A DNA stretch of 64,000 bases from Circinella umbellata (Eukaryota > Mucoromycota > Mucoromycetes > Mucorales > Lichtheimiaceae), in contig JAIWNF010000111.1 of the NCBI GenBank assembly GCA_025093555.1, positions 1 through 64,000 of the forward strand, in the 5' to 3' direction. The position numbers and the translations under genes are program-made. The notes below the pieces were generated by a model. That model did no database searches. It had not been told where the DNA came from and saw only the letters and a program-made list of their open reading frames with translations. Each line of letters opens with the position of its first letter. The stretch's first letter is position 1. Shown here piece by piece: positions 1 to 64,000 of the stretch.

Positions 1-359
1 ATCCAAAACCTCTTGTATAAATCATAAAATGTTGCATATGGCATCACTTTGTGCATATCCTTTCCTGATTCACCTGATACTATATGGTATAATAATACAA
101 GTCCCTTTTCTATTTCTCGATATGGTCCTGGATATTCAACATTTCCATACAAAACAGTAAGGAAATAAAACACAGGTATAAATCCAAACCTATTAAGTAA
201 TACTTCCTTAATTTCATCAATTGTATTACCCTTCATATCCTTTATAACTGTTCGATGATTAAATCTATGATGGATTTCAGGCCATGGTTTTCCTAGAAAA
301 CCCCATTTAGTACCAACTAAATTTTTAACTTCAGTGTCAAGTTGTTCAGTGTATTGCAT
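1..359 (-). CDS. Transposase N-terminal part (DDE_Tnp_4-like, chromodomain-transposon family), cut by the window edge
   Basis: An open frame of about 119 codons runs from an ATG at 357-359 leftward off the window. It has no stop. Its residues from the segment reading FLTVLYGNVEYPGPYREIEK through YHIVSG to MPYATFYDLYKRF align with the transposase at 9353-10435 (FLTKLY, YPSPYFEIKKG, YHLVSG, LPYASFYKFYKEF), so both belong to one family. In the relative this part precedes the DDE catalytic core. The catalytic residues lie outside the window. Unlike its relative this copy is undamaged as far as it can be read, so it may be younger. The start was chosen as the first in-frame ATG after an A-rich leader. 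Family assignment rests on homology inside the window plus the DDE_Tnp_4-like core of the relative. Confidence 0.7.
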   Translation of the reverse strand, partial: MQYTEQLDTEVKNLVGTKWGFLGKPWPEIHHRFNHRTVIKDMKGNTIDEIKEVLLNRFGFIPVFYFLTVLYGNVEYPGPYREIEKGLVLLYHIVSGESGKDMHKVMPYATFYDLYKRFW

Positions 360-608
360 TGTGTTTTGTTTGTTTGTGTTAATAACATTATGTATTTTAA
401 ATACAGGCTCTTTTTTTTCTCTTGGGAGGCTACCAATATAAATAAAAAAATTCAATTTTTATTTATTTTTAATTTAAATGTAAAAATTTTAGTGGCCACA
501 TGATAGCTAGTAGATCCTATATGGCTAGACCACTAATAGCAGGCCTCCAATCCGGGGGCGAATAAGTATTTTGCTTTTTCTCTCTCTTTTCCTATCTTTA
601 TTTTTAGT
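360..608. other. Non-coding upstream region of the left-edge transposase; short palindrome
   Basis: No coding potential is visible. An imperfect 44-bp inverted repeat lies at 491-534 (AGTGGCCACA at the left, GCTAGACCACT at the right). It is followed by a GC-rich stretch around 541-560. This is probably the end region of the left transposon and/or the beginning of the Fanzor-bearing element; no clear terminal inverted repeat or target duplication could be fixed. Confidence 0.35.
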
Positions 609-686
609 GATAAAACGGTCATTGATAAAAAACAGTCATTGATAAAATGGTCATTGATAAAAAGTAGTCATCGATAAAAATGGCTG
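609..686 (+). repeat. Short tandem repeat, about 18-20 bp unit (GATAAAA..GTCATT)
   Basis: Four to five imperfect direct copies of a unit reading GATAAAA, 2-4 bases, GTCATT follow one another. They sit about 200 bp upstream of the Fanzor start codon. They could be subterminal repeats of a Fanzor-bearing transposon or promoter elements; the sequence does not decide. Confidence 0.6.
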
Positions 687-774
687 TTCTGAAAATGATC
701 TATTTAGCCAATGGTTAAGTATAAAAGGACAGTTTCTGCAAACCTCATAAAATTATTCATCATCTCTTTTTTTT

Positions 775-862
775 TTACATTTTCTTACATTTTCTTACAT
801 TTTCTTACATTTTCTTATATTTTCTTACATTTTCTTATATTTTTTCTTACATTTTCTTTATT
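775..862 (+). repeat. Tandem TTACATTTTC repeat in the Fanzor leader
   Basis: About seven copies of a 10-12-bp unit, TTACATTTTC with T/C and length variants, end about 25 bp before the ATG at 887. This is a pyrimidine-rich leader; the reading frame that crosses it is simply a translation of the repeat and not a gene. Confidence 0.75.
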
Positions 863-886
863 GCTACTTGTTTTTATTCTCCAGCT

Positions 887-1263
887 ATGGAGCCTATGGA
901 TATTGATAGTGCTAACAGCGTAGGTGATGATGACATTGAGGATGCCATGTCAATCGATTCTATAAATTCATTTAATTCAAATGGGTCCGGGTTTTCATTT
1001 CTAAGTAATCGATCTGATGCTGATATTATTGAAGACCAAGAAGTGGTATTCCCTATAACACAGGGTCCAAATCCAAGACCAGAAACATTGGCAGAACGTA
1101 AGTATTTGAATAATGTAGTACTTTATGTTATACACACACGCATATCAATATAACAATATTAGATGTATTTACTTATTTTTATTATGTGTTTTATCAGGAC
1201 GAAAACGAGCTAGAGCATATTTGAGAGAAATTTTCCCTGATAATCACAGAGCAGCAAGAAGAG
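887..1263 (+). pseudogene. Probable 5' exons of the Fanzor gene (acidic N-terminal region)
   Basis: The ATG at 887 opens an acidic, Ser/Asp/Asn-rich exon ending at 1097 (donor GTAAGT). A second exon begins at 1198 after a YAG acceptor and reads RRKRARAYLREIFPDNHRAA, ending near 1263 at a GTAATA donor. The splice phases agree. The next matching exon is at 3621, beyond an inserted Merlin element (1307-3609), so the insertion lies in what would be an intron. That these exons belong to the same gene as the nuclease core is inferred from strand, order and the intron-like joint; an independent small gene is the alternative. The low-complexity N-terminus is consistent with the disordered extension many eukaryotic Fanzor proteins carry. 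Confidence 0.5.
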
Positions 1264-1306
1264 GTAATAGAGTTGTTACACATAAATGTAAACGGTTATC
1301 GTACAT

Positions 1307-3609
1307 TATAAGAACCAATCCATTTTACGGTAACCACGTGACCGACGGACATTAAATTTGACATAGTAATAGTAGTGCTTCCTGTCTATCTAATGGTGTT
1401 TATTATGTGGTTTAGCATGCAGTGAATCACACAAATGAAGCATTTAAAGTTAAGGACCTCACATTTTCAAAGTTTTGAATTTTTTTGAAAAAAAAGGATA
1501 ATCACTAAAAACATATTAAACTACAAGATAATCTATAGATATACTATACTACTATATACAATATAAGCATGATTTTATAAAAGTATTAAGCAATTTATTT
1601 TGATGATATAAAGATAGGGATAAGATAAAATAATAAGAAATATAAAGATAAGAGAAGACTTAATATATATATAGCATATAATCTTAATAAAAGCTCCATT
1701 TAATTTGTTCGGCGACACTGAGCCGGAGGTGGAGTAAACTCACTATAAATAAAGTAAATTTAGTATTTAATAAAGGAGCTCAAATAGAAAGATGCTTAGT
1801 TATTACCTATGATTATCAGATTCTGATTCTATAGAAGAATCAGAATCAGAACTATATGTATCAGGAAGATCAACAAACTCTATAAGCTGATTATCCTCTT
1901 GATATTCATACTGTGAGTAATCACCTGGAACCCTTGTTGGCAAATTATTAATAATAGCTTCTGTATAATGATTATTATTATGAGTAGAGAATTCGGTACT
2001 AGCAAGTCCTTGTAAAAGGCTAGTCCAATGATTAGAATGTTTACAGCGCCAGAGAAATTCTAATAGTTTCCAAGGGCAGTTAGAAACAGTTCGATGTCGG
2101 TGAGGAACAGCATGCTTAACTACAGTCCACATTCCTATAATATAAGCTATATTAGTATATATGATATTCTTAAAAGTAGAAAGATATTATTAATGCTATT
2201 AAATAAATATTACCTTCAATCATATTAGTATTAAATAGTTCATTACCATTGGTATGACCTATACTATTATTTGTAGTAGCAAACCCTGTGGAATAATTAA
2301 CTGCAATATGGTCAAACCCAAGATTTCGTAATCGCATATAAGGGCCATGACAATCAGAAGTAACCCGAGTACCAGGAACAATATACTGTTGAATCAATGG
2401 GATAAGGGTATCTGCCTTTCGATCAGGAACAATTGACAGGAAAACCTTTCCAGCACGTCTATTAGCCTTTTTTTCAACCATTCTGAAAACCCATACACCT
2501 TCTACCCTTTGGCCTCAATTATGTTTACGTTTTCTAAATTTACTTTCATCAATTTGGACTTCTATAATATCTGGGCCACCTAAAATTACTATAGTTTGAG
2601 TATTACTAGAAAAGTATATTAAATAAAGATATTACTCTTACCTAATGTAATGTCCTCATCCAAAATATCATCATTCATCACTTGATATATGTCAAAAATA
2701 ATTTGAGATACCATGCGACGATCTAATCGATTTCCAATAGATAGAGCATATAAAGAGTTTCTTGCAACAAAACCATGTAAAACCCATAGAATAGCCTCCA
2801 AATTAGCCTTACGATTAAAGAAGTAGCTACCAGTAGTTACTGCCTTAGAACTCCTTTTACAACGGCAACTATATACACAACGCCACTTAGGATATTTCCA
2901 ACTAGGAGGCCAGGTCCAAATCATACGACTTCCATAGTCACAAAAAACTTCTTCATTAAGGATACCATTTGTCTTTAGAAAACTAAATTTTTAAAAAAAA
3001 TAATAATAATTAATATATTAAAAAAGATATATTTTGATATTTGGATACTTACTTAATTGCTTTAGTAGGAGTATCAATAAGCTTACCAAATTCACGGTAA
3101 GGAGGGAGTGAGGGTTGACTAGACATAGTAAAATAGAAAGAGTAAGACAAAGTAGATAGACAAAGTAATAAAAAAAGTAAGAAAAATGATGCTCTTTTAT
3201 AGTTTTTATAAAAACTTTTTTTCTCACACCCATAATTTTATGGGTAACTTTCTATTTATTTTTCCCACACCCATAAATTTATAGGTCACCTTTTGTTTAT
3301 TTTCCCATAAGTATATCTTAATATAGTAGTAATATATAAGTATTTATTCTCCTGATACCACTACCTTTTTAGTATTGCTATATGCTATATACTATATATA
3401 ATATTTTCTTTTTTTTCTAATTTTTTTTTATATTTTTTAAACTATTAATATTTCTATATACCTATTTTCAAAATGCGATTACTCATTGATGAAACATCAG
3501 AAAGCTTTGCTTTTTACTGCATTACAAAGACCGCCTGTGATTCTATATATAGTAATTGTAACACAGATTTCTAATTATGGGAACCCTATGAAACGGATTG
3601 GTTCTTATA
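1307..3609. mobile_element. Merlin (IS1016/IS1595-like) DNA transposon inserted in the Fanzor gene
   Basis: The 2303-bp element is bounded by inverted repeats reading TATAAGAACCAATCC at 1307-1321 and the reverse complement at 3595-3609. It encodes an ISXO2-like transposase on the minus strand. Merlin elements normally make 8-9-bp target duplications; none is recognisable here, so the flanks have decayed or the true ends differ by a few bases. It separates Fanzor exon 2 from the exon starting at 3621. Apart from the transposase gene it holds only AT-rich leader and trailer sequence. Confidence 0.75.
1803..3126 (-). pseudogene. Merlin transposase (ISXO2-like DDE), four exons, one nonsense codon
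   Basis: The start ATG is at 3124-3126. Exon 1 (MSSQPSLPPYREFGK) ends at a GTAAGT donor, and further exons resume near 2965, 2590 and 2130, all with in-phase joints. The N-terminal part has Cys residues in CRCKRS context, as in the zinc-binding region of ISXO2 transposases. The catalytic triad is visible: D in VQIDESKF (about 2555), D in TSDCHGPY (about 2350), and E in NMIEG joined by splicing to MWTVVKH. The motif SKFRKRKHN-x-G carries an in-frame TGA at 2515-2517 where the family usually has Arg, fitting a CGA-to-TGA change. The rest is open, so this is a lightly damaged copy. It would excise and insert its own element; activity is unlikely with the stop. Confidence 0.8.
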
Positions 3610-3620
3610 TTGCTCATTAG

Positions 3621-6600
3621 CCATGTAAACTCCAAACCATTCTAGAAAATCCTTATTTGGCAGGTGCAAGGCAGCCACCACCTGGTACGCCGGATATGTT
3701 AGTAATTATATATGCATTTTTTTTTGTTGTAGTTAAAACTTCACATGTAAATATAGAATGAAAAGTATTTACTGAATTGTGGTTTTTTTTATAGAATTTC
3801 ATACGTCGACTTGCAGAAGAATATACTATTCTTTGATGGAATGCAATGAACCTTGTAACGTTACATGTGTTACGATCTGTTGAAGATCCAGCCAATGTCA
3901 CTCGTCCTGTATTAACAGATAAAAACTTTTGGGAAAATGCTTTTCATTTGGTGATGATACCACCTGGCGAAGCTCTTGCTTGAGTAAGTTTTGTTTATAG
4001 AGTTATGTATTGGCTGTCCACATGCCTAACATAAATAACTTATTAACCATATATATATATACATATATTGTTTAGCCAACACCTTACCCTGAACTTGATA
4101 ATACATTTACAAATCACTTGAATTCTGCTCGTGTACAAAATAATGGTCAGGGTAAGCTTTACGTTTGTTTTTATGAATCACCAAATAGTGCATGATTATG
4201 TACTGTAATAGGCTCTAATTAAATACTATTAGCTTATTACGCAGTACTTTGCATGGGATCCTGGTTTACATGCCTAAGTTAGAAGAAATTTTGCCAGAAA
4301 AGTGACAACAAGTATGTATTATTGAATTATATCATTGTCCTTGATATTCTATATTTTATTTTGTTACCTATACAAGAGTCTAATTTTTGTCATTTATTAC
4401 CATTTATAATAGATACCCGTAATCACTTGCTTATGAATATTCCTAGCTTTTTGAAAAGAGTATGGTTATCTTACATTAATGGATTAGTTACCGAGCTTAA
4501 TATAAACTTATGACAATCACCTAATACTTTGGGTAACATATTAAATTATGCTTTGCTATTATAATTTATGTTTACTGTTAACATTGTTAAAATTAATAAT
4601 AATAACTTTCTTTTTTTTTAATCTAACAGCAAATAAAATTTACAAGCAACTCGTGGACCGATCTGATCATCTCCCGAATAATATTATTTCTATGTTTCCC
4701 GCTGCCATCTAAAACAGAGTAAATAATTATTATGCGTAAGTGTCACTTTTTTTTATTACAGTACCTGATACTTCTTACTGTATAATACTACGTATTTAAC
4801 GAACTTATTTTCTTTTCTTTTGCTTTACATCATGCAGAGAACATCATCAAGCTTTTCAAACAGCATTTGCTGATGAAAATGCCCAAAGTATCATTGAAAG
4901 GCCAAGTAGCATACAATAAGTAAACATTTCTCAACGATTGCCTACTTATGTAGTATATTTACTGAACCAAATAGAAAAGAATGGTGTAAGACGATGGACT
5001 GTACTTCCTGTTGCAAAGCATCAAGTGGCTTACATGCCAATCGATCAACAGTCACTATATCATATCTTAAAAATTTATTCAATTCAGTACCCTAACGCCC
5101 ACATGCCTCCTCATATCATGGTAAGCATTTTCTATTGTATTATTAATATCCAATGTATATTTTAAACAGAGTATCTTCTAATATAAACGTTGGATACATG
5201 CTATTAGTCACCTAACCCACCAAGAGGAAGACGACAACATCGACTAATCACAATTGCTGCCTTTCGAGCACTTTCTTCTGTTCAAATGGAACAAATATGG
5301 GAGGATATATTTAATTTGAATCACGTTATACCTCGCCGCTGTACATATTGGGAAACTGATGGCAAGTATTCTTTATTTGAAATAAGATCTTTTTCAATGA
5401 TTTTCTTCAAGGCATAGCAAAAACTGACGAATAGCACGAGTGTCCTTTTAATTTATAGAAGCCGGTATGATTTCATTTCAACATCGTGAACAGTATTTGT
5501 TCAACAATTATATTGAAACTGATGGTGTTGGGGTGTCACTGACGTTCAGAAGACTAATCGCAACTATCCGTGGTAGTAAATATACTATTTATTACAACTT
5601 TATTTTGATGTTGTACCAAAATGTTTATATCCCATTATTTTTTTTAACTTTAATTGTATATAATTTTAGAGCGATTGCCACAGTCCTCTAGAGAAGTTGC
5701 ACGATATCCTCGTAATCAAGACTTGACAGCATGGCGACATGGGATGTATCATCTCTATAAAAATCCTCAGGGATTAACTCAACAACGCACCGCTGACTTT
5801 CGCTTAGTATATATTGATCCAGGTACAGTAATCAACGTACCTATTGTTACATTGCTATAACTGTGCTTTACCAAAGAGCAAATGTGTACTTACTGTTATT
5901 TAAAAAATTATTTATATTAGTAAAACAAATAGGCATTCGTTCTTTGGTCACTGCTGTGGATACACTGGATGCATTGGAAACAGATCAATAATGTGAATAG
6001 CACACTATAAAATTACATAACAGATAATATCAGTATGTTTTTTTTCTTTTAATATGTAGTAATATTAACTAAGATAATAATTTATTATAATTGGCATACA
6101 TTAAGTATATTATAACTATTTACCTAAATAATAGAGTCCAATCTTTGTTCAAGTGGTCCCAATACAGAGAGATTCCAAACGGATGTCAATACGTCGCTGA
6201 AGAAGCATTATGTGGTCGAGAAGCTACCGACTTACATCTGCTTTACCATATGATGGGATTTGTTCCAGCAACAGTGACTACATCTGGAAATTTTATTCAA
6301 TACATTCGTACGATAGGTGAATTTCATACAGAGTGAGTAGTTTTTTTTTTTTTAAAAAAAAGTCTATATTGCACGCAACACTTCATAATAGCTAACATTC
6401 TTTACTATAGAATATATGAAAACTTTAATTTTCCTTACCGCCATCGTGAAATGCATATGCGATATTTTGGAGCATATCGTAGTGCCTTGGAAATGTTAGC
6501 CAACTTGCTAATTGGTGTGGATGAACAAAACGATGTATGTATATCCACTTGTGTTATTAAATTCATTAGTATGAAATTGCTAATTTTTTTTGTGTAATAA

Positions 6601-7706
6601 TTTTTTATTTACAGCCACAACTTCTGCCTCAACTCCCTACCTTTTTCAGACATTCAAAAAAAGAACATAAAAATCATCGATGAGCAGTTCGTCGAGAACG
6701 ACGACGACAACCTGGATATATGCCACCCTTGCCAACCATTGTTGCTTATGGTGACGGTAGGCTTAGACCAAGTATGAGGGGTTATGAACCTACTCCAGTG
6801 GAAGTACGTGACCATTTATATACATTAAAGCATCATATCATACAAATTCAGGATTTTATTTATTTTTCAACCTCTTTTTCTTTATTATTATATAGACATT
6901 TCGTGCAGTGTTGGCATGTCGGACTTTAGTTATATTAACTAACGAGCCTTACACAAGTATAATGTGTTTTATATGTCATAGTCGTACAGTATCTTTGGTT
7001 CATCAAAGTCGGGGTGATCCAGATAGAGATATGTGGATATGTACAAATCATCGGTAAGATAAATCATATTAATTGTTTTTCTTTTTATTCAAGTGAGAAA
7101 CTAACTCTATTTCTTCTTAAAATGTAGAAAACAAAAAGTAAGAAGAACTACTGGAAATAACAGAAAGGGAAGAAAGATACTTTGGTGCTGTGATGAAGAA
7201 AATAATCCATTAACACGTACATCACAATGTCCTGATCGCGTGTGTGCTGGTTTGTATCGTTTCCAACTTGATGATTTTTGAAAAAAAAATTACGCTACTA
7301 GTGAATATTTTAAAAACTAAATTATCATATTTTCTCTTCTCTTTTTAAAATAATATGTAATAATAATATTGTATATATAGCTGGTTATAGGCGTAATGTA
7401 TATCCATATCGATGGTGTTGACATTGTAAACGAGGAATTGACAAGAATAGTGAAAATGTATTAGGTCGTGTAATAGATAGGGATCTTAATGCTGCAAATA
7501 ATATTGGACGAGTATTTACAGCTTATATTAATAGCAATGGTGATCCTAACTTAAGACCATTATACCTTTGACGTCCTGCTAATCAAAACCAACATATTGA
7601 TGTACAAATGCAAGAAGAAGAACTTGTTCAAGAAGAAATTGCGAGTGAAGAAGAAGATATACTGGAAGGATTACATGAAGGACAAGGAGCACAAGGTGGT
7701 GAATAG
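3621..7706 (+). pseudogene. Fanzor (eukaryotic TnpB-like RNA-guided nuclease), intron-rich and degenerate
   Basis: About 13-14 short exons with GT..AG introns read as one protein. Landmarks: an exon ending QPPPGTPDM (3621-3710); FIRRLAEEYTIL (3796 on); an exon ending IETDGVGVSLTFRRLI (5463-5570), a conserved Fanzor-type block; VYIDPG at about 5807-5822, the RuvC-I Asp, continuing after an intron as IRSLVTAVD; IVAYGDGRLRPSMRGYEPTP (about 6735-6795); TNEPYTS (about 6935), the RuvC-II Glu; a zinc ribbon formed by CFICH and a later C-x2-C; and DRDLNAANNIGR (about 7475), the RuvC-III Asp. The stop is TAG 7704-7706 after an acidic tail. Fanzor proteins cut DNA guided by an omega-RNA. In-frame TGA at 3834, 3981, 4303, 4511, 6681, 7419 and 7569, TAA at 4710 and 4917, and one unclear joint near 4235 make it a pseudogene, although all three RuvC acidic residues remain. 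Confidence 0.85.
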
Positions 7707-7940
7707 TGGCTATAGAATAAAACTAAAGCTGCCAGTAAAGATGTGCTGGCATTCATGTATTAAATAACTGGGGGAAGTAAGTACTTGTTTCTTTTGTTTC
7801 TGGTTAACATGAAAAAAATTCATGCTGTGCACTGACTTCAGTTTTTTTTTTATGTGAATTATATTTTTTTTATGACGTAATTTTTTCTGATAAATAAAGA
7901 ACCCCAATAATAATATACCAATCACAGTGATATACCAATA
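7707..7940 (+). other. 3' flank of Fanzor; place to look for an omega-RNA
   Basis: TnpB and Fanzor loci usually encode their guide RNA at or past the 3' end of the nuclease gene. This stretch has small inverted repeats (for example TTCATG with CATGAA near 7809-7825) and long T runs at 7841-7870, but no structure distinctive enough to call an RNA. No transposon end could be fixed here. Confidence 0.25.
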
Positions 7941-8924
7941 GTAATAATAATATAAAACATATCATATATCAATATACTGAAACTAAAACAACAAGTGAAC
8001 CCATCATCGTAGGATAGGAAAATTATATACCAAAGAGTATAAATATAGACTTAAAATTAAATAATATAAAATTATCTTTTTATCTTGATACTTTATTCAT
8101 ATAATAAAAGACCTAATCGATTCTCACAAGACTTATATTTTGTTATCCATTTCTATCTCTATTTATTTTACCTTACCTTATTTTATCCATATTTTCCATC
8201 TATACGACATGTATATCATTGTTATTTTATACTTGGTATTATTTTATTCTTTAACTTATTTGTATTTAATGATAATTATTGTATTATCATTAATTTTCTT
8301 ATCGTGTTAATCCCTATCCATATTTTTATTTTTATTATCCTCTTTTATTAGCATGATTTTTATGCACGACGCTAATTCATTGTATTGAACCCTTTTTATC
8401 TTGTTGCCCCATTTGCTCTCCCTTATCATACCCGTTCTTATAACTTCTGTCTTCTTATCCAATATTTTTTTTCTTACCATATGTTATGTTTATCCTGTTG
8501 TCACACTTTTAATGATATAATTCTATTATATGGAATATTTCCATTACTCTTATATATGATTATCTATTGAAATATAGATCATATATTCACTAGTTAGAAA
8601 CAACTATTTTCCCTCTTGGAATTTGAGTATAAATAGCAATTAGAAAATTGTTAATAAAAGATTATCTTATTCTAGTTATTTGATCGTTTGAAATTGTATT
8701 AACACTGGATTTGCATTATTGATTTTGGGATAATCTTAGTAAAATCATCATTGGAGCATATTTTATTTATTTCTTTTATTATTGTTTTATTTATTTTTAC
8801 CTTTACTGTTTACTATACACAACCCTTAACTTCTCTGAACCCGTTTATGTATTTATTTATTTTTTCACTTTTCTCTATTTTCTATTCTTTATTTTTTTTT
8901 ATTTCTATTTTATTCTTACCTTTT
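7941..8924. other. AT-rich stretch without a recognised gene
   Basis: Only short open frames dominated by Phe, Tyr and Leu occur, as expected from T-rich DNA. No splice-consistent coding chain, repeat or transposon end was recognised. Confidence 0.6.
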
Positions 8925-9117
8925 TGACAATTATTCACATAACACTAAGCACCACACGTGTCAGTTTATCACGTATCGCGCACGGCAAATCACTTTGAGT
9001 TTACAGAGAATGTTGCATAATTGTTTAATTGTGATATGGTGATGCTGGTAAAGGTATACAATTTCAAATCCACTTTAGGTTGTTGGTGCTAATTTGTGGG
9101 CTGCTGATTGAACTTGA
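8925..9117 (-). pseudogene. LINE copy A: decayed ORF1 fragment beyond the transposon insertion
   Basis: On the minus strand this aligns, with many mismatches, to the RRM-like part of ORF1 of the other LINE copies (for example 41990-42170): the segments for FKFVYL, HHRM, IKQL and the following positions are still traceable. Its high-coordinate edge falls at the codons for RQVQAAARKL, exactly where the ORF1 piece at 11973-13064 stops, and both edges carry TTGA. It is therefore the continuation of LINE A on the other side of the 2.85-kb transposon. No further LINE sequence is recognisable to the left. Confidence 0.7.
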
Positions 9118-9352
9118 GGATTCAATCCTAAATAATTAAATATAACATATTTAATTAGATAAATATAAATAAAGAATGAATATACTTTTTATAAATACTA
9201 TAAATATTATAATAATCTATAAACTTTTTTACTATGGTGATAATTAAAAAAAACAATTAATTTATCATCTATTAGTAATTAGTTTTTTGTTTTACTTTTT
9301 TAAAAAAAAATCAAGATTGAATTTTTCTTATTATATAAAATATGCTTCTAAT

Positions 9353-10435
9353 ATGGTCTTTGAAGAGTATCATTCTTCTTTAAATAAAAATGATATAAAA
9401 AAATATAGAGAATTATTACAAGATGAAATTGATAAATTAATTTTAAATGAATAGCAGTTTGTAAATGAAAATTGGAAAAAAAAGCAAAATAATTATGAAC
9501 ATCGTACGAAATTAAAATATATAAAAGAAATAGATAATATTAAGAAAGAATTAGTAAATAAATTAGGATATACTTCAGTTTTCTTTTTAACAAAATTATA
9601 TACAAATAAAGATTATCCTTCTCCATATTTTGAAATAAAAAAAGGGTTATATTTAATTTATCATTTAGTTTCAGGTATAACAAGTAAAAATATGAAAAGA
9701 AACTTACCCTATGCATCATTTTATAAATTTTATAAAGAGTTTTGCATTACAAATTATGAACATTTAGATAAATGTGTTAATTTATGCTTAAAAGATATGT
9801 TTTCAAATATTAAAATAAGAATTTACTCTGCACTAATAAAAAATTCTAAAATTTTTAAAAATATTACTTCAATACTTGATGGACATGACAGTACTATAGA
9901 ATATGATAAACCTGATATATCACAACAAAAAAGATGGTCTTATAAGTTAAAAACAGCAGGATTAAGAGCACAGATTTTAATAATTTTATAATTTCTGTTT
10001 CAGAAAGTAAATTATGTGGTATAAATAGTAATAGTGGTATGTTTCTTAATATGAAAATTTATAATAAAATAGATAAAAGAAATGTTATAGCAGTTGATGG
10101 AGGTTATACTTTATTTATTAATCAATTTGAAAATTTTTGTAAAGATAAAAACATAAAATTAAATGATAATAATTTTTTTATCCTATTAGAAAAGAACCCA
10201 ATGAAGATTTAAATACTGAAGAAAAGGATTTTGATGACGTTTTTGGTAGTTTCAGATCTGCTATAGAAAATGTATTTGGAGAATTAGGTAATACTTTTAA
10301 AAGACTTTTTAATAATAATTCAACTTTAAAACTGATGATTATAAATATACAAATATACAATTAAAAGTAGCTTTTTTTATTAAAAAATATAAAATTGTTT
10401 ACAGTAACATTTAATATTATAACCCAAGATCATCA
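9353..10435 (+). pseudogene. Transposase, DDE catalytic part (DDE_Tnp_4-like)
   Basis: From an ATG at 9353 the frame reads to an in-frame TAG at 9452-9454, then on through FLTKLY, PSPYFEIKKGLYLIYHLVSG and LPYASFYKFYKEF. The catalytic core follows: ILDGHDSTIEYDKPD (first Asp, about 9890), NVIAVDGGYTLFIN (second Asp, about 10090) and FGSFRSAIENVFGELGNTFK (Glu, about 10270). The GSFRSAIENxFG signature is typical of DDE_Tnp_4-like transposases. Frameshifts occur near 9985, 10180 and 10320. The coding frame continues across the Harbinger insertion into the chromodomain part at 11390. The same family is at 1-359. Its job would be cut-and-paste movement of the host element. Confidence 0.75.
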
Positions 10436-10438
10436 TAA

Positions 10439-11386
10439 GAACATTTGCAATGGTGCTTGTAAAAAAAGCTTGTAACGCCGTTTACCAGCTTTTTTACAAA
10501 TTTATGCTCGCAGCGGTCCTTGTAAAAAAGCTTGCAAAATGCAAAGCTTGTAAAATTTTTAAGAAAGCTTGTAAAATTACAAGGAGCGTTTGAGTGCTTG
10601 TAAAAAAAATTATCGCTTTCCACTTTTAATAAAAATGAACAATAACAGCATTACTGCTAACACCACTTCTACTTTGGCTCCTAACAATGAACCAACCACC
10701 CCCATTACTGTCACCGATAAAAGGGAAATTGCTGCATATACTTTTTGCAAAGTAGTGAATCCGAGTTTGTGAGCAGCATCATGCTTTTGTTGAAGCCAGC
10801 GATAATTTTCCTTTAGCTTATTTGAGATCATTAAAAAGAGCTTTTTTTCCATACGAAAGTGACGTCAAAAAGCCTTATCATCAAAAGTACTATTTTCCTC
10901 ATCAAAATAGTCATCCTCCAGATGCTTTACAAAGATTTCTTGTTAAAAACCTGTATATTTTCGTCCAGGTACAGATCCACCACTGCCATTACACTTACCG
11001 GCTTTGTAAGCTTCTCGAGCTCTGATTTGCTTTGATATATATAAAAAAGAATGGCCAGATCTTTCTTCTTCATCGCGATCTCTTTGAATTTCATTGTCAA
11101 GTAATACAACTTGTTGAACGATTTGATTAAAGGCGTTTATGGTAGTGGGATCCATTTAAAATTGATTGAAGAGAGTTTAAAAAGAAAAAACTCAACCTAA
11201 AATAATACTCAACCCTGTGCTTTTTTTTTTCACTTTCTTTCGCTGAGGTATGACTTTCACGTTACACGTCCAAGTTTACAAGGTAATTTTACAAGGACCA
11301 TTGTGAGTATTTGCCTTGTAGTGTTACAAAAATTTTACAAGTCTCAATTTACAAGCTTTTTTTTACAAGGACCACTGCGAGTGCTC
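10439..11386 (-). mobile_element. PIF/Harbinger DNA transposon derivative (948 bp), TAA target duplication
   Basis: The termini are inverted repeats: GAACATTTGCAATGGTGCTT at the left against GAGCACTCGCAGTGGTCCTT read inward from the right, followed by shared runs containing GCTTGTAA. Direct TAA copies flank it at 10436-10438 and 11387-11389, the TWA duplication usual for PIF/Harbinger. Removing the element plus one TAA restores one continuous reading frame in the surrounding transposase. The interior retains only the N-terminal half of a Harbinger transposase, so the element is an internally deleted derivative. Confidence 0.85.
10610..11155 (-). pseudogene. Harbinger transposase, N-terminal remnant
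   Basis: It begins MDPTTINAFNQIVQQVVLL at 11155 and later reads DDYFDEENSTFDDKAF, then FRMEKKLFLMI and DAAHKLGFTTLQKVYAAIS, matching the N-terminal Harbinger block (FRM-x-x-LF, then a Gly-Phe-Thr-x-Leu-Gln-Lys motif). A TGA at 10865-10867 stands where Arg is expected in the F-R-R-x-F-R-M block, and there is a frame change near 10940. The DDE core is absent, so it cannot act alone. Confidence 0.75.
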
Positions 11387-11389
11387 TAA

Positions 11390-11873
11390 ATTATGGTGCG
11401 AAATTTTTTTTGAATATCCTTCAGATGAAAAACTAGTAGATATTGTATTAAATAATCAAATAATGCAAATGGAAAAAATTAAAATAATGACTAAATTCCA
11501 AAATGATTTTTCAGATTTAAATATAGATGATAATATGATAATTGATGATGATGAAAATAATGAAAATATAAATATAGATAATATTGAGGATATAGATTTT
11601 CCAGAATATAATAATATAAATAAAAAGAAACAAAAGAAAGGAAAAAGTAAAAGAAAAGTAAATTTAAGTTTAATTAGAGATATAAATAAAGATAACAATT
11701 TTTATGAGATTGAAAATATAATAGAACATAATTTAAATAAAGATGGTAAATATGAATTTTTAGTAAAATGGGAAGATTATAATAATTTTGATAATTCTTG
11801 GGTTAATGAAAATGATTACAGTGAAAAAACTATTATAAAAGAATATTTTTATAAAAATAAAATAAAATATTAA
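11390..11873 (+). pseudogene. Transposase C-terminal part with chromodomain
   Basis: This continues the gene of 9353-10435 after the Harbinger insertion: WCEIFFEYPSDEKLVDIV, then an Asp/Asn-rich acidic linker, a Lys-rich patch, and a chromodomain beginning NFYEIENIIEHNLN with KYEFLVKWEDY and SWVNENDY (about residues 80-130 of the open frame from 11463). Stop at 11871-11873. A chromodomain on a DNA-transposon transposase suggests targeting to methylated-histone chromatin, as in chromovirus integrases, and fits the heterochromatin-like surroundings. This segment has no internal stop. Confidence 0.8.
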
Positions 11874-11972
11874 ATACAATTATAAATATTTTAGAAATTA
11901 AATAAGAATAATTAAACCTTTTACATTTATTATATATAGTATTAAACTATTTATAAGAATTAATTCCCTTGA

Positions 11973-13064
11973 TGGGTAGTTGGTTTTTTGGTAGTAACTT
12001 TACGTGCTGTTATTTGAGTGTATGATGGGGTAGATGATTTTGTAGTTGTTGCTGCTGATGGTGAGGAATTATATTTATTGTGATTATCATTATTGATATT
12101 ATTATTAGTGTTGCTGCTATCTGTATCTGAAGCATATTTTGAGGCTTGAGAGCCAGTGGAGGGGTTAATTTTTTCAGTGCTACATAAAGTGGCAAGTTCA
12201 CGCTCTAGTTATTTATTTTTTTTGTTATAAGCTATTAATAGCATCTGTAAGTTCACTTACCTTTTTTTGTAATTTTACAAGCTCCTCAAACATTGCATCA
12301 TGTTTATCCAATCTTTTATGGATAGCTTGAAGATAGTCAGGTAGTTGGGGAAAATTATGGATAAAGGAATCCATACCATCAGATTGGGATTTGGGGGCTG
12401 CTGCTTGGTGTTTTTTAATAATTGTTGTGATGTGCACAATTATTTCTAAAAATTGTGGGTGGGAAAAATGTCCACTACAATTATTGCAGTGTAACATGGG
12501 AGCAGGGGGATTAAAGGCAGCATTAGTATCAGAAGTAATAGTAATGTCGCCTATTTGTTTGCATGTGATACAGCTAATTTGCGGCTGTGCAAGTGTAAAG
12601 TTTTTTTTAAACTCTTAGCAAAAATCATCAGAGAGTTGTTGTTTTTCTATAGTTTTATTTTTTTCTTGTTGTTTTTCTTTTTCGTTTTTTTCATTTTCAT
12701 TTTTTTCGGCACAAGTATTGTAGGGGCTGCTAGTAGTAGTAGTGGTGCGTTTTTTTCTTGGTTCAACTCCCATACTGGTAGGTGCATTGTCGGATGGCTG
12801 TTGTGTGGTGCGTATTTTTTTATATGTTGGGATTTTTGAATGTCGAGTTGGAATCAGCAATTGACGAATCCGTTTACTGCTAGGCGATGTTAGGATCAGG
12901 AGAGCAAGCACAAATGGTCGATGAGGTTGGTGTTTGTTTTGTTGCTTTGTGATGAGTGTGGACGATTTTATCGTGGATATAGAATTTTTATGGGTTTTTT
13001 TGATAGGGGGAGGTGTTTTTTGTGTGTGTGCGTTTATCATGGGTTCTGTATTTTTTTCACTCAA
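11973..13064 (-). pseudogene. LINE copy A ORF1 (N-terminal two thirds)
   Basis: The frame starts SEKNTEPMINAHTQKTPPP at a TTG (13062-13064) and has in order a Ser/Pro/Thr-rich basic region, a Lys/Glu-rich helix, a zinc ribbon, a PQLPDYLQAIHKRLDKHD segment, a coiled coil (KKVSELTDAINSL) and an SYTQITARK motif. It carries a frame break near 12610, with further frame changes around 12225, and is cut at 11972 by the chromodomain transposon. ORF1 proteins of L1-type elements bind the element RNA. No ORF2 survives for this copy. Confidence 0.8.
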
Positions 13065-13370
13065 TTTGGTAATTTTAAAAGAAAAGTGAGGAATAGAGGG
13101 AAGAGAAGCATGCCATGATAGTATAGTTGAAATGATTGTTTTTATTAAGAGGGACTATAGAGCCGCGTCAAGAACTTGACATAATGCTCGCCCAGACAAA
13201 AGACTAATTAGTGTTACAGTAATTGCATAAAACCTCTGTGCGCAAGAATTAAGGTAAAAAAAGTAATGTGGGGTAAAGCAGAGTGGAAGCAAGTGATAGA
13301 AAAATTATGCACTGATAGTTTGAAACTAAATAAGGGGGGAGATAAGATAATAATTTTTTTTTTTGCTACA
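13065..13370 (-). other. LINE copy A 5'UTR, joined to the poly(A) tail of copy B
   Basis: A leader of about 290 bp is shared with 35709-35997, 43256-43545, 48918-49195 and 54559-54842. It contains the conserved GCATGCC and CTTGACATAATGCTCG blocks (given on the plus strand). It ends in a T run at about 13352-13363, which is the poly(A) tail of copy B. Confidence 0.8.
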
Positions 13371-13401
13371 AATATATAGACTAACAAGGAAAAAGAAAAA
13401 G

Positions 13402-13671
13402 TTACCCACTCGCCAGAGTGACCAAAGGATCTGCATTAGTTGAGTTAGAGGGAATGTTGGAATCGGAATTGTTGAGATCGTCAGAAAGTTGGAAGTTGGA
13501 ATCGTTAGAATCGTTGGAATTAGAAATGGCGGAAATGTTGTTGGAATCAGATGGTGGAGGTGAAGGTGAAATTTGGTTGTCGAGCCATTGTAAAAATTGC
13601 TGTCCGAGTTCTAGATCAGTTTGTGATATGGTGAAGTCTTCGTCTGGATGACATAGAGAGTCAAGGTCGAG
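13402..13671 (-). pseudogene. LINE copy B ORF2, C-terminal tail
   Basis: The minus strand reads the acidic, Asn/Ser-rich ORF2 C-terminus ending ADPLVTLASG with the stop at 13402-13404. The frame is cut at 13672 by a hAT-like element. Compared with copy D, the next 334 bp of ORF2 (equivalent to 43902-44235) are missing, and ORF2 resumes at 15595. Confidence 0.8.
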
Positions 13672-15594
13672 TAGCGTTCTTCACGGATCGGATTGGATCG
13701 GATAATAGGGCTATCCGTATCCGCATCCGCAAATACGGATGCGGATGCGGATACGGATGGTCGGATGCGGATGCGGATGCGGATCAGATGGGTAGATGAA
13801 GTGTGTATGTATATTTTTTTTTGGCAGAAATACAATCGAAGTAGGAAGAACCGTCGTATTGTAGTGAATCAAAGAAAAGAGTGAAATAATCTATAATAAG
13901 TTTTGATTTGGAATGTAAAAAAAGGTATTGGATATTGTAAAAATTGTTATCGTGATTGATTTGTCTTTTCGTATATAAGTATAATATAGTGCGATTGGTT
14001 TAGATTGGTTCAGAATAAATAATGTACTTCAAACTGGTTCAAAGAAACAAAATAGAAGCATATTTTAATAAACGATGGCAATTGTAGAAAAGTATATGGT
14101 AATTTTTATTATAAATATAAAAATAAAATAAATAAATCCGTAATGTAAAAGATAATATAGTAGATGAAAGCTTTTTATGAAGAGAAATATAAAAAATAGG
14201 GAAAAGAATACTTTTTGTTAAAAAAAGCTGAAATTTTAAATATAAAGTGCGCGTGCGCGTGAGTATATAGTATGGCTGTGTGTTGAAAAAAAATTATGTG
14301 TGACAGCAAAAAAAAAAAAAGAAAACCAAGCTTCTTCAATCAAATCTTCGTTACTCCATTTAACATAGTCATCTTTTTTAATAATGGAAAATAATGATCC
14401 CAAATGAAACAACTAAGTGTGGTAGTCTTTTTTTTTATTATATTATTTTAATATCTCATTATCGTATCTATTTTACACACGAACGGACATGTTCAATAAC
14501 GCCAATAAGCATCTATTAGCTTAACGATTACAATATTACATCTTTGCTCTACTAACTATTGTGGATTGAGTTTATAGACAAATATATTCTTTACAACAAT
14601 CTACTTATTTACCAATGGATTTTAACAAATATTTTATTTAATCTTGGTCAATAAAACTATCTAATATACACATTGATAACCCTACAAAACAACTAGCATT
14701 ACTCAATTTTATTATCAAAGCTCCTTCTTTTTTATATATCCCTATCTTTGACATAATTGCTTTTATATAACTGGACATTGTGCTTGACGATTGGTAAGTG
14801 GCACTACTCTTTCTTTTACACACATGCTCTTTCTCCGAATTATATTACTATAATGTATTTGTTTACTAATGGTGGTAGTATTTTATTTTATTTTTGTTTG
14901 AGTAGATTTTATAACTTATGCAAATAATCATTGAAAAAAAAGTGCTGCGGATATGGGTTGATATTACGGTTTATATACTTGGATTTGGATGATGAATATT
15001 TGGATGATGAATATTTGGAATGTACAAAATAGAGAGAGTATTGGAGTTTATAATTATATTATATATATCACTATGGTAATACAAATATCAAATAAACTAT
15101 TCTAGATGTCTTCTTCAACAATGGTTATTTTTTTTATTTGCTATTCTTCGTTTTGGAAAGGGACAAATATTAGTATTATTATGAAATAATATAGGAAATG
15201 TTGTGACATAAATAATTTGAGGAATAATATGTTATAAGAAATATAATGAATAGGGATCAAGTAATAACATTTCAACATCTTTGGGATTAGATCATTTCCA
15301 AAAGTTTAGATCTAAAAAGTTTGATGAATCTTCGAGTTGATAAAATAATATTTGTCACATTTATTGACTTGCTACACTTACATTAAAAATGCGGCACACT
15401 TTTTCAATCTAATATTTTTATGTTTTTTTTATAAACACCTATAAAAAAACCCATTACCACTTTCAATCTTTCGGATGACTGCATCATCGGATCGGATGAT
15501 ACACCCATCCGCATCCGCATCCGCATCCGCATCCGCAAGTTCGGATGCGGATGCGGATCGGATGAGCGGATGTCGGATGAGATGAAGAACGCTA
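13672..15594. mobile_element. Non-autonomous hAT-like element, copy 1 (1923 bp)
   Basis: The ends are inverted: TAGCGTTCTTCA at the left and TGAAGAACGCTA at the right. Both subterminal regions hold GGATGC/GCGGAT hexamer arrays (13688-13790 and 15508-15580). A nearly identical copy at 39431-41367 has a perfect 8-bp target duplication, typical of hAT. No transposase is encoded; the longest frames (for example 14638-14823, minus) match nothing recognisable. This copy has no target duplication and is flanked by a 334-bp loss of LINE sequence. Confidence 0.8.
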
Positions 15595-18566
15595 GCTGAT
15601 ATTAGAATATTGCCTTTTGAAGCATTACAATTCTGAGTATGGTGGTGAAGACGCATTTCATGAATAGCTGTTTTAAGCGCCCCAGGAGGAAGAGAATCAC
15701 GTGGTTCAGGTAATGAAAGCCAGAGCTTATTTTGTTGTAATTTTGGAAGCTGATGAAAACGTTTGTTGGTGAAAAATGGTTTTAAAATAGTGATTAATGA
15801 GTCATCTGGTAAATAGGATAATCGAGTTACAAACTTGGCACCAAGAGTAGTGATACGTTCAGACATAGTGGGTATATTACCCATATGCCGAAATACAATT
15901 GTTGAAGCTTTGCTATGACCGCCAAATAACATACGAAGACAGTTATCTTGAGCACGATCAAGCCTCTTGGCATCAATTTGGCGGAAACGGGCGATGGCTA
16001 ATCCATATTCGAATTTTGGGCGAATGAATTGTTTATACAGCTGAATGGAGAGGTGGCGGGGGAAACCAGCAGGACTACAACCAAGCTGATGAAGTACACG
16101 CATAGAATGCATTGTACTGGTGATATTGCGTTCGATTAACAGAGATGTATCAATGGTACCCTTGTTGTTGAAAGGAATACCAAGGTAGATGAATGAGGAG
16201 GCGGAAATGAGTGGTTGATTATATAACGTGAGTGGTGATGATGATGATGATGATGAGGTAGCATTGATGGTGATGCATTTTGTTGGGTTCCATTGATAGC
16301 CAAGTTGAAGGGAATGTTGTTCTGCGCGGTCTAGAAGAGATTGCATGATGTCTGGTGAAGCAATAAGAATGACATCGTCGGCGTATAATAATGCATTGAT
16401 CCAGTAGCCAGCAATTGGACGAGTGGATGAACTATAAAGGGAAGGAGGGAGAAAATCAGAGTCACTATCAGAATCAGAAGAAAAAAGAGGTGCACGTAGT
16501 ATTTGAGGTAAAGAATTGATATAAAGTGAATATAGATGGGGAGATAAAATGGAGCCTTAAAGGACACCCATAGTAGGGGAGAAACGATGAGAGACATGAC
16601 CAGAAATTAAAACTTCAATATAGACGTCGTCAAATAGACTCTGGAGAAGGCCAAGGAGAGGAGGAGGAACATCACATTCGAGAACGCGCCAAATGACAGC
16701 ACGATCGACTGTATCATATGCGGAGGCGATGTCCAGCACACATATAGCCGGGGGCTGACCAGCAATACGGGCATGGCGGATAGACAGTTCGTGTAGACAC
16801 AATGCTTGGTCAAGAGTAGAGCGTTGCTCCCGAAAACCGCCTTGGGCAACATCTAATGGTAGTGAGTCGCTATGAAGAGAAGGAGAGAGACAGATTTCCA
16901 TGACTTTTCGCAAGACCGAAGTCAAGCTAATAGGTCTAAAGTTTTTAGGGTCAGTATGATCACCTTTTTTGTGTATTGGAATGACTTGAGCCACCCGCCA
17001 AAAAATTGGGGTTGAAGACCATTTCCAGCAAAGTTGGAAAAGAGCAGTGATAGTAGGAGCAATTAGAGAAATAATCGGGGACAGCATTTCAGCACGTAGA
17101 TGATCATTTCCAGGAGCCTTTTTACGAGCTACTGATTTTAATGCATCGGCGACAGTATCAACAGTAAATGGACAAGCATCATCAATTTGGTGTGGGCCAG
17201 AAGGACGAGGTGGTGGACCAGCACGTACATTCGGAAGATATTGACCAGCAAAAACAGTTTCTAAATGGCGAGCCATGTTAGTGACAGCAATAGCAGGACC
17301 AGAGGGATCACTAAATGGTTGGCTTCTAGTTCTATGTTGGCGAATTCTTTTGATCGTTGCTGTTGTTTTTATAAAATCATCAGTAGATAATTTATGGGTA
17401 AACTCGCGCCAAGTGGTGTATTTACGTTGTCGTACTAAAGACTTGAAATGGATGGCAGCTGTTTGATGTTGATCATACCATTCCGCTTTTAATAATCCAA
17501 CATTACGAGTCCATTGTCTATAACAATGTTCTCGTTTTTGAAATGCTGTTTCCAGTTCATCCGTCCAAAACCATTTATTACCTGCTTTTATAGGTTCGCT
17601 GCGTCCTATTGAATTGTCTAATGCATCATATATGCAAGAATTTAAATCCGCAGTAAGTTGATCAAAATCGGGTTGAGTATCATTATTGTCAAGAGCATTT
17701 TGAATTTGTGTATGAATGGTTTGTATGTTAGTGCGGCATAAATCTTGATATTTTTCTATTTTAGCCTGGTCTGTAAATGTACCAAGTTTCCAAAGTCGAC
17801 GTGGATGATTTTGTTGTGGTAATGTAGGTGTGGTCGTTGGTAAATAAAAATGGATACTAACTGGTTGATGATCGGAATCAAGGCCAGCCTCGTCATGAAC
17901 ATGCATACTTACCTGATCCAATGGTTCATTGCTAAGGAATAAATCTATAATACTAGTATACATGCGTCTTGTATTGTCCTGTTTTATAAAAGTTGGTTGG
18001 CCAAATGTATATATGCTATTAAGACAATGGAATCCAGTTTCAATCAAAAAGTTGTTCAGATATAATCCGCGGTTGGTGTCTTTGTTATCTCCTAATAATG
18101 TTTTATTTCGTGCATTCATATCACCACAAATAATGGTGCCATTATGGTTATGATTAGTAGTTAAAGGTAATTGGTTCATTATTTCTATTGCTTCTGAATC
18201 AGTTAATGTTCCATTACCAGGAGGGGGTAAGTATAAGCAGTGGATGAGATATCCAGCTACTTGACATGATAATATATATGGGGAAGAGTTTGGGAGTATA
18301 GTGACAGGGTAAGGGCAATTGGGATGAATAAGTAGGGAAATTCCCATCGACCCGTGATAGGAATTATCTACTTTCTTACCATATGTGTGGTGTTGAATCC
18401 AAGTTGTTGGTATACGGCTAGGGGATAATAGCCAGGTTTCTGTTAAAAATAATAATGTAGTTGATGATAGTGTTGATGTTATTGTATTAATTGTTTGTTT
18501 TTCAAGTCCATTTGTATTAAATATTGTAATCGTAATATCTTTTTGATCTATATATAAATTACTCAT
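15595..18566 (-). pseudogene. LINE copy B ORF2 (endonuclease and reverse transcriptase)
   Basis: The start ATG at 18566 lies 2 nt past the ORF1 stop. The APE-type endonuclease shows FNTNGL, LTETWL, GDMNARN and LDSDHQPV; the reverse transcriptase shows FRPISLTSVLRKVMEI, QGGFREQRSTLDQAL, LDIASAYDTVDR and LLYADDVILIASP (catalytic YADD). One nonsense codon, TAA at 16557-16559, replaces CAA (Gln of LQGSILSP), as sister copies show. The C-terminus is lost to a deletion and the hAT-like element at 15594. The 5' half resembles copy E and the 3' half resembles copies C, D and F, so the copy is a mosaic. Confidence 0.9.
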
Positions 18567-18568
18567 AT

Positions 18569-19919
18569 TTAATTTTGGTTAGTAGTAGGGGGATCGTTAG
18601 TTGTTGTTATACCCATATCTTCATCCATCTCAACAGATTCAGGGGGTTGTGTTGGACTATGGGGACGGAATGCATTAGCAGCAGCTAAAGCAACGTCATC
18701 ATCATGTTTTTTTGGGGATACACAAGATTGAAAATCGTTTTCTGATATCCATGCTTTTTGTAAAAAGTTGCGAGCTATTGCTATTTTGATATGGGGGGTT
18801 TTAATAAAGTTAATAGCCCGAGTACATGTGTTGTTGAATATAATTTTAGCTTGTTCTGTTCGTTCATCAGTCGACTTATCCTTATATTCAGGATCGCGAA
18901 CAATATCAGGATGATATGGATCAAATGAATCGTAAAGTTTTACTCCTCTACGGTTAAGTTGAGCAGCAAATTCTGTTTCAAAGTCATTGTGGATCAAGAT
19001 ACCTACTACTCCTCTGTCTGGAAAGTGTACATCCAAAACACGAGAATTATCTACTTTTAATTTACGTAGGGTATCACGAAGTTGTTTGATTGACATACGG
19101 TGGTGTTGATACAAGTAGACAAATTTAAATCCACTGGGTGCAGATGGTGCCAGTTTCCGTGCAGCAGCTTTAACTTGGCGTGTGCTTGGTTTTTTGATGT
19201 TTCCTTTACGGGCAGTAATTTGCGCATAAGATGGAGTTGATGGTGTTGCATCGTTTTGTGTTGGTGGTGGTGGTGTATTATTATTTTTAGGAGTATCCAT
19301 TTTTTTACCTGTATCAGAGGCATATTTTGATGCTTCAGAACCTGTGGATGGGGTATTTTTTTCGGTGCTACGTAATACAGCAAGTTCACGTTCTAGTTGT
19401 TCATTTTTTTGTTGGAGGTGTTTATTAGCATCAGTGAGTTCTGTTACCTTTTCACGTAATTTAATGAGATCGGCAAATAATTCGTCATGCTTATCCAATC
19501 TTTTGTGAATGGCTTGTAGATAGTCAGGTAATTGAGGGAAATTATGAATAAAAGTATCCATCATATTATCTGGTTGGGGTTCAGCTGTAGCTTGATGATT
19601 TTTAATAATTGTTGCGATGTGCACAATTATTTCCAAAAATTGTGGGTGGGAAAAATGTGCACCACAATGATTGCAGTGTAACATGGGAGCAGGGGGGTTA
19701 AAGGCAGCATTAGTATCAGTAGCAATAATAATGTTACCTATTTGTTTGCATGTGGTACAGCTAATTTGCGGCTGTGCAAGTTTAAAGTTTTCTTCAAATT
19801 CTTGGCAAAAATTATCAGGGAGTTGGTGTTTTTCAATAGTTTTATTTTTTTCTTGTTGTTTTTCTTTTTCGTTTTTTTCGTTTTCATTTTTTTCGGCACG
19901 AGTGTTGTAAGGGCTACTA
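18569..19919 (-). pseudogene. LINE copy B ORF1, C-terminal part
   Basis: From the junction with the giant transposon the frame reads SSPYNTRAEKNENE, a zinc ribbon (CTTCKQIG and LHCNHCGAHF), IHNFPQLPDYLQAIHKRLDK, a coiled coil (EKVTELTDANKHLQQKNEQL), a Pro/Thr linker with SYAQITARKG, then an RRM-like domain (FKFVYLYQHHRM, VLDVHFPDRGVVGILIHNDF) and an acidic tail ending at the TAA at 18569-18571. The first 300 bp of ORF1 lie beyond the giant insertion at 35375-35708. An open frame extends into the transposon end, adding repeat-derived residues that are not native. Confidence 0.9.
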
Positions 19920-19945
19920 CAGGATTTTTCAGAAGAAGTTGACCA

Positions 19946-20215
19946 TGGTGTTTTTGATTTCAAGGATGATGTTTTTGATTCCACGGATGATGTTTTTGAT
20001 TCCGAGGATGGTGTTTTTGATTTCAAGGATGACGTTTTTTAAATCATGGATGTTATTTTTGAATTCAAGGATGGTGTTTTTGATTTCAAGGATGACGTTT
20101 TTTGAATCATGGATGCTATTTTTGAATTCAAGGATGGTGTTTTTGATTTCAAGGATGAAGTTTTTTAAATCATGGATGCTCATTTTGAATTCATGGATGG
20201 CGTTTTATTAATCAT
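19946..20215 (+). repeat. 21-bp minisatellite next to the left transposon end
   Basis: About 12 imperfect copies of a 21-bp unit of the form GGATGnTGTTTTTGATTTCAA. Its translation gives a 7-residue repeat on either strand, which explains the open frames here. The mirror copy is at 35079-35348. Its position directly inside the end suggests transposase-binding subterminal repeats. Confidence 0.85.
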
Positions 20216-20404
20216 GGATGGTGTTTTTTTATTTCGAGGTAAAGGTTTTTTATATTCAAGGATAATATTTTTTTTTTTCATGGGTAATATTTTTATATTC
20301 AAGTTCAAGGTTAAATAATTCGAGTTCGACGTTTTTATTTTCGCGGATCGTATGTTTTTATTCGCATTCTGCGTCATCAATTTCCGCACTAAACTTTTTT
20401 TATT

Positions 20405-20705
20405 TCATGTTTGGTAATGGAATATTCGCTCTCAGCCTTTTTTATTTCATATTTGGTAATGGAATATTCGCTCTCAGCCTTTTTTATTTCATGTTTGGTA
20501 GTGGAATAATCGCACTAAACTTTTTTTATTTCATGTATGGCAGTGGAATGTTCGCTCTCAGCCTTTTTTATTTCATGGTTGGTAGTGGAATATTCGCACT
20601 AAACTTTTTTTATTTCATGTACGGCAGTGGAATGTTCGCTCTCAGCCTTTTTTATTTCATGGTTGGTAGTGGAATATTCGCACTAAACTTTTTTTATTTC
20701 ATGTT
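20405..20705 (+). repeat. 42-bp minisatellite with a GAATATTC palindrome
   Basis: About seven 42-bp units contain GTGGAATATTCGC followed by either TCTCAGCC or ACTAAAC and TTTTTTATTTCATG. The two spacer types mostly alternate. Several units carry the 8-bp palindrome GAATATTC, others a one-base variant. The mirror copy is at 34589-34889. The open frames across it are translations of the repeat. Confidence 0.85.
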
Positions 20706-21951
20706 TGGTTACTAAATATTCACTGATGCGATATTTAATTATCATCACTTATAATATTTTTATTTTTATATATCATCTTCATTATATATAGTCTCTACAA
20801 CATATAGCAATGACCCATATAAAAAAAATAATCATTATTGAGCAGTAAAATAATCGTGCATAACTGAAAGGGGTTATTTAGCCACAGCAAAAAAAAAATA
20901 CAAATGGGTCGGTTTTTTTTTTCTTTTCCCACCTTATTCTTTCCTTTTTTGATAAAAAAACACAAACATTTATTTCAATCTAACAATTGTAGAAACTATA
21001 ATAAGATCTGAATTATATGTCTTTCTTTTGTGAGATATGTTTATCTAGTGAAAGAGGAAAAAAAACGGTAGGACCAAATAGAGTTAAGTAGTATAAGGTT
21101 GGAGGAAACAAAACGGTAATTGTGCTCAAGAAACATGAATATATTCAACATGGAAGAAAGGGACACTGACAATATAAGAAAAGGAAAGCATTCTATTCAA
21201 AATGATTTATGTGCCTGAAGGAACGGAAACGTCATGGTTAGAACAAAAAAAAGTATACAAAAAGATATAAAACTAACAGTTGCTAAAACTTTCAAGACAC
21301 GCGTTGCTTTAGTAATCTATATAACGAGCATCTCAACCAACAATGTAGTCGACAATCGTACATCAATATTGAACACAATGAACGTCAATCTATACTATCC
21401 TAAAAACAGTGTTACAAAAAAAAGAACCAAAGAACAAGCAAACAACAATATAATATTATACTTGTTTTCCAACTCACCAAACAAAGCTATTTTTAAAAGT
21501 TAAAAAGAAGACGTTACTTTTGCAGCAAGCTATAATATGTTTTCTACGCCAAATATTATTAATGGAACAGCACACGCTATCAAAGAAACACATGGATGAT
21601 GAAAAGACAGAGAGTGAGTAAGATATTACAACTATGAATTGGATTCCAAGTAGTGTTGTTGTTATGGCTGGCATATTATTATTATTATTATCATTAATAA
21701 AGTATATACATAAATTCTTTTGGATAATCAACTCTATCTTATTGGACGTTCTCGAGTATGTTGTTATCGATACCAGGATGGTTTCCATCCCTCATAATCA
21801 TTATTGGAAATAAATATGTAATAAAACGAGCTAAAGGTTGAAACGAGAATATTTAAGAGAGTGATTGGGTTACACACGAAGCATTTTTTCTTTCTTTTCT
21901 TCTCACTACTTTAAAAGCTATCCAATCTACAAAAACCGTCCTCCAGAAACT

Positions 21952-22371
21952 TCCAATGAAGCAAGTAGTAATGATTTACCCTTTGATATTATTCGTCTGC
22001 ACTTCTTGCTTACTCATTAATTGACACTAACATGAATCAACACATATATAGCCATCGCCAATCCTGAAGAAGCATTGGTAATTGAGCTTGAAGAAATAAA
22101 ACGGAATGCTATCCGTGTGCTGACTTTGCGAACAGCTTGTTAGGCTGCGAAACAGCAGTATAGAAATGAGTTGAGGGACGGATGGATGTTAATTAACATC
22201 GCCTCTGAAGATCCCGCTGGATATCTTTGTGTTGGGCGACGCTATGCTTCACAAAAACGACGACAGCGTGCCCTTGACGTATTTAGTAAGGGTTTGGAGT
22301 CTGTACGTATGTGTCAGTCTGATTACCATTGTCTCCTCCAAGGTAAAATGCACGCTCAGCAATCTCTTTAA
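21952..22371 (+). pseudogene. F-box/TPR-like gene fragment in the giant transposon
   Basis: The plus strand reads NDLPFDIIR, an F-box-like opening, then an intron-like gap, then PEEALVIELEEIKRNAIRVL, an in-frame TAG near 22140, and DPAGYLCVGRRYASQKRRQR with ALDVFSKGL, a TPR-like helix pair. This layout resembles the F-box plus TPR proteins common in Mucoromycota. No full-length frame exists, so it is a broken host-type gene fragment. The homology is recognised by pattern only, and the start is uncertain. Confidence 0.45.
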
Positions 22372-22831
22372 CGTTGAGCGCGTTTCGAAAGTTGCAAGTA
22401 AATAAAGAAAAAGTTTGGTTTAGGCGTACATAAAAAAAGCATTCACCTAATATATACATATATTTCCTTCTTCCTTTATTTTCCCCATAAAATATATCTC
22501 TCAAGAAGATAAAATAAAAAGCAATTTGGATCGGATGATGTTTAAATTTTTTCTCCTTAACAAAATAAAAAAAAAGAGATGGAAACCTGTAGGATATGTA
22601 TACAGTTGCAACCATAAAATATAATTAGTAGTAAATCAAACTGGATAGAGGTATATAAGAATGGCTGATGTATATGATTGGAAAATGTGAGTAGTTGTAA
22701 AATACAGCTTTACTTGTTCTTAGTTACTTTGTGATAACAAATCAATCAAAAAAAATATAGAGTTTATAGAAAGGGAGAGTGGAATTCGGTTTTATTAAAG
22801 GGTTGCGAAGTAGATGATTATATTAGGATAT
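22372..22831. other. AT-rich spacer, no gene seen
   Basis: No coding chain, repeat or element end was recognised between the F-box/TPR fragment and the end of the decayed transposase gene. Confidence 0.55.
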
Positions 22832-24252
22832 TTATTCGGAAATGATTGGAAAGGCGAGGTCAATATATGAAGCACATTTAGGAGGATCAATTTTCTCCAT
22901 AGCAGACTCTAACCGTTGAATGATAGTCTCGTTTTTTCTTTGGTCTAGTAAAGAACGAGAACAGACACGTTGCACCTCTCGGAAAATTTTTTCCGCAGGG
23001 TTCCAAGAGCCATCATGGTGGGGAAGAAAAAAAACTTTGTGGCCCCAATATTCTATTTCTTTCTTCACCTGCTCCACTTCTTCCGCCGGCCCACTATCCA
23101 AGCCAAAGAAAAAGTTTTCCCTGCTCTGATCACTGAGCTTGGTCATCACTCTCTTGACAAAGGCTGTCATGTCTTAAGCTGAAGTTGGACCTTCAAGAGA
23201 GCGAATCCCCTGCTCGACAATCCCAGCGGTGCCAAATGCAACCAACATACTCAGATCTGCAACCTCGTCGTGATCTTCCTCCTTGCGTGCCTTTTTTGGT
23301 CTTGTTTCTGGGTATGTACGGCGCAAGTTGTAAACGTACGATGCTTCGCCAATAAAAATGCAATTTTCACGTACATTGACTTCACCGGCGTTCAACGTTT
23401 GCCAATACTTATGCGTGTATTCTTCTTCTTCTTCTTCCGAAGGCATGGATGGGTAGCTCGGAACCCGTTGAAAAGTAATTCGAGCATTTTTACGTAACCA
23501 ATTTTGCAGAGATGACACTGCAGGTATGGCCATAGTTCCATCATCCACAAAAGCAAAATAAATGTCCTCGACGGACATGTTTGGATTCTCATCCACCTTA
23601 TTCAGAATAAAAGAAACAGTTTCTTCTGTGAAACTGCTCTTTGCTTTACGGCCTCTGGTGCTGGGGGTTGCCTTACCACGAGCCTTGTAACGTCGAAGAG
23701 CGTCACGCAATGTACCGGCCTTGATTCCGGTTCTTCCTGCTGCCTTTTCAACACTCATGCCATAAATTTTGACACTTTCGACAGCAAGCGCCATCTTGGC
23801 ATCTGAATACTTTTCGTATTTCCCATTGGCACGCTGCGTCGTGGGTTTCTTGACACGGCTACCATTGGGTCTCTTTGGAAGTTTACCAAACGACTTGTTG
23901 GTAACTTGCTGGCTGGTGATACCAGATTGCTCGACAACATCGGCATTATCCGTCGATGCTGCTTCCTCGTCACGGACCTCTGTCATTTTGGTATCTTTTG
24001 TTATATATTGGTTAGTAAAAAGAACCACGATATGTTTGGCTAATACCTTATCAACCATCTGTTCGTTTTCCTTTCATAGGTTTACGTTTTGATGATTTGA
24101 GTAGATATATTTTATATATGTCATTTAACTCGTTTATGCATACCTTCACCCTGGAAACTCATTGTTCGTTGGAACATGGTACTTAAAACCACCGATGCTT
24201 CGAGTTCTGATTCGGTGCGGTTGTTGTTGGTGTTGGCTTGGTTAGTGTTCAT
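22832..24252 (-). pseudogene. Tc1/mariner-type transposase homologue with a lost catalytic Asp
   Basis: A possible start ATG lies at 24250-24252, followed by one or two small introns (one with a perfect TACTAAC branch site near 24015); phases around these joints do not close cleanly, and the main frame can start at the ATG inside CAAAATGACAG near 23985. The body has a basic N-terminus, a helix-turn-helix (MALAVESVKIYGMSVEKAAG, GIKAGTLRDALRRYKARG) and a transposase core. The first catalytic position reads CIFIGEASYVYN, where relatives have Asp. The second block reads FFGLDSGPAEEVEQVK and the third NPAEKIFREVQ, with DD34E spacing. An in-frame TAA at 23171-23173 splits it. It parallels the gene at 25513-27262 throughout and could be a decayed duplicate or a repurposed non-catalytic protein. 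Confidence 0.75.
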
Positions 24253-25512
24253 TGCTAAAGTAAGTTTATATTTATAACTTTTGTTAGTTCTACTCTAAAA
24301 ATCATATTTATATATTTATAACTTTTTCCCTTATGTGAGAATAAAAGCTTTGCACATACTGTGTAAATATTTACGATTAAAAGTCTTTTGAAAAGAATAA
24401 GGAGGGAGGACAAAACAAAAAGTGTATCGAAGTGTTTTATATGTGTGTGGAGCTCTTAATGAATCATTCCGGATCAGAATAGTATCATTTTAAACCTAAT
24501 ATGTTTTAAACGAAAACATTGACATATATGTTCAATTGAAGAGACTTTGTTGGAACTTAAAAAAATGAGATATACTCACTTGTACACCGGTCAATGATGT
24601 TAGATAATGTTAAAAAGAACAATATACAATTAATAATGTTAACTTTGATATTAAAAAAAGCAACAATCATTAATCATAACGTAATACCAAAAAAAAAGAA
24701 CACGTTCATAAATATTTGAAATTACTATCATGAGATTTTATTTTATTTCTCAACTATATATCTATTTCCACTTCTTATGCAACTATTCCTCTTCTTCTTT
24801 TGCAAATCAAGATTATACGATGGGAATGACTAGGAACTGTTATATACATAACAGCTGTGAAACTCTTAAAGTAATAATTCAACCTATAAAACAATGATTA
24901 CCCATTATATCCATCCATAATATGCATGTATCAATATACTTCTTTTTTTAAAGCGGGTTGATTGATGTGTAAAATTTCAACCTTCAAAAAAGAAACTATA
25001 AAGTTATTCTAGATATAACTAAATAATACGATGATCAACAAGATTGCAACATAGCACAATACATAACCATGCTTGTAAGATTGAAAGACAAATATTACGA
25101 AGACAAAGGATGGAATAGTTTTCAAACAACAGCCGGAAAACAGTTTAACGATTAAATTCATACACGATCTCAACTAACTGATTTGGATATTACAGATTCC
25201 CGAACGAGTACAATCAAAAGTAAATGGAAGTAGTTATATTAAAGTATTGTTAATTAACACGCGTTGGAATCTAGAAAGAAAAGGAAACACTTGTCATAGA
25301 GAAGTTGAAGTTTTAAATGAAGGATGCAATAGTATAAAAAAGAGAAATATAAGTCCCCAGTTTTACTACAGCTGACTTTTTTGTCATACTTCTTTTTTCT
25401 GTCTTCCCCCCTTTTGTAATTTTTTAAGCCGAAAAATATATTTATAAAGTGATAAAATAGAATAGAATAAAGTAGAAAAGAGGGATAATAGTTATGTAGT
25501 GGGAGGAAGAAT
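24253..25512. other. AT-rich spacer between the two transposase genes
   Basis: No gene or repeat was recognised. It probably includes the promoter of the gene ending at 22832 and the 3' region of the gene ending at 25513. Confidence 0.55.
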
Positions 25513-27262
25513 TTAAAGATCATCTTCATGTGCAATACACCGAGGAAAGAAACTTATGGAGTGGGAAACCCATCCTTTATAATCACTGGGAGTTACCTTG
25601 GCAATTGCCGCGGAAATTAGATCCTCCAGTTGTTTTTGTTGTTTTTCGGTTTCTGTTCCTTCTTGGTTACCATCTTCCGTATCGTCTTCTGTATCGATTA
25701 ACGCATTTTTATACAATATCTTGATCTTGGAAAAAAATTCTTCAATAGGATTAAGGAACGGAGAATACCGTGGCAGCATTATGATATGATGGCCTCGTTT
25801 CTCTACCTCATCTTTAATCCACCGTGCTACATGAATTGGTGCATTATCAATAACCAAGTAGCACCCTGTGCGGCCTTGCTCCTCGAGACGATCCATAACC
25901 AAGTGCAAAAATGCAAGAAAGTCATGACTATTGGTCCCTTTTGTTTTTTTCATTTCTTGTTCACCATTTTTTTCTTCATCTTCTTTTTCCTTAGTTGTTT
26001 GAGACTTTTTTTACCTTTGCCCTTCTTTTTTTATCTGTTTTTGGAGGGATTCTCAGAGACGCTTCCACCAGCCCATCGTTACAAACAGCAGCCAAAAGAG
26101 TGATAGTTGGCGAACGTCTAGTCTTCACCTTGATACGCACTGGTCTTCCGCGTTCAGACCATCCATAATTACGGCGCATACTGGCGTTAAACGGACATTC
26201 ATCGATAAAAATACAATTACTTTCGTAATCAATTTGCCTACTATGTATATACTGCCGCACCCACTCTTCTCTCATTCTTTTTGTATCGGTATCTGTACGA
26301 CGTTCGGGATACCATCCTGCTCGCTTCAATGATAGACGACATTTCTGCGTCAGATGTCGATGAAGGGTAGATTGTGAGATGGTCACATTGAATTTTTTTT
26401 CAAATGATTCTTGAATTTGTTGCAATGTGGCCGTGTTATGTTTCTTGATAAACATTTCAATATGTTCAGCACCTTGGCTGTCAATTTTCCCTTGCGTGGT
26501 TCTTGTTTTGGATTTTGGAAAAGCATTTCCAGTGGACTTGTGTTCGTTTATGATCTTTGTAACATTAGACCGACTGATTCCCATAGATCGAGCGGCTGCA
26601 TCATGCGTCATGCCATAAACTCGTACGCTGTTCAATATTGTCTGGATCTGTTTTTCAGTCAAATTTTTACCGTATGATTTACGGCTTTTCTTGCTAGGAC
26701 GATTAACAAGAGGTGTAACTTGTTCTACAGTGGCAATAGAGGATAGTGTACCAATATTTGATAAGATTGATCGCATTACAGGAAGATTTGCCACTTGCGG
26801 ATCCGTCTCGTTTTCGCTTTCATCATGGCTATCACAATCAGCGTTCCGGTATACATAGCGGGACTCTGGGAGTATACCGTCGTTCAGTCGCTCATCCTCA
26901 CTCATAGGATTTACATCGCCATCTAATATAAAGATATGGTTATATAAATAAATATTATTTTCATAGAAGGTCTCTTACCATCTTCGACTTCCGAGCTATT
27001 TGATGCGACCGTATCTTGGTCCATTAGCATTTCCTGATCACAATTGATACCTATTTATTACCAAAGTCAGTACTTTACGTATATGTATCTTATCAAAGTG
27101 CTACTGACCAGATTGCTTATTTTGCTTAGCAGTCAAACTAATCGAGCTAAAAGCTTTAGCTAATGTGGATGATCTCGTTGTCTGAGAGCGAGTTTTTGGG
27201 ACGTATGTCCGTTTTGTTACTCTGCCGGCATTGCGAGTTTTTAAGGAAGTAGTGTTGGTCAT
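25513..27262 (-). CDS. Tc1/mariner-type transposase (DD34E), three exons, one frame change
   Basis: ATG at 27260-27262. Exon 1 is 27109-27262 (MTNTTSLKTRNAGRVTKRTY), exon 2 is 26980-27050 and exon 3 runs from 26922 down; both joints are in phase with consensus sites. Two helix-turn-helix motifs are visible: TILNSVRVYGMTHDAAARSM with GISRSNVTKI, and ATLQQIQESFEKKFNVTISQ with STLHRHL. The catalytic residues are CIFIDECPFN (Asp 1), YLVIDNAPIHVARW (Asp 2) and FLNPIEEFFSKIK (Glu), with 34 residues between the last two as in Tc1. At about 25985-26000 the frame shifts by one in a run of A, in a Lys-rich linker between Asp 1 and Asp 2; otherwise it is open. This is the best candidate for the enzyme that moves the giant transposon. 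The frame change could be real, a sequencing error or a slippage site. Confidence 0.82.
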
Positions 27263-27328
27263 TGATGTTAGAAAATAAGTAAAGTTGTAAACAAGAAGAG
27301 AAAAATAGTAATAATGATAAAGCTTTAT

Positions 27329-27836
27329 TTATTTTTTTAATAACTTTTCTACTGGTACTACTGGAGTACCAAATATTTTGATACATGAAAAAGCAATTGT
27401 TTTGTATTTCGTATTTTTTAAAGGCGGTTTGACTACCAATGTTGGTGAGCAGATGCTTGATGAGGATGTATCAAGATCATTTTGAAACATTGAATGCTTT
27501 TGCATCGAGATCTTGATAGCTTTATCTTGTGCTTTAATATTATGAAATGTGTTAATATCCCTGTCTTTTCTTTTGTTTTCTTTTGTTTTTGTCTTCTTTT
27601 AAAAAGAATAGTTTCTTACTTTGAGTTTCTTCTAAACTCAAATCTTTTAATCTTCTTGCGAGGTCGCGGTCCTCCTGCTGACCATGAGTTTCCTGTAACA
27701 ATTGAACTGAGCCAACCAAAGACTTAAGTCGACTAGAAGCAGCTCTTAGTTCTGCAGCAGTAGGACCAGCCTTCTTCAAGCTTTTTCTTGGGATGACTTG
27801 TCTTTTTCTTTCTGCTGCTTTTTTTGTTTTCGCCAT
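27329..27836 (-). CDS. Small spliced gene of unknown function in the giant transposon
   Basis: Exon 1 (27620-27836) and exon 2 (27329-27531) join in phase and give a 139-residue basic protein with no stop. It starts MAKTKKAAERKRQVIPRKSL, continues with an amphipathic helical stretch (AAELRAASSRLKSLVGSVQL), and ends VPVEKLLKK. The donor is GTAAGA, the acceptor AAAG. Its stop lies 66 bp before the transposase start on the same strand. I recognise no family. The Lys/Arg-rich N-terminus suggests nucleic-acid binding or nuclear localisation, which is only an inference. The intact splice structure in a decayed neighbourhood argues for recent function. Confidence 0.65.
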
Positions 27837-29270
27837 TATTGGTAAGAGAGTTGTATGAAAGGTTTGCGCACAAATCAAGATAATTATCACTAGTTATGGC
27901 GTAACTATATTTGAACGAGAAAAAAACAAATCCCATCATAGCAATTTGGATTCAGTACCACTTCACTTTTTTTTCCATATTCTTTCAGTTGTTTTTGGCG
28001 TTCCTCTTTGATCAATCATAGTTTATTTGGGTGTACTAAAGTTTCACATGCGAGTATCAATTTTTCAGAAGTTGATCCAAGAATAGATTACCCAAAAACA
28101 AATGATCATCTCGTTTCAACCGTTTGCCCTTTTTTATTACATAGTTTCCAACAGTGATTATGAAAAATCAAAACCATCACTCTATAAACCCCATCCATAA
28201 TAAACTTCATTAAAATATCCAGCAGCATAGGTTCGATTATTCAAAAGCATTCCAGTGTATAAATCAATTTCTAACTTCCGTATTTTATTGATTATATTGA
28301 TAGATAACAACCATGTTTCCATACTAGCCACAACAACACTCGAAAGTCCATCTTTTCAATCAGTTTATAGTTGTAATACCTGATCCACTCTTTGTCCTTT
28401 TGTCATCCATATGTTTGTTTGATAATAAGTGCTGTAAAATTGATAATATCAGGCCTAGATGACATATTATAATAATCGTATCTATATAGTAATTATGCGC
28501 CAGTTTAATCATATATATCATTATCAATTGAACACAACCGCTTCCAGTTAAGGCATAACTATACCTTTAATTGCTCAGAACTAAAATAAAAAGTGGCAAG
28601 ATCAAGTAATAATTATATAAAAAAAGAATATCAAAGTCAAGTACCGATAACTATAAATAAATTGCCTCAAAAGATAATGTATAAGTAGGTTATATAAAGA
28701 AAAAGTTCAATCTTAATATACTGTACTGAAGAATAAGATTTAATATAAGAAAAAGAAAATAAATTAATTGAATAGAATTGAAGAATGTAACTTACTTTAC
28801 TAATAAATCATATTGCTTAAGATATAATATTAATTGTCTATCAATAAATGTAACAATAGAGGACAATCGTTTATTGAAAGGAAAAAAAAAGGGGAGAGTG
28901 GCAAAGTAAAATAATAAGGTTTCTTTCGTAAGATTTCCTGGGGCATGGGAATTAGTTGCTTTTCCAAAAAAGAATAAATTAGACTTCGGAAGCCCCGATG
29001 AAAAAAAAACATATTCTCTTTTTTCTTCTTTATTATTGTCCTACTTTTACTTTTTCTCATCTTGAAAGACATCATTAAATTTATCAATATAATTCATCAA
29101 TAAATGTATTCAAGAGTCAATAAGAACTGTTCCCTTCGAGCCATCAGTTTCCATTGGTTTCATTGGCTTGGATAGTAAGTTTTGAAATTCTCGTTTTTAT
29201 TGCTGAATACTTTTACAAACTATTCGCCTCATAACGGTTAACAAAGACATTAACTACAGTTCTCCTTGAC
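27837..29270. other. Spacer with a diverged copy of part of the terminal repeat
   Basis: No gene was recognised. From about 28300 to 28475 the sequence is a diverged match to the inner right arm (33535-33780): blocks such as ACAACAACACT, TAGTTGTAATA, TCATCCAT and GTGCTG recur in the same order. The remainder is AT-rich without features. Confidence 0.4.
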
Positions 29271-29279
29271 AGTTTTTTT

Positions 29280-29948
29280 TTTACCTTTTTCCATCTAGAA
29301 ATCATATGCATTATATTTGGTTTCTTGCCTCCAGAAGCTATCGCTGAATCTGCTCTGGTCTCAAAGCTGTGGGCACAACAGCTTTTTCGTTGCGACAGCT
29401 GCTGGTCAAAAATCATAGTTACCGAGTTATCGGGTGGAGATTTTCTTCACCCTTGCCAACAACTAACACATATCATTCACCATGTACATCATCTCACTCT
29501 TCCATACGGTAGTCATTATCTTCAACTTTTCCTCAACCGTATGGCTCACACTCACTCCGACACTCATTTTAAATCCATCACCTTCGCTTCTTATTATACT
29601 TCACCTAAATCCCAAAGTAAGTAAAACAAAATTCTGTCATATATAATCGTTCTTTTTTGTGCATAATAAAATATGCGTTATCGAAATATGGATAGCTTCT
29701 TACTGATGCATTGAATATAATAATATGTTTACTAACAAGTTTCTCCGTTTGCTTTTTTTTATTTCTATATTATATCAACAACACTACACACAGCCCGCAT
29801 TTCCCCACAAATCATCAAAACCAGATTAGCCCGCATCGGTTCCAAAATTACTATCGACTCCATTCATTTCATCAAGCAAGAAGCAACATCCATTCGCTCC
29901 ACACCAAAGCACTACCCATTGGTGGTGGGCGGATGGAATATTGATTGA
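29280..29948 (+). CDS. F-box-like/LRR-like gene fragment, two exons
   Basis: An open stretch from about 29280 reads FLPPEAIAESALVSKLWAQQ, then CWSKIIV, resembling an F-box helix set, followed by a Leu/His-rich part (HIIHHVHHLTLPYGSHYLQL) reminiscent of the LRR region of fungal F-box proteins. A GTAAGT donor after 29616 and a CAG acceptor before 29794 join in phase to a second exon ending PLVVGGWNID and TGA at 29946-29948. The 5' end is not fixed: no in-frame ATG opens the F-box part, so earlier exons are missing or the gene is truncated. It is probably a captured host-type gene; the assignment is by pattern only. Confidence 0.45.
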
Positions 29949-31570
29949 ATATAATAGATACAAAAATAAAGATAAAAACCATATTAAAATTGAATATAAG
30001 TACGAATGAATTTGGGCAAAGGGATGAAGATACATGGGATAGTTTTAGTTACTTAAATGATATATACCAGGAAAACTAGAAATAACTGAGAAAAGATGAG
30101 GATAAAAAAGAAACATATAAATGTATATATGTATATATTACTTAACTAAACATAGAGAACAAAAAGACATTACGGAAATAGTTTCTTGGATGGAAAATAT
30201 GTATTTTGAAACTTCATATCATTGAATGATACATTCCTTTATTTATCCCGATTAATGAAGCTTCTGTTTACTTATTCTATTTTGTTCTTTTATATATTTG
30301 TCTTTTTGTCAAATACAATCAATAGTACTTGAACACTATATGCGTTTTTTTTTTTATATTTTTATTGCTTATACATCTTCTATTTAATAATACGTATTAA
30401 TAATAATAATAATAATAATAATACAAAATTGATTATTATTGCTCACTATATTACTAACCATCTTTATTGATACTTTGTTTATACCAACATTTTGTTTATA
30501 ATAACTTTTGTTACACATCAGATTATCTAATGTGAGATTGTTTTCATTCAACAAAATACAACCATGCTTTTGCACTACCTGATTTTGCCCCACTAAAATA
30601 TTTAATAAAAGTCAAAAGTAATAAAGAAATATTGTAATCCTACGAGACTAGAAATAATCGATTGATCCTTTACTTTTTCAAAAAAAATATGTACTGTTTA
30701 TGTCCACCAAAACCGCATCGAGCGATCATTGATTACTGCACTTTTGTCAAAAATATACCTTTATTTTGAAATGACAAAAATAGTGGTGCTAAGAAAGGAA
30801 AGATTTTGACGATAATAATAGCAAATAACCAAAATTGTATACCATAACAAAGACAGTGAATAAGAATAAAAAAAATCTATACAACATGATAGTAAAATTA
30901 TAGTAATACGTAGTCTACGTATAATAAATAATATTCTGCTAGATTACACTTTTCGTTTTATGTATAGAATACTATTCACATGGCTTTTCGGTATGAAGAT
31001 AATAATACATGGCCATTTTATTATAAATTGACACACTATACAATATAACGAGTGACTTACCGGGTATTATATAAGATGGAAAGGTAACGGAACATGTAAA
31101 ATATTGTTCGAGCTCATGTACTCTCGTCGATTTGGCGTAAATCCAAACAATAATACGGAAACTCACGCGGACGTTTACAAAACACGTATCCGACTTGTTT
31201 GTTTTGCACTTTAAATTTAGCCAAACGATCTATTTACATCGGCCCGGGTTAGATTCACTATATATATGATCTCATATTGAAAACATTTTTCTATTTTTTC
31301 CAGTAGTACAATATGACAGAAATGGTCCACATTCACAAGTAGTGCCAGTACTACAAAACACAACAATGAACAAGAAGAGTACTTTATTTATGGCCTGAAA
31401 TAGAGCAGTATATACTTAATATAAACTTTGCTTTTGATGAACAAGATATTTTAATTCAAACAATTTTTTATTACTCTAATAAACTCGGATTGCCATTTTT
31501 GACGTTCCATGCATCTGCTGTTATACTTACCTCAGAATAAATACAATACTTTGAGCACATCAACACACAC
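29949..31570. other. AT-rich spacer, no gene recognised
   Basis: Small open frames only. A TAA/ATT microsatellite lies at 30396-30424. No splice-consistent chain was found. Confidence 0.55.
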
Positions 31571-31615
31571 TTGTTTTATTTCTTTCATTTGATCTTTAGC
31601 TACTTTCTCACCAAC

Positions 31616-31969
31616 ATGTCCATTAGCAACACTACTATAAAATATAAATTTTTATATGCATTTTTCGTTGCTCCAGATCCAACTGACAAACAAATCCGAC
31701 TCCAATTCACAACAGACGAACAAGAGGAATGTTTTCTTAGCAGTTATTTTGAAGGAATGGGTGTTAGCCAAGCAGCTCGAGAAGCTCGGATATGGGCAGC
31801 TACTGGTGACATTATTCTTGACACATATTTGTCAATGAATGGAGATGGTATGTAGTAGTGTTTATATTGGCAGATATTTTTTATATGATTCTAATCACTC
31901 TTTTAAGAATGCGTGTATATGGCAGAAGGAAAAGTAATCCGAACAATTCGAGGACCACGAATTTTTTAA
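31616..31969 (+). CDS. Small spliced gene of unknown function, helix-turn-helix-like
   Basis: Exon 1 (31616-31847) begins MSISNTT and includes FTTDEQEECFLSSYFEGMGV followed by SQAAREARI, a pattern like a helix-turn-helix (EGMGVSQAAREARI). A GTATGT donor and a TTAAG acceptor with a CTAAT branch site join in phase to exon 2 (31908-31969), which ends VIRTIRGPRIF and TAA. The product is 97 residues with no stop inside. I recognise no family. It could be a DNA-binding accessory protein of the transposon or the remnant of a larger transposase N-terminus; the sequence alone does not decide. Confidence 0.55.
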
Positions 31970-32569
31970 AAACTTGTTATGTAAATAAAAGTGCTCAATT
32001 AAATCGTCCCCACCACTTTATTATCTAAATATTTTACTTCTTTACCTGTTCTTTTTCTCTTTTGTAAAAAAAAATCCTAAATGGTCAATACAATACGCAA
32101 TGTATTCTTATATCTTTATATCTTTATATTTTTATATTTACAATATAAACTACAACGTATTTCTTCTTTAATTACCATTGTTCATTGAAACACCACTTTT
32201 TTTTCTCTCTTTTAACAGGTTTCGATATAATAATTATTCCGAGGGTGTCTTTATGTACAAAAAAAAAAATCAACTACATCCATTTTATTTCATTCATTAG
32301 ACTACATTTACTCTTCCTACTTCAACTGTATTTCTGCCGCAAAAAAAAACACCTATACACACGTATCATCCACTCACTCGCATCTATATCTGTATATGAT
32401 CCATCAAGAGCATTAGGTTTGTATAAACACATTAATCTTAGATCCACGTATTCTTTTTTACTGTCCTTTATTAGCAGAGCGCTATATTCTCTCGAATAAG
32501 AATGATTAGTATACACAAGATTAAATAATACTCTAATATACACGCGCACCTCTTTTTCCCTGTTACATT
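31970..32569. other. AT-rich spacer, no gene recognised
   Basis: Short open frames on both strands overlap one another and show no known motif. Confidence 0.5.
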
Positions 32570-33270
32570 ATTATGATGTTTTTGTTTACTATCGATACTG
32601 GTATCTTATTTTATTTCTCTTCAGATAGATTATATAACTTGTGCTGATAACTATTGAAACAATAACTATTGAAAAAAAAGTGTTCTGGATATGGATTGAT
32701 GTTACGCTTCGTATACGTGGATTTGGATAATGTATATTTGGATAGTATGAAATAGAGAGATTATTGGGGTGTTAACTATGTTATACATATCATTACGGTA
32801 ATGGTAATAAATTATTATATGGATTGGTTTTTTTTTGAACAATGGTATTTGCTATTATTTATTACGGGAACGGTCAAAATATCATTATTGTTATGAAATA
32901 ATATAGGAAATGTTGTAGCATAAATAGTGCTAGGAATAATATGGTATAAAAGATATAATGAACTGGAACGAGTAATAACATTTCGGCATCTTTGGGATTA
33001 GCTCATTTGAAAAGTATAGATCTAGAAAGTTTGATGAATCTTTGAGTCGAATAGAATAATATTAAGCACCTTTATTGGCTTGCTGCCTGTAAATACATTA
33101 TGAACGCGGCATACTTTTTTATGTAATATTTTATGTTTTATAAGTAGCCTCGTTGAAAAAAAAATGCACATTACAACTTTGAATCTATTGGATCATTGGA
33201 TAGTCGGGTTGGATGAAAATATATCCATTTGCATCTAAACTTTCGGATGAGATAATAATGCTAAATCCAC
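32570..33270 (+). mobile_element. Diverged relative of the hAT-like elements
   Basis: This aligns in order with 14860-15570 and 40620-41330: blocks such as GTTTACTA, TATTGAAAAAAAAGTG, GGATATGG.TTGAT, GGATTTGGAT, GAAATAATATAGGAAATGTTG and CTTTGGGATTAG recur, and the GGATG-rich end near 33200-33260 is still visible. It has no clear TAGCGTTC terminus. It is an old copy carried inside the giant transposon. Confidence 0.65.
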
Positions 33271-33508
33271 ATCAGCAGAACCCTATATTCTGTCGGATAA
33301 AAATGAATATTACCGCAACAATATATAATACTTTAATATACGCGAGTATTTTCTTGAGATAAACTGGACAGCCTCAAATATATGGTACTACTTATAATAT
33401 TGACGAGAGAATATAGATATATATTACGAAGCATTTGTTCAGAAGGGATTGAGTATATTATTGGATGGACATATATCTAGTATACTGATCAAGGATTTTG
33501 AGCTAACA

Positions 33509-35374
33509 TGATTATGAGGGATGGAAACCATCCTGGTATCGATAACAACATACTCGAGAACGTCCAATAAGATAGAGTCGATTATCCAAAAGAATTTATG
33601 TATATACTTTATTGATGATAATAATAATAATATACAGCCATAACAACAACACTACTTGGAATCCAATTCATAGTTGTAATATCTTACTCACTCTCTGTCT
33701 TTCATCATCCATGTGTTTCTTTGATAGCGTGTGCTGTTCCATTAATAATATTTGGCGTAGAAAACATATTATAGCTTGCTGCAAAAGTAACGTCTTCTTT
33801 TTAACTTTTAAAAATAGCTTTGTTTGGTGAGTTGGAAAACAAGTATTATTGTTGTTGCTTGTTCTTTGGTTCTTTTTTTTGTAACACTGTTTTTAGGATA
33901 GTATAGATTGACGTTCATTGTGTTCAATATTGATGTACGATTGTCGACTACATTGTTGGTTGAGATGCTCGTTATATAGATTACTAAAGCAACGCGTGTC
34001 TTGAAAGTTTTAGCAACTGTTAGTTTTATATCTTTTTGTATACTTTTTTTTGTTCTAACCATGACGTTTCCGTTCCTTCAGGCACATAAATCATTTGAAT
34101 AGAATGCTTTCCTTTTCTTATATTGTCAGTGTCCCTTCTTCCATGTTGAATATATTCATGTTTCTTGAGCACAATTACCGTTTTGTTTCCTCCAACCTTA
34201 TACTACTTAACTCTATTTGGTCCTACCGTTTTTTTTCCTCTTTCACTAGATAAACATATCTCACAAAAGAAAGACATATAATTCAGATCTTATTATAGTT
34301 TCTACAATTGTTAGATTGAAATAAATGTTTGTGTTTTTTTTATCAAAAAAGGAAAGAATAAGGTGGGAAAAGAAAAAAAAACCGACCCATTTGTATTTTT
34401 TTTTTGCTGTGGCTAAATAACCCCTTTCAGTTATGCACGATTATTTTACTGCTCAATAATGATTATTTTTTTTATATGGGTCATTGCTATATGTTGTAGA
34501 GACTATATATAATGAAGATGATATATAAAAATAAAAATATTATAAGTGATGATAATTAAATATCGCATCAGTGAATATTTAGTAACCAAACATGAAATAA
34601 AAAAAGTTTAGTGCGAATATTCCACTACCAACCATGAAATAAAAAAGGCTGAGAGCGAACATTCCACTGCCATACATGAAATAAAAAAAGTTTAGTGCGA
34701 ATATTCCACTACCAACCATGAAATAAAAAAGGCTGAGAGCGAACATTCCACTGCCATACATGAAATAAAAAAAGTTTAGTGCGATTATTCCACTACCAAA
34801 CATGAAATAAAAAAGGCTGAGAGCGAATATTCCATTACCAAATATGAAATAAAAAAGGCTGAGAGCGAATATTCCATTACCAAACATGAAATAAAAAAAG
34901 TTTAGTGCGGAAATTGATGACGCAGAATGCGAATAAAAACATACGATCCGCGAAAATAAAAACGTCGAACTCGAATTATTTAACCTTGAACTTGAATATA
35001 AAAATATTACCCATGAAAAAAAAAAATATTATCCTTGAATATAAAAAACCTTTACCTCGAAACAAAAAAACACCATCCATGATTAATAAAACGCTATCCA
35101 TGAATTCAAAATGAGCATCCATGATTTAAAAAACTTCATCCTTGAAATCAAAAACACCATCCTTGAATTCAAAAATAGCATCCATGATTCAAAAAACGTC
35201 ATCCTTGAAATCAAAAACACCATCCTTGAATTCAAAAATAACATCCATGATTTAAAAAACGTCATCCTTGAAATCAAAAACACCATCCTCGGAATCAAAA
35301 ACATCATCCTTGGAATCAAAAACGTCATCCTTGAAATCAAAAACACCATGGTCAACTTCTTCTGAAAAATCCTG
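33509..35374 (-). repeat. Right terminal inverted repeat of the giant transposon
   Basis: This arm of 1866 bp is the reverse complement of 19920-21800. It includes the 42-bp minisatellite (34589-34889) and the 21-bp minisatellite (35079-35348), and ends CTGAAAAATCCTG followed by TA. Differences between arms are few single bases and a short microsatellite change, so the arms are recent or kept alike by conversion. Confidence 0.92.
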
Positions 35375-35708
35375 TATTAGTAGTAGTGGTGCGTTTTTTA
35401 GTTGGTTCAACTCCCATACTGGTAAGTGAATTGTCGGAGGGCTGTTGTGTGGCGCGTATTTTTTTATATGTTGGGATTTTAGAATGCCGAGTTGGAATTA
35501 GCGATTGACGAATCCGTTTGCTCCTAGGCGACGTTGGGACCAGGAGATCAAGCACAAACGGGCGATGGGGCTGGTGTTTATTTTGTTGCTGTGTGATGAG
35601 TGTGGACGATTTTATCGTGGATATAGATTTTTTATGGATTTTTTTTATAGAGGGGGTTGTTTTTTGTGTGTGTGCGTTTATCACGTGTTCTGTATTTTTT
35701 TCGCTCAA
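35375..35708 (-). pseudogene. LINE copy B ORF1, N-terminal part
   Basis: The frame begins SEKNTEHVINAHTQKT at 35708 (TTG codon) and runs to KKRTTTTN at the right edge of the giant transposon. It is the missing N-terminus of ORF1 at 18569-19919: the split falls in a run of Thr codons (plus strand GTAGTAGTAG). No stop occurs in it. Confidence 0.85.
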
Positions 35709-35997
35709 TTTGGTAATTTTAAAAGAAAAGTGAGGAATAGAGGGAAGAGAAGCATGCCGTGATAGTATAGTTGAAATGATTTTATTTAAAGGGACTATAG
35801 AGCTGCGTCAAGAACTTGACATAATGCTCGCCCAGACAAAAGACTAATTAGTGTCACAGTAAATGCATAAAAAACCTCTGTGCGCAAGAAATAAGGTAAA
35901 AAAGGTAATGTGGGATAAAGCGGAGTGGAAACAAGTGATAGAAAAATTATGCACCGATAGTTTGAAACTAAATAAGGGGGGAGATAAAATAATAAAA
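35709..35997 (-). other. LINE copy B 5'UTR, joined to the poly(A) of copy C
   Basis: It carries the same leader as the other copies (GCATGCCGTGATAGTATAGT and CTTGACATAATGCTCG blocks). It borders a T run at 35998-36012, the poly(A) tail of copy C. Confidence 0.8.
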
Positions 35998-36040
35998 AAT
36001 TTTTTTTTTTTTTGTATATATATAATAAATAAAAGAAAAG

Positions 36041-39000
36041 TTACCCGCTCGCCAAAGTGACCAAAGGATCTGCATTAGGTGAATTAGAGGGAATGTTGGA
36101 ATCGGAATTGTTGAGATCGTGAGAATGGTGAAAGTTGGAATCGTTGGAATCGTTGGAATTAGGAATGGCGGAAATGTTGTTGGAATCAGATGGTGGAGGT
36201 GGAGATGAAATTCGGTTGTCAAGCCATCGTAAGAATTGTTGTCCAAGTTCTGGATCATTTTGTGATGTTGTAAAATCTTCGTCTGGATAACATAGAGAGT
36301 CAATATCAAGCATAAGCTGTGATAAAGCAAGCCAGTGTTTAGACCAATAAATAAAAGCAGGGTGAGGAGCTGCAGTTATTGGACGCGGAGATGGTTGGCG
36401 GTAAGGAAGTCAATAGGATTGGGTTTACATGACGAATCAACACCAAGACGAGTAGCAGCAGCAAGACAATCAATGAGATGGTGACGACTTGTGCGTGTGG
36501 TAGAACAATTAGAACAAAGTTGAGGTTTTCCAGGTAGCCATCCCATCCGCCAGCGGATAAGACGACTCCTTTCTCTTGCTGTCATTGGCAACCAAAGAAT
36601 TGGGTCGACACCAATTTGTGAACGACAAGCCGAAATCAGAATGTTGCCTTTGGTTGCATTGCAATTTTGGGTATGGTGATGAAGACGCATTTGACGAATA
36701 GCTGTTTTAAGCGCCCCAGGAGGAAGAGAATCACGAGGCTCAGGTAAAGAAAGCCAGAGCTTGTTTTGTTGTAATTTCGGTAGCTGGTGGAAGCGTTTGT
36801 TGGTGAAAAATGGTTTTAAGATGGTGATTAATGAGTCATCTAGTAAATAGGATAATCGAGTTACAAACTTGGCACCAAGAGTAGTGATACGTTCAGACAT
36901 AGTGGGTATATTACCCATATGCCGAAATACAATTGTTGAAGCTTTGCTATGACCGCCAAATAACATACAAAGACAGTTATCTTGAGCACGATCAAGCCTC
37001 TTGGCATCAATTTGGCGGAAACGGGCGATGGCTAATCCATATTCGAATTTTGGGCGAATGAATTGTTTATACAGCTGAATGGAGAGATGGCGGGGGAAAC
37101 CAGCAGGACTACAACCAAGCTGGTGAAGTACACGCATAGAATGCATTGTACTAGTAATATTTCGTTCGATGAGAAGAGGTGTATCAATGGTACCCTTATT
37201 GCTAAAAGGAATACCAAGGTAGATAAATGAGGAGGCGGAAGTAAGTGGTTGATTATATAAGGTGAGTGGTGAAGATGATGATGATGAGGAAGCATTGATG
37301 GTGATGCATTTTGTTGGATTCCATCGATAACCAAGTTGCAGGGAGTGTTGTTCTGCGCGGTCTAGAAGAGATTGCATAATGTCTGGTGAAGCAATAAGAA
37401 TGACATTGTCGGCGTATAATAATGCATTGATCCAGTAGCCAGCAATTGGACGAGTGGATGAACTATAAGGAGAAAAAGAGAGGAAATCAGAATCAGTATC
37501 AGAATCAGAAGATAGAAGAGGTGCACGTAGTATTTGAGGTAAAGAATTAATATAAAGTGAATATAGATGGGGAGATAATATGGAGCCTTGAAGGACACCT
37601 GTAGTAGGGGAGAAACGATGAGAGACATGACCGGAAATCAAAACTTCGATATAAACGTCGTCAACTAGACTCTGTAGAAGGCCAAGGAGAGGAGGAGGAA
37701 CATCACATTCGAGGACGCGCCAAATGACAGCGCGATCGACTGTATCATATGCGGAGGCGATGTCCAGCACACATATAGCCAGGGGTTGACCATCAATACG
37801 AGCATGGCGTATTGACAGTTCGTGTAAACACAGTGCTTGATCAAGAGTAGAGCGTTGCTCCCGAAAACCGCCTTGGGCAACGTCTAATGGCAGTGAATCG
37901 CTATGAAGAGAAGGAGAGAGACAGATTTCCATAACTTTTCGCAAGACAGAAGTCAAACTAATGGGTCTGAAATTTTTAGGGTCAGTATGATCACCTTTTT
38001 TGTGTATTGGAATGACTTGGGCCACACGCCAAAAAATTGGTGTTGAAGACCATTTCCAGCAAAGTTGGAAAAGAGCAGTGATAGTAGGAGCAATAATAGA
38101 AATAATTGGTGACAGCATTTCAGCACGGAGATGATCAGTTCCAGGAGCCTTTTTACGAGCTACTGATTTTAATGCATCTTCAATGGCATCAACAGTAAAC
38201 GGGCAATCATCATCAATTGTATGTGGACCAGAAGGACGAGGTGGTGGACCAGCACGAACATTCGGGAGATATTGACCAGCAAAAACAGTTTCTAAATGGC
38301 GAGCCATATTAGTAGCAGCAACAGCCGGACCAGAGGGATCACTAAAAGGTTGGCTTTTAGTTCGATGTTGACGAATTCTTTTAATCGTTGCTGTTGTTTT
38401 TGTAAAATCGTCGGTTGATAGTTTGTGAGTGAATTCGCGCCAGGTAACATATTTACGCTGACGGACCAGAGACTTGAAATGGATGGCAGCTTTTTGATGT
38501 TGATCATACCATTCTGCTTTTAATAATCCAATATTACGAGTCCATTGTCTATAACAATGTTCACGTTTTTGAAATGCTGTTTCAAGTTCATCCGTCCAAA
38601 ACCATTTATTACCTGTTTTAATTGGATGGCTAGTACCTACAGAATTGTCAAGAGCATTATGTATACACGAATTTAATTCAGTGGTAAGTGAATCTAAATC
38701 AGGTTGAACTTCATGATTGTCAAGAAAATGGGTAATTTGATTATGTATTGGTTCGATGTTGATGCGACATAGCTCTTTATATTGTTCGCATTTTACTGGA
38801 TCCACAAGTTTACCAAGCTTCCAAAGACGGCGAGGATGATTTGGTGGTGGGATAGTAGGGACATTGGATGGTAATACAAACGTGATGCTGACTGGTCTAT
38901 GATCGGAATCAAGGCCAGCCTCGTTATGAACTTGCATACTTACCTGATCCAAAGGTTCATTGCAAAGAAATAAATCTACAATACTTGTAGAAAGTCGTCC

Positions 39001-39430
39001 AGTGCTATCTTGCTTTATAAAGGTTGGTTCACCATATATGTATGTGCTATTAAGGCATTGAAAGCCATGTTCGATTAGAAAGTTATTTAAATAAAGTCCT
39101 CGGTTAGTGTCCTTTTTATCTCCCAATAATTGTTTGTTGCGTGTATTGATGTCACCACAAATGATGGTACCATTTTGATTATTATTAGTTGTTAGCGGTA
39201 GTTGTGACATGATGTCTATGGCGTCTATGTCGGAAAGGGTGCCATGACCAGGAGGGGGAAGATATAAGCAGTGGATTAAAAATCCAGCTACTTGACATGA
39301 TAAGATATAAGGAGAAGAATTAGGGAGAAGGGTGACAGGATAGGGACAGTTAGGATGAACAAGTAATGATATTCCCATCGACCCGCGAAAGGAATTATCT
39401 ACTTTTTTACCATATGTGTGATGTTGTGTC
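36041..39430 (-). pseudogene. LINE copy C ORF2, main part
   Basis: From the hAT-like element it reads the endonuclease (GDINTRN, LDSDHRPVS), the reverse transcriptase with FRPISLTSVLRKV, LDIASAYDTVDR and ALLYADNVILIASP (YADN rather than YADD), and the C-terminal knuckle CSNCSTTRTSRHHLIDC. The Asp-to-Asn change in the catalytic pair would inactivate polymerisation. A short deletion near 36410 (GCGGTTGAGA of the sisters is absent) shifts the frame; the tail continues to LVTLASG with the stop at 36041. Confidence 0.9.
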
Positions 39431-41367
39431 TAGCGTTCTTCACGGATCGGATCGGATCGGATGATAGGGCTATCCGCATCCGCATCCGCAAATACGGATG
39501 CGGATGCGGATACGGATGGTCGGATGCGGATGCGGATGCGGATCGGATGGGTAGATGAAGTGTGTATGTATATTTTTTTTTGGCAGAAATACAATCGAAG
39601 TAGGAAGAACCGTCGTATTGTAGTGAATCAAAGAAAAGAGTGAAATAATCTATAATAAGTTTTGATTTGGAATGTAAAAAAAGGTATTGGATATTGTAAA
39701 AATTGTTATCGTGATTGATTTGTCTTTTCGTATATAAGTATAATATAGCGCGATTGGTTTAGATTGGTTCAGAATAAATAATGTACTTCAAACTGGTTCA
39801 AAGAAACAAAATAGAAGCATATTTTAATAAACGATGGCAATTGTAGAAAAGTATATGGTAATTTTTATTATAAATATAAAAATAAAATAAATAAATCCGT
39901 AATGTAAAAGATAATATAGTAGATGAAAGCTTTTTATGAAGAGAAATATAAAAAATAGGGAAAAGAATACTTTTTGTTAAAAAAAGCTGAAATTTTAAAT
40001 ATAAAGTGCGCGTGCGCGTGAGTATATAGTATGGCTGTGTGTTGAAAAAAAATTATGTGTGACAGCAAAAAAAAAAAAAGAAAACCAAGCTTCTTCAATC
40101 AAATCTTCGTTACTCCATTTAACATAGTCATCTTTTTTAATAATGGAAAATAATGATCCCAAATGAAACAACTAAGTGTGGTAGTCTTTTTTTTTATTAT
40201 ATTATTTTAATCACTCATCATCGTATCTATTTTACACGCGAACGGACATGTTCAATAACGCCAATAAGCATCTATTAGCTTAACGATTACAATATTACAT
40301 CTTTGCTCCACTAACTATTGTGGATTGAGTTTATAGACAAATATATTCTTTACAACAATCTACTTATTTACCAATGGATTTTAACAAATATTTTATTTAA
40401 TCTTGGTCAATAAAACTATCTAATATACACATTGATAACCCTACAAAACAACTAGCATTACTCAATTTTATTATCAAAGCTCCTTCTTTTTTATATATCC
40501 CTATCTTTGACATAATTGCTTTTATATAACTGGACATTGTGCTTGACGATTGGTAAGTGGCACTACTCTTTCTTTTACACACATACTCTTTCTCCGAATT
40601 ATATTACTATAATGTATTTGTTTACTAATGGTGGTAGTATTTTATTTTATTTTTGTTTGAGTAGATTTTATAACTTATGCAAATAATCATTGAAAAAAAA
40701 GTGCTGCGGATATGGGTTGATATTACGGTTTATATACTTGGATTTGGATGATGAATATTTGGATGATGAATATTTGGAATGTACAAAATAGAGAGAGTAT
40801 TGGAGTTTATAATTATATTATATATATCACTATGGTAATACAAATATCAAATAAACTATTCTAGATGTCTTCTTCAACAATGGTTATTTTTTTTATTTGC
40901 TATTCTTCGTTTTGGAAAGGGACAAATATTAGTATTACTATGAAATAATATAGGAAATGTTGTGACATAAATAATTTGAGGAATAATATGTTATAAGAAA
41001 TATAATGAATAGGGATCAAGTAATAACATTTCAACATCTTTGGGATTAGATCATTTCCAAAAGTTTAGATCTAAAAAGTTTGATGAATCTTCGAGTTGAT
41101 AAAATAATATTTGTCACATTTATTGACTTGCTACACTTACATTAAAAATGCGGCACACTTTTTCAATCTAATATTTTTATGTTTTTTTTATAAACACCTA
41201 TAAAAAAACCCATTACCACTTTCAATCTTTCGGATGACTGCATCATCGGATCGGATGATACACCCATCCGCATCCGCATCCGCATCCGTAAAGACCCATC
41301 CGCATCCGCAAGTTCAGATGCGGATGCGGATCGGATGAGCGGATGTCGGATGAGATGAAGAACGCTA
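39431..41367. mobile_element. Non-autonomous hAT-like element, copy 2, with 8-bp target duplication
   Basis: The 1937-bp element has ends TAGCGTTCTTCA and TGAAGAACGCTA. The 8-bp direct repeat GTTGTGTC lies on both sides (39423-39430 and 41368-41375), the hAT signature. It is almost identical to copy 1 except for a short insertion in the right hexamer array. Removing it with one repeat restores the LINE C endonuclease frame. Confidence 0.88.
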
Positions 41368-41542
41368 GTTGTGTCCATGTTGTTGGAATGCGGCTGGGTG
41401 GTAGTAACCATGTTTCTGTTAAAAATAATAGCGTAGTTGTTGATAATGTTGATGTGATTGTATTAATTGTTTGTTTTTCGAGACCATTTGTGTTAAATAT
41501 AGTAATAGTAATATCTTGATTTATATTTATATTATTATTCAT
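41368..41542 (-). pseudogene. LINE copy C ORF2, N-terminal part
   Basis: This starts MNNNININQDITITIFNTNG at 41542 and includes LTETWLLPPSRIP before the hAT-like element. The ATG lies 6 bp past the ORF1 stop. It is the start of the APE-type endonuclease. Confidence 0.85.
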
Positions 41543-41548
41543 TTTTTT

Positions 41549-43255
41549 TTAAATGGTGGTGGTAGTTGTGGTATCGTGAGTTGAGGTAATATCCATTGCA
41601 TCATCAGAATCAATGGATTCGGGAGGTGGTGGTGAAGGACTATTGGGACGTAAAGCATTAGCGGCAGCTAATGCAGTTGTATCAGTTGTTTTTTCGGGTG
41701 CAAGATGTGATTGAAGGTCAGTTTCGGAAATCCATTCTTGTTGAAGGAAATTGCGGGCAACAGCAAGTTTGATGTGGGGGGTCTTGATAAAGGTGATAGC
41801 ACGGTTGCATGTATTATTAAAAATAATTTTGGCTTGGATGGTACGGTCTTCTTTTGATTTATCTTTAAATGCAGGGTCACGGACAATATCAGCATGACAG
41901 GGATCAAAGGAAGTATGAAGCTGAACTCCACGACGGTTAAGTTGAGCAGTAAGGTCTGATTCATAATCATTATGAATCAAAATGCCTACTACCCCACGGT
42001 CAGGAAAATGGACATCAAGGATGCGAGAATTGTCAATTTTTAATTTACGGAGGATATCGCGTAGTTGTTTAATTGTCATACGGTGGTGTTGGTGAAGATA
42101 TACGAATTTAAATCCACTTTGAGTTGAAGGTGCTAGTTTTCGGGCTGCTGCTTGAACTTGACGTGTGGTTGGTTTTTTTATATTAACTTTACGTGCTGTC
42201 ATTTGAGCGTAGGAAGGTGTAGATGATTTGGTGGCGGTTGGTGTAGGTGGTAGGGAATTAATATTTTTGTCGTTATGATTATTATTATTGTTGTTGTTGC
42301 TGCTATCTGTATCAGAAGCATATTTTGATGCTTGGGAGCCAGTAGAGGGGTTAATTTTTTTGGTGCCACGTAAAGTGGCAAGTTCATGTTCCAGTTTTTT
42401 ATTTGTCTTTTGTAAGCTATTATTAGCATCTGTAAGCTCACTTACCTTTTTTTGTAGTTTGACAAGCTCCTCAAACATTTCATCATGTTTGTCCAATCTT
42501 TTGTGGATAGCTTAGAGATAGTCTGGTAAGTGGGGAAAATAATGGATAAAAGTATCCATACCATCAGATTGGGAGGCGGGGGCAGCTGCTTGATGTTTTT
42601 TAATAATTGTTGATACGTGAACAATTACTTGTAAAAATTGTTTATGACTAAAATGTCCATTGCAATTTGTGCAGTGTAACATTGGTGCTGGCGGACTATA
42701 GGTAGCATTAGTATCGGGAGCGATAATAATAGTACCTATTTGGTGACAGGTGATACAGTTAATTTGGGCTTGTGCAAGGTCAAAATTAAGTTGAAATTCC
42801 TCACAGAAACCATCTGCAAGTTTTTCTTTTTCCATGATTTTTATATTTTTTTCTTGGGTTTTATGGTTTTCTGGTTGTTTTTTATCTTTTTCTGATTTTT
42901 CTGCCCGTGTATTGTAGGGACTGGTGATGGTGGTGTTGGTGCGTTTTTTGGTGGGTTCTACGCCCATGGTAGGATCGGAGTTGTGCGGTGGGGAGATGGC
43001 GCGTATTTTTTTATAAGTTGGAATTTGCGATTGCCGATTGGGAATCAGTGATTGCCGAATTCGTTTATTGTTGGGCGATGTTGGTATGAGGAGATCGAGT
43101 GTAAAATGGTGGTTCTGCTGGTGGTTATTTGGTGACGGTACGATGCCTGTAGATGGCTCCATCGAGGCGGTAAGTTTTGTTGCGTTTTTTATTTTAGGGG
43201 GAGGAGTTGTATGTGTGTGTTGTGTAATCACGTGGTCGGTGTTTTGTTCGCTCAA
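41549..43255 (-). pseudogene. LINE copy C ORF1
   Basis: The frame begins SEQNTDHVITQHTH at a TTG (43253-43255). It contains the Lys/Glu-rich helix, a zinc ribbon (CITCHQIG, LHCTNCNGHF), HLPDYL, a coiled coil, SYAQMTARK and the RRM-like domain (FKFVYLHQHHRM, ILDVHFPDRGVVG). A single TAA at 42512-42514 interrupts it where copy D has CAA. The rest is open to the stop at 41549. Confidence 0.88.
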
Positions 43256-43610
43256 TTTGGTAATTTTAAAAGAAAAGTTAGGAATAGAGGGAAGAGAAGC
43301 ATGCCGTGATAGTATAGTTGAAATGATTTTATTTAAAGGGACTATAGAGCCGCGTCAAGAACTTGACATAATGCTCGCCCAGACAAAAGACTAATTAGTG
43401 TCACAGTAAAAGCATAAAAAACCTCTGTGCGCAAGAAATAAGGTAAAAAAGGTAATGTGGGGTAAAGCGGAGTGGAAACAAGTGATAGAAAAATTATGCA
43501 CTGATAGTTTGAAACTAAATAAGGGGGGAGATAAAATAATAAAAAATTTTTTTTTTTTTTTTTTGTACTATGTTTTTTTTTTTTTTGTTTTTTTTTTCTT
43601 TTTTTTTCTA
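43256..43610 (-). other. LINE copy C 5'UTR and poly(A) tail of copy D
   Basis: The conserved leader at 43256-43545 is followed by long T runs to about 43608, the poly(A) tail of the next unit. Confidence 0.8.
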
Positions 43611-43640
43611 TAAATATATATATAATAAATAAATGAAAAG

Positions 43641-46600
43641 TTACCCACTCGCCAAAGTGACCAAAGGATCTGCATTAGTTGAGTTGGAGGGAATGGTGGA
43701 GTCGGAATTGTTGAGATCGTCAGAATGGTGAAAGTCGGAATCGTTGGAATTAGGAATGGCGGAAATGTTGTTGGAATCAGATGGTGGAGGTGAAGGTGAA
43801 ATTCGGTTGTCGAGCCATTGTAGAAATTGCTGTCCAAGTTCCGGATCATTTTGTGAAGTGGTAAAATCTTCGTCTGGATGACATAGAGAGTCAAGGTCGA
43901 GCATAAGTTGTGATAATGCAAGCCAGTGTTTAGACCAATAAATAAAAGCAGGGTGAGGAGCTGCAGTTATTGGACGAGGAGATGGTTGACGGTGAGGAAG
44001 GCGGTTGAGAAGGAAATCAATAGGATTGGGTTTACATGACGAATCAACACCAAGACGAGTAGCAGCATCAAGACAATCAATGAGATGGTGACGACTTGTG
44101 CGTATGGTAGAACAATTAGAACAAAGTTGGGGTTTTCCAGGTAGCCATCCCATCCGCCAGCGGATGAGACGACTCCTTTCTCTTGCTGTCATTGGCAACC
44201 AAAGAATTGGATCGACACCAATTTGTGAACGACATGCTGATATTAGAATATTGCCCTTTGATGCATTACAATTCTGAGTATGGTGGTGAAGACGCATTTC
44301 ACGAATAGCTGTTTTAAGTGCCCCAGGAGGAAGAGAATCACGCGGTTCAGGTAATGAAAGCCAAAGCTTATTTTGTTGTAATTTTGGAAGCTGATGAAAA
44401 CGTTTGTTGGTGAAAAATGGTTTTAAAATGGTGATTAAGGAGTCATCTGGTAAATAGGATAATCGAGTTACAAACTTGGCACCAAGAGTAGTGATACGTT
44501 CAGACATAGTGGGTAGATTACCCATATGCCGAAACACGATTGTTGATGCTTTGCTATGACCGCCAAATAACATACGAAGGCAGTTATCTTGAGCACGATC
44601 AAGTCTCTTGGCATCGATTTGACGGAAACGGGCGATGGCTAATCCATATTCGAATTTTGGGCGAATGAATTGTTTATATAGTTGGATTGAAAGGTGACAA
44701 GGAAAACCAGCAGGACTACAACCAAGCTGATGGAGTACACGCATAGAATGCATTGTACTCGTGATATTTCGTTCGATGAGTAGAGGTGTATCAATGGCAC
44801 CCTTATTGTTGAAAGGAATACCAAGGTAGATAAATGAGGAGGCCGAAATAAGTGGTTGATTATATAAGGTGAGTGGTGAAGATGATGATGATGGGGAAGC
44901 ATTGATGGTGATGCATTTTGTTGGATTCCATCGATAACCAAGTTGCAGGGAATGTTGTTCTGCGCGGTCTAGAAGTGATTGCATGATGTCTGGTGAAGCA
45001 ATAAGAATGACATCGTCGGCGTATAATAATGCATTGATCCAGTAGCCAGCAATTGGACGAGTGGATGAACTATAAAGAGAAAAAGGGAGAAAATCAGAGT
45101 CACTATCAGAATCAGAAGAAAAAAAGAGGTGCGCGTAGTATTTGAGGTAATGAATTGATATAAAGTGAGTATAAGTGTGGTGATAAAATGGAGCCTTGAA
45201 GGACACCAGTAGTAGGGGAAAAACGATGAGAGACGTGACCAGCAATTAATACTTCAATATAAACGTCGTCAAAAAGACTCTGTAGAAGACCAAGAAGAGG
45301 AGGAGGAACATCACATTCAAGAACTCGCCAAATAACAGCACGATCAACTGTATCATATGCGGAGGCGATGTCCAATACACAGATAGCTGGGGGTTGACCA
45401 TCAATACGAGCATGGCGGATCGACAGTTCGTGTAAACACAGTGCTTGATCAAGAGTAGAGCGTTGCTCCCGAAAACCGCCTTGGGCAACATCTAATTGCA
45501 GTGAATCACTATGGAGAGATGGAGAGAGACATATTTCCATGACTTTTCGCAAGACCGAAGTCAAGCTAATAGGTCTAAAGTTTTTTGGGTCAGTATGGTC
45601 ACCTTTTTTGTGTATTGGAATGACTTGAGCCACCCGCCAGAAAATTGGTGTATGAGACCATTTCCAACAAAGTTGAAAAAGAGCGGTAATAGTAGGTGTA
45701 ATGATAGAAATAATAGGAGAAAACATTTCAGCACAGAGATGATCTAAACCAGGAGCCTTTTTACGGGCTACTGATTTTAATGCCTCTTCAATGGTATCAA
45801 GTGTAAATGGACAATCATCATCAATTGGGTGTGGACCAGAAGGACGAGGTGGTGGACCAGCACGAATATTGGGCAGGTATTGGCCAGCAAAAACAGTTTC
45901 CAAATGGCAAGCCATTTTAGTAGCAGCAGCAGCAGGGCCAGAGGGATCACTAAAAGGTTGACTTTTAGTTCGATGTTGGCGTATTCGTTTGATGGTAGCT
46001 GTTGTTCGTGTAAAGTCATCGGTAGATAATTTGTGAGTAAATTCGCGCCAGGTGACATATTTACGGTGACGAACCATGGACTTGAAATTAGTGGAGGCTG
46101 CTTGATGTTTATCATACCATTCTGCTTTTGAAAGGTCAGAATGGCGGGTCCATTGTCGGTAACAATGCTCACGTTTTTGGAATGCACGTTCGAGATCATC
46201 ATTCCAGAACCATTTATTACCTGTTTTAATAGGAGTGCTAGTACCTATAGAATTATCAAGAGCATTATGGATACAAAAATTCAAATCAGCAGTAAGTTGA
46301 TCCAAATCAGGTTGGGTTTCATTATCGTTAAGAAAATGGTTAATTTGATTGTATAGAGGTTCAATATTAAGTTGGCATAAACTTTTATATTGTTCGAGTT
46401 TATCTTGATCCAGTAGTTTACCGAGCTTCCAGAGACGTCGAGGATGATTTTGTGGTGGGATAATAGGGACATTGGATGGTAATACAAACGTGATGCTGAC
46501 TGGTCGATGATCGGAATCAAGGCCAGCCTCGTTATGAACTTGCATACTTACTTGATCCAATGGTTCATTGCAAAGAAATAAATCTACAATACTTGTAGAA

Positions 46601-47205
46601 AGTCTTCCAGTGCTATTTTGCTTTATAAAGGTTGGTTCACCATAGATGTATGTGCTATTAAGGCATTAAAAGCCATGTTCGATCAAAAAGTTATTTAAAT
46701 AAAGTCCTTGGTTAGTGTCCTTTTTATCTCCTAATAATTGTTTGTTGCGTGCATTGATGTCACCACAGATAATGGTACCATTTTGATTATTATTAGTTGT
46801 TAGTGGTAGTTGTGACATGATGTCTATGGCGTCTATATCAGAAAGGGTGCCATGACCAGAAGGGGGAAGATATAAGCAGTGGATTAAATATCCAGCTACT
46901 TGACATGATAAGATATAAGGGGAAGAATTGGGGAGAAGGGTGACAGGGTAGGGACAGTTAGGATGAACAAGTAATGATATTCCCATCGACCCGCGAAAGG
47001 AATTATCTACTTTTTTACCATATGTGTGATGTTGTGTCCATGTTGTAGGAATGCGGCTGGGTGGTAATAACCATGTTTCTGTTAAAAATAATAGCGTAGT
47101 TGTTGATAATGTTGATGTGATTGTATTGATTGTTTGTTTTTCGAGTCCATTGGTGTTAAATATAGTAATAGTAATATCTTGATTTATATTTATATTATTG
47201 TTCAT
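43641..47205 (-). pseudogene. LINE copy D ORF2
   Basis: The start is MNNNININQDITITIF at 47205. It carries the full endonuclease, reverse transcriptase (LLYADDVILIASP) and knuckle (CSNCSTIRTSRHHLIDC). Two lesions are seen: a TAA at 46666-46668 where copy C has CAA (HGFQCLNS), and a one-base gain in a T run near 45115 (LRAPLFF) that shifts the frame. The stop is at 43641. Confidence 0.9.
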
Positions 47206-47214
47206 ATTTTTTTT

Positions 47215-48917
47215 TTAAATGGTGGTGGTAGTTGTGGTATCGTGAGTTGAGGTAATATCCATTGCATCATCGGAATCAATGGATTCGTGAGGTGGTGGTG
47301 AGGGACTATTGGGACGTAAAGCATTAGCAGCAGCTAATGAGTTGTGTTGATGTGTTTTTCGGGTGTGAGATGTGATTGAAGATCGGCTTCGGAAATCCAT
47401 TCTTGATGAAGGAAATTACGTGCAACAGCAAGTTTGATGTGGGGGGTCTTGATAAAGCTGATAGCACGGTTGCATGTATTATTAAAAATAACTTTGGCTT
47501 ATAGTTCGTTCTTCAGTTGATTTGTCCTTAAATTCGGGATCACGGACAATATCAGCATGACAGGGGTCAAAGGAAGTATGAAGCTGAACTCCACGCGGTT
47601 AAGTTGAGCAGTAAGGTCTGATTCATAATCATTATGAATCAAAATGCCTACTACCCCACGGTCAGGGAAATGGACATCAAGGATGCGAGAATTGTCAATT
47701 TTTAATTTACGGAGGATATCGCGTAGTTGTTTAATTGTCATACGGTGATGTTGGTGAAGATATACGAATTTAAATTCACTTTGAGTTGAAGGTGCTAGTT
47801 TTCGGGCTGCTGCTTGAACTTGACGTGTAGTTGGTTTTTTTATAGTAACTTTATGTGCCGTCATTTGAGCGTATGAAGGTGTAGATGATTTGGTGGCGGT
47901 TGGTGCAGGTGGTGGGGAATTATTATTTTTGTCGTTATGATTATTATTATTGTTGTTGATGATGCTGTCAGCCTCAGAAGCATATTTGGATGCTTGAGAG
48001 CCAGTAGAAGGGTTAATTTTGTCTGTGCCACATAAAGTGGCAAGTTCATGTTCTAGTTTTTTATTTTTATTTTGTAAGCTAATATTAGCATCTGTAAGCT
48101 CACTTACCTTTTTTTGTAGTTTGACAAGCTCCTCAAACATTTCATCATGTTTGTCCAATCTTTTGTGGATAGCTTGGAGATAGTCTGGTAAGTGGGGAAA
48201 ATTATGGATAAAAGTATCCATACCATCAGATTGGGAGGCGGGGGCAGCTGCTTGATGTTTTTTAATAATTGTTGATACGTGAACAATTACTTGTAAAAAT
48301 TGTTTATGACTAAAATGTCCATTGCAATTTGTGCAGTGTAACATTGGTGCTGGCGGACTATAGGTAGCATTAGTATCGGGAGCGATAATAATAGTACCTA
48401 TTTGGTGACAGGTGATACAGTTAATTTGGGCTTGTGCAAGGTCAAAATTAAGTTGAAATTCCTCACAGAAACCATCTGCAAGTTTTTCTTTTTCCATGAT
48501 TTTTATAATTTTTTCTGGTGTTTTTTGGTTTTCTTGTTGTTTTTTATCTTTTTCTGATTTTTCTGCCCATGTATTGTAGGGACTGGTGATGGTGGTGTTG
48601 GTGCGTTTTTTGGTGGGTTCTACGCCCATAGTAGGATCGGAGTTGTGCGGTGGGGAGATGGCGCGTATTTTTTTATATGTTGGAATTTGCGATTGCCGAT
48701 TGGGAATCAGTGATTGCCGAATTCGTTTATTGTTGGGCGATGTTGGTATGAGGAGATCGAGTGTAAAATGGTGGTTCTGCTGGTGGTTGGTTGGTGGCGG
48801 TACGATGCCTGTAGGTGGCTCTATCGAGGCGGTAAGTTTTGGGTCATTTTTTATGTTAGGGGGAGGAGTTGTGTGTGTGTATTGTGTAATCACGTGGTCG
48901 GTGTTTTGTTCGCTCAA
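47215..48917 (-). pseudogene. LINE copy D ORF1
   Basis: The frame begins SEQNTDHVITQYTH (TTG at 48915-48917) with zinc ribbon, coiled coil and RRM-like domain as in copy C. A one-base loss near 47597 (CCACGCGG against CCACGACGG in copy C) and a further small deletion near 47340 break the C-terminal part, which otherwise ends like copy C. Confidence 0.85.
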
Positions 48918-49199
48918 TTTGGTAATTTTAAAAGAAAAGTTAGGAATAGAGGGAAGAGAAGCATGCCGTGATAGTATAGTTGAAAAGATTTTATTTAAAG
49001 GGACTAAAGAGCCGCATCAAGAACTTGACATTAATGCTTGCCCAGACAAAAGACTAATTTGTGTCACAGTAACTGCATAAAAACCTCTGTGCAACTGAAG
49101 GAGGAAAAAAAGGTTTAAAGGGGTAAGATCGGGTGGAACAAGTGGAAAAAAAATTACACTGGTGGAGATTGAAACTATTTAGGGGAAGAGAAAATAATT
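48918..49199 (-). other. LINE copy D 5'UTR (most diverged leader)
   Basis: It is homologous to the other leaders up to about 49090 and then differs more strongly. It borders the long T tract that follows. Confidence 0.75.
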
Positions 49200-49243
49200 C
49201 TTTTTTTTTTTTTTTTTTACGTAGTGTACGTTTTTCTTTTTTC

Positions 49244-49272
<29 letters not shown>
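49200..49272 (-). repeat. Poly(A) tail of LINE copy E
   Basis: About 70 bp of nearly pure T on the plus strand is broken by ACGTAGTGTACG at about 49219-49230. It is the LINE E tail against which the leader of copy D sits. Confidence 0.85.
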
Positions 49273-49278
<6 letters not shown>

Positions 49279-49309
49279 TATATATATATAAAGGAGGAAA
49301 GGAAAAGTC

Positions 49310-52300
49310 TTACCAGCTCGCCGAAGTGACCAAAGGATCTGCATTAGGTGAGTTAGAAGTGGTAATGGTGGCAATATTGTTGGAATCGTCGAGATCGTTG
49401 AAATCGTCAACATTGGTAATGGTGAGAATATTATTGTTGGAATCGGAGGGTGGTGCTGGCGTTGTAATTCGGTTGTCAAGCCATTTTAACAATTGTTGTC
49501 CAAGGTCTGGATCAGATTCTGCTGCACTGAAATCTTCCTCTGGATGACAAAGAGAGTCTATGTCAAACATGAGTTGAGCCAAAGCTGGCCAGTGTTGTGA
49601 CCAGAAAATGACAGTATGATGAGGTTCGGCAGTTGGTAAACGTGGAAGAGGTTGACGATGAGGTAAGCGGTTAAGGAGGAAATCAATAGGGTTAGGTTTA
49701 CTGGAGGGATCGACACCAAGACGAGAGGCAGCACCAAGACAATCCAACAAATGATGACGACTAGTGCGGGAGAGGGAACAGTTGGTACAAAGTTGCGGTT
49801 TTCCAGGAAGCCATCCCATCCGCCAGTGGATAAGACGACTCCTTTCTCTTGCTGTCATTGGTAACCAAATGATTGGATCAAGACCAATATATGGACGACA
49901 GGCCGAGATCAATACATGGCCTTTATTTGCATTACAATCACCTTGATAGTGTTTAAGGCGCATTTGACGAACAGCAGTCTTAAAGGCACCAGAAGGTAAT
50001 GAATCACGGGGTTCAGGTAAGGAGAGCCAAAGTTTGTTGTGTTGTAATTTTGGGAGTTGGTGGAAACGTTTATTGGTAAAGAATGGCTTGAGCATTGTAA
50101 TCAATGCATCATCAGGTAAAAATTGTAGACGATCTAGGTATTTGGCACCTAATATGACGATCCGTTCGGACAAGGAAGGCAAATTCACCATATGCCGGAA
50201 AACAAGTGTTGAAGCAGTACCATGACCACCAAATAACATCCGGAGACAATTATCTTGTGCACGATCCAGTTTTTGAGCATCAATTTTACGGAAACGGGCA
50301 ATTGCTAATCCATATTCAAATTTGGGACGGATGAATTGCTTGTAAAGTTGGATAGAAAGGTGACGGGGGAAACCAGCAGGACTACAACCAAGTTGGTGGA
50401 GTATACGCATAGCTTGCATGGTGCTGTCAATGTTGCATTGGATGAGGAGTGATGTGTCAATGGTACCCTTATTATTGAAGGGAATACCAAGGTAGGTGAA
50501 GGTAGATGTGGTGATAAGGGGCTGACCATATAAAGTGAGTGGTGTTGAGGATGTTGATGGATCAGCATTGATGACGATGCATTTTGCTGGGTTCCATCTA
50601 TATCCAAGTTGTAATGAATGTTGTTCGGCACGGGCAAGTAGGTGAGGCATGATTTCAGGTGAAGCAATAAGAACAACATCATCAGCGTATAATAATGCAT
50701 TGATCCAGTGGCCAGCAATCGGACGAGTAGATGGACTACTAATAGGAGAGGGGAGAAAATCAGAATCAAAATCAGAATCAGTTGAGTATAAAGGTTCACG
50801 CAGTTTTTGAGGTAATGAATTAATATAAAGAGAATACAAATGTGGAGATAAAATGGAGCCTTGAAGGACACCAGTATTAGGAGAAAATCGACGAGATACA
50901 TGGCCTGAAATGAGGACTTCAATATATACATCATCGAATAGACTTTGGAGGAGACCAAGAAGAGGAGGAGGAACATCACATTCAAGAACGCGCCAAATGA
51001 TAGCACGATCAACAGTATCATATGCAGATCGGATATCGAGCGCACATAAAATAGGAACTTGACCAGTGAGACGATTATGGCGGATGGATAATTCATGAAG
51101 GCAGAGTACTTGATCCAATGTGGAACGCTGGTGCCGGAATCCACCTTGAGCTAAGTCAAGAGGAAGGGAATCACTATGTAGAAGGGGAGAGATACAAAGT
51201 TCCATGACTTTTCGCAAGACTGAAGTCAGGCTAATGGGTCGAAAATTGGCAGGATTAGTGTGATCATTCTTTTTATGGATAGGGATTACCTGTGCTACAC
51301 GCCAAAAAACGGGTGTATGCGACCATTTCCAACAGAGTTGAAAAAGGTTAGTGATAGTAGGGGCAATTATATGAATAATAGGGGAAAACATTTCAGCACG
51401 TAAATGGTCTAATCCAGGAGCTTTTTTACGAGCTACAGTTTTTAAAGCATCTTCTATAGAATCTACAGTAAAAGGGCAGTTGTTATCTATTTCATGTGGG
51501 CCACAGGGACGAGGTGGTGGACCAGCACGGAGATTAGGTAAATATTGACCAGCAAAAACATTTTCCAAATGTCGAGCCATATTATTAGCAGCAACAATTG
51601 GACCTGCTGGATCATTGAATGATGGACTTTTGGTTCGATGTTGGTGGATTCTTTTTATTGTTGCTGTTGTACGTGTAAAGTCATCTGTGGATAATTTATG
51701 TGTAAATTCGCGCCAAGTTACATACTTACGTTTTCTGACTAATGATTTAAAAGCTTGAGATGCTTTTTGATGTTTATCAAACCATTCTGCTTTTAATAAT
51801 CCAACATTACGGGTCCATTGTCTATAACAATGTTCACGTTTTTGAAATGCTGTTTCGAGTTCATCGGTCCAAAACCATTTATTACCTGTTTTTATAGGTT
51901 CGCTTCGTCCTACTGAATTATCTAATGCATCATAAATGCAAGAATTTAAATCCGCGGTAAGTTGATCAAAATCGGGTTGAGTATCATTATTTTCGAGAGC
52001 ATTTTGAATTTGTGTATGAATGGTTTGTATGTTAGTGCGGCATAAATCTTGATATTTTTCTATTTTAGCCTGGTCTGTAAATTTACCAAGTTTCCAAAGT
52101 CGACGTGGATGATTTTGTTGTGGTAATGTAGGTGTGGTTGTTGGTAAATAAAAGTGAATGCTAACTGGTTGATGATCGGAATCAAGATCTGTATTTTTAT
52201 GGACTTGCATAGTTACCTGATCCAATGGTTCGTTGCTAAGAAATAAATCTATAATACTAGTATACATTCGTCCTGTATTGTCCTGTTTTATAAAAGTTGG

Positions 52301-52870
52301 TTGACCAAATGTGTATATACTATTAAGACAATGGAATCCAGTTTCAATCAAAAAGTTTTCGAGATATAATCCACGGTTGGTGTCTTTTTTATCTCCTAAT
52401 AATGTTTTATTTCGTGCATTTATATCACCACAGATAATGGTGCCATTATGGTTATGATTAGTTGTTAGAGGTAATTGATTCATTATTTCTATTGCTTCTG
52501 AATCAGTTAATGTTCCATTACCAGGAGGGGGTAAGTATAAGCAGTGGATGAGATATCCAGCTACTTGACATGATAATATATATGGGGAAGAGTTTGGGAG
52601 TATAGTGACAGGGTAAGGGCAATTGGGATGAATAAGTAGGGAAATTCCCATCGACCCGCGATAGGAATTATCTACTTTCTTACCATATTGGTGATGTTGA
52701 ATCCAAGTTGTTGGTATACGGCTAGGGGATAATAGCCAGGTTTCGGTTAAAAATAATAATGTAGTTGATGATAGTGTTGATGTTATTGTATTAATTGTTT
52801 GTTTTTCAAGTCCATTTGTATTAAATATTGTAATCGTAATATCTTTTTGATCTAGATATAAATTACTCAT
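49310..52870 (-). CDS. LINE copy E ORF2, complete (1186 codons)
   Basis: The only full-length, uninterrupted ORF2 in the window starts MSNLYLDQKDITITIFNTNG at 52870 and ends ADPLVTSASW. The endonuclease has FNTNGL, LTETWL, GDINARN and LDSDHQPVS; the reverse transcriptase has FRPISLTSVLRKVMEL, AQGGFRHQRSTLDQVL, LDIRSAYDTVDR, TGVLQGSILSPHLYSL and LLYADDVVLIASP; the C-terminal Cys/His knuckle is CTNCSLSRTSRHHLLDC. All catalytic residues are present. The protein would nick target DNA and reverse-transcribe the element RNA. The ATG lies 2 nt past the ORF1 stop, favouring termination-reinitiation. It differs clearly from copies C, D and F, marking a second subfamily. Confidence 0.93.
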   Translation of the reverse strand: MSNLYLDQKDITITIFNTNGLEKQTINTITSTLSSTTLLFLTETWLLSPSRIPTTWIQHHQYGKKVDNSYRGSMGISLLIHPNCPYPVTILPNSSPYILSCQVAGYLIHCLYLPPPGNGTLTDSEAIEIMNQLPLTTNHNHNGTIICGDINARNKTLLGDKKDTNRGLYLENFLIETGFHCLNSIYTFGQPTFIKQDNTGRMYTSIIDLFLSNEPLDQVTMQVHKNTDLDSDHQPVSIHFYLPTTTPTLPQQNHPRRLWKLGKFTDQAKIEKYQDLCRTNIQTIHTQIQNALENNDTQPDFDQLTADLNSCIYDALDNSVGRSEPIKTGNKWFWTDELETAFQKREHCYRQWTRNVGLLKAEWFDKHQKASQAFKSLVRKRKYVTWREFTHKLSTDDFTRTTATIKRIHQHRTKSPSFNDPAGPIVAANNMARHLENVFAGQYLPNLRAGPPPRPCGPHEIDNNCPFTVDSIEDALKTVARKKAPGLDHLRAEMFSPIIHIIAPTITNLFQLCWKWSHTPVFWRVAQVIPIHKKNDHTNPANFRPISLTSVLRKVMELCISPLLHSDSLPLDLAQGGFRHQRSTLDQVLCLHELSIRHNRLTGQVPILCALDIRSAYDTVDRAIIWRVLECDVPPPLLGLLQSLFDDVYIEVLISGHVSRRFSPNTGVLQGSILSPHLYSLYINSLPQKLREPLYSTDSDFDSDFLPSPISSPSTRPIAGHWINALLYADDVVLIASPEIMPHLLARAEQHSLQLGYRWNPAKCIVINADPSTSSTPLTLYGQPLITTSTFTYLGIPFNNKGTIDTSLLIQCNIDSTMQAMRILHQLGCSPAGFPRHLSIQLYKQFIRPKFEYGLAIARFRKIDAQKLDRAQDNCLRMLFGGHGTASTLVFRHMVNLPSLSERIVILGAKYLDRLQFLPDDALITMLKPFFTNKRFHQLPKLQHNKLWLSLPEPRDSLPSGAFKTAVRQMRLKHYQGDCNANKGHVLISACRPYIGLDPIIWLPMTARERSRLIHWRMGWLPGKPQLCTNCSLSRTSRHHLLDCLGAASRLGVDPSSKPNPIDFLLNRLPHRQPLPRLPTAEPHHTVIFWSQHWPALAQLMFDIDSLCHPEEDFSAAESDPDLGQQLLKWLDNRITTPAPPSDSNNNILTITNVDDFNDLDDSNNIATITTSNSPNADPLVTSASW

Positions 52871-52872
52871 AT

Positions 52873-54558
52873 TTAATTTTGGTTAGTAGTAAGGGAATCG
52901 TTAGTTGTTGTTATACCCATATCTTCATCCATCTCAACAGATTCAGGGGGTGGTGTTGGACTATGGGGGCGGAATGCATTAGCGGCAGCTAAAGCATTGT
53001 CATCATCATTTTTTTGTGGGGATACACAAGATTGAAAATCTTTTTCTGATATCCATTCTTTTTGTAAAAAGTTGCGAGCTATTGCTATTTTAATACGGGG
53101 GGTTTTAATAAAGTTAATAGCATGGGTACATGTGTTGCTGAAAATAATTTTAGCTTGTTCTTTGCGTTCATCTGGTGACTTATCCTTATATTCAGGATCG
53201 CGAACAATATCAGGATGGTAGGGATCGAAGGAATCAAAAAGTTTTACTCCTCTACGGTTAAGTTGGGCAGCAAATTCTGCTTCAAAGTCATTGTGGATCA
53301 AAATACCTACTACTCCTCTGTCTGGAAAATGGACATCCAAAACACGAGAATTATCTACTTTTAATTTGCGTAGGGTATCACGAAGTTGTTTCATTGTCAT
53401 ACGATGGTGTTGATACAGGTAGACAAATTTAAATCCACCTGGTGTAGATGGTGCCAGTTTGCGTGCAGCAGCTTTCACTTGGCGTGTGCTTGGTTTTTTT
53501 TAAACTTCCTTTACGGGCAGTAATTTGCGCATAAGATGGAGTTGATTGTGTTGAATCGTTTTGTGTTGGTGGTGGTGGTGTATTATTATTTGTATGTGTA
53601 TCCATTTTTTTACCTGTATCCGAAGAGGCGTATTTTGATGCTTGGGAGCCAGTTGAGAGGTTAATTGTTTCTGTGCCACGTAAAGTGGCAAGTTCGTGTT
53701 CTTGTTTTTTATTTTGGTGTTGTAAGCTATTATTAGCATCTGTGAGTTCACTTACCTGTTTTTGTAATTTGACAAGTTCTTTAAACATTTCATCATGTTT
53801 ATCCAATCTTTTATGGATAGCTTGCAAGTAGTCAGGCAGTTGAGGAAAATTATGGATAAAAGTATCCATCATATTATCTGATTAGGGTTCAGCTGCAGCT
53901 TGGTGGTTTTTAATGATTGTTGCGATGTGCACAATTATTTCTAAAAATTGTGGGTGGGAAAAATGTCCACCACAATGATTGCAGTGTAACATGGGAGCAG
54001 GGGGATTAAAGGCAGCATTAGTATCAGAAGCAAGAATAATGTTACCTATTTGTTTGCATGTGGTACAGCTAATTTGCGGCTATGCAAGTTTAAAGTTTTC
54101 TTCAAATTCTTGGCAAAAATTATCAGGTAGTTGTTGTTTTTCAATGGTTTTATTTTTTTCTTGTTGTTTTTCTTTTTCGTTTTTTTCATTTTCGTTTTTT
54201 TCGGCACGAGTGTTGTAAGGGCTACTAGTAGTAGTAGTGGTGCGTTTTTTTGTTGGTTCAACTCCCATACTGATAAGGGAATTGTCGGATGGCGGCTGGG
54301 TGGCGCGTATTTTTTTATACGTTGGGATCTTTGAATGCCGATTTGGAATCAGCGATTGACGAATCCGTTTACTGCTAGGCGATGTTGGGATCAGGAGATC
54401 AAGCACAAACGGGTGAGGAGGTTGGTGTTTGTTTTGTTGCTTTGTGATGAGTGTGGACGATTTTATCGTGGATATAGATTTTTTATAGGTTTTTTTGATA
54501 GGGGGGGTGTTTTTTGTGTGTGTGCGTTTATCACGTGTTCTGTATTTTTTTCGCTCAA
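52873..54558 (-). pseudogene. LINE copy E ORF1
   Basis: ORF1 layout as in the other copies, from the SEKNTEHVINAHT frame at 54558 to the stop at 52873. Damage: TAG at 54080-54082 (CAG in copy B), TAA at 53882-53884 (CAA in copy B), and a frame change in a T run near 53500. The coiled-coil part resembles copies C and D while the linker and RRM-like part resemble copy B. ORF1 is therefore dead although ORF2 is complete. Confidence 0.87.
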
Positions 54559-54910
54559 TTTGGTAATTTTAAAAGAAAAGTTAGGAATAGAGGGAAGAGA
54601 AGCATGCCGTGATAGTATAGTTGAAATGATTTTATTTAAAGGGACTATAGAGCCGCGTCAAGAACTTGACATAATGCTCGCCCAGACAAAAGACTAATTA
54701 GTGTCACAGTAAATGCATAAAAAACCTCTGTGCGCAAGAAATAAGGTAAAAAAGGTAATGTGGGGTAAAGCGGAGTGGAAACAAGTGATAGAAAAATTAT
54801 GCACTGATAGTTTGAAACTAAATAAGGGGGGAGATAAAATAATGAAATTTTTTTTTTTTTTTTTTTTGTGCTATGTTTTTTTTGTTTTTTTTGTTTTTTT
54901 TTTTTCTATA
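54559..54910 (-). other. LINE copy E 5'UTR and poly(A) tail of copy F
   Basis: The conserved leader to about 54842 is followed by T runs at 54845-54905, the tail of copy F. Confidence 0.8.
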
Positions 54911-54938
54911 AGTATATATATAATAAATAAATGAAAAG

Positions 54939-57900
54939 TTACCCGCTCGCCAAAGTGACCAAAGGATCTGCATTAGGTGAATTGGAAGGAATGGTGGAGT
55001 CGGAATTGTTGAGATCGTCAGAATGGTGAAAGTCGGAATCGTTGGAATTAGGAATGGCGGAAATGTTGTTGGAATCAGATGGTAGAGGTGAAGGTAAAAT
55101 TCGGTTGTCGAGCCATTGTAGAAATTGCTGTCCAAGTTCTGGATCATTTTGTGAAGTGGTAAAATCTTCGTCTGGATGACATAGAGAGTCAAGGTCGAGC
55201 ATAAGTTGCGATAATGCAAGCCAGTGTTTAGACCAATAAATAAAAGCAGGGTGAGGAGCTGCAGTTATTGGACGAGGAGATGGTTGACGGTGAGGAAGGC
55301 GGTTGAGAAGGAAGTCAATAGGATTGGGTTTACATGACGAATCAACACCAAGACGAGTAGCAGCATCAAGACAATCAATGAGATGGTGACGACTTGTGCG
55401 TATGGTAGAACAATTAGAACAAAGTTGGGGTTTTCCAGGTAGCCATCCCATCCGCCAGCGGATGAGACGACTCCTTTCTCTTGCTGTCATTGGTAACCAA
55501 AGGATTGGATCGACACCAATTTGTGAACGACAAGCCGAAATCAGGATGTTGCCTTTGGTTGCATTGCAATTTTGGGTGTGGTGATGAAGACGCATTTGAC
55601 GAATAGCTGTTTTAAGCGCCCCAGGAGGAAGAGAATCACGAGGCTCAGGTAAAGAAAGCCAGAGCTTGTTTTGTTGTAATTTCGGTAGCTGGTGGAAGCG
55701 TTTGTTGGTGAAAAATGGTTTTAAAATGGTGATTAATGAGTCATCTGGTAGATAAGATAAACGAGATATAAACTTGGCACCAAGAGTAGTGATACGTTCA
55801 GACATAGTGGGTATATTACCCATATGCCGAAACACGATTGTTGATGCTTTGCTATGACCGCCAAATAACATACGAAGGCAGTTATCTTGAGCACGATCAA
55901 GTCTCTTAGCATCGATTTGATGGAAACGGGCGATGGCTAATCCATATTCGAATTTTGGGCGAATGAATTGTTTATATAGTTGGATTGAAAGGTGACGAGG
56001 AAAACCAGCAGGACTACAACCAAGCTGATGGAGTACACGCATAGAATGCATTGTACTCGTGATATTTCGTTCGATGAGTAGAGGTGTATCAATGGTACCC
56101 TTATTGTTGAAAGGAATACCAAGGTAGATAAATGAGGAAGCGGAAATAAGTGGTTGATTATATAGGGTGAGTGGTGAAGATGATGATGATGGGGAAGCAT
56201 TGATGGTGATGCATTTTGTTGGATTCCATCGATAACCAAGTTGCAGGGAATGTTGTTCTGCGCGGTCTAGAAGAGATTGCATGATGTCTGGTGAAGCAAT
56301 AAGAATGACATCGTCGGCGTATAATAATGCATTGATCCAGTAGCCAGCAATTGGACGAGTGGATGAACTATAAAGAGAAGAAGGGAGAAAATCAGAGTCA
56401 CTATCAGAATCAGAAGAAAAAAGAGGTGCACGTAGTATTTGAGGTAAAGAATTGATATAAAGTGAATATAGATGGGGAGATAAAATGGAGCCTTGAAGGA
56501 CACCCGTAGTAGGGGAGAAACGATGAGAGACATGACCAGAAATTAAAACTTCGATATAGACGTCGTCAAATAGACTCTGGAGAAGGCCAAGGAGAGGAGG
56601 AGGAACATCACATTCGAGAACGCGCCAAATGACAGCACGATCGACTGTATCATATGCGGAGGCGATGTCCAGCACACAGATAGCCGTGGGCTGACCAGCA
56701 ATACGGGCATGGCGGATCGACAGTTCGTGTAGACACAATGCTTGATCAAGAGTGGAGCGTTGCTCCCGAAAACCGCCTTGAGCAACATCTAATGGTAGGG
56801 AGTCGCTATGAAGAGAGGGAGAAAGACAAATTTCCATAACTTTTCTCAAGACAGAAGTCAAGCTAATAGGCCTGAAATTTTTAGGGTCAGTATGATCACC
56901 TTTTTTGTGTATTGGGATGACTTGGGCCACACGCCAAAAAATTGGAGTAGAAGACGATTTCCAGCAAAGTTGAAACAGAGCAGTGATAGTGGGAGCAATA
57001 ATAGTAATAATCGGTGACAACATTTCAGCACGTAAGTGATCAATACCAGGAGCTTTTTTACGAGCTACTGATTTTAATGCATCTTCAATGGCATCAACAG
57101 TAAATGGGCAATCATCATCAATTGTATGTGGACCAGAAGGACGAGGTGGTGGACCAGCACGAACATTCCGGAGATATTGACCAGCAAAAACAGTTTCTAA
57201 ATGGCGAGCCATATTAGTAGCAGCAACAGCAGGACCAGAGGGATCATTAAAAGGCTGGCTTTTAGTTCGATGTTGACGGATTCTTTTAATTGTTGCTGTT
57301 GTTTTTGTAAAATCGTCGGTTGATAGTTTGTGAGTGAATTCGCGCCAGGTAACATATTTACGTTGTCGTACTAAAGACTTGAAATGGGTGGCGGCTGTTT
57401 GATGTTGATCATACCATTCTGCTTTTAATAATTCAATATTACGAGTCCATTGTCTATAACAATGTTCACGTTTTTGAAATGCTGTTTCAAGTTCATCCGT
57501 CCAAAACCATTTATTACCTGTTTTAATTGGATGGCTAGTACCTACAGAATTGTCAAGAGCATTATGTATACACGAATTTAATTCAGTGGTAAGTGAATCT
57601 AAATCAGGTTGGGTTTCATTATCAGTTAGAAAATGGTTAATTTGATTATATAAAGGTTCAATATGAAGTTGACATAAACTTTTATATTGTTCGAGTTTAT
57701 CTTGATCTATTAGTTTGCCAAGCTTCCAGAGACGTCGTGGATGATTTTTTGGTGGGATAAGAGGGACATTGGATGGTAATACAAACGTGATGCTTACTGG
57801 TCGATGATCGGAATCAAGGCCAGCCTCATTATGAACTTGCATACTTACCTGATCCAAAGGTTCATTGTAAAGAAATAAATCTACAATACTTGTAGAAAGT

Positions 57901-58124
57901 CGTCCAGTGCTATCTTGCTTTAGAAAGGTTGGTTCACCATATATGTATGTGCTATTAAGGCATTGAAAGCCATGTTCGATTAGAAAGTTACTTAAATAAA
58001 GTCCTCGGTTAGTGTCCTTTTTATCTCCTAATAATTGTTTGTTGCGTGCATTGATGTCACCACAAATAATGGTACCATTTTGATTATTATTAGTTGTTAG
58101 TGGTAGTTGTGACATGATGTCTAT
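54939..58124 (-). pseudogene. LINE copy F ORF2, 5'-truncated by the Ty3 element
   Basis: Open for over 1058 codons from the Ty3 LTR to the stop at 54939, with no lesion. It includes GDINARNKQLLG, LDSDHRPVS, the reverse transcriptase (LDIASAYDTVDR, LLYADDVILIASP) and the knuckle CSNCSTIRTSRHHLIDC, ending LVTLASG. The first about 110 codons and ORF1 are beyond the Ty3 insertion at 58125 and not in the window. Confidence 0.92.
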
Positions 58125-58328
58125 TGTTACCGACTAGGTAATATTGGCTAAAAGAACTTAAGTAGTAAACTTGAGTTGTACAAGTCTCAGCAGCATAAAA
58201 AGCTAGCTGAGCTTGATAAATAAAAAATAACTTCTTTTTCACTCTTTCCTCACTTTTCGATTTCTCTTTACTGTATCAATCTTGAACTAAAGGAAATTCC
58301 ATTATAGACTTGGTCTTAGTCTATAACA
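58125..58328 (+). repeat. 5' LTR of the Ty3 element (about 204 bp) and primer-binding site
   Basis: It starts TGTTACCGAC and ends CTATAACA, the TG..CA LTR format. Immediately downstream, TTGGTAGCAACAG at 58330-58342 looks like a tRNA primer-binding site. The second LTR is missing, so the right limit is inferred from this site. Confidence 0.7.
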
Positions 58329-58415
58329 CTTGGTAGCAACAGTTTTCAATTCACCCACCTTTATACAAGTAGTAAAGTTTTTTCAGAAAAAGTTATATAC
58401 TCAGTAATTACAAGC

Positions 58416-59992
58416 TGGACGAGCAAGAAAGATATAAAGCAATCCAAAAAGAAAAGTCAGATCGTTTTTGGGCAACCTTTACAAAACCAACTAGTGAGTT
58501 GTTACAAGACTTCGCTAAATTTAACTCAAGCCAAAAGAAACCTTTTCCTACTGGATCCGAGCTACAACGTCGACATCAAGAAATTGCTAGACAATTGGCA
58601 ATAAATTTACCTGATCCTATTTTATCAGAATCGACATCAAATAGGACTCAGTATCAAGACGCAGTAGAAAAATTAGAAGATCAATTACTAGATATGGAAG
58701 CAACCCCAACAAGTAGTCAGGTATTACCAAATACTCCTTTTCATGATCAGGGTACTGAGCAACAAGCTCATGCTAGTACCTCGGGCGAGGTGCCGAAGTC
58801 ACACGATCAAGGTGATACAGCAACACAAGCACTCCAAATGGTATATACTCTTCGAAATGATCTCAATCAAGAACTACCCAAGGAAATGAGTAAGGTATAT
58901 GCCGCTCAAGGAAAAATTGAAGAACAAGTTATGACGTTATCAACATCGATGCAAGAAGTAATAAGTCGACTTCAAGAAATTACCTTAGGTCAAAATGGTG
59001 AGGCGCAGTCAAGGTTGCACAACCCCAAAAAACAAGAAAAAAGTTCACACAAGGCTATGCTTTCCAAAAGTGGTCAAGATTACACAAAATATATGAAGTA
59101 CTACGGTGAACCTTCCGATTCAAGTGATGCTTCACCTTCATCATCTGATAATGAAATTGAAGACCATGAGACTGACTATTCACATGGATCCTCTGATGCA
59201 GATGTTGGTATTAATAATGGCATACAAGATTCCCACTTCCAAGCACATGGCAAGTATAGATTCAAAGTTCCTGAGGAAAAATATTCTGGAAGCCCAAATA
59301 AGATAGAGTCTTGGCTCTTCAATCTTGAAGAATATTTTTATAATGATAAGGTCAAGAAAAGTCTTCAAGTCCCGATTGCTTCAAGTAAACTAGTTGGAGA
59401 TGCAACTCTTTGGTGGCGCATGTTACGTAAGACAGGTCAAGCTCCCAACTCGTGGTCCAAGTTTAAAAAAGCCATCCGAGAAAGATTTTTACCACTCAAT
59501 GTTTACAAGGCAAATAGATCCCGACTAGAGACTCTTAGACAGACAGGCAGTGTTACAAGTTATAACTCAATTTTTCAAGCTGTTATTGTTGAATGCTCTG
59601 ATGTCAGTGAAGCTGAAGCATTGAGCCGATATATATATGGATTAAAAAGTCAAACAAAGAAGTATGTAGAATTACAAGAGCCTCGGTTATTAAGAAAGGC
59701 AATGAAATTGGCGGAAAATTACGATAATGCCAGTTATGGAAGTCATAGTTCTCATAGCCACAAGTCAGGTGGTAGAAGTTTCAGTTCCGGAAAGAACAAG
59801 AAGTACGGGTCAAGAAAATTCCGGGATCGACCACATTACTATAAGGATGACCCAATGGATCTCGATCAAGCCGAGAAGGTCAAGATGAAACTTACATGGG
59901 AACAAGCTCGAAAAGAAGGGCGGTGTCAGTGTTGTGGCTCTAAGGAACACATCAAGAAGAAATGCCCTGAGCTTAAAGGTTCAAAAAACTAG
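58416..59992 (+). CDS. Ty3 Gag polyprotein
   Basis: An open frame from about 58416 (NYKLDEQERYKAIQKE) to TAG at 59990-59992. The retrotransposon gag domain is seen at PNKIESWLFNLEEYFYNDKV, GDATLWWRML and SWSKFKKAIRERFLPLN, followed by a Ser/Lys-rich region and one CCHC zinc knuckle, CQCCGSKEHIKKKC. No ATG opens the frame upstream, so the original start is lost or lies in another frame. Gag forms the particle and binds element RNA. Confidence 0.85.
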
Positions 59993-59994
59993 AT

Positions 59995-60603
59995 TTGTCA
60001 GCATGCAACAAGTTGCCAGGTCATGCTGACACAAGAAATTTAAACCCTGGTAAGGATCCAGATGAAGATCTACAGTACGAAGATAACTCAGCACTAGGCG
60101 CCAATAGTGAGCAGAGTTCACATACAAATCGGCATGAAACAATACGTATCTCTGGTCTTTGTGAGAACAATTCATGTATTTTTCTACTCGATTCTGGCGC
60201 AACACACAATTTTGTGTCCCTTGACTTTATAAAGGAATACAAATTACAACACCTACTCAAGTCTGATTATGGTTCTATCACATTCGGTAATGAGTCTCAA
60301 TCTCAATCAAGTTACTATGTTGACCTTAATATTAAACTGGGAACAAGCTACTCAAGTCCTATTCGTGCTTATACTGGTATCAAGAGTGCAAAGCATAATA
60401 TTATTTTGGGCAAACCATGGCACTATGATAATGAACCTATGATTAACTGGAAGACACATACTATTGTTGTGGAAGGGGAGGAGATCTCGACTCGTGAGAA
60501 TACTACCTACCACGGGTGCAGCCCGAAGTACAATTTATTTCACGTCGACAATTTAATCGTATGCAGCGTCAAGATGAACTTGAAGCCTATGCTATTGTAC
60601 TGA
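59995..60603 (+). pseudogene. Ty3 protease region
   Basis: This is in a different frame from gag, beginning 2 nt past its stop. The retropepsin motif CIFLLDSGATHNFVS has its catalytic Asp at about 60190, and the second flap-side block is HNIILGKPW. The frame breaks near 60520-60600 and the continuation is 60516-60911. Chromoviruses usually have gag and pol joined or separated by one shift, so the additional breaks are decay. Confidence 0.8.
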
Positions 60604-61689
60604 AGGATTGCGTGGAGGATAACAAGGATATGGATCAAGACCTGTGTGTTCATCAGAGTAGGCGACTCCATGAACGTGGAGGAGGACAGGCAAAAGAAAA
60701 AAATACTAGAGTAATGGAGAATAACAATTCCGAAACTCTTATAAAAACAGTGGATTCTTATTATGATGTATTTCCAGAGGAATTACCTGATGGGTTACCA
60801 CCTCAAAGACATGTAGACCATTCAATTCCAATTGAATCAAATGCAAAAGTACCAGCTCAAAAGCTCTATCGTCTCTCAAGTCACGAACTCGGCGAACTCA
60901 AGAAACAATAAATGAATTAATTAGTAAAGGATGGATTCAACCAAGTAAAACACCTTATGGAGCTCCAGTACTATTTGTTGCTAAAAAGGAAGGTAGTCTA
61001 CGAATGGTAGTTGATTATCGTGCACTTAACTCGATTACTGTTAAGGATAACTACCCAATACCAAGAACAGATGAATTATTCGATCAGTTACAAGGTGCCA
61101 AGATTTTTACCAAACTTGATCTTCGAAGTGGTTATCATCAGATCAGAGTCAAAGAAGAAGATGTACCAAAGACAGCATTCTCAACAAGATATGGATTATA
61201 TGAGTTTACTGTACTTCCATTTGGATTAACATCAGCACCAGCTACATTTATGCGGCTCATGAATGATGTATTCCGTGACCTATTGGACATATGTGTCATT
61301 GTATATTTAGATGATATTCTAATATACTCAAGAAATGAAGAAGAACACAATAAACACGTCAAGATGGTTCTAGAAAGACTAAGGCAACACAAGTTATATG
61401 CAAAGAAACAAAAGTGTGAATTGGAGTTAAGAAACTTGAATTCTTAGGACATTATATTGATCAGCAAGGTTTACATACAGACCCTCAAAAGGTCCAGGCG
61501 GTTGTGGATTGGCCCCCACTCCGGAACACAAAGGATATCCAGTGTTTTCTGGGCTTAGCTAATTATTATAATTGATTCATAAAAGGATACTCAAGTACTG
61601 TCAATCCACTTACAAGACTATTACGAAAGGATACTCCGTGGCAATGGACAAGTCAAGAACAACAAGCTTTTGAAACATTAAAAGATAAA
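60516..61689 (+). pseudogene. Ty3 reverse transcriptase region, frameshifted
   Basis: The connector DVFPEELPDGLPPQRHVDHS is followed by a frame change near 60905, then [47 protein letters not shown] and [10 protein letters not shown] (catalytic DD, about 61310). A one-base change near 61425 and a TGA at 61573-61575 (after NYYN, where relatives have Arg) interrupt the thumb region [20 protein letters not shown]. Confidence 0.85.
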
Positions 61690-62658
61690 TTGGTTTCAGC
61701 TCCAGTGCTGGCACTGCCTGATCCAAACAAGAAGTTCTATGTCCATACAGATGCATCATCAACTGTATCTATTGGTGGCATCTTATCCCAAGAGCAGGAT
61801 GATGGCAAACTCCATCCTATTGCATATACAAGTAAATCTATGACATCAGCAGAACTCAACTATTCAGTGTATGAACAAGAAATGCTAGCACTCAAGCACT
61901 GTTTAGGAAAATGGCGTCATCATCTCGATATGAAACGATTTACTGTATTTACTGACAATCGAGCCTTATCATCACTCAAGACAAACACAAACTTGAATAA
62001 ACGACAAATCCATTGGTTAGAACTATTTATGAATTTCTCATATGATGTCCATCATATACCAAGAGAGAAGAATCATGGTGCAGATGCTTTAAGCAAGCGC
62101 CCTCCAGATACACCATCACATCCAGAAGCAAACAAGGAGCTACAGGCGGTACACAGATTGCAAAAGTTAGGTGCAATCGAGGAAGAAGTCAAGAATAAAT
62201 ATAACAAGGATGAATTTACTAAAGACCTGTGGGACAAACTCTCTTGTGGAATAGACATTGATGGTTATAAACTCAAAGATCAACTTTTATATCGTAAACC
62301 GGATGGAAAGGATCAAGAACAGCTAGTAGTGCCAAGAATGCCACAAATACTTAGAAGTATTTTACATGATATGCATGACCTACCATCAGCAGGTCATAGA
62401 GGTATTGATGGAACAATTGAGAGAATCGAACGTCAATTTTATTGGCCCAATATTGCAAAATCAGTTCGTCAATATGTCGGATCATGTGACAGCTGTCAAA
62501 GAAACAAGGGATCAAATAAGAAACAAGCAGGGTTAATCCAGCCACTCGAGCCAGCTCAAGAACGATGGGAATCAATTTCAATGGACTTCATTACTCAATT
62601 ACCAATTACCAAGAACGGTTATGATGCAATTATGGTAATTGTGGATCAGGTTTTCTAA
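61690..62658 (+). pseudogene. Ty3 RNase H and integrase N-terminal region
   Basis: RNase H motifs: KKFYVHTDASS, YEQEMLALKHCLGKWRHHL and FTDNRALSSL. The integrase HHCC zinc domain is HDLPSAGHRGIDGTIERI with CDSCQRNKG, and the first integrase Asp is in ESISMDFITQLP. The frame ends at TAA 62656-62658 after a one-base insertion in VDQ at about 62646. Confidence 0.85.
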
Positions 62659-63658
62659 ACGAGCTCATTTTGCTCCCTGTTATACGAATGACTCAGCCGT
62701 CGATGTTGCACACATATTCCTACGCGAGATCTATCGACAACATGGTTTACCTAAAGAAGTAGTTTCAGATCGAGATCCAAAATTTACTTCTAAATTCTGG
62801 ACTGCTTTATTTGATCAACTCCAAATCAAGAAGAAAATGTCTACTTCGTATCACCCAGAATCGGACGGGCAAACTGAGCGCGTAAATAGGATACTTGAAG
62901 ACCTTCTACGACACTATGTTGCATATGATCAACATGATTGGGATCTATGGCTACCGATTGTAGAACATACTTACAATAATACGCACCAAGCATCGATCAA
63001 GATGACACCTTATTATTGTGATCTGGGACGACATGTTCTTACACCAACTCGATTAGAATCCAATACATCAAGGAATGAAGCAGCGGATCACTTAACATCA
63101 CGATTAAATGATATTCGAGTCAAGGTTATTGAAAATATTACAGCAGCAGCTGCTAGACAAGAGCAATATGCTAATAAACATCGTCGCGAAGTCGAGTTCG
63201 AGGTTGGACAAGAAGTGTTAGTTAATCAGCGATATATCAACCCAGCAAACTATCCTCAAACTGCTAAGAAGAAACTTGCATCAAAATATGCGGGTCCTTA
63301 TAAGATTATTGAAAGAATAGGCAAGGTAGCATATCGATTGGATCTCCCTACAAATATCAAAGCTCATAATGTCTTTCATGTACATACACTCAAGCTATAT
63401 ACACAAGCTCAAGATGACCGTCAGCCAACTCGACCACCTGCACTCATTATTGACCATGAAGAAGAATATGAAGTTGAGACTATTCTAGACAAGAGAACAC
63501 GAAACCGGCGAACAGAATACTTAGTTAAATGGCTTGGTTATCCTGTTCATGAATCAAGTTGGGAACCATCACAAAATATGAAAAATGCACATGATTTTAT
63601 TCAAGATTATAATAATAAAAACAAAACAAGTACAAAAAAACACTTCAACTTATTCTAA
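62639..63658 (+). pseudogene. Ty3 integrase core and chromodomain
   Basis: This resumes in the shifted frame: RFSKRAHFAPC, the second Asp in EVVSDRDPKFTSKFW and the Glu in PESDGQTERVNRILEDLLRH. Then the GPY/F-like block SKYAGPYKIIERIG and a chromodomain (YEVETILDKRTRNRRTEYLV, KWLGYPVHESSWEPSQNM). A chromodomain at the integrase end guides integration to methyl-histone chromatin, which fits its position in this repeat array. Confidence 0.88.
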
Positions 63659-63682
63659 AAATTCAAAGAAAAAGTTGTTACC

Positions 63683-64000
63683 ACCACGAACACGAACACA
63701 TATCGTCCACCTGGACCCAAGGTAGGCAAAGCAAATAACGGACGCAAAGGATTAAGAGCTTCTAGCTCTGCAACCCTTCTCTGATCTTGATTCAGAGTTG
63801 GACCATCAGGAAGACTAATAGGTGAAATTGGAGGGGGAGAGAGGTTAAGACTTGGTCTTGACCTTGAGGACCATCACCATGCCATGATTGAGCATTACAG
63901 CAAAGAAACGAGGAGCAATACGTAATTCATCTGGCAGATCAATTCGTGCATTAGGAGCAGAGAAACGACGACCACCAGACTGAATGGCAGGACCACCATG
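63683..64000 (-). pseudogene. Unrecognised coding fragment next to the broken 3' LTR
   Basis: The minus strand reads GGPAIQSGGRRFSAPNARID, then LPDELRIAPRFFAVMLNHG and on to a TAA near 63850, and in another frame from about 63840 SLPDGPTLNQDQRRVAELEA and LNPLRPLFALPTLGPGGRYV. A possible intron joins them (CTTAACC branch site, pyrimidine tract, TTAG acceptor), but its donor is unclear, so a frameshift is equally possible. I recognise no family; codon use looks coding. It begins where the 3' LTR breaks off and runs out of the window. Confidence 0.4.

What the first reader, a model, noticed from the sequence alone, without database searches (positions are those of the whole stretch)
19920..35374. 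A 15.5-kb Tc1/mariner-like transposon with 1.9-kb inverted ends and cargo
Both junctions split one LINE ORF1 cleanly, with TA on each side and CAG-starting inverted ends, the signature of Tc1/mariner transposition. The arms are about 1.87 kb with minisatellites, and the interior carries two transposase genes plus spliced small genes and F-box-like fragments. Known Tc1/mariner elements are usually far smaller with short ends. I know of no described fungal Tc1/mariner unit of this architecture.
Basis: partly seen in the sequence, partly recalled or inferred. Interest (0 to 1): 0.88.

Follow-up and report, generated by a model that had tools for sequence, protein, structure and literature searches.

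The report
Giant two-transposase fungal mariner-type transposon
A 15.5-kilobase jumping gene in a bread-mould relative belongs to the usually tiny mariner type, yet it has kilobase-long mirror-image ends, passenger genes, and a second transposase-like protein that has lost a residue needed for cutting DNA but seems to have been kept by evolution.

Summary
The element is real. Window 19920-35374 (15,455 bp) has 1.88-kb inverted arms, 98.7% identical, with TA on each side. Two uninterrupted LINE copies in the window show the empty site. The genome (Circinella umbellata, inferred) holds 32 matching ends, 0 for the reversed control, and four fully read copies of 12.1-15.8 kb, all TA-flanked, but only the window copy joins both arms to this interior. 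Two compact relatives (5.0, 5.6 kb) carry the same gene core and CAGGAT ends.

The core: T2, a DD34E Tc1/mariner transposase; T1, a paralogue without the first catalytic Asp in 10 of 10 aligned rows, under purifying selection; and small protein S, near T2 in 5 of 7 hits. The window element adds F-box cargo.

T1's role as non-cutting partner is inference. Window T1 has a stop and T2 an unexplained frame break, so this copy may be inactive; two T1 copies have no T2 in the part read. Closest precedents: ciliate Sardine/Thon. Verdict: new variant of Tc1/mariner.

The parts
19918..19919 (.). left TA of the target-site duplication
   Evidence: sequence; empty-site comparison
19920..21801 (+). left inverted arm (about 1.88 kb)
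   Evidence: self-alignment 98.7% over 1,883 columns
19945..20272 (+). 21-nt tandem array (63-nt higher order) in left arm; possible protein-binding sites (inferred)
   Evidence: TRF
20396..20709 (+). 42-nt tandem array (84-nt higher order) in left arm
   Evidence: TRF
22832..24073 (-). T1: transposase paralogue lacking the first catalytic Asp; in-frame stop at 23174-23176; a further upstream exon starts at 24252 (as in the annotated protein P0085)
   Evidence: ORFs; Pfam DDE_3/HTH below cut-off; residues; exon 1; fold (of the C. minor relative P0084)
25513..26974 (-). T2: DD34E Tc1/mariner transposase, in two overlapping ORFs (25991-26974 with D1; 25513-26010 with D2 and E3); frame break near 26000 unresolved
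   Evidence: (DDE_3 1.4e-15 and 5.5e-07)
27101..27328 (-). probable first exon of T2 (inferred from position and from the N-termini of relatives P0018 and P0014)
   Evidence: inference
27552..27893 (-). S: small basic protein upstream of T2, weakly similar to the S gene of the compact elements, same position
29235..29624 (+). F-box-like cargo exon
   Evidence: F-box-like 6.9e-05, just below cut-off; close copies in C66, C34, C152
31541..31855 (+). unknown cargo ORF, also in C34 (90%, one stop there)
32282..33507 (.). right subterminal region; most of it lies within both arms of C40 and C90, and it recurs in C175
33508..35374 (-). right inverted arm
35375..35376 (.). right TA of the target-site duplication
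53829..54626 (.). empty-site LINE paralogue (uninterrupted)
12333..13132 (.). second empty-site LINE paralogue

Best explanation
It is a large cut-and-paste transposon of the IS630-Tc1-mariner group. T2, the paralogue with a complete DD34E triad, most likely cuts the CAGGAT ends and inserts the element at TA, which becomes duplicated (duplication shown; agent inferred). T1 is an old paralogue with a helix-turn-helix and an RNase-H-like fold but without the first catalytic Asp; I infer that it works as a non-cutting partner, probably binding the repeat-rich arms or holding the two ends together. S, encoded upstream of T2, is the third core gene. Compact 5-kb relatives carry this core alone; the window element adds about 5 kb of passenger DNA including an F-box-like gene between the core and the right arm. 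The long arms also recombine, so arms and interiors are exchanged between copies (inferred). The window copy may itself be inactive now.
Against: No activity was shown. Window T1 has a stop and T2 a frame break, which C66 has at the same place with a different shift; no splice of ordinary length joins the two parts in the window copy. The T2 frames of C66 and C165, not in the alignment, read E and N at the first Asp, so those copies look catalytically damaged too; C32 T1 and T2 are broken. C52 and C164 have T1 but lose similarity to the window just before T2, so 2 of the 4 window-type T1 loci lack T2 in the part read. C40, C90 and C175 have the same ends but CACTA-like interiors, so the mobilizing enzyme of these ends is inferred. 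C175 is not a simple insertion. dN/dS between W15 and C52 is 0.52. T1 branches are long, so the T1 clade could be inflated by long-branch attraction. The T1 model is of modest quality (mean pLDDT 64.6). Window S resembles compact S only weakly (38 and 13 of 2000 shuffles as good). C85 has TG, not TA, at its left end.
Confidence: 0.75

Rival explanations
1. The ends belong to a CACTA-type (CMC) transposon; the tnp2-like genes in C40/C90/C175 are the true transposase and the mariner-type genes in the window element are cargo.
For: Transposase_21 matches in C40 and C175 and a Transpos_assoc match in C90, all below cut-off; these three copies have well-preserved ends.
Against: Compact C32 and C85 contain T1, T2, S and CAGGAT ends with no CACTA gene noticed by eye among their listed ORFs (120 aa or more in C85; 130 aa or more in C32; no Pfam scan of these). 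The CACTA-like interiors of C40 and C175 share no blastn match of 250 bp or more although their arms are 80-96% alike; only short protein-level matches remain, so they do not travel as one gene with these ends.
Confidence: 0.1
2. T1 is simply a decaying duplicate of T2 with no function.
For: Stops in T1 of C15, C52 and C164, 3 of 4 window-type loci; dN/dS 0.52 between W15 and C52; third catalytic residue also changed in the C85-type T1.
Against: Older comparisons give dN/dS 0.185-0.354; the first Asp is missing in both deep T1 lineages, in Circinella and Phascolomyces, while most of these frames stay long.
Confidence: 0.2
3. T1 is a dominant-negative regulator that damps transposition by joining T2 multimers or competing for the ends.
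For: T1 keeps HTH and RNase-H-like regions but lacks a catalytic residue; such inhibitors are known for other transposons (recalled, e.g. P-element repressors).
Against: No direct evidence; an inhibitor need not be maintained in every lineage.
Confidence: 0.25
4. Two independent insertions or an assembly artefact created the apparent unit.
For: Draft assembly of 210 contigs; C175 flanks are not contiguous in paralogues; both arms with this interior seen once only.
Against: Four complete pairs with TA on both sides, empty sites, interior shared with C66 over 7.7 kb.
Confidence: 0.03

Closest known systems
Sardine and Thon, ciliate Tc1/mariner elements of Paramecium (PMC3464196, passages read); Tec of Euplotes (named there)
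   Same: IS630-Tc1-type transposase, long terminal inverted repeats (425 and about 700 bp), several ORFs; Sardine about 6.7 kb
   Different: They pair the transposase with a tyrosine recombinase; no second, catalytically incomplete Tc1-type paralogue is described in the passages read. Here the large elements are 12-15.8 kb with arms up to about 2.75 kb, in a fungus
Tc1-OP1 and Tc1-MP1 of fungi (PMC9977792, passages read)
   Same: Fungal Tc1 transposons; Tc1-MP1 relatives occur in Circinella minor; DD34E for Tc1-MP1
   Different: 5,659 and 1,688 bp with one protein each; the abstract calls Tc1-OP1 the largest IS630/Tc1/mariner transposon reported to date, though Sardine above is longer. The window element is 15,455 bp with three core genes and cargo
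Starships (search listings only)
   Same: Large fungal mobile elements with cargo genes
   Different: The listing centres their classification on a tyrosine recombinase and places them in Pezizomycotina; here DDE transposases, TA duplication and long inverted arms
Foldback/Galileo-type elements (recalled)
   Same: Kilobase arms with internal tandem repeats and exchange between arms
   Different: P-superfamily type with longer target duplications (recalled)

Membership tests
IS630-Tc1-mariner | Insertion at TA with TA duplication | tested here: met
   Empty sites; TA on both sides in 4 of 4 complete copies, plus the C20 pair and C32. Against: C85 left flank reads TG
IS630-Tc1-mariner | RNase-H-fold transposase with DD34E/D triad and N-terminal HTH | tested here: met
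   T2: DDE_3, triad, spacing counted; HTH_32 5.9e-06, below its cut-off. In the window the triad is spread over two frames
IS630-Tc1-mariner | Terminal inverted repeats | tested here: met
IS630-Tc1-mariner | Demonstrated transposition by the encoded enzyme | not testable with these tools
   needs a bench assay
CACTA (CMC) | CACTA/CACTG ends (recalled) | tested here: not met
   All four complete copies begin CAGGAT
CACTA (CMC) | tnp2-type transposase inside the element | tested here: inconclusive
   Weak Transposase_21 in C40 and C175, below cut-off; not found among the 9 window-element ORFs scanned
Maverick/Polinton | 6-bp target duplication (recalled) | tested here: not met
   2-bp TA
Starship | Tyrosine recombinase captain gene | tested here: inconclusive
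   None among the 9 window-element ORFs scanned; not all ORFs were scanned
Sardine/Thon/Tec-like | Tyrosine recombinase beside the DDE transposase | tested here: inconclusive
   None among the 9 element ORFs scanned; 57 ORFs of 70 aa or more overlap the interval

The most novel reading that the evidence does not exclude
A mariner-type transposon that divides labour: a catalytically incomplete paralogue (T1) recognises and organises long, repeat-rich ends while T2 cuts, helped by a third small protein (S), letting a normally tiny transposon type carry 12-16 kb including host-like genes and exchange arms and cargo between copies. In the only three copies that bear on it, T1 type and arm type go together (W15 and C52 one type, C66 the other), although the DNA between arm and T1 is 97% identical between W15 and C66.
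Probability: 0.4. Interest if true: 0.82.

Novelty: new variant of a known kind. Interest (0 to 1): 0.68.

Why it matters
Tc1/mariner elements are textbook minimal transposons: one gene, short ends, 1-2 kb (recalled). A lineage with a conserved three-gene core, kilobase arms and cargo shows that this type can grow like larger fungal transposons. If T1 is required, mariner transposition in this lineage needs a transposase partner without a full active site, which makes the split between end-recognition and cutting testable, and might help explain how long elements move although DNA transposition is said to drop above about 6 kb of cargo (PMC6431247, passage).

Tried and rejected
Rejected: assembly artefact; chance match of ends (0 control hits); CACTA ownership of the ends (compact elements have T1, T2, S). 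Tried without result: C164 as a test of T1-arm covariation (its arm is replaced by other DNA as far as its contig goes); an intron of ordinary length to explain the T2 frame break in the window (only 25- and 31-nt candidates; C66 has some up to 68 nt); genomic empty sites for C40 and C90 (none: C40 hits only its own flanks; C90's left flank recurs in C23 beside another end and its right flank at C90:810876-811043); Rfam at gathering score on the element and tRNA genes in the window (none); PADLOC on three proteins (none); C34 right arm (contig ends). The tool states that this genome has no relatives in the genome search. Literature on Circinella, Mucorales and Mucoromycota Tc1 elements, large fungal elements and two-transposase elements: searches; none of the titles and abstract starts listed described this architecture, but lists were capped and the library lacks most subscription journals.

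Full report
WHAT WAS CHECKED. The interval starts with CAGGATTTTTCAG at 19920 and ends with its reverse complement at 35374, with TA directly outside each end. The two arms align over 1,883 columns at 98.7% and hold 21-nt and 42-nt tandem arrays. The left flank is a LINE ORF1-like frame by position (no Pfam domain above cut-off), upstream of a LINE ORF2 with endonuclease and reverse transcriptase domains at 16557-18578. Joined with a single TA, the flanks align through the junction to two LINE copies elsewhere in the window, 53829-54626 at 94% with one gap and 12333-13132 at 90% with six gaps, with one mismatch next to the TA. These are empty sites, so the insertion was precise and duplicated TA.

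OTHER COPIES. Protein P0074 is 100% identical to the C85 T1 query over 95% of it, lies on a contig of 16,197 bases (the length of C85) and is named Circinella umbellata; I infer that the genome is this species. A 23-base end pattern gives 32 matches at up to 3 mismatches and none for the reversed pattern. Four pairs were read in full: C15 (15,455 bp), C90 (15,822), C175 (13,983) and C40 (12,053), all with TA on both sides. A fifth pair of ends, C20, lies 13.7 kb apart with TA on both sides; its interior was not read. Of the remaining 22 matches six were read in part (C25, C52, C66, C73, C150, C162); none of the 22 was followed to a partner end.

INTERIORS. The window interior is shared with C66 (94% over 7.7 kb), partly with C52 (95% over 5.4 kb), C164 and C34 (right part with F-box and further cargo, interrupted by two insertions of 0.8 and 1.2 kb with inverted CAGAGG-like ends). 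Both arms with this interior were seen only in the window. C40, C90 and C175 have related arms and CACTA-like gene pieces instead. Most of the 1.2-kb right subterminal region of the window element lies within both arms of C40 and C90 and recurs in C175, and arms and interiors have different histories: C66 has a 94% interior but a left end of only 74-80%. I infer recombination or gene conversion between arms. C175 supports this: its left flank continues differently in C161 and its right flank matches other loci, so that copy is rearranged.

COMPACT RELATIVES. C32 (26387-31381, 4,995 bp by my count) has 434-bp arms at 95%, ends CAGGATCTTG, TA on both sides, and lies in a retroelement-like frame that reads on through the joined flanks; its own T1 and T2 are broken. 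C85 (about 5.6 kb, arms about 0.7 kb, ends CAGGATTTTG) has T1 and T2 convergent; TA follows its right end but TG precedes its left end. C165 is 97% like C85 over the part read; C64 is decayed. Arm repeats in C85 have a period of 23 nt with a 69-nt higher order, against 21 and 63 nt in the window: the same plan, about two helical turns per unit. A small gene S lies upstream of T2 in C32, C85 and C165; S has 7 genomic hits, 5 of them on T2's strand 0.6-1.8 kb upstream of a T2 hit (C85, C165, C124, C32, C64) and 2 not near one (C137, C112). The window ORF 27552-27893 is in the same place; similarity is weak.

PAIRING. T1-like and T2-like genes lie together on six contigs (C15, C66, C85, C165, C32, C64). 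Against this, window-type T1 in C52 and C164 has no T2 in the part read: similarity to the window stops just before T2, at the equivalents of 25343 and 25194. Circinella minor has T1 relatives of both window-like and C66-like type (P0084; P0082 and P0083). In Phascolomyces articulosus one of three T1 relatives (566789) has the tag next to a T2 relative (566788), both with contig length 25,017; the other two had no such neighbour in the lists.

A STRIKING PATTERN. Between window and C66 the blocks from 22501 to 30000 are 89-99% identical, except the T1 body (23001 to 24000), which is 77-84%; the arm is 74-80%, while the blocks between arm and T1 (22501-23000) are 97%. So T1 and the arm differ together. 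Only three copies bear on this (window and C52 against C66); C164 could not be used. It suggests, and does not show, that T1 reads the arm.

LIMITS. Window T1 carries a stop; T2 changes frame near 26000 in both window and C66, by different shifts, and no ordinary intron explains it in the window copy. The window copy may be inactive. The enzyme that moved it was not shown. Orthology of S in the window is weak.

VERDICT. A genuine multicopy family of IS630-Tc1-mariner type with a three-gene core, long repeat-rich arms and, in the large members, cargo. It differs from the ciliate long-armed elements (Sardine, Thon; PMC3464196, passages) by its second transposase paralogue and its size, and from described fungal Tc1 elements (PMC9977792, passages) by genes, arms and size. 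New variant of a known kind.

Noticed in passing
L024 981-3182 and 3198-4772 (contig C66, about 15.7-19.7 kb): The C66 copy is interrupted at the equivalent of window 30118 by DNA holding a geminivirus-Rep-like ORF (Gemini_AL1 E 0.0012, below cut-off) opposite a DDE_Tnp_4 + chromodomain ORF: possibly a transposon with a Rep gene.
   Followed up: partly
window 23001-24000 against C66: T1 gene body is 77-84% identical inside an 89-99% background, as if one gene was exchanged between element lineages.
   Followed up: partly
L028 (C34) about 3418-4259 and 5632-6810: Two insertions of 0.8 and 1.2 kb with inverted CAGAGG-like ends at TA inside the cargo region, absent from the window copy.
   Followed up: partly
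window 11980-20038, 35352-44107, 47140-58133: Five related LINE ORF1 regions on one strand in 64 kb, with short CGGATG-type tandem repeats: a LINE nest.
   Followed up: no
C40, C90, C175 interiors: CACTA-like (Transposase_21, Transpos_assoc, below cut-off) gene pieces within mariner-type arms; no blastn match of 250 bp or more between C40 and C175 there.
   Followed up: partly
L022 (C85) flanks and L042 (C64): C64 carries the C85 flanking DNA roughly contiguously, between its own T2 and S: a probable empty site blurred by A-rich tandem repeats, suggesting one family member inserted in another.
   Followed up: partly
C52 and C164: Both T1-bearing partial copies lose similarity to the window at nearly the same place, just before T2 (equivalents of 25343 and 25194); cause unknown.
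   Followed up: no
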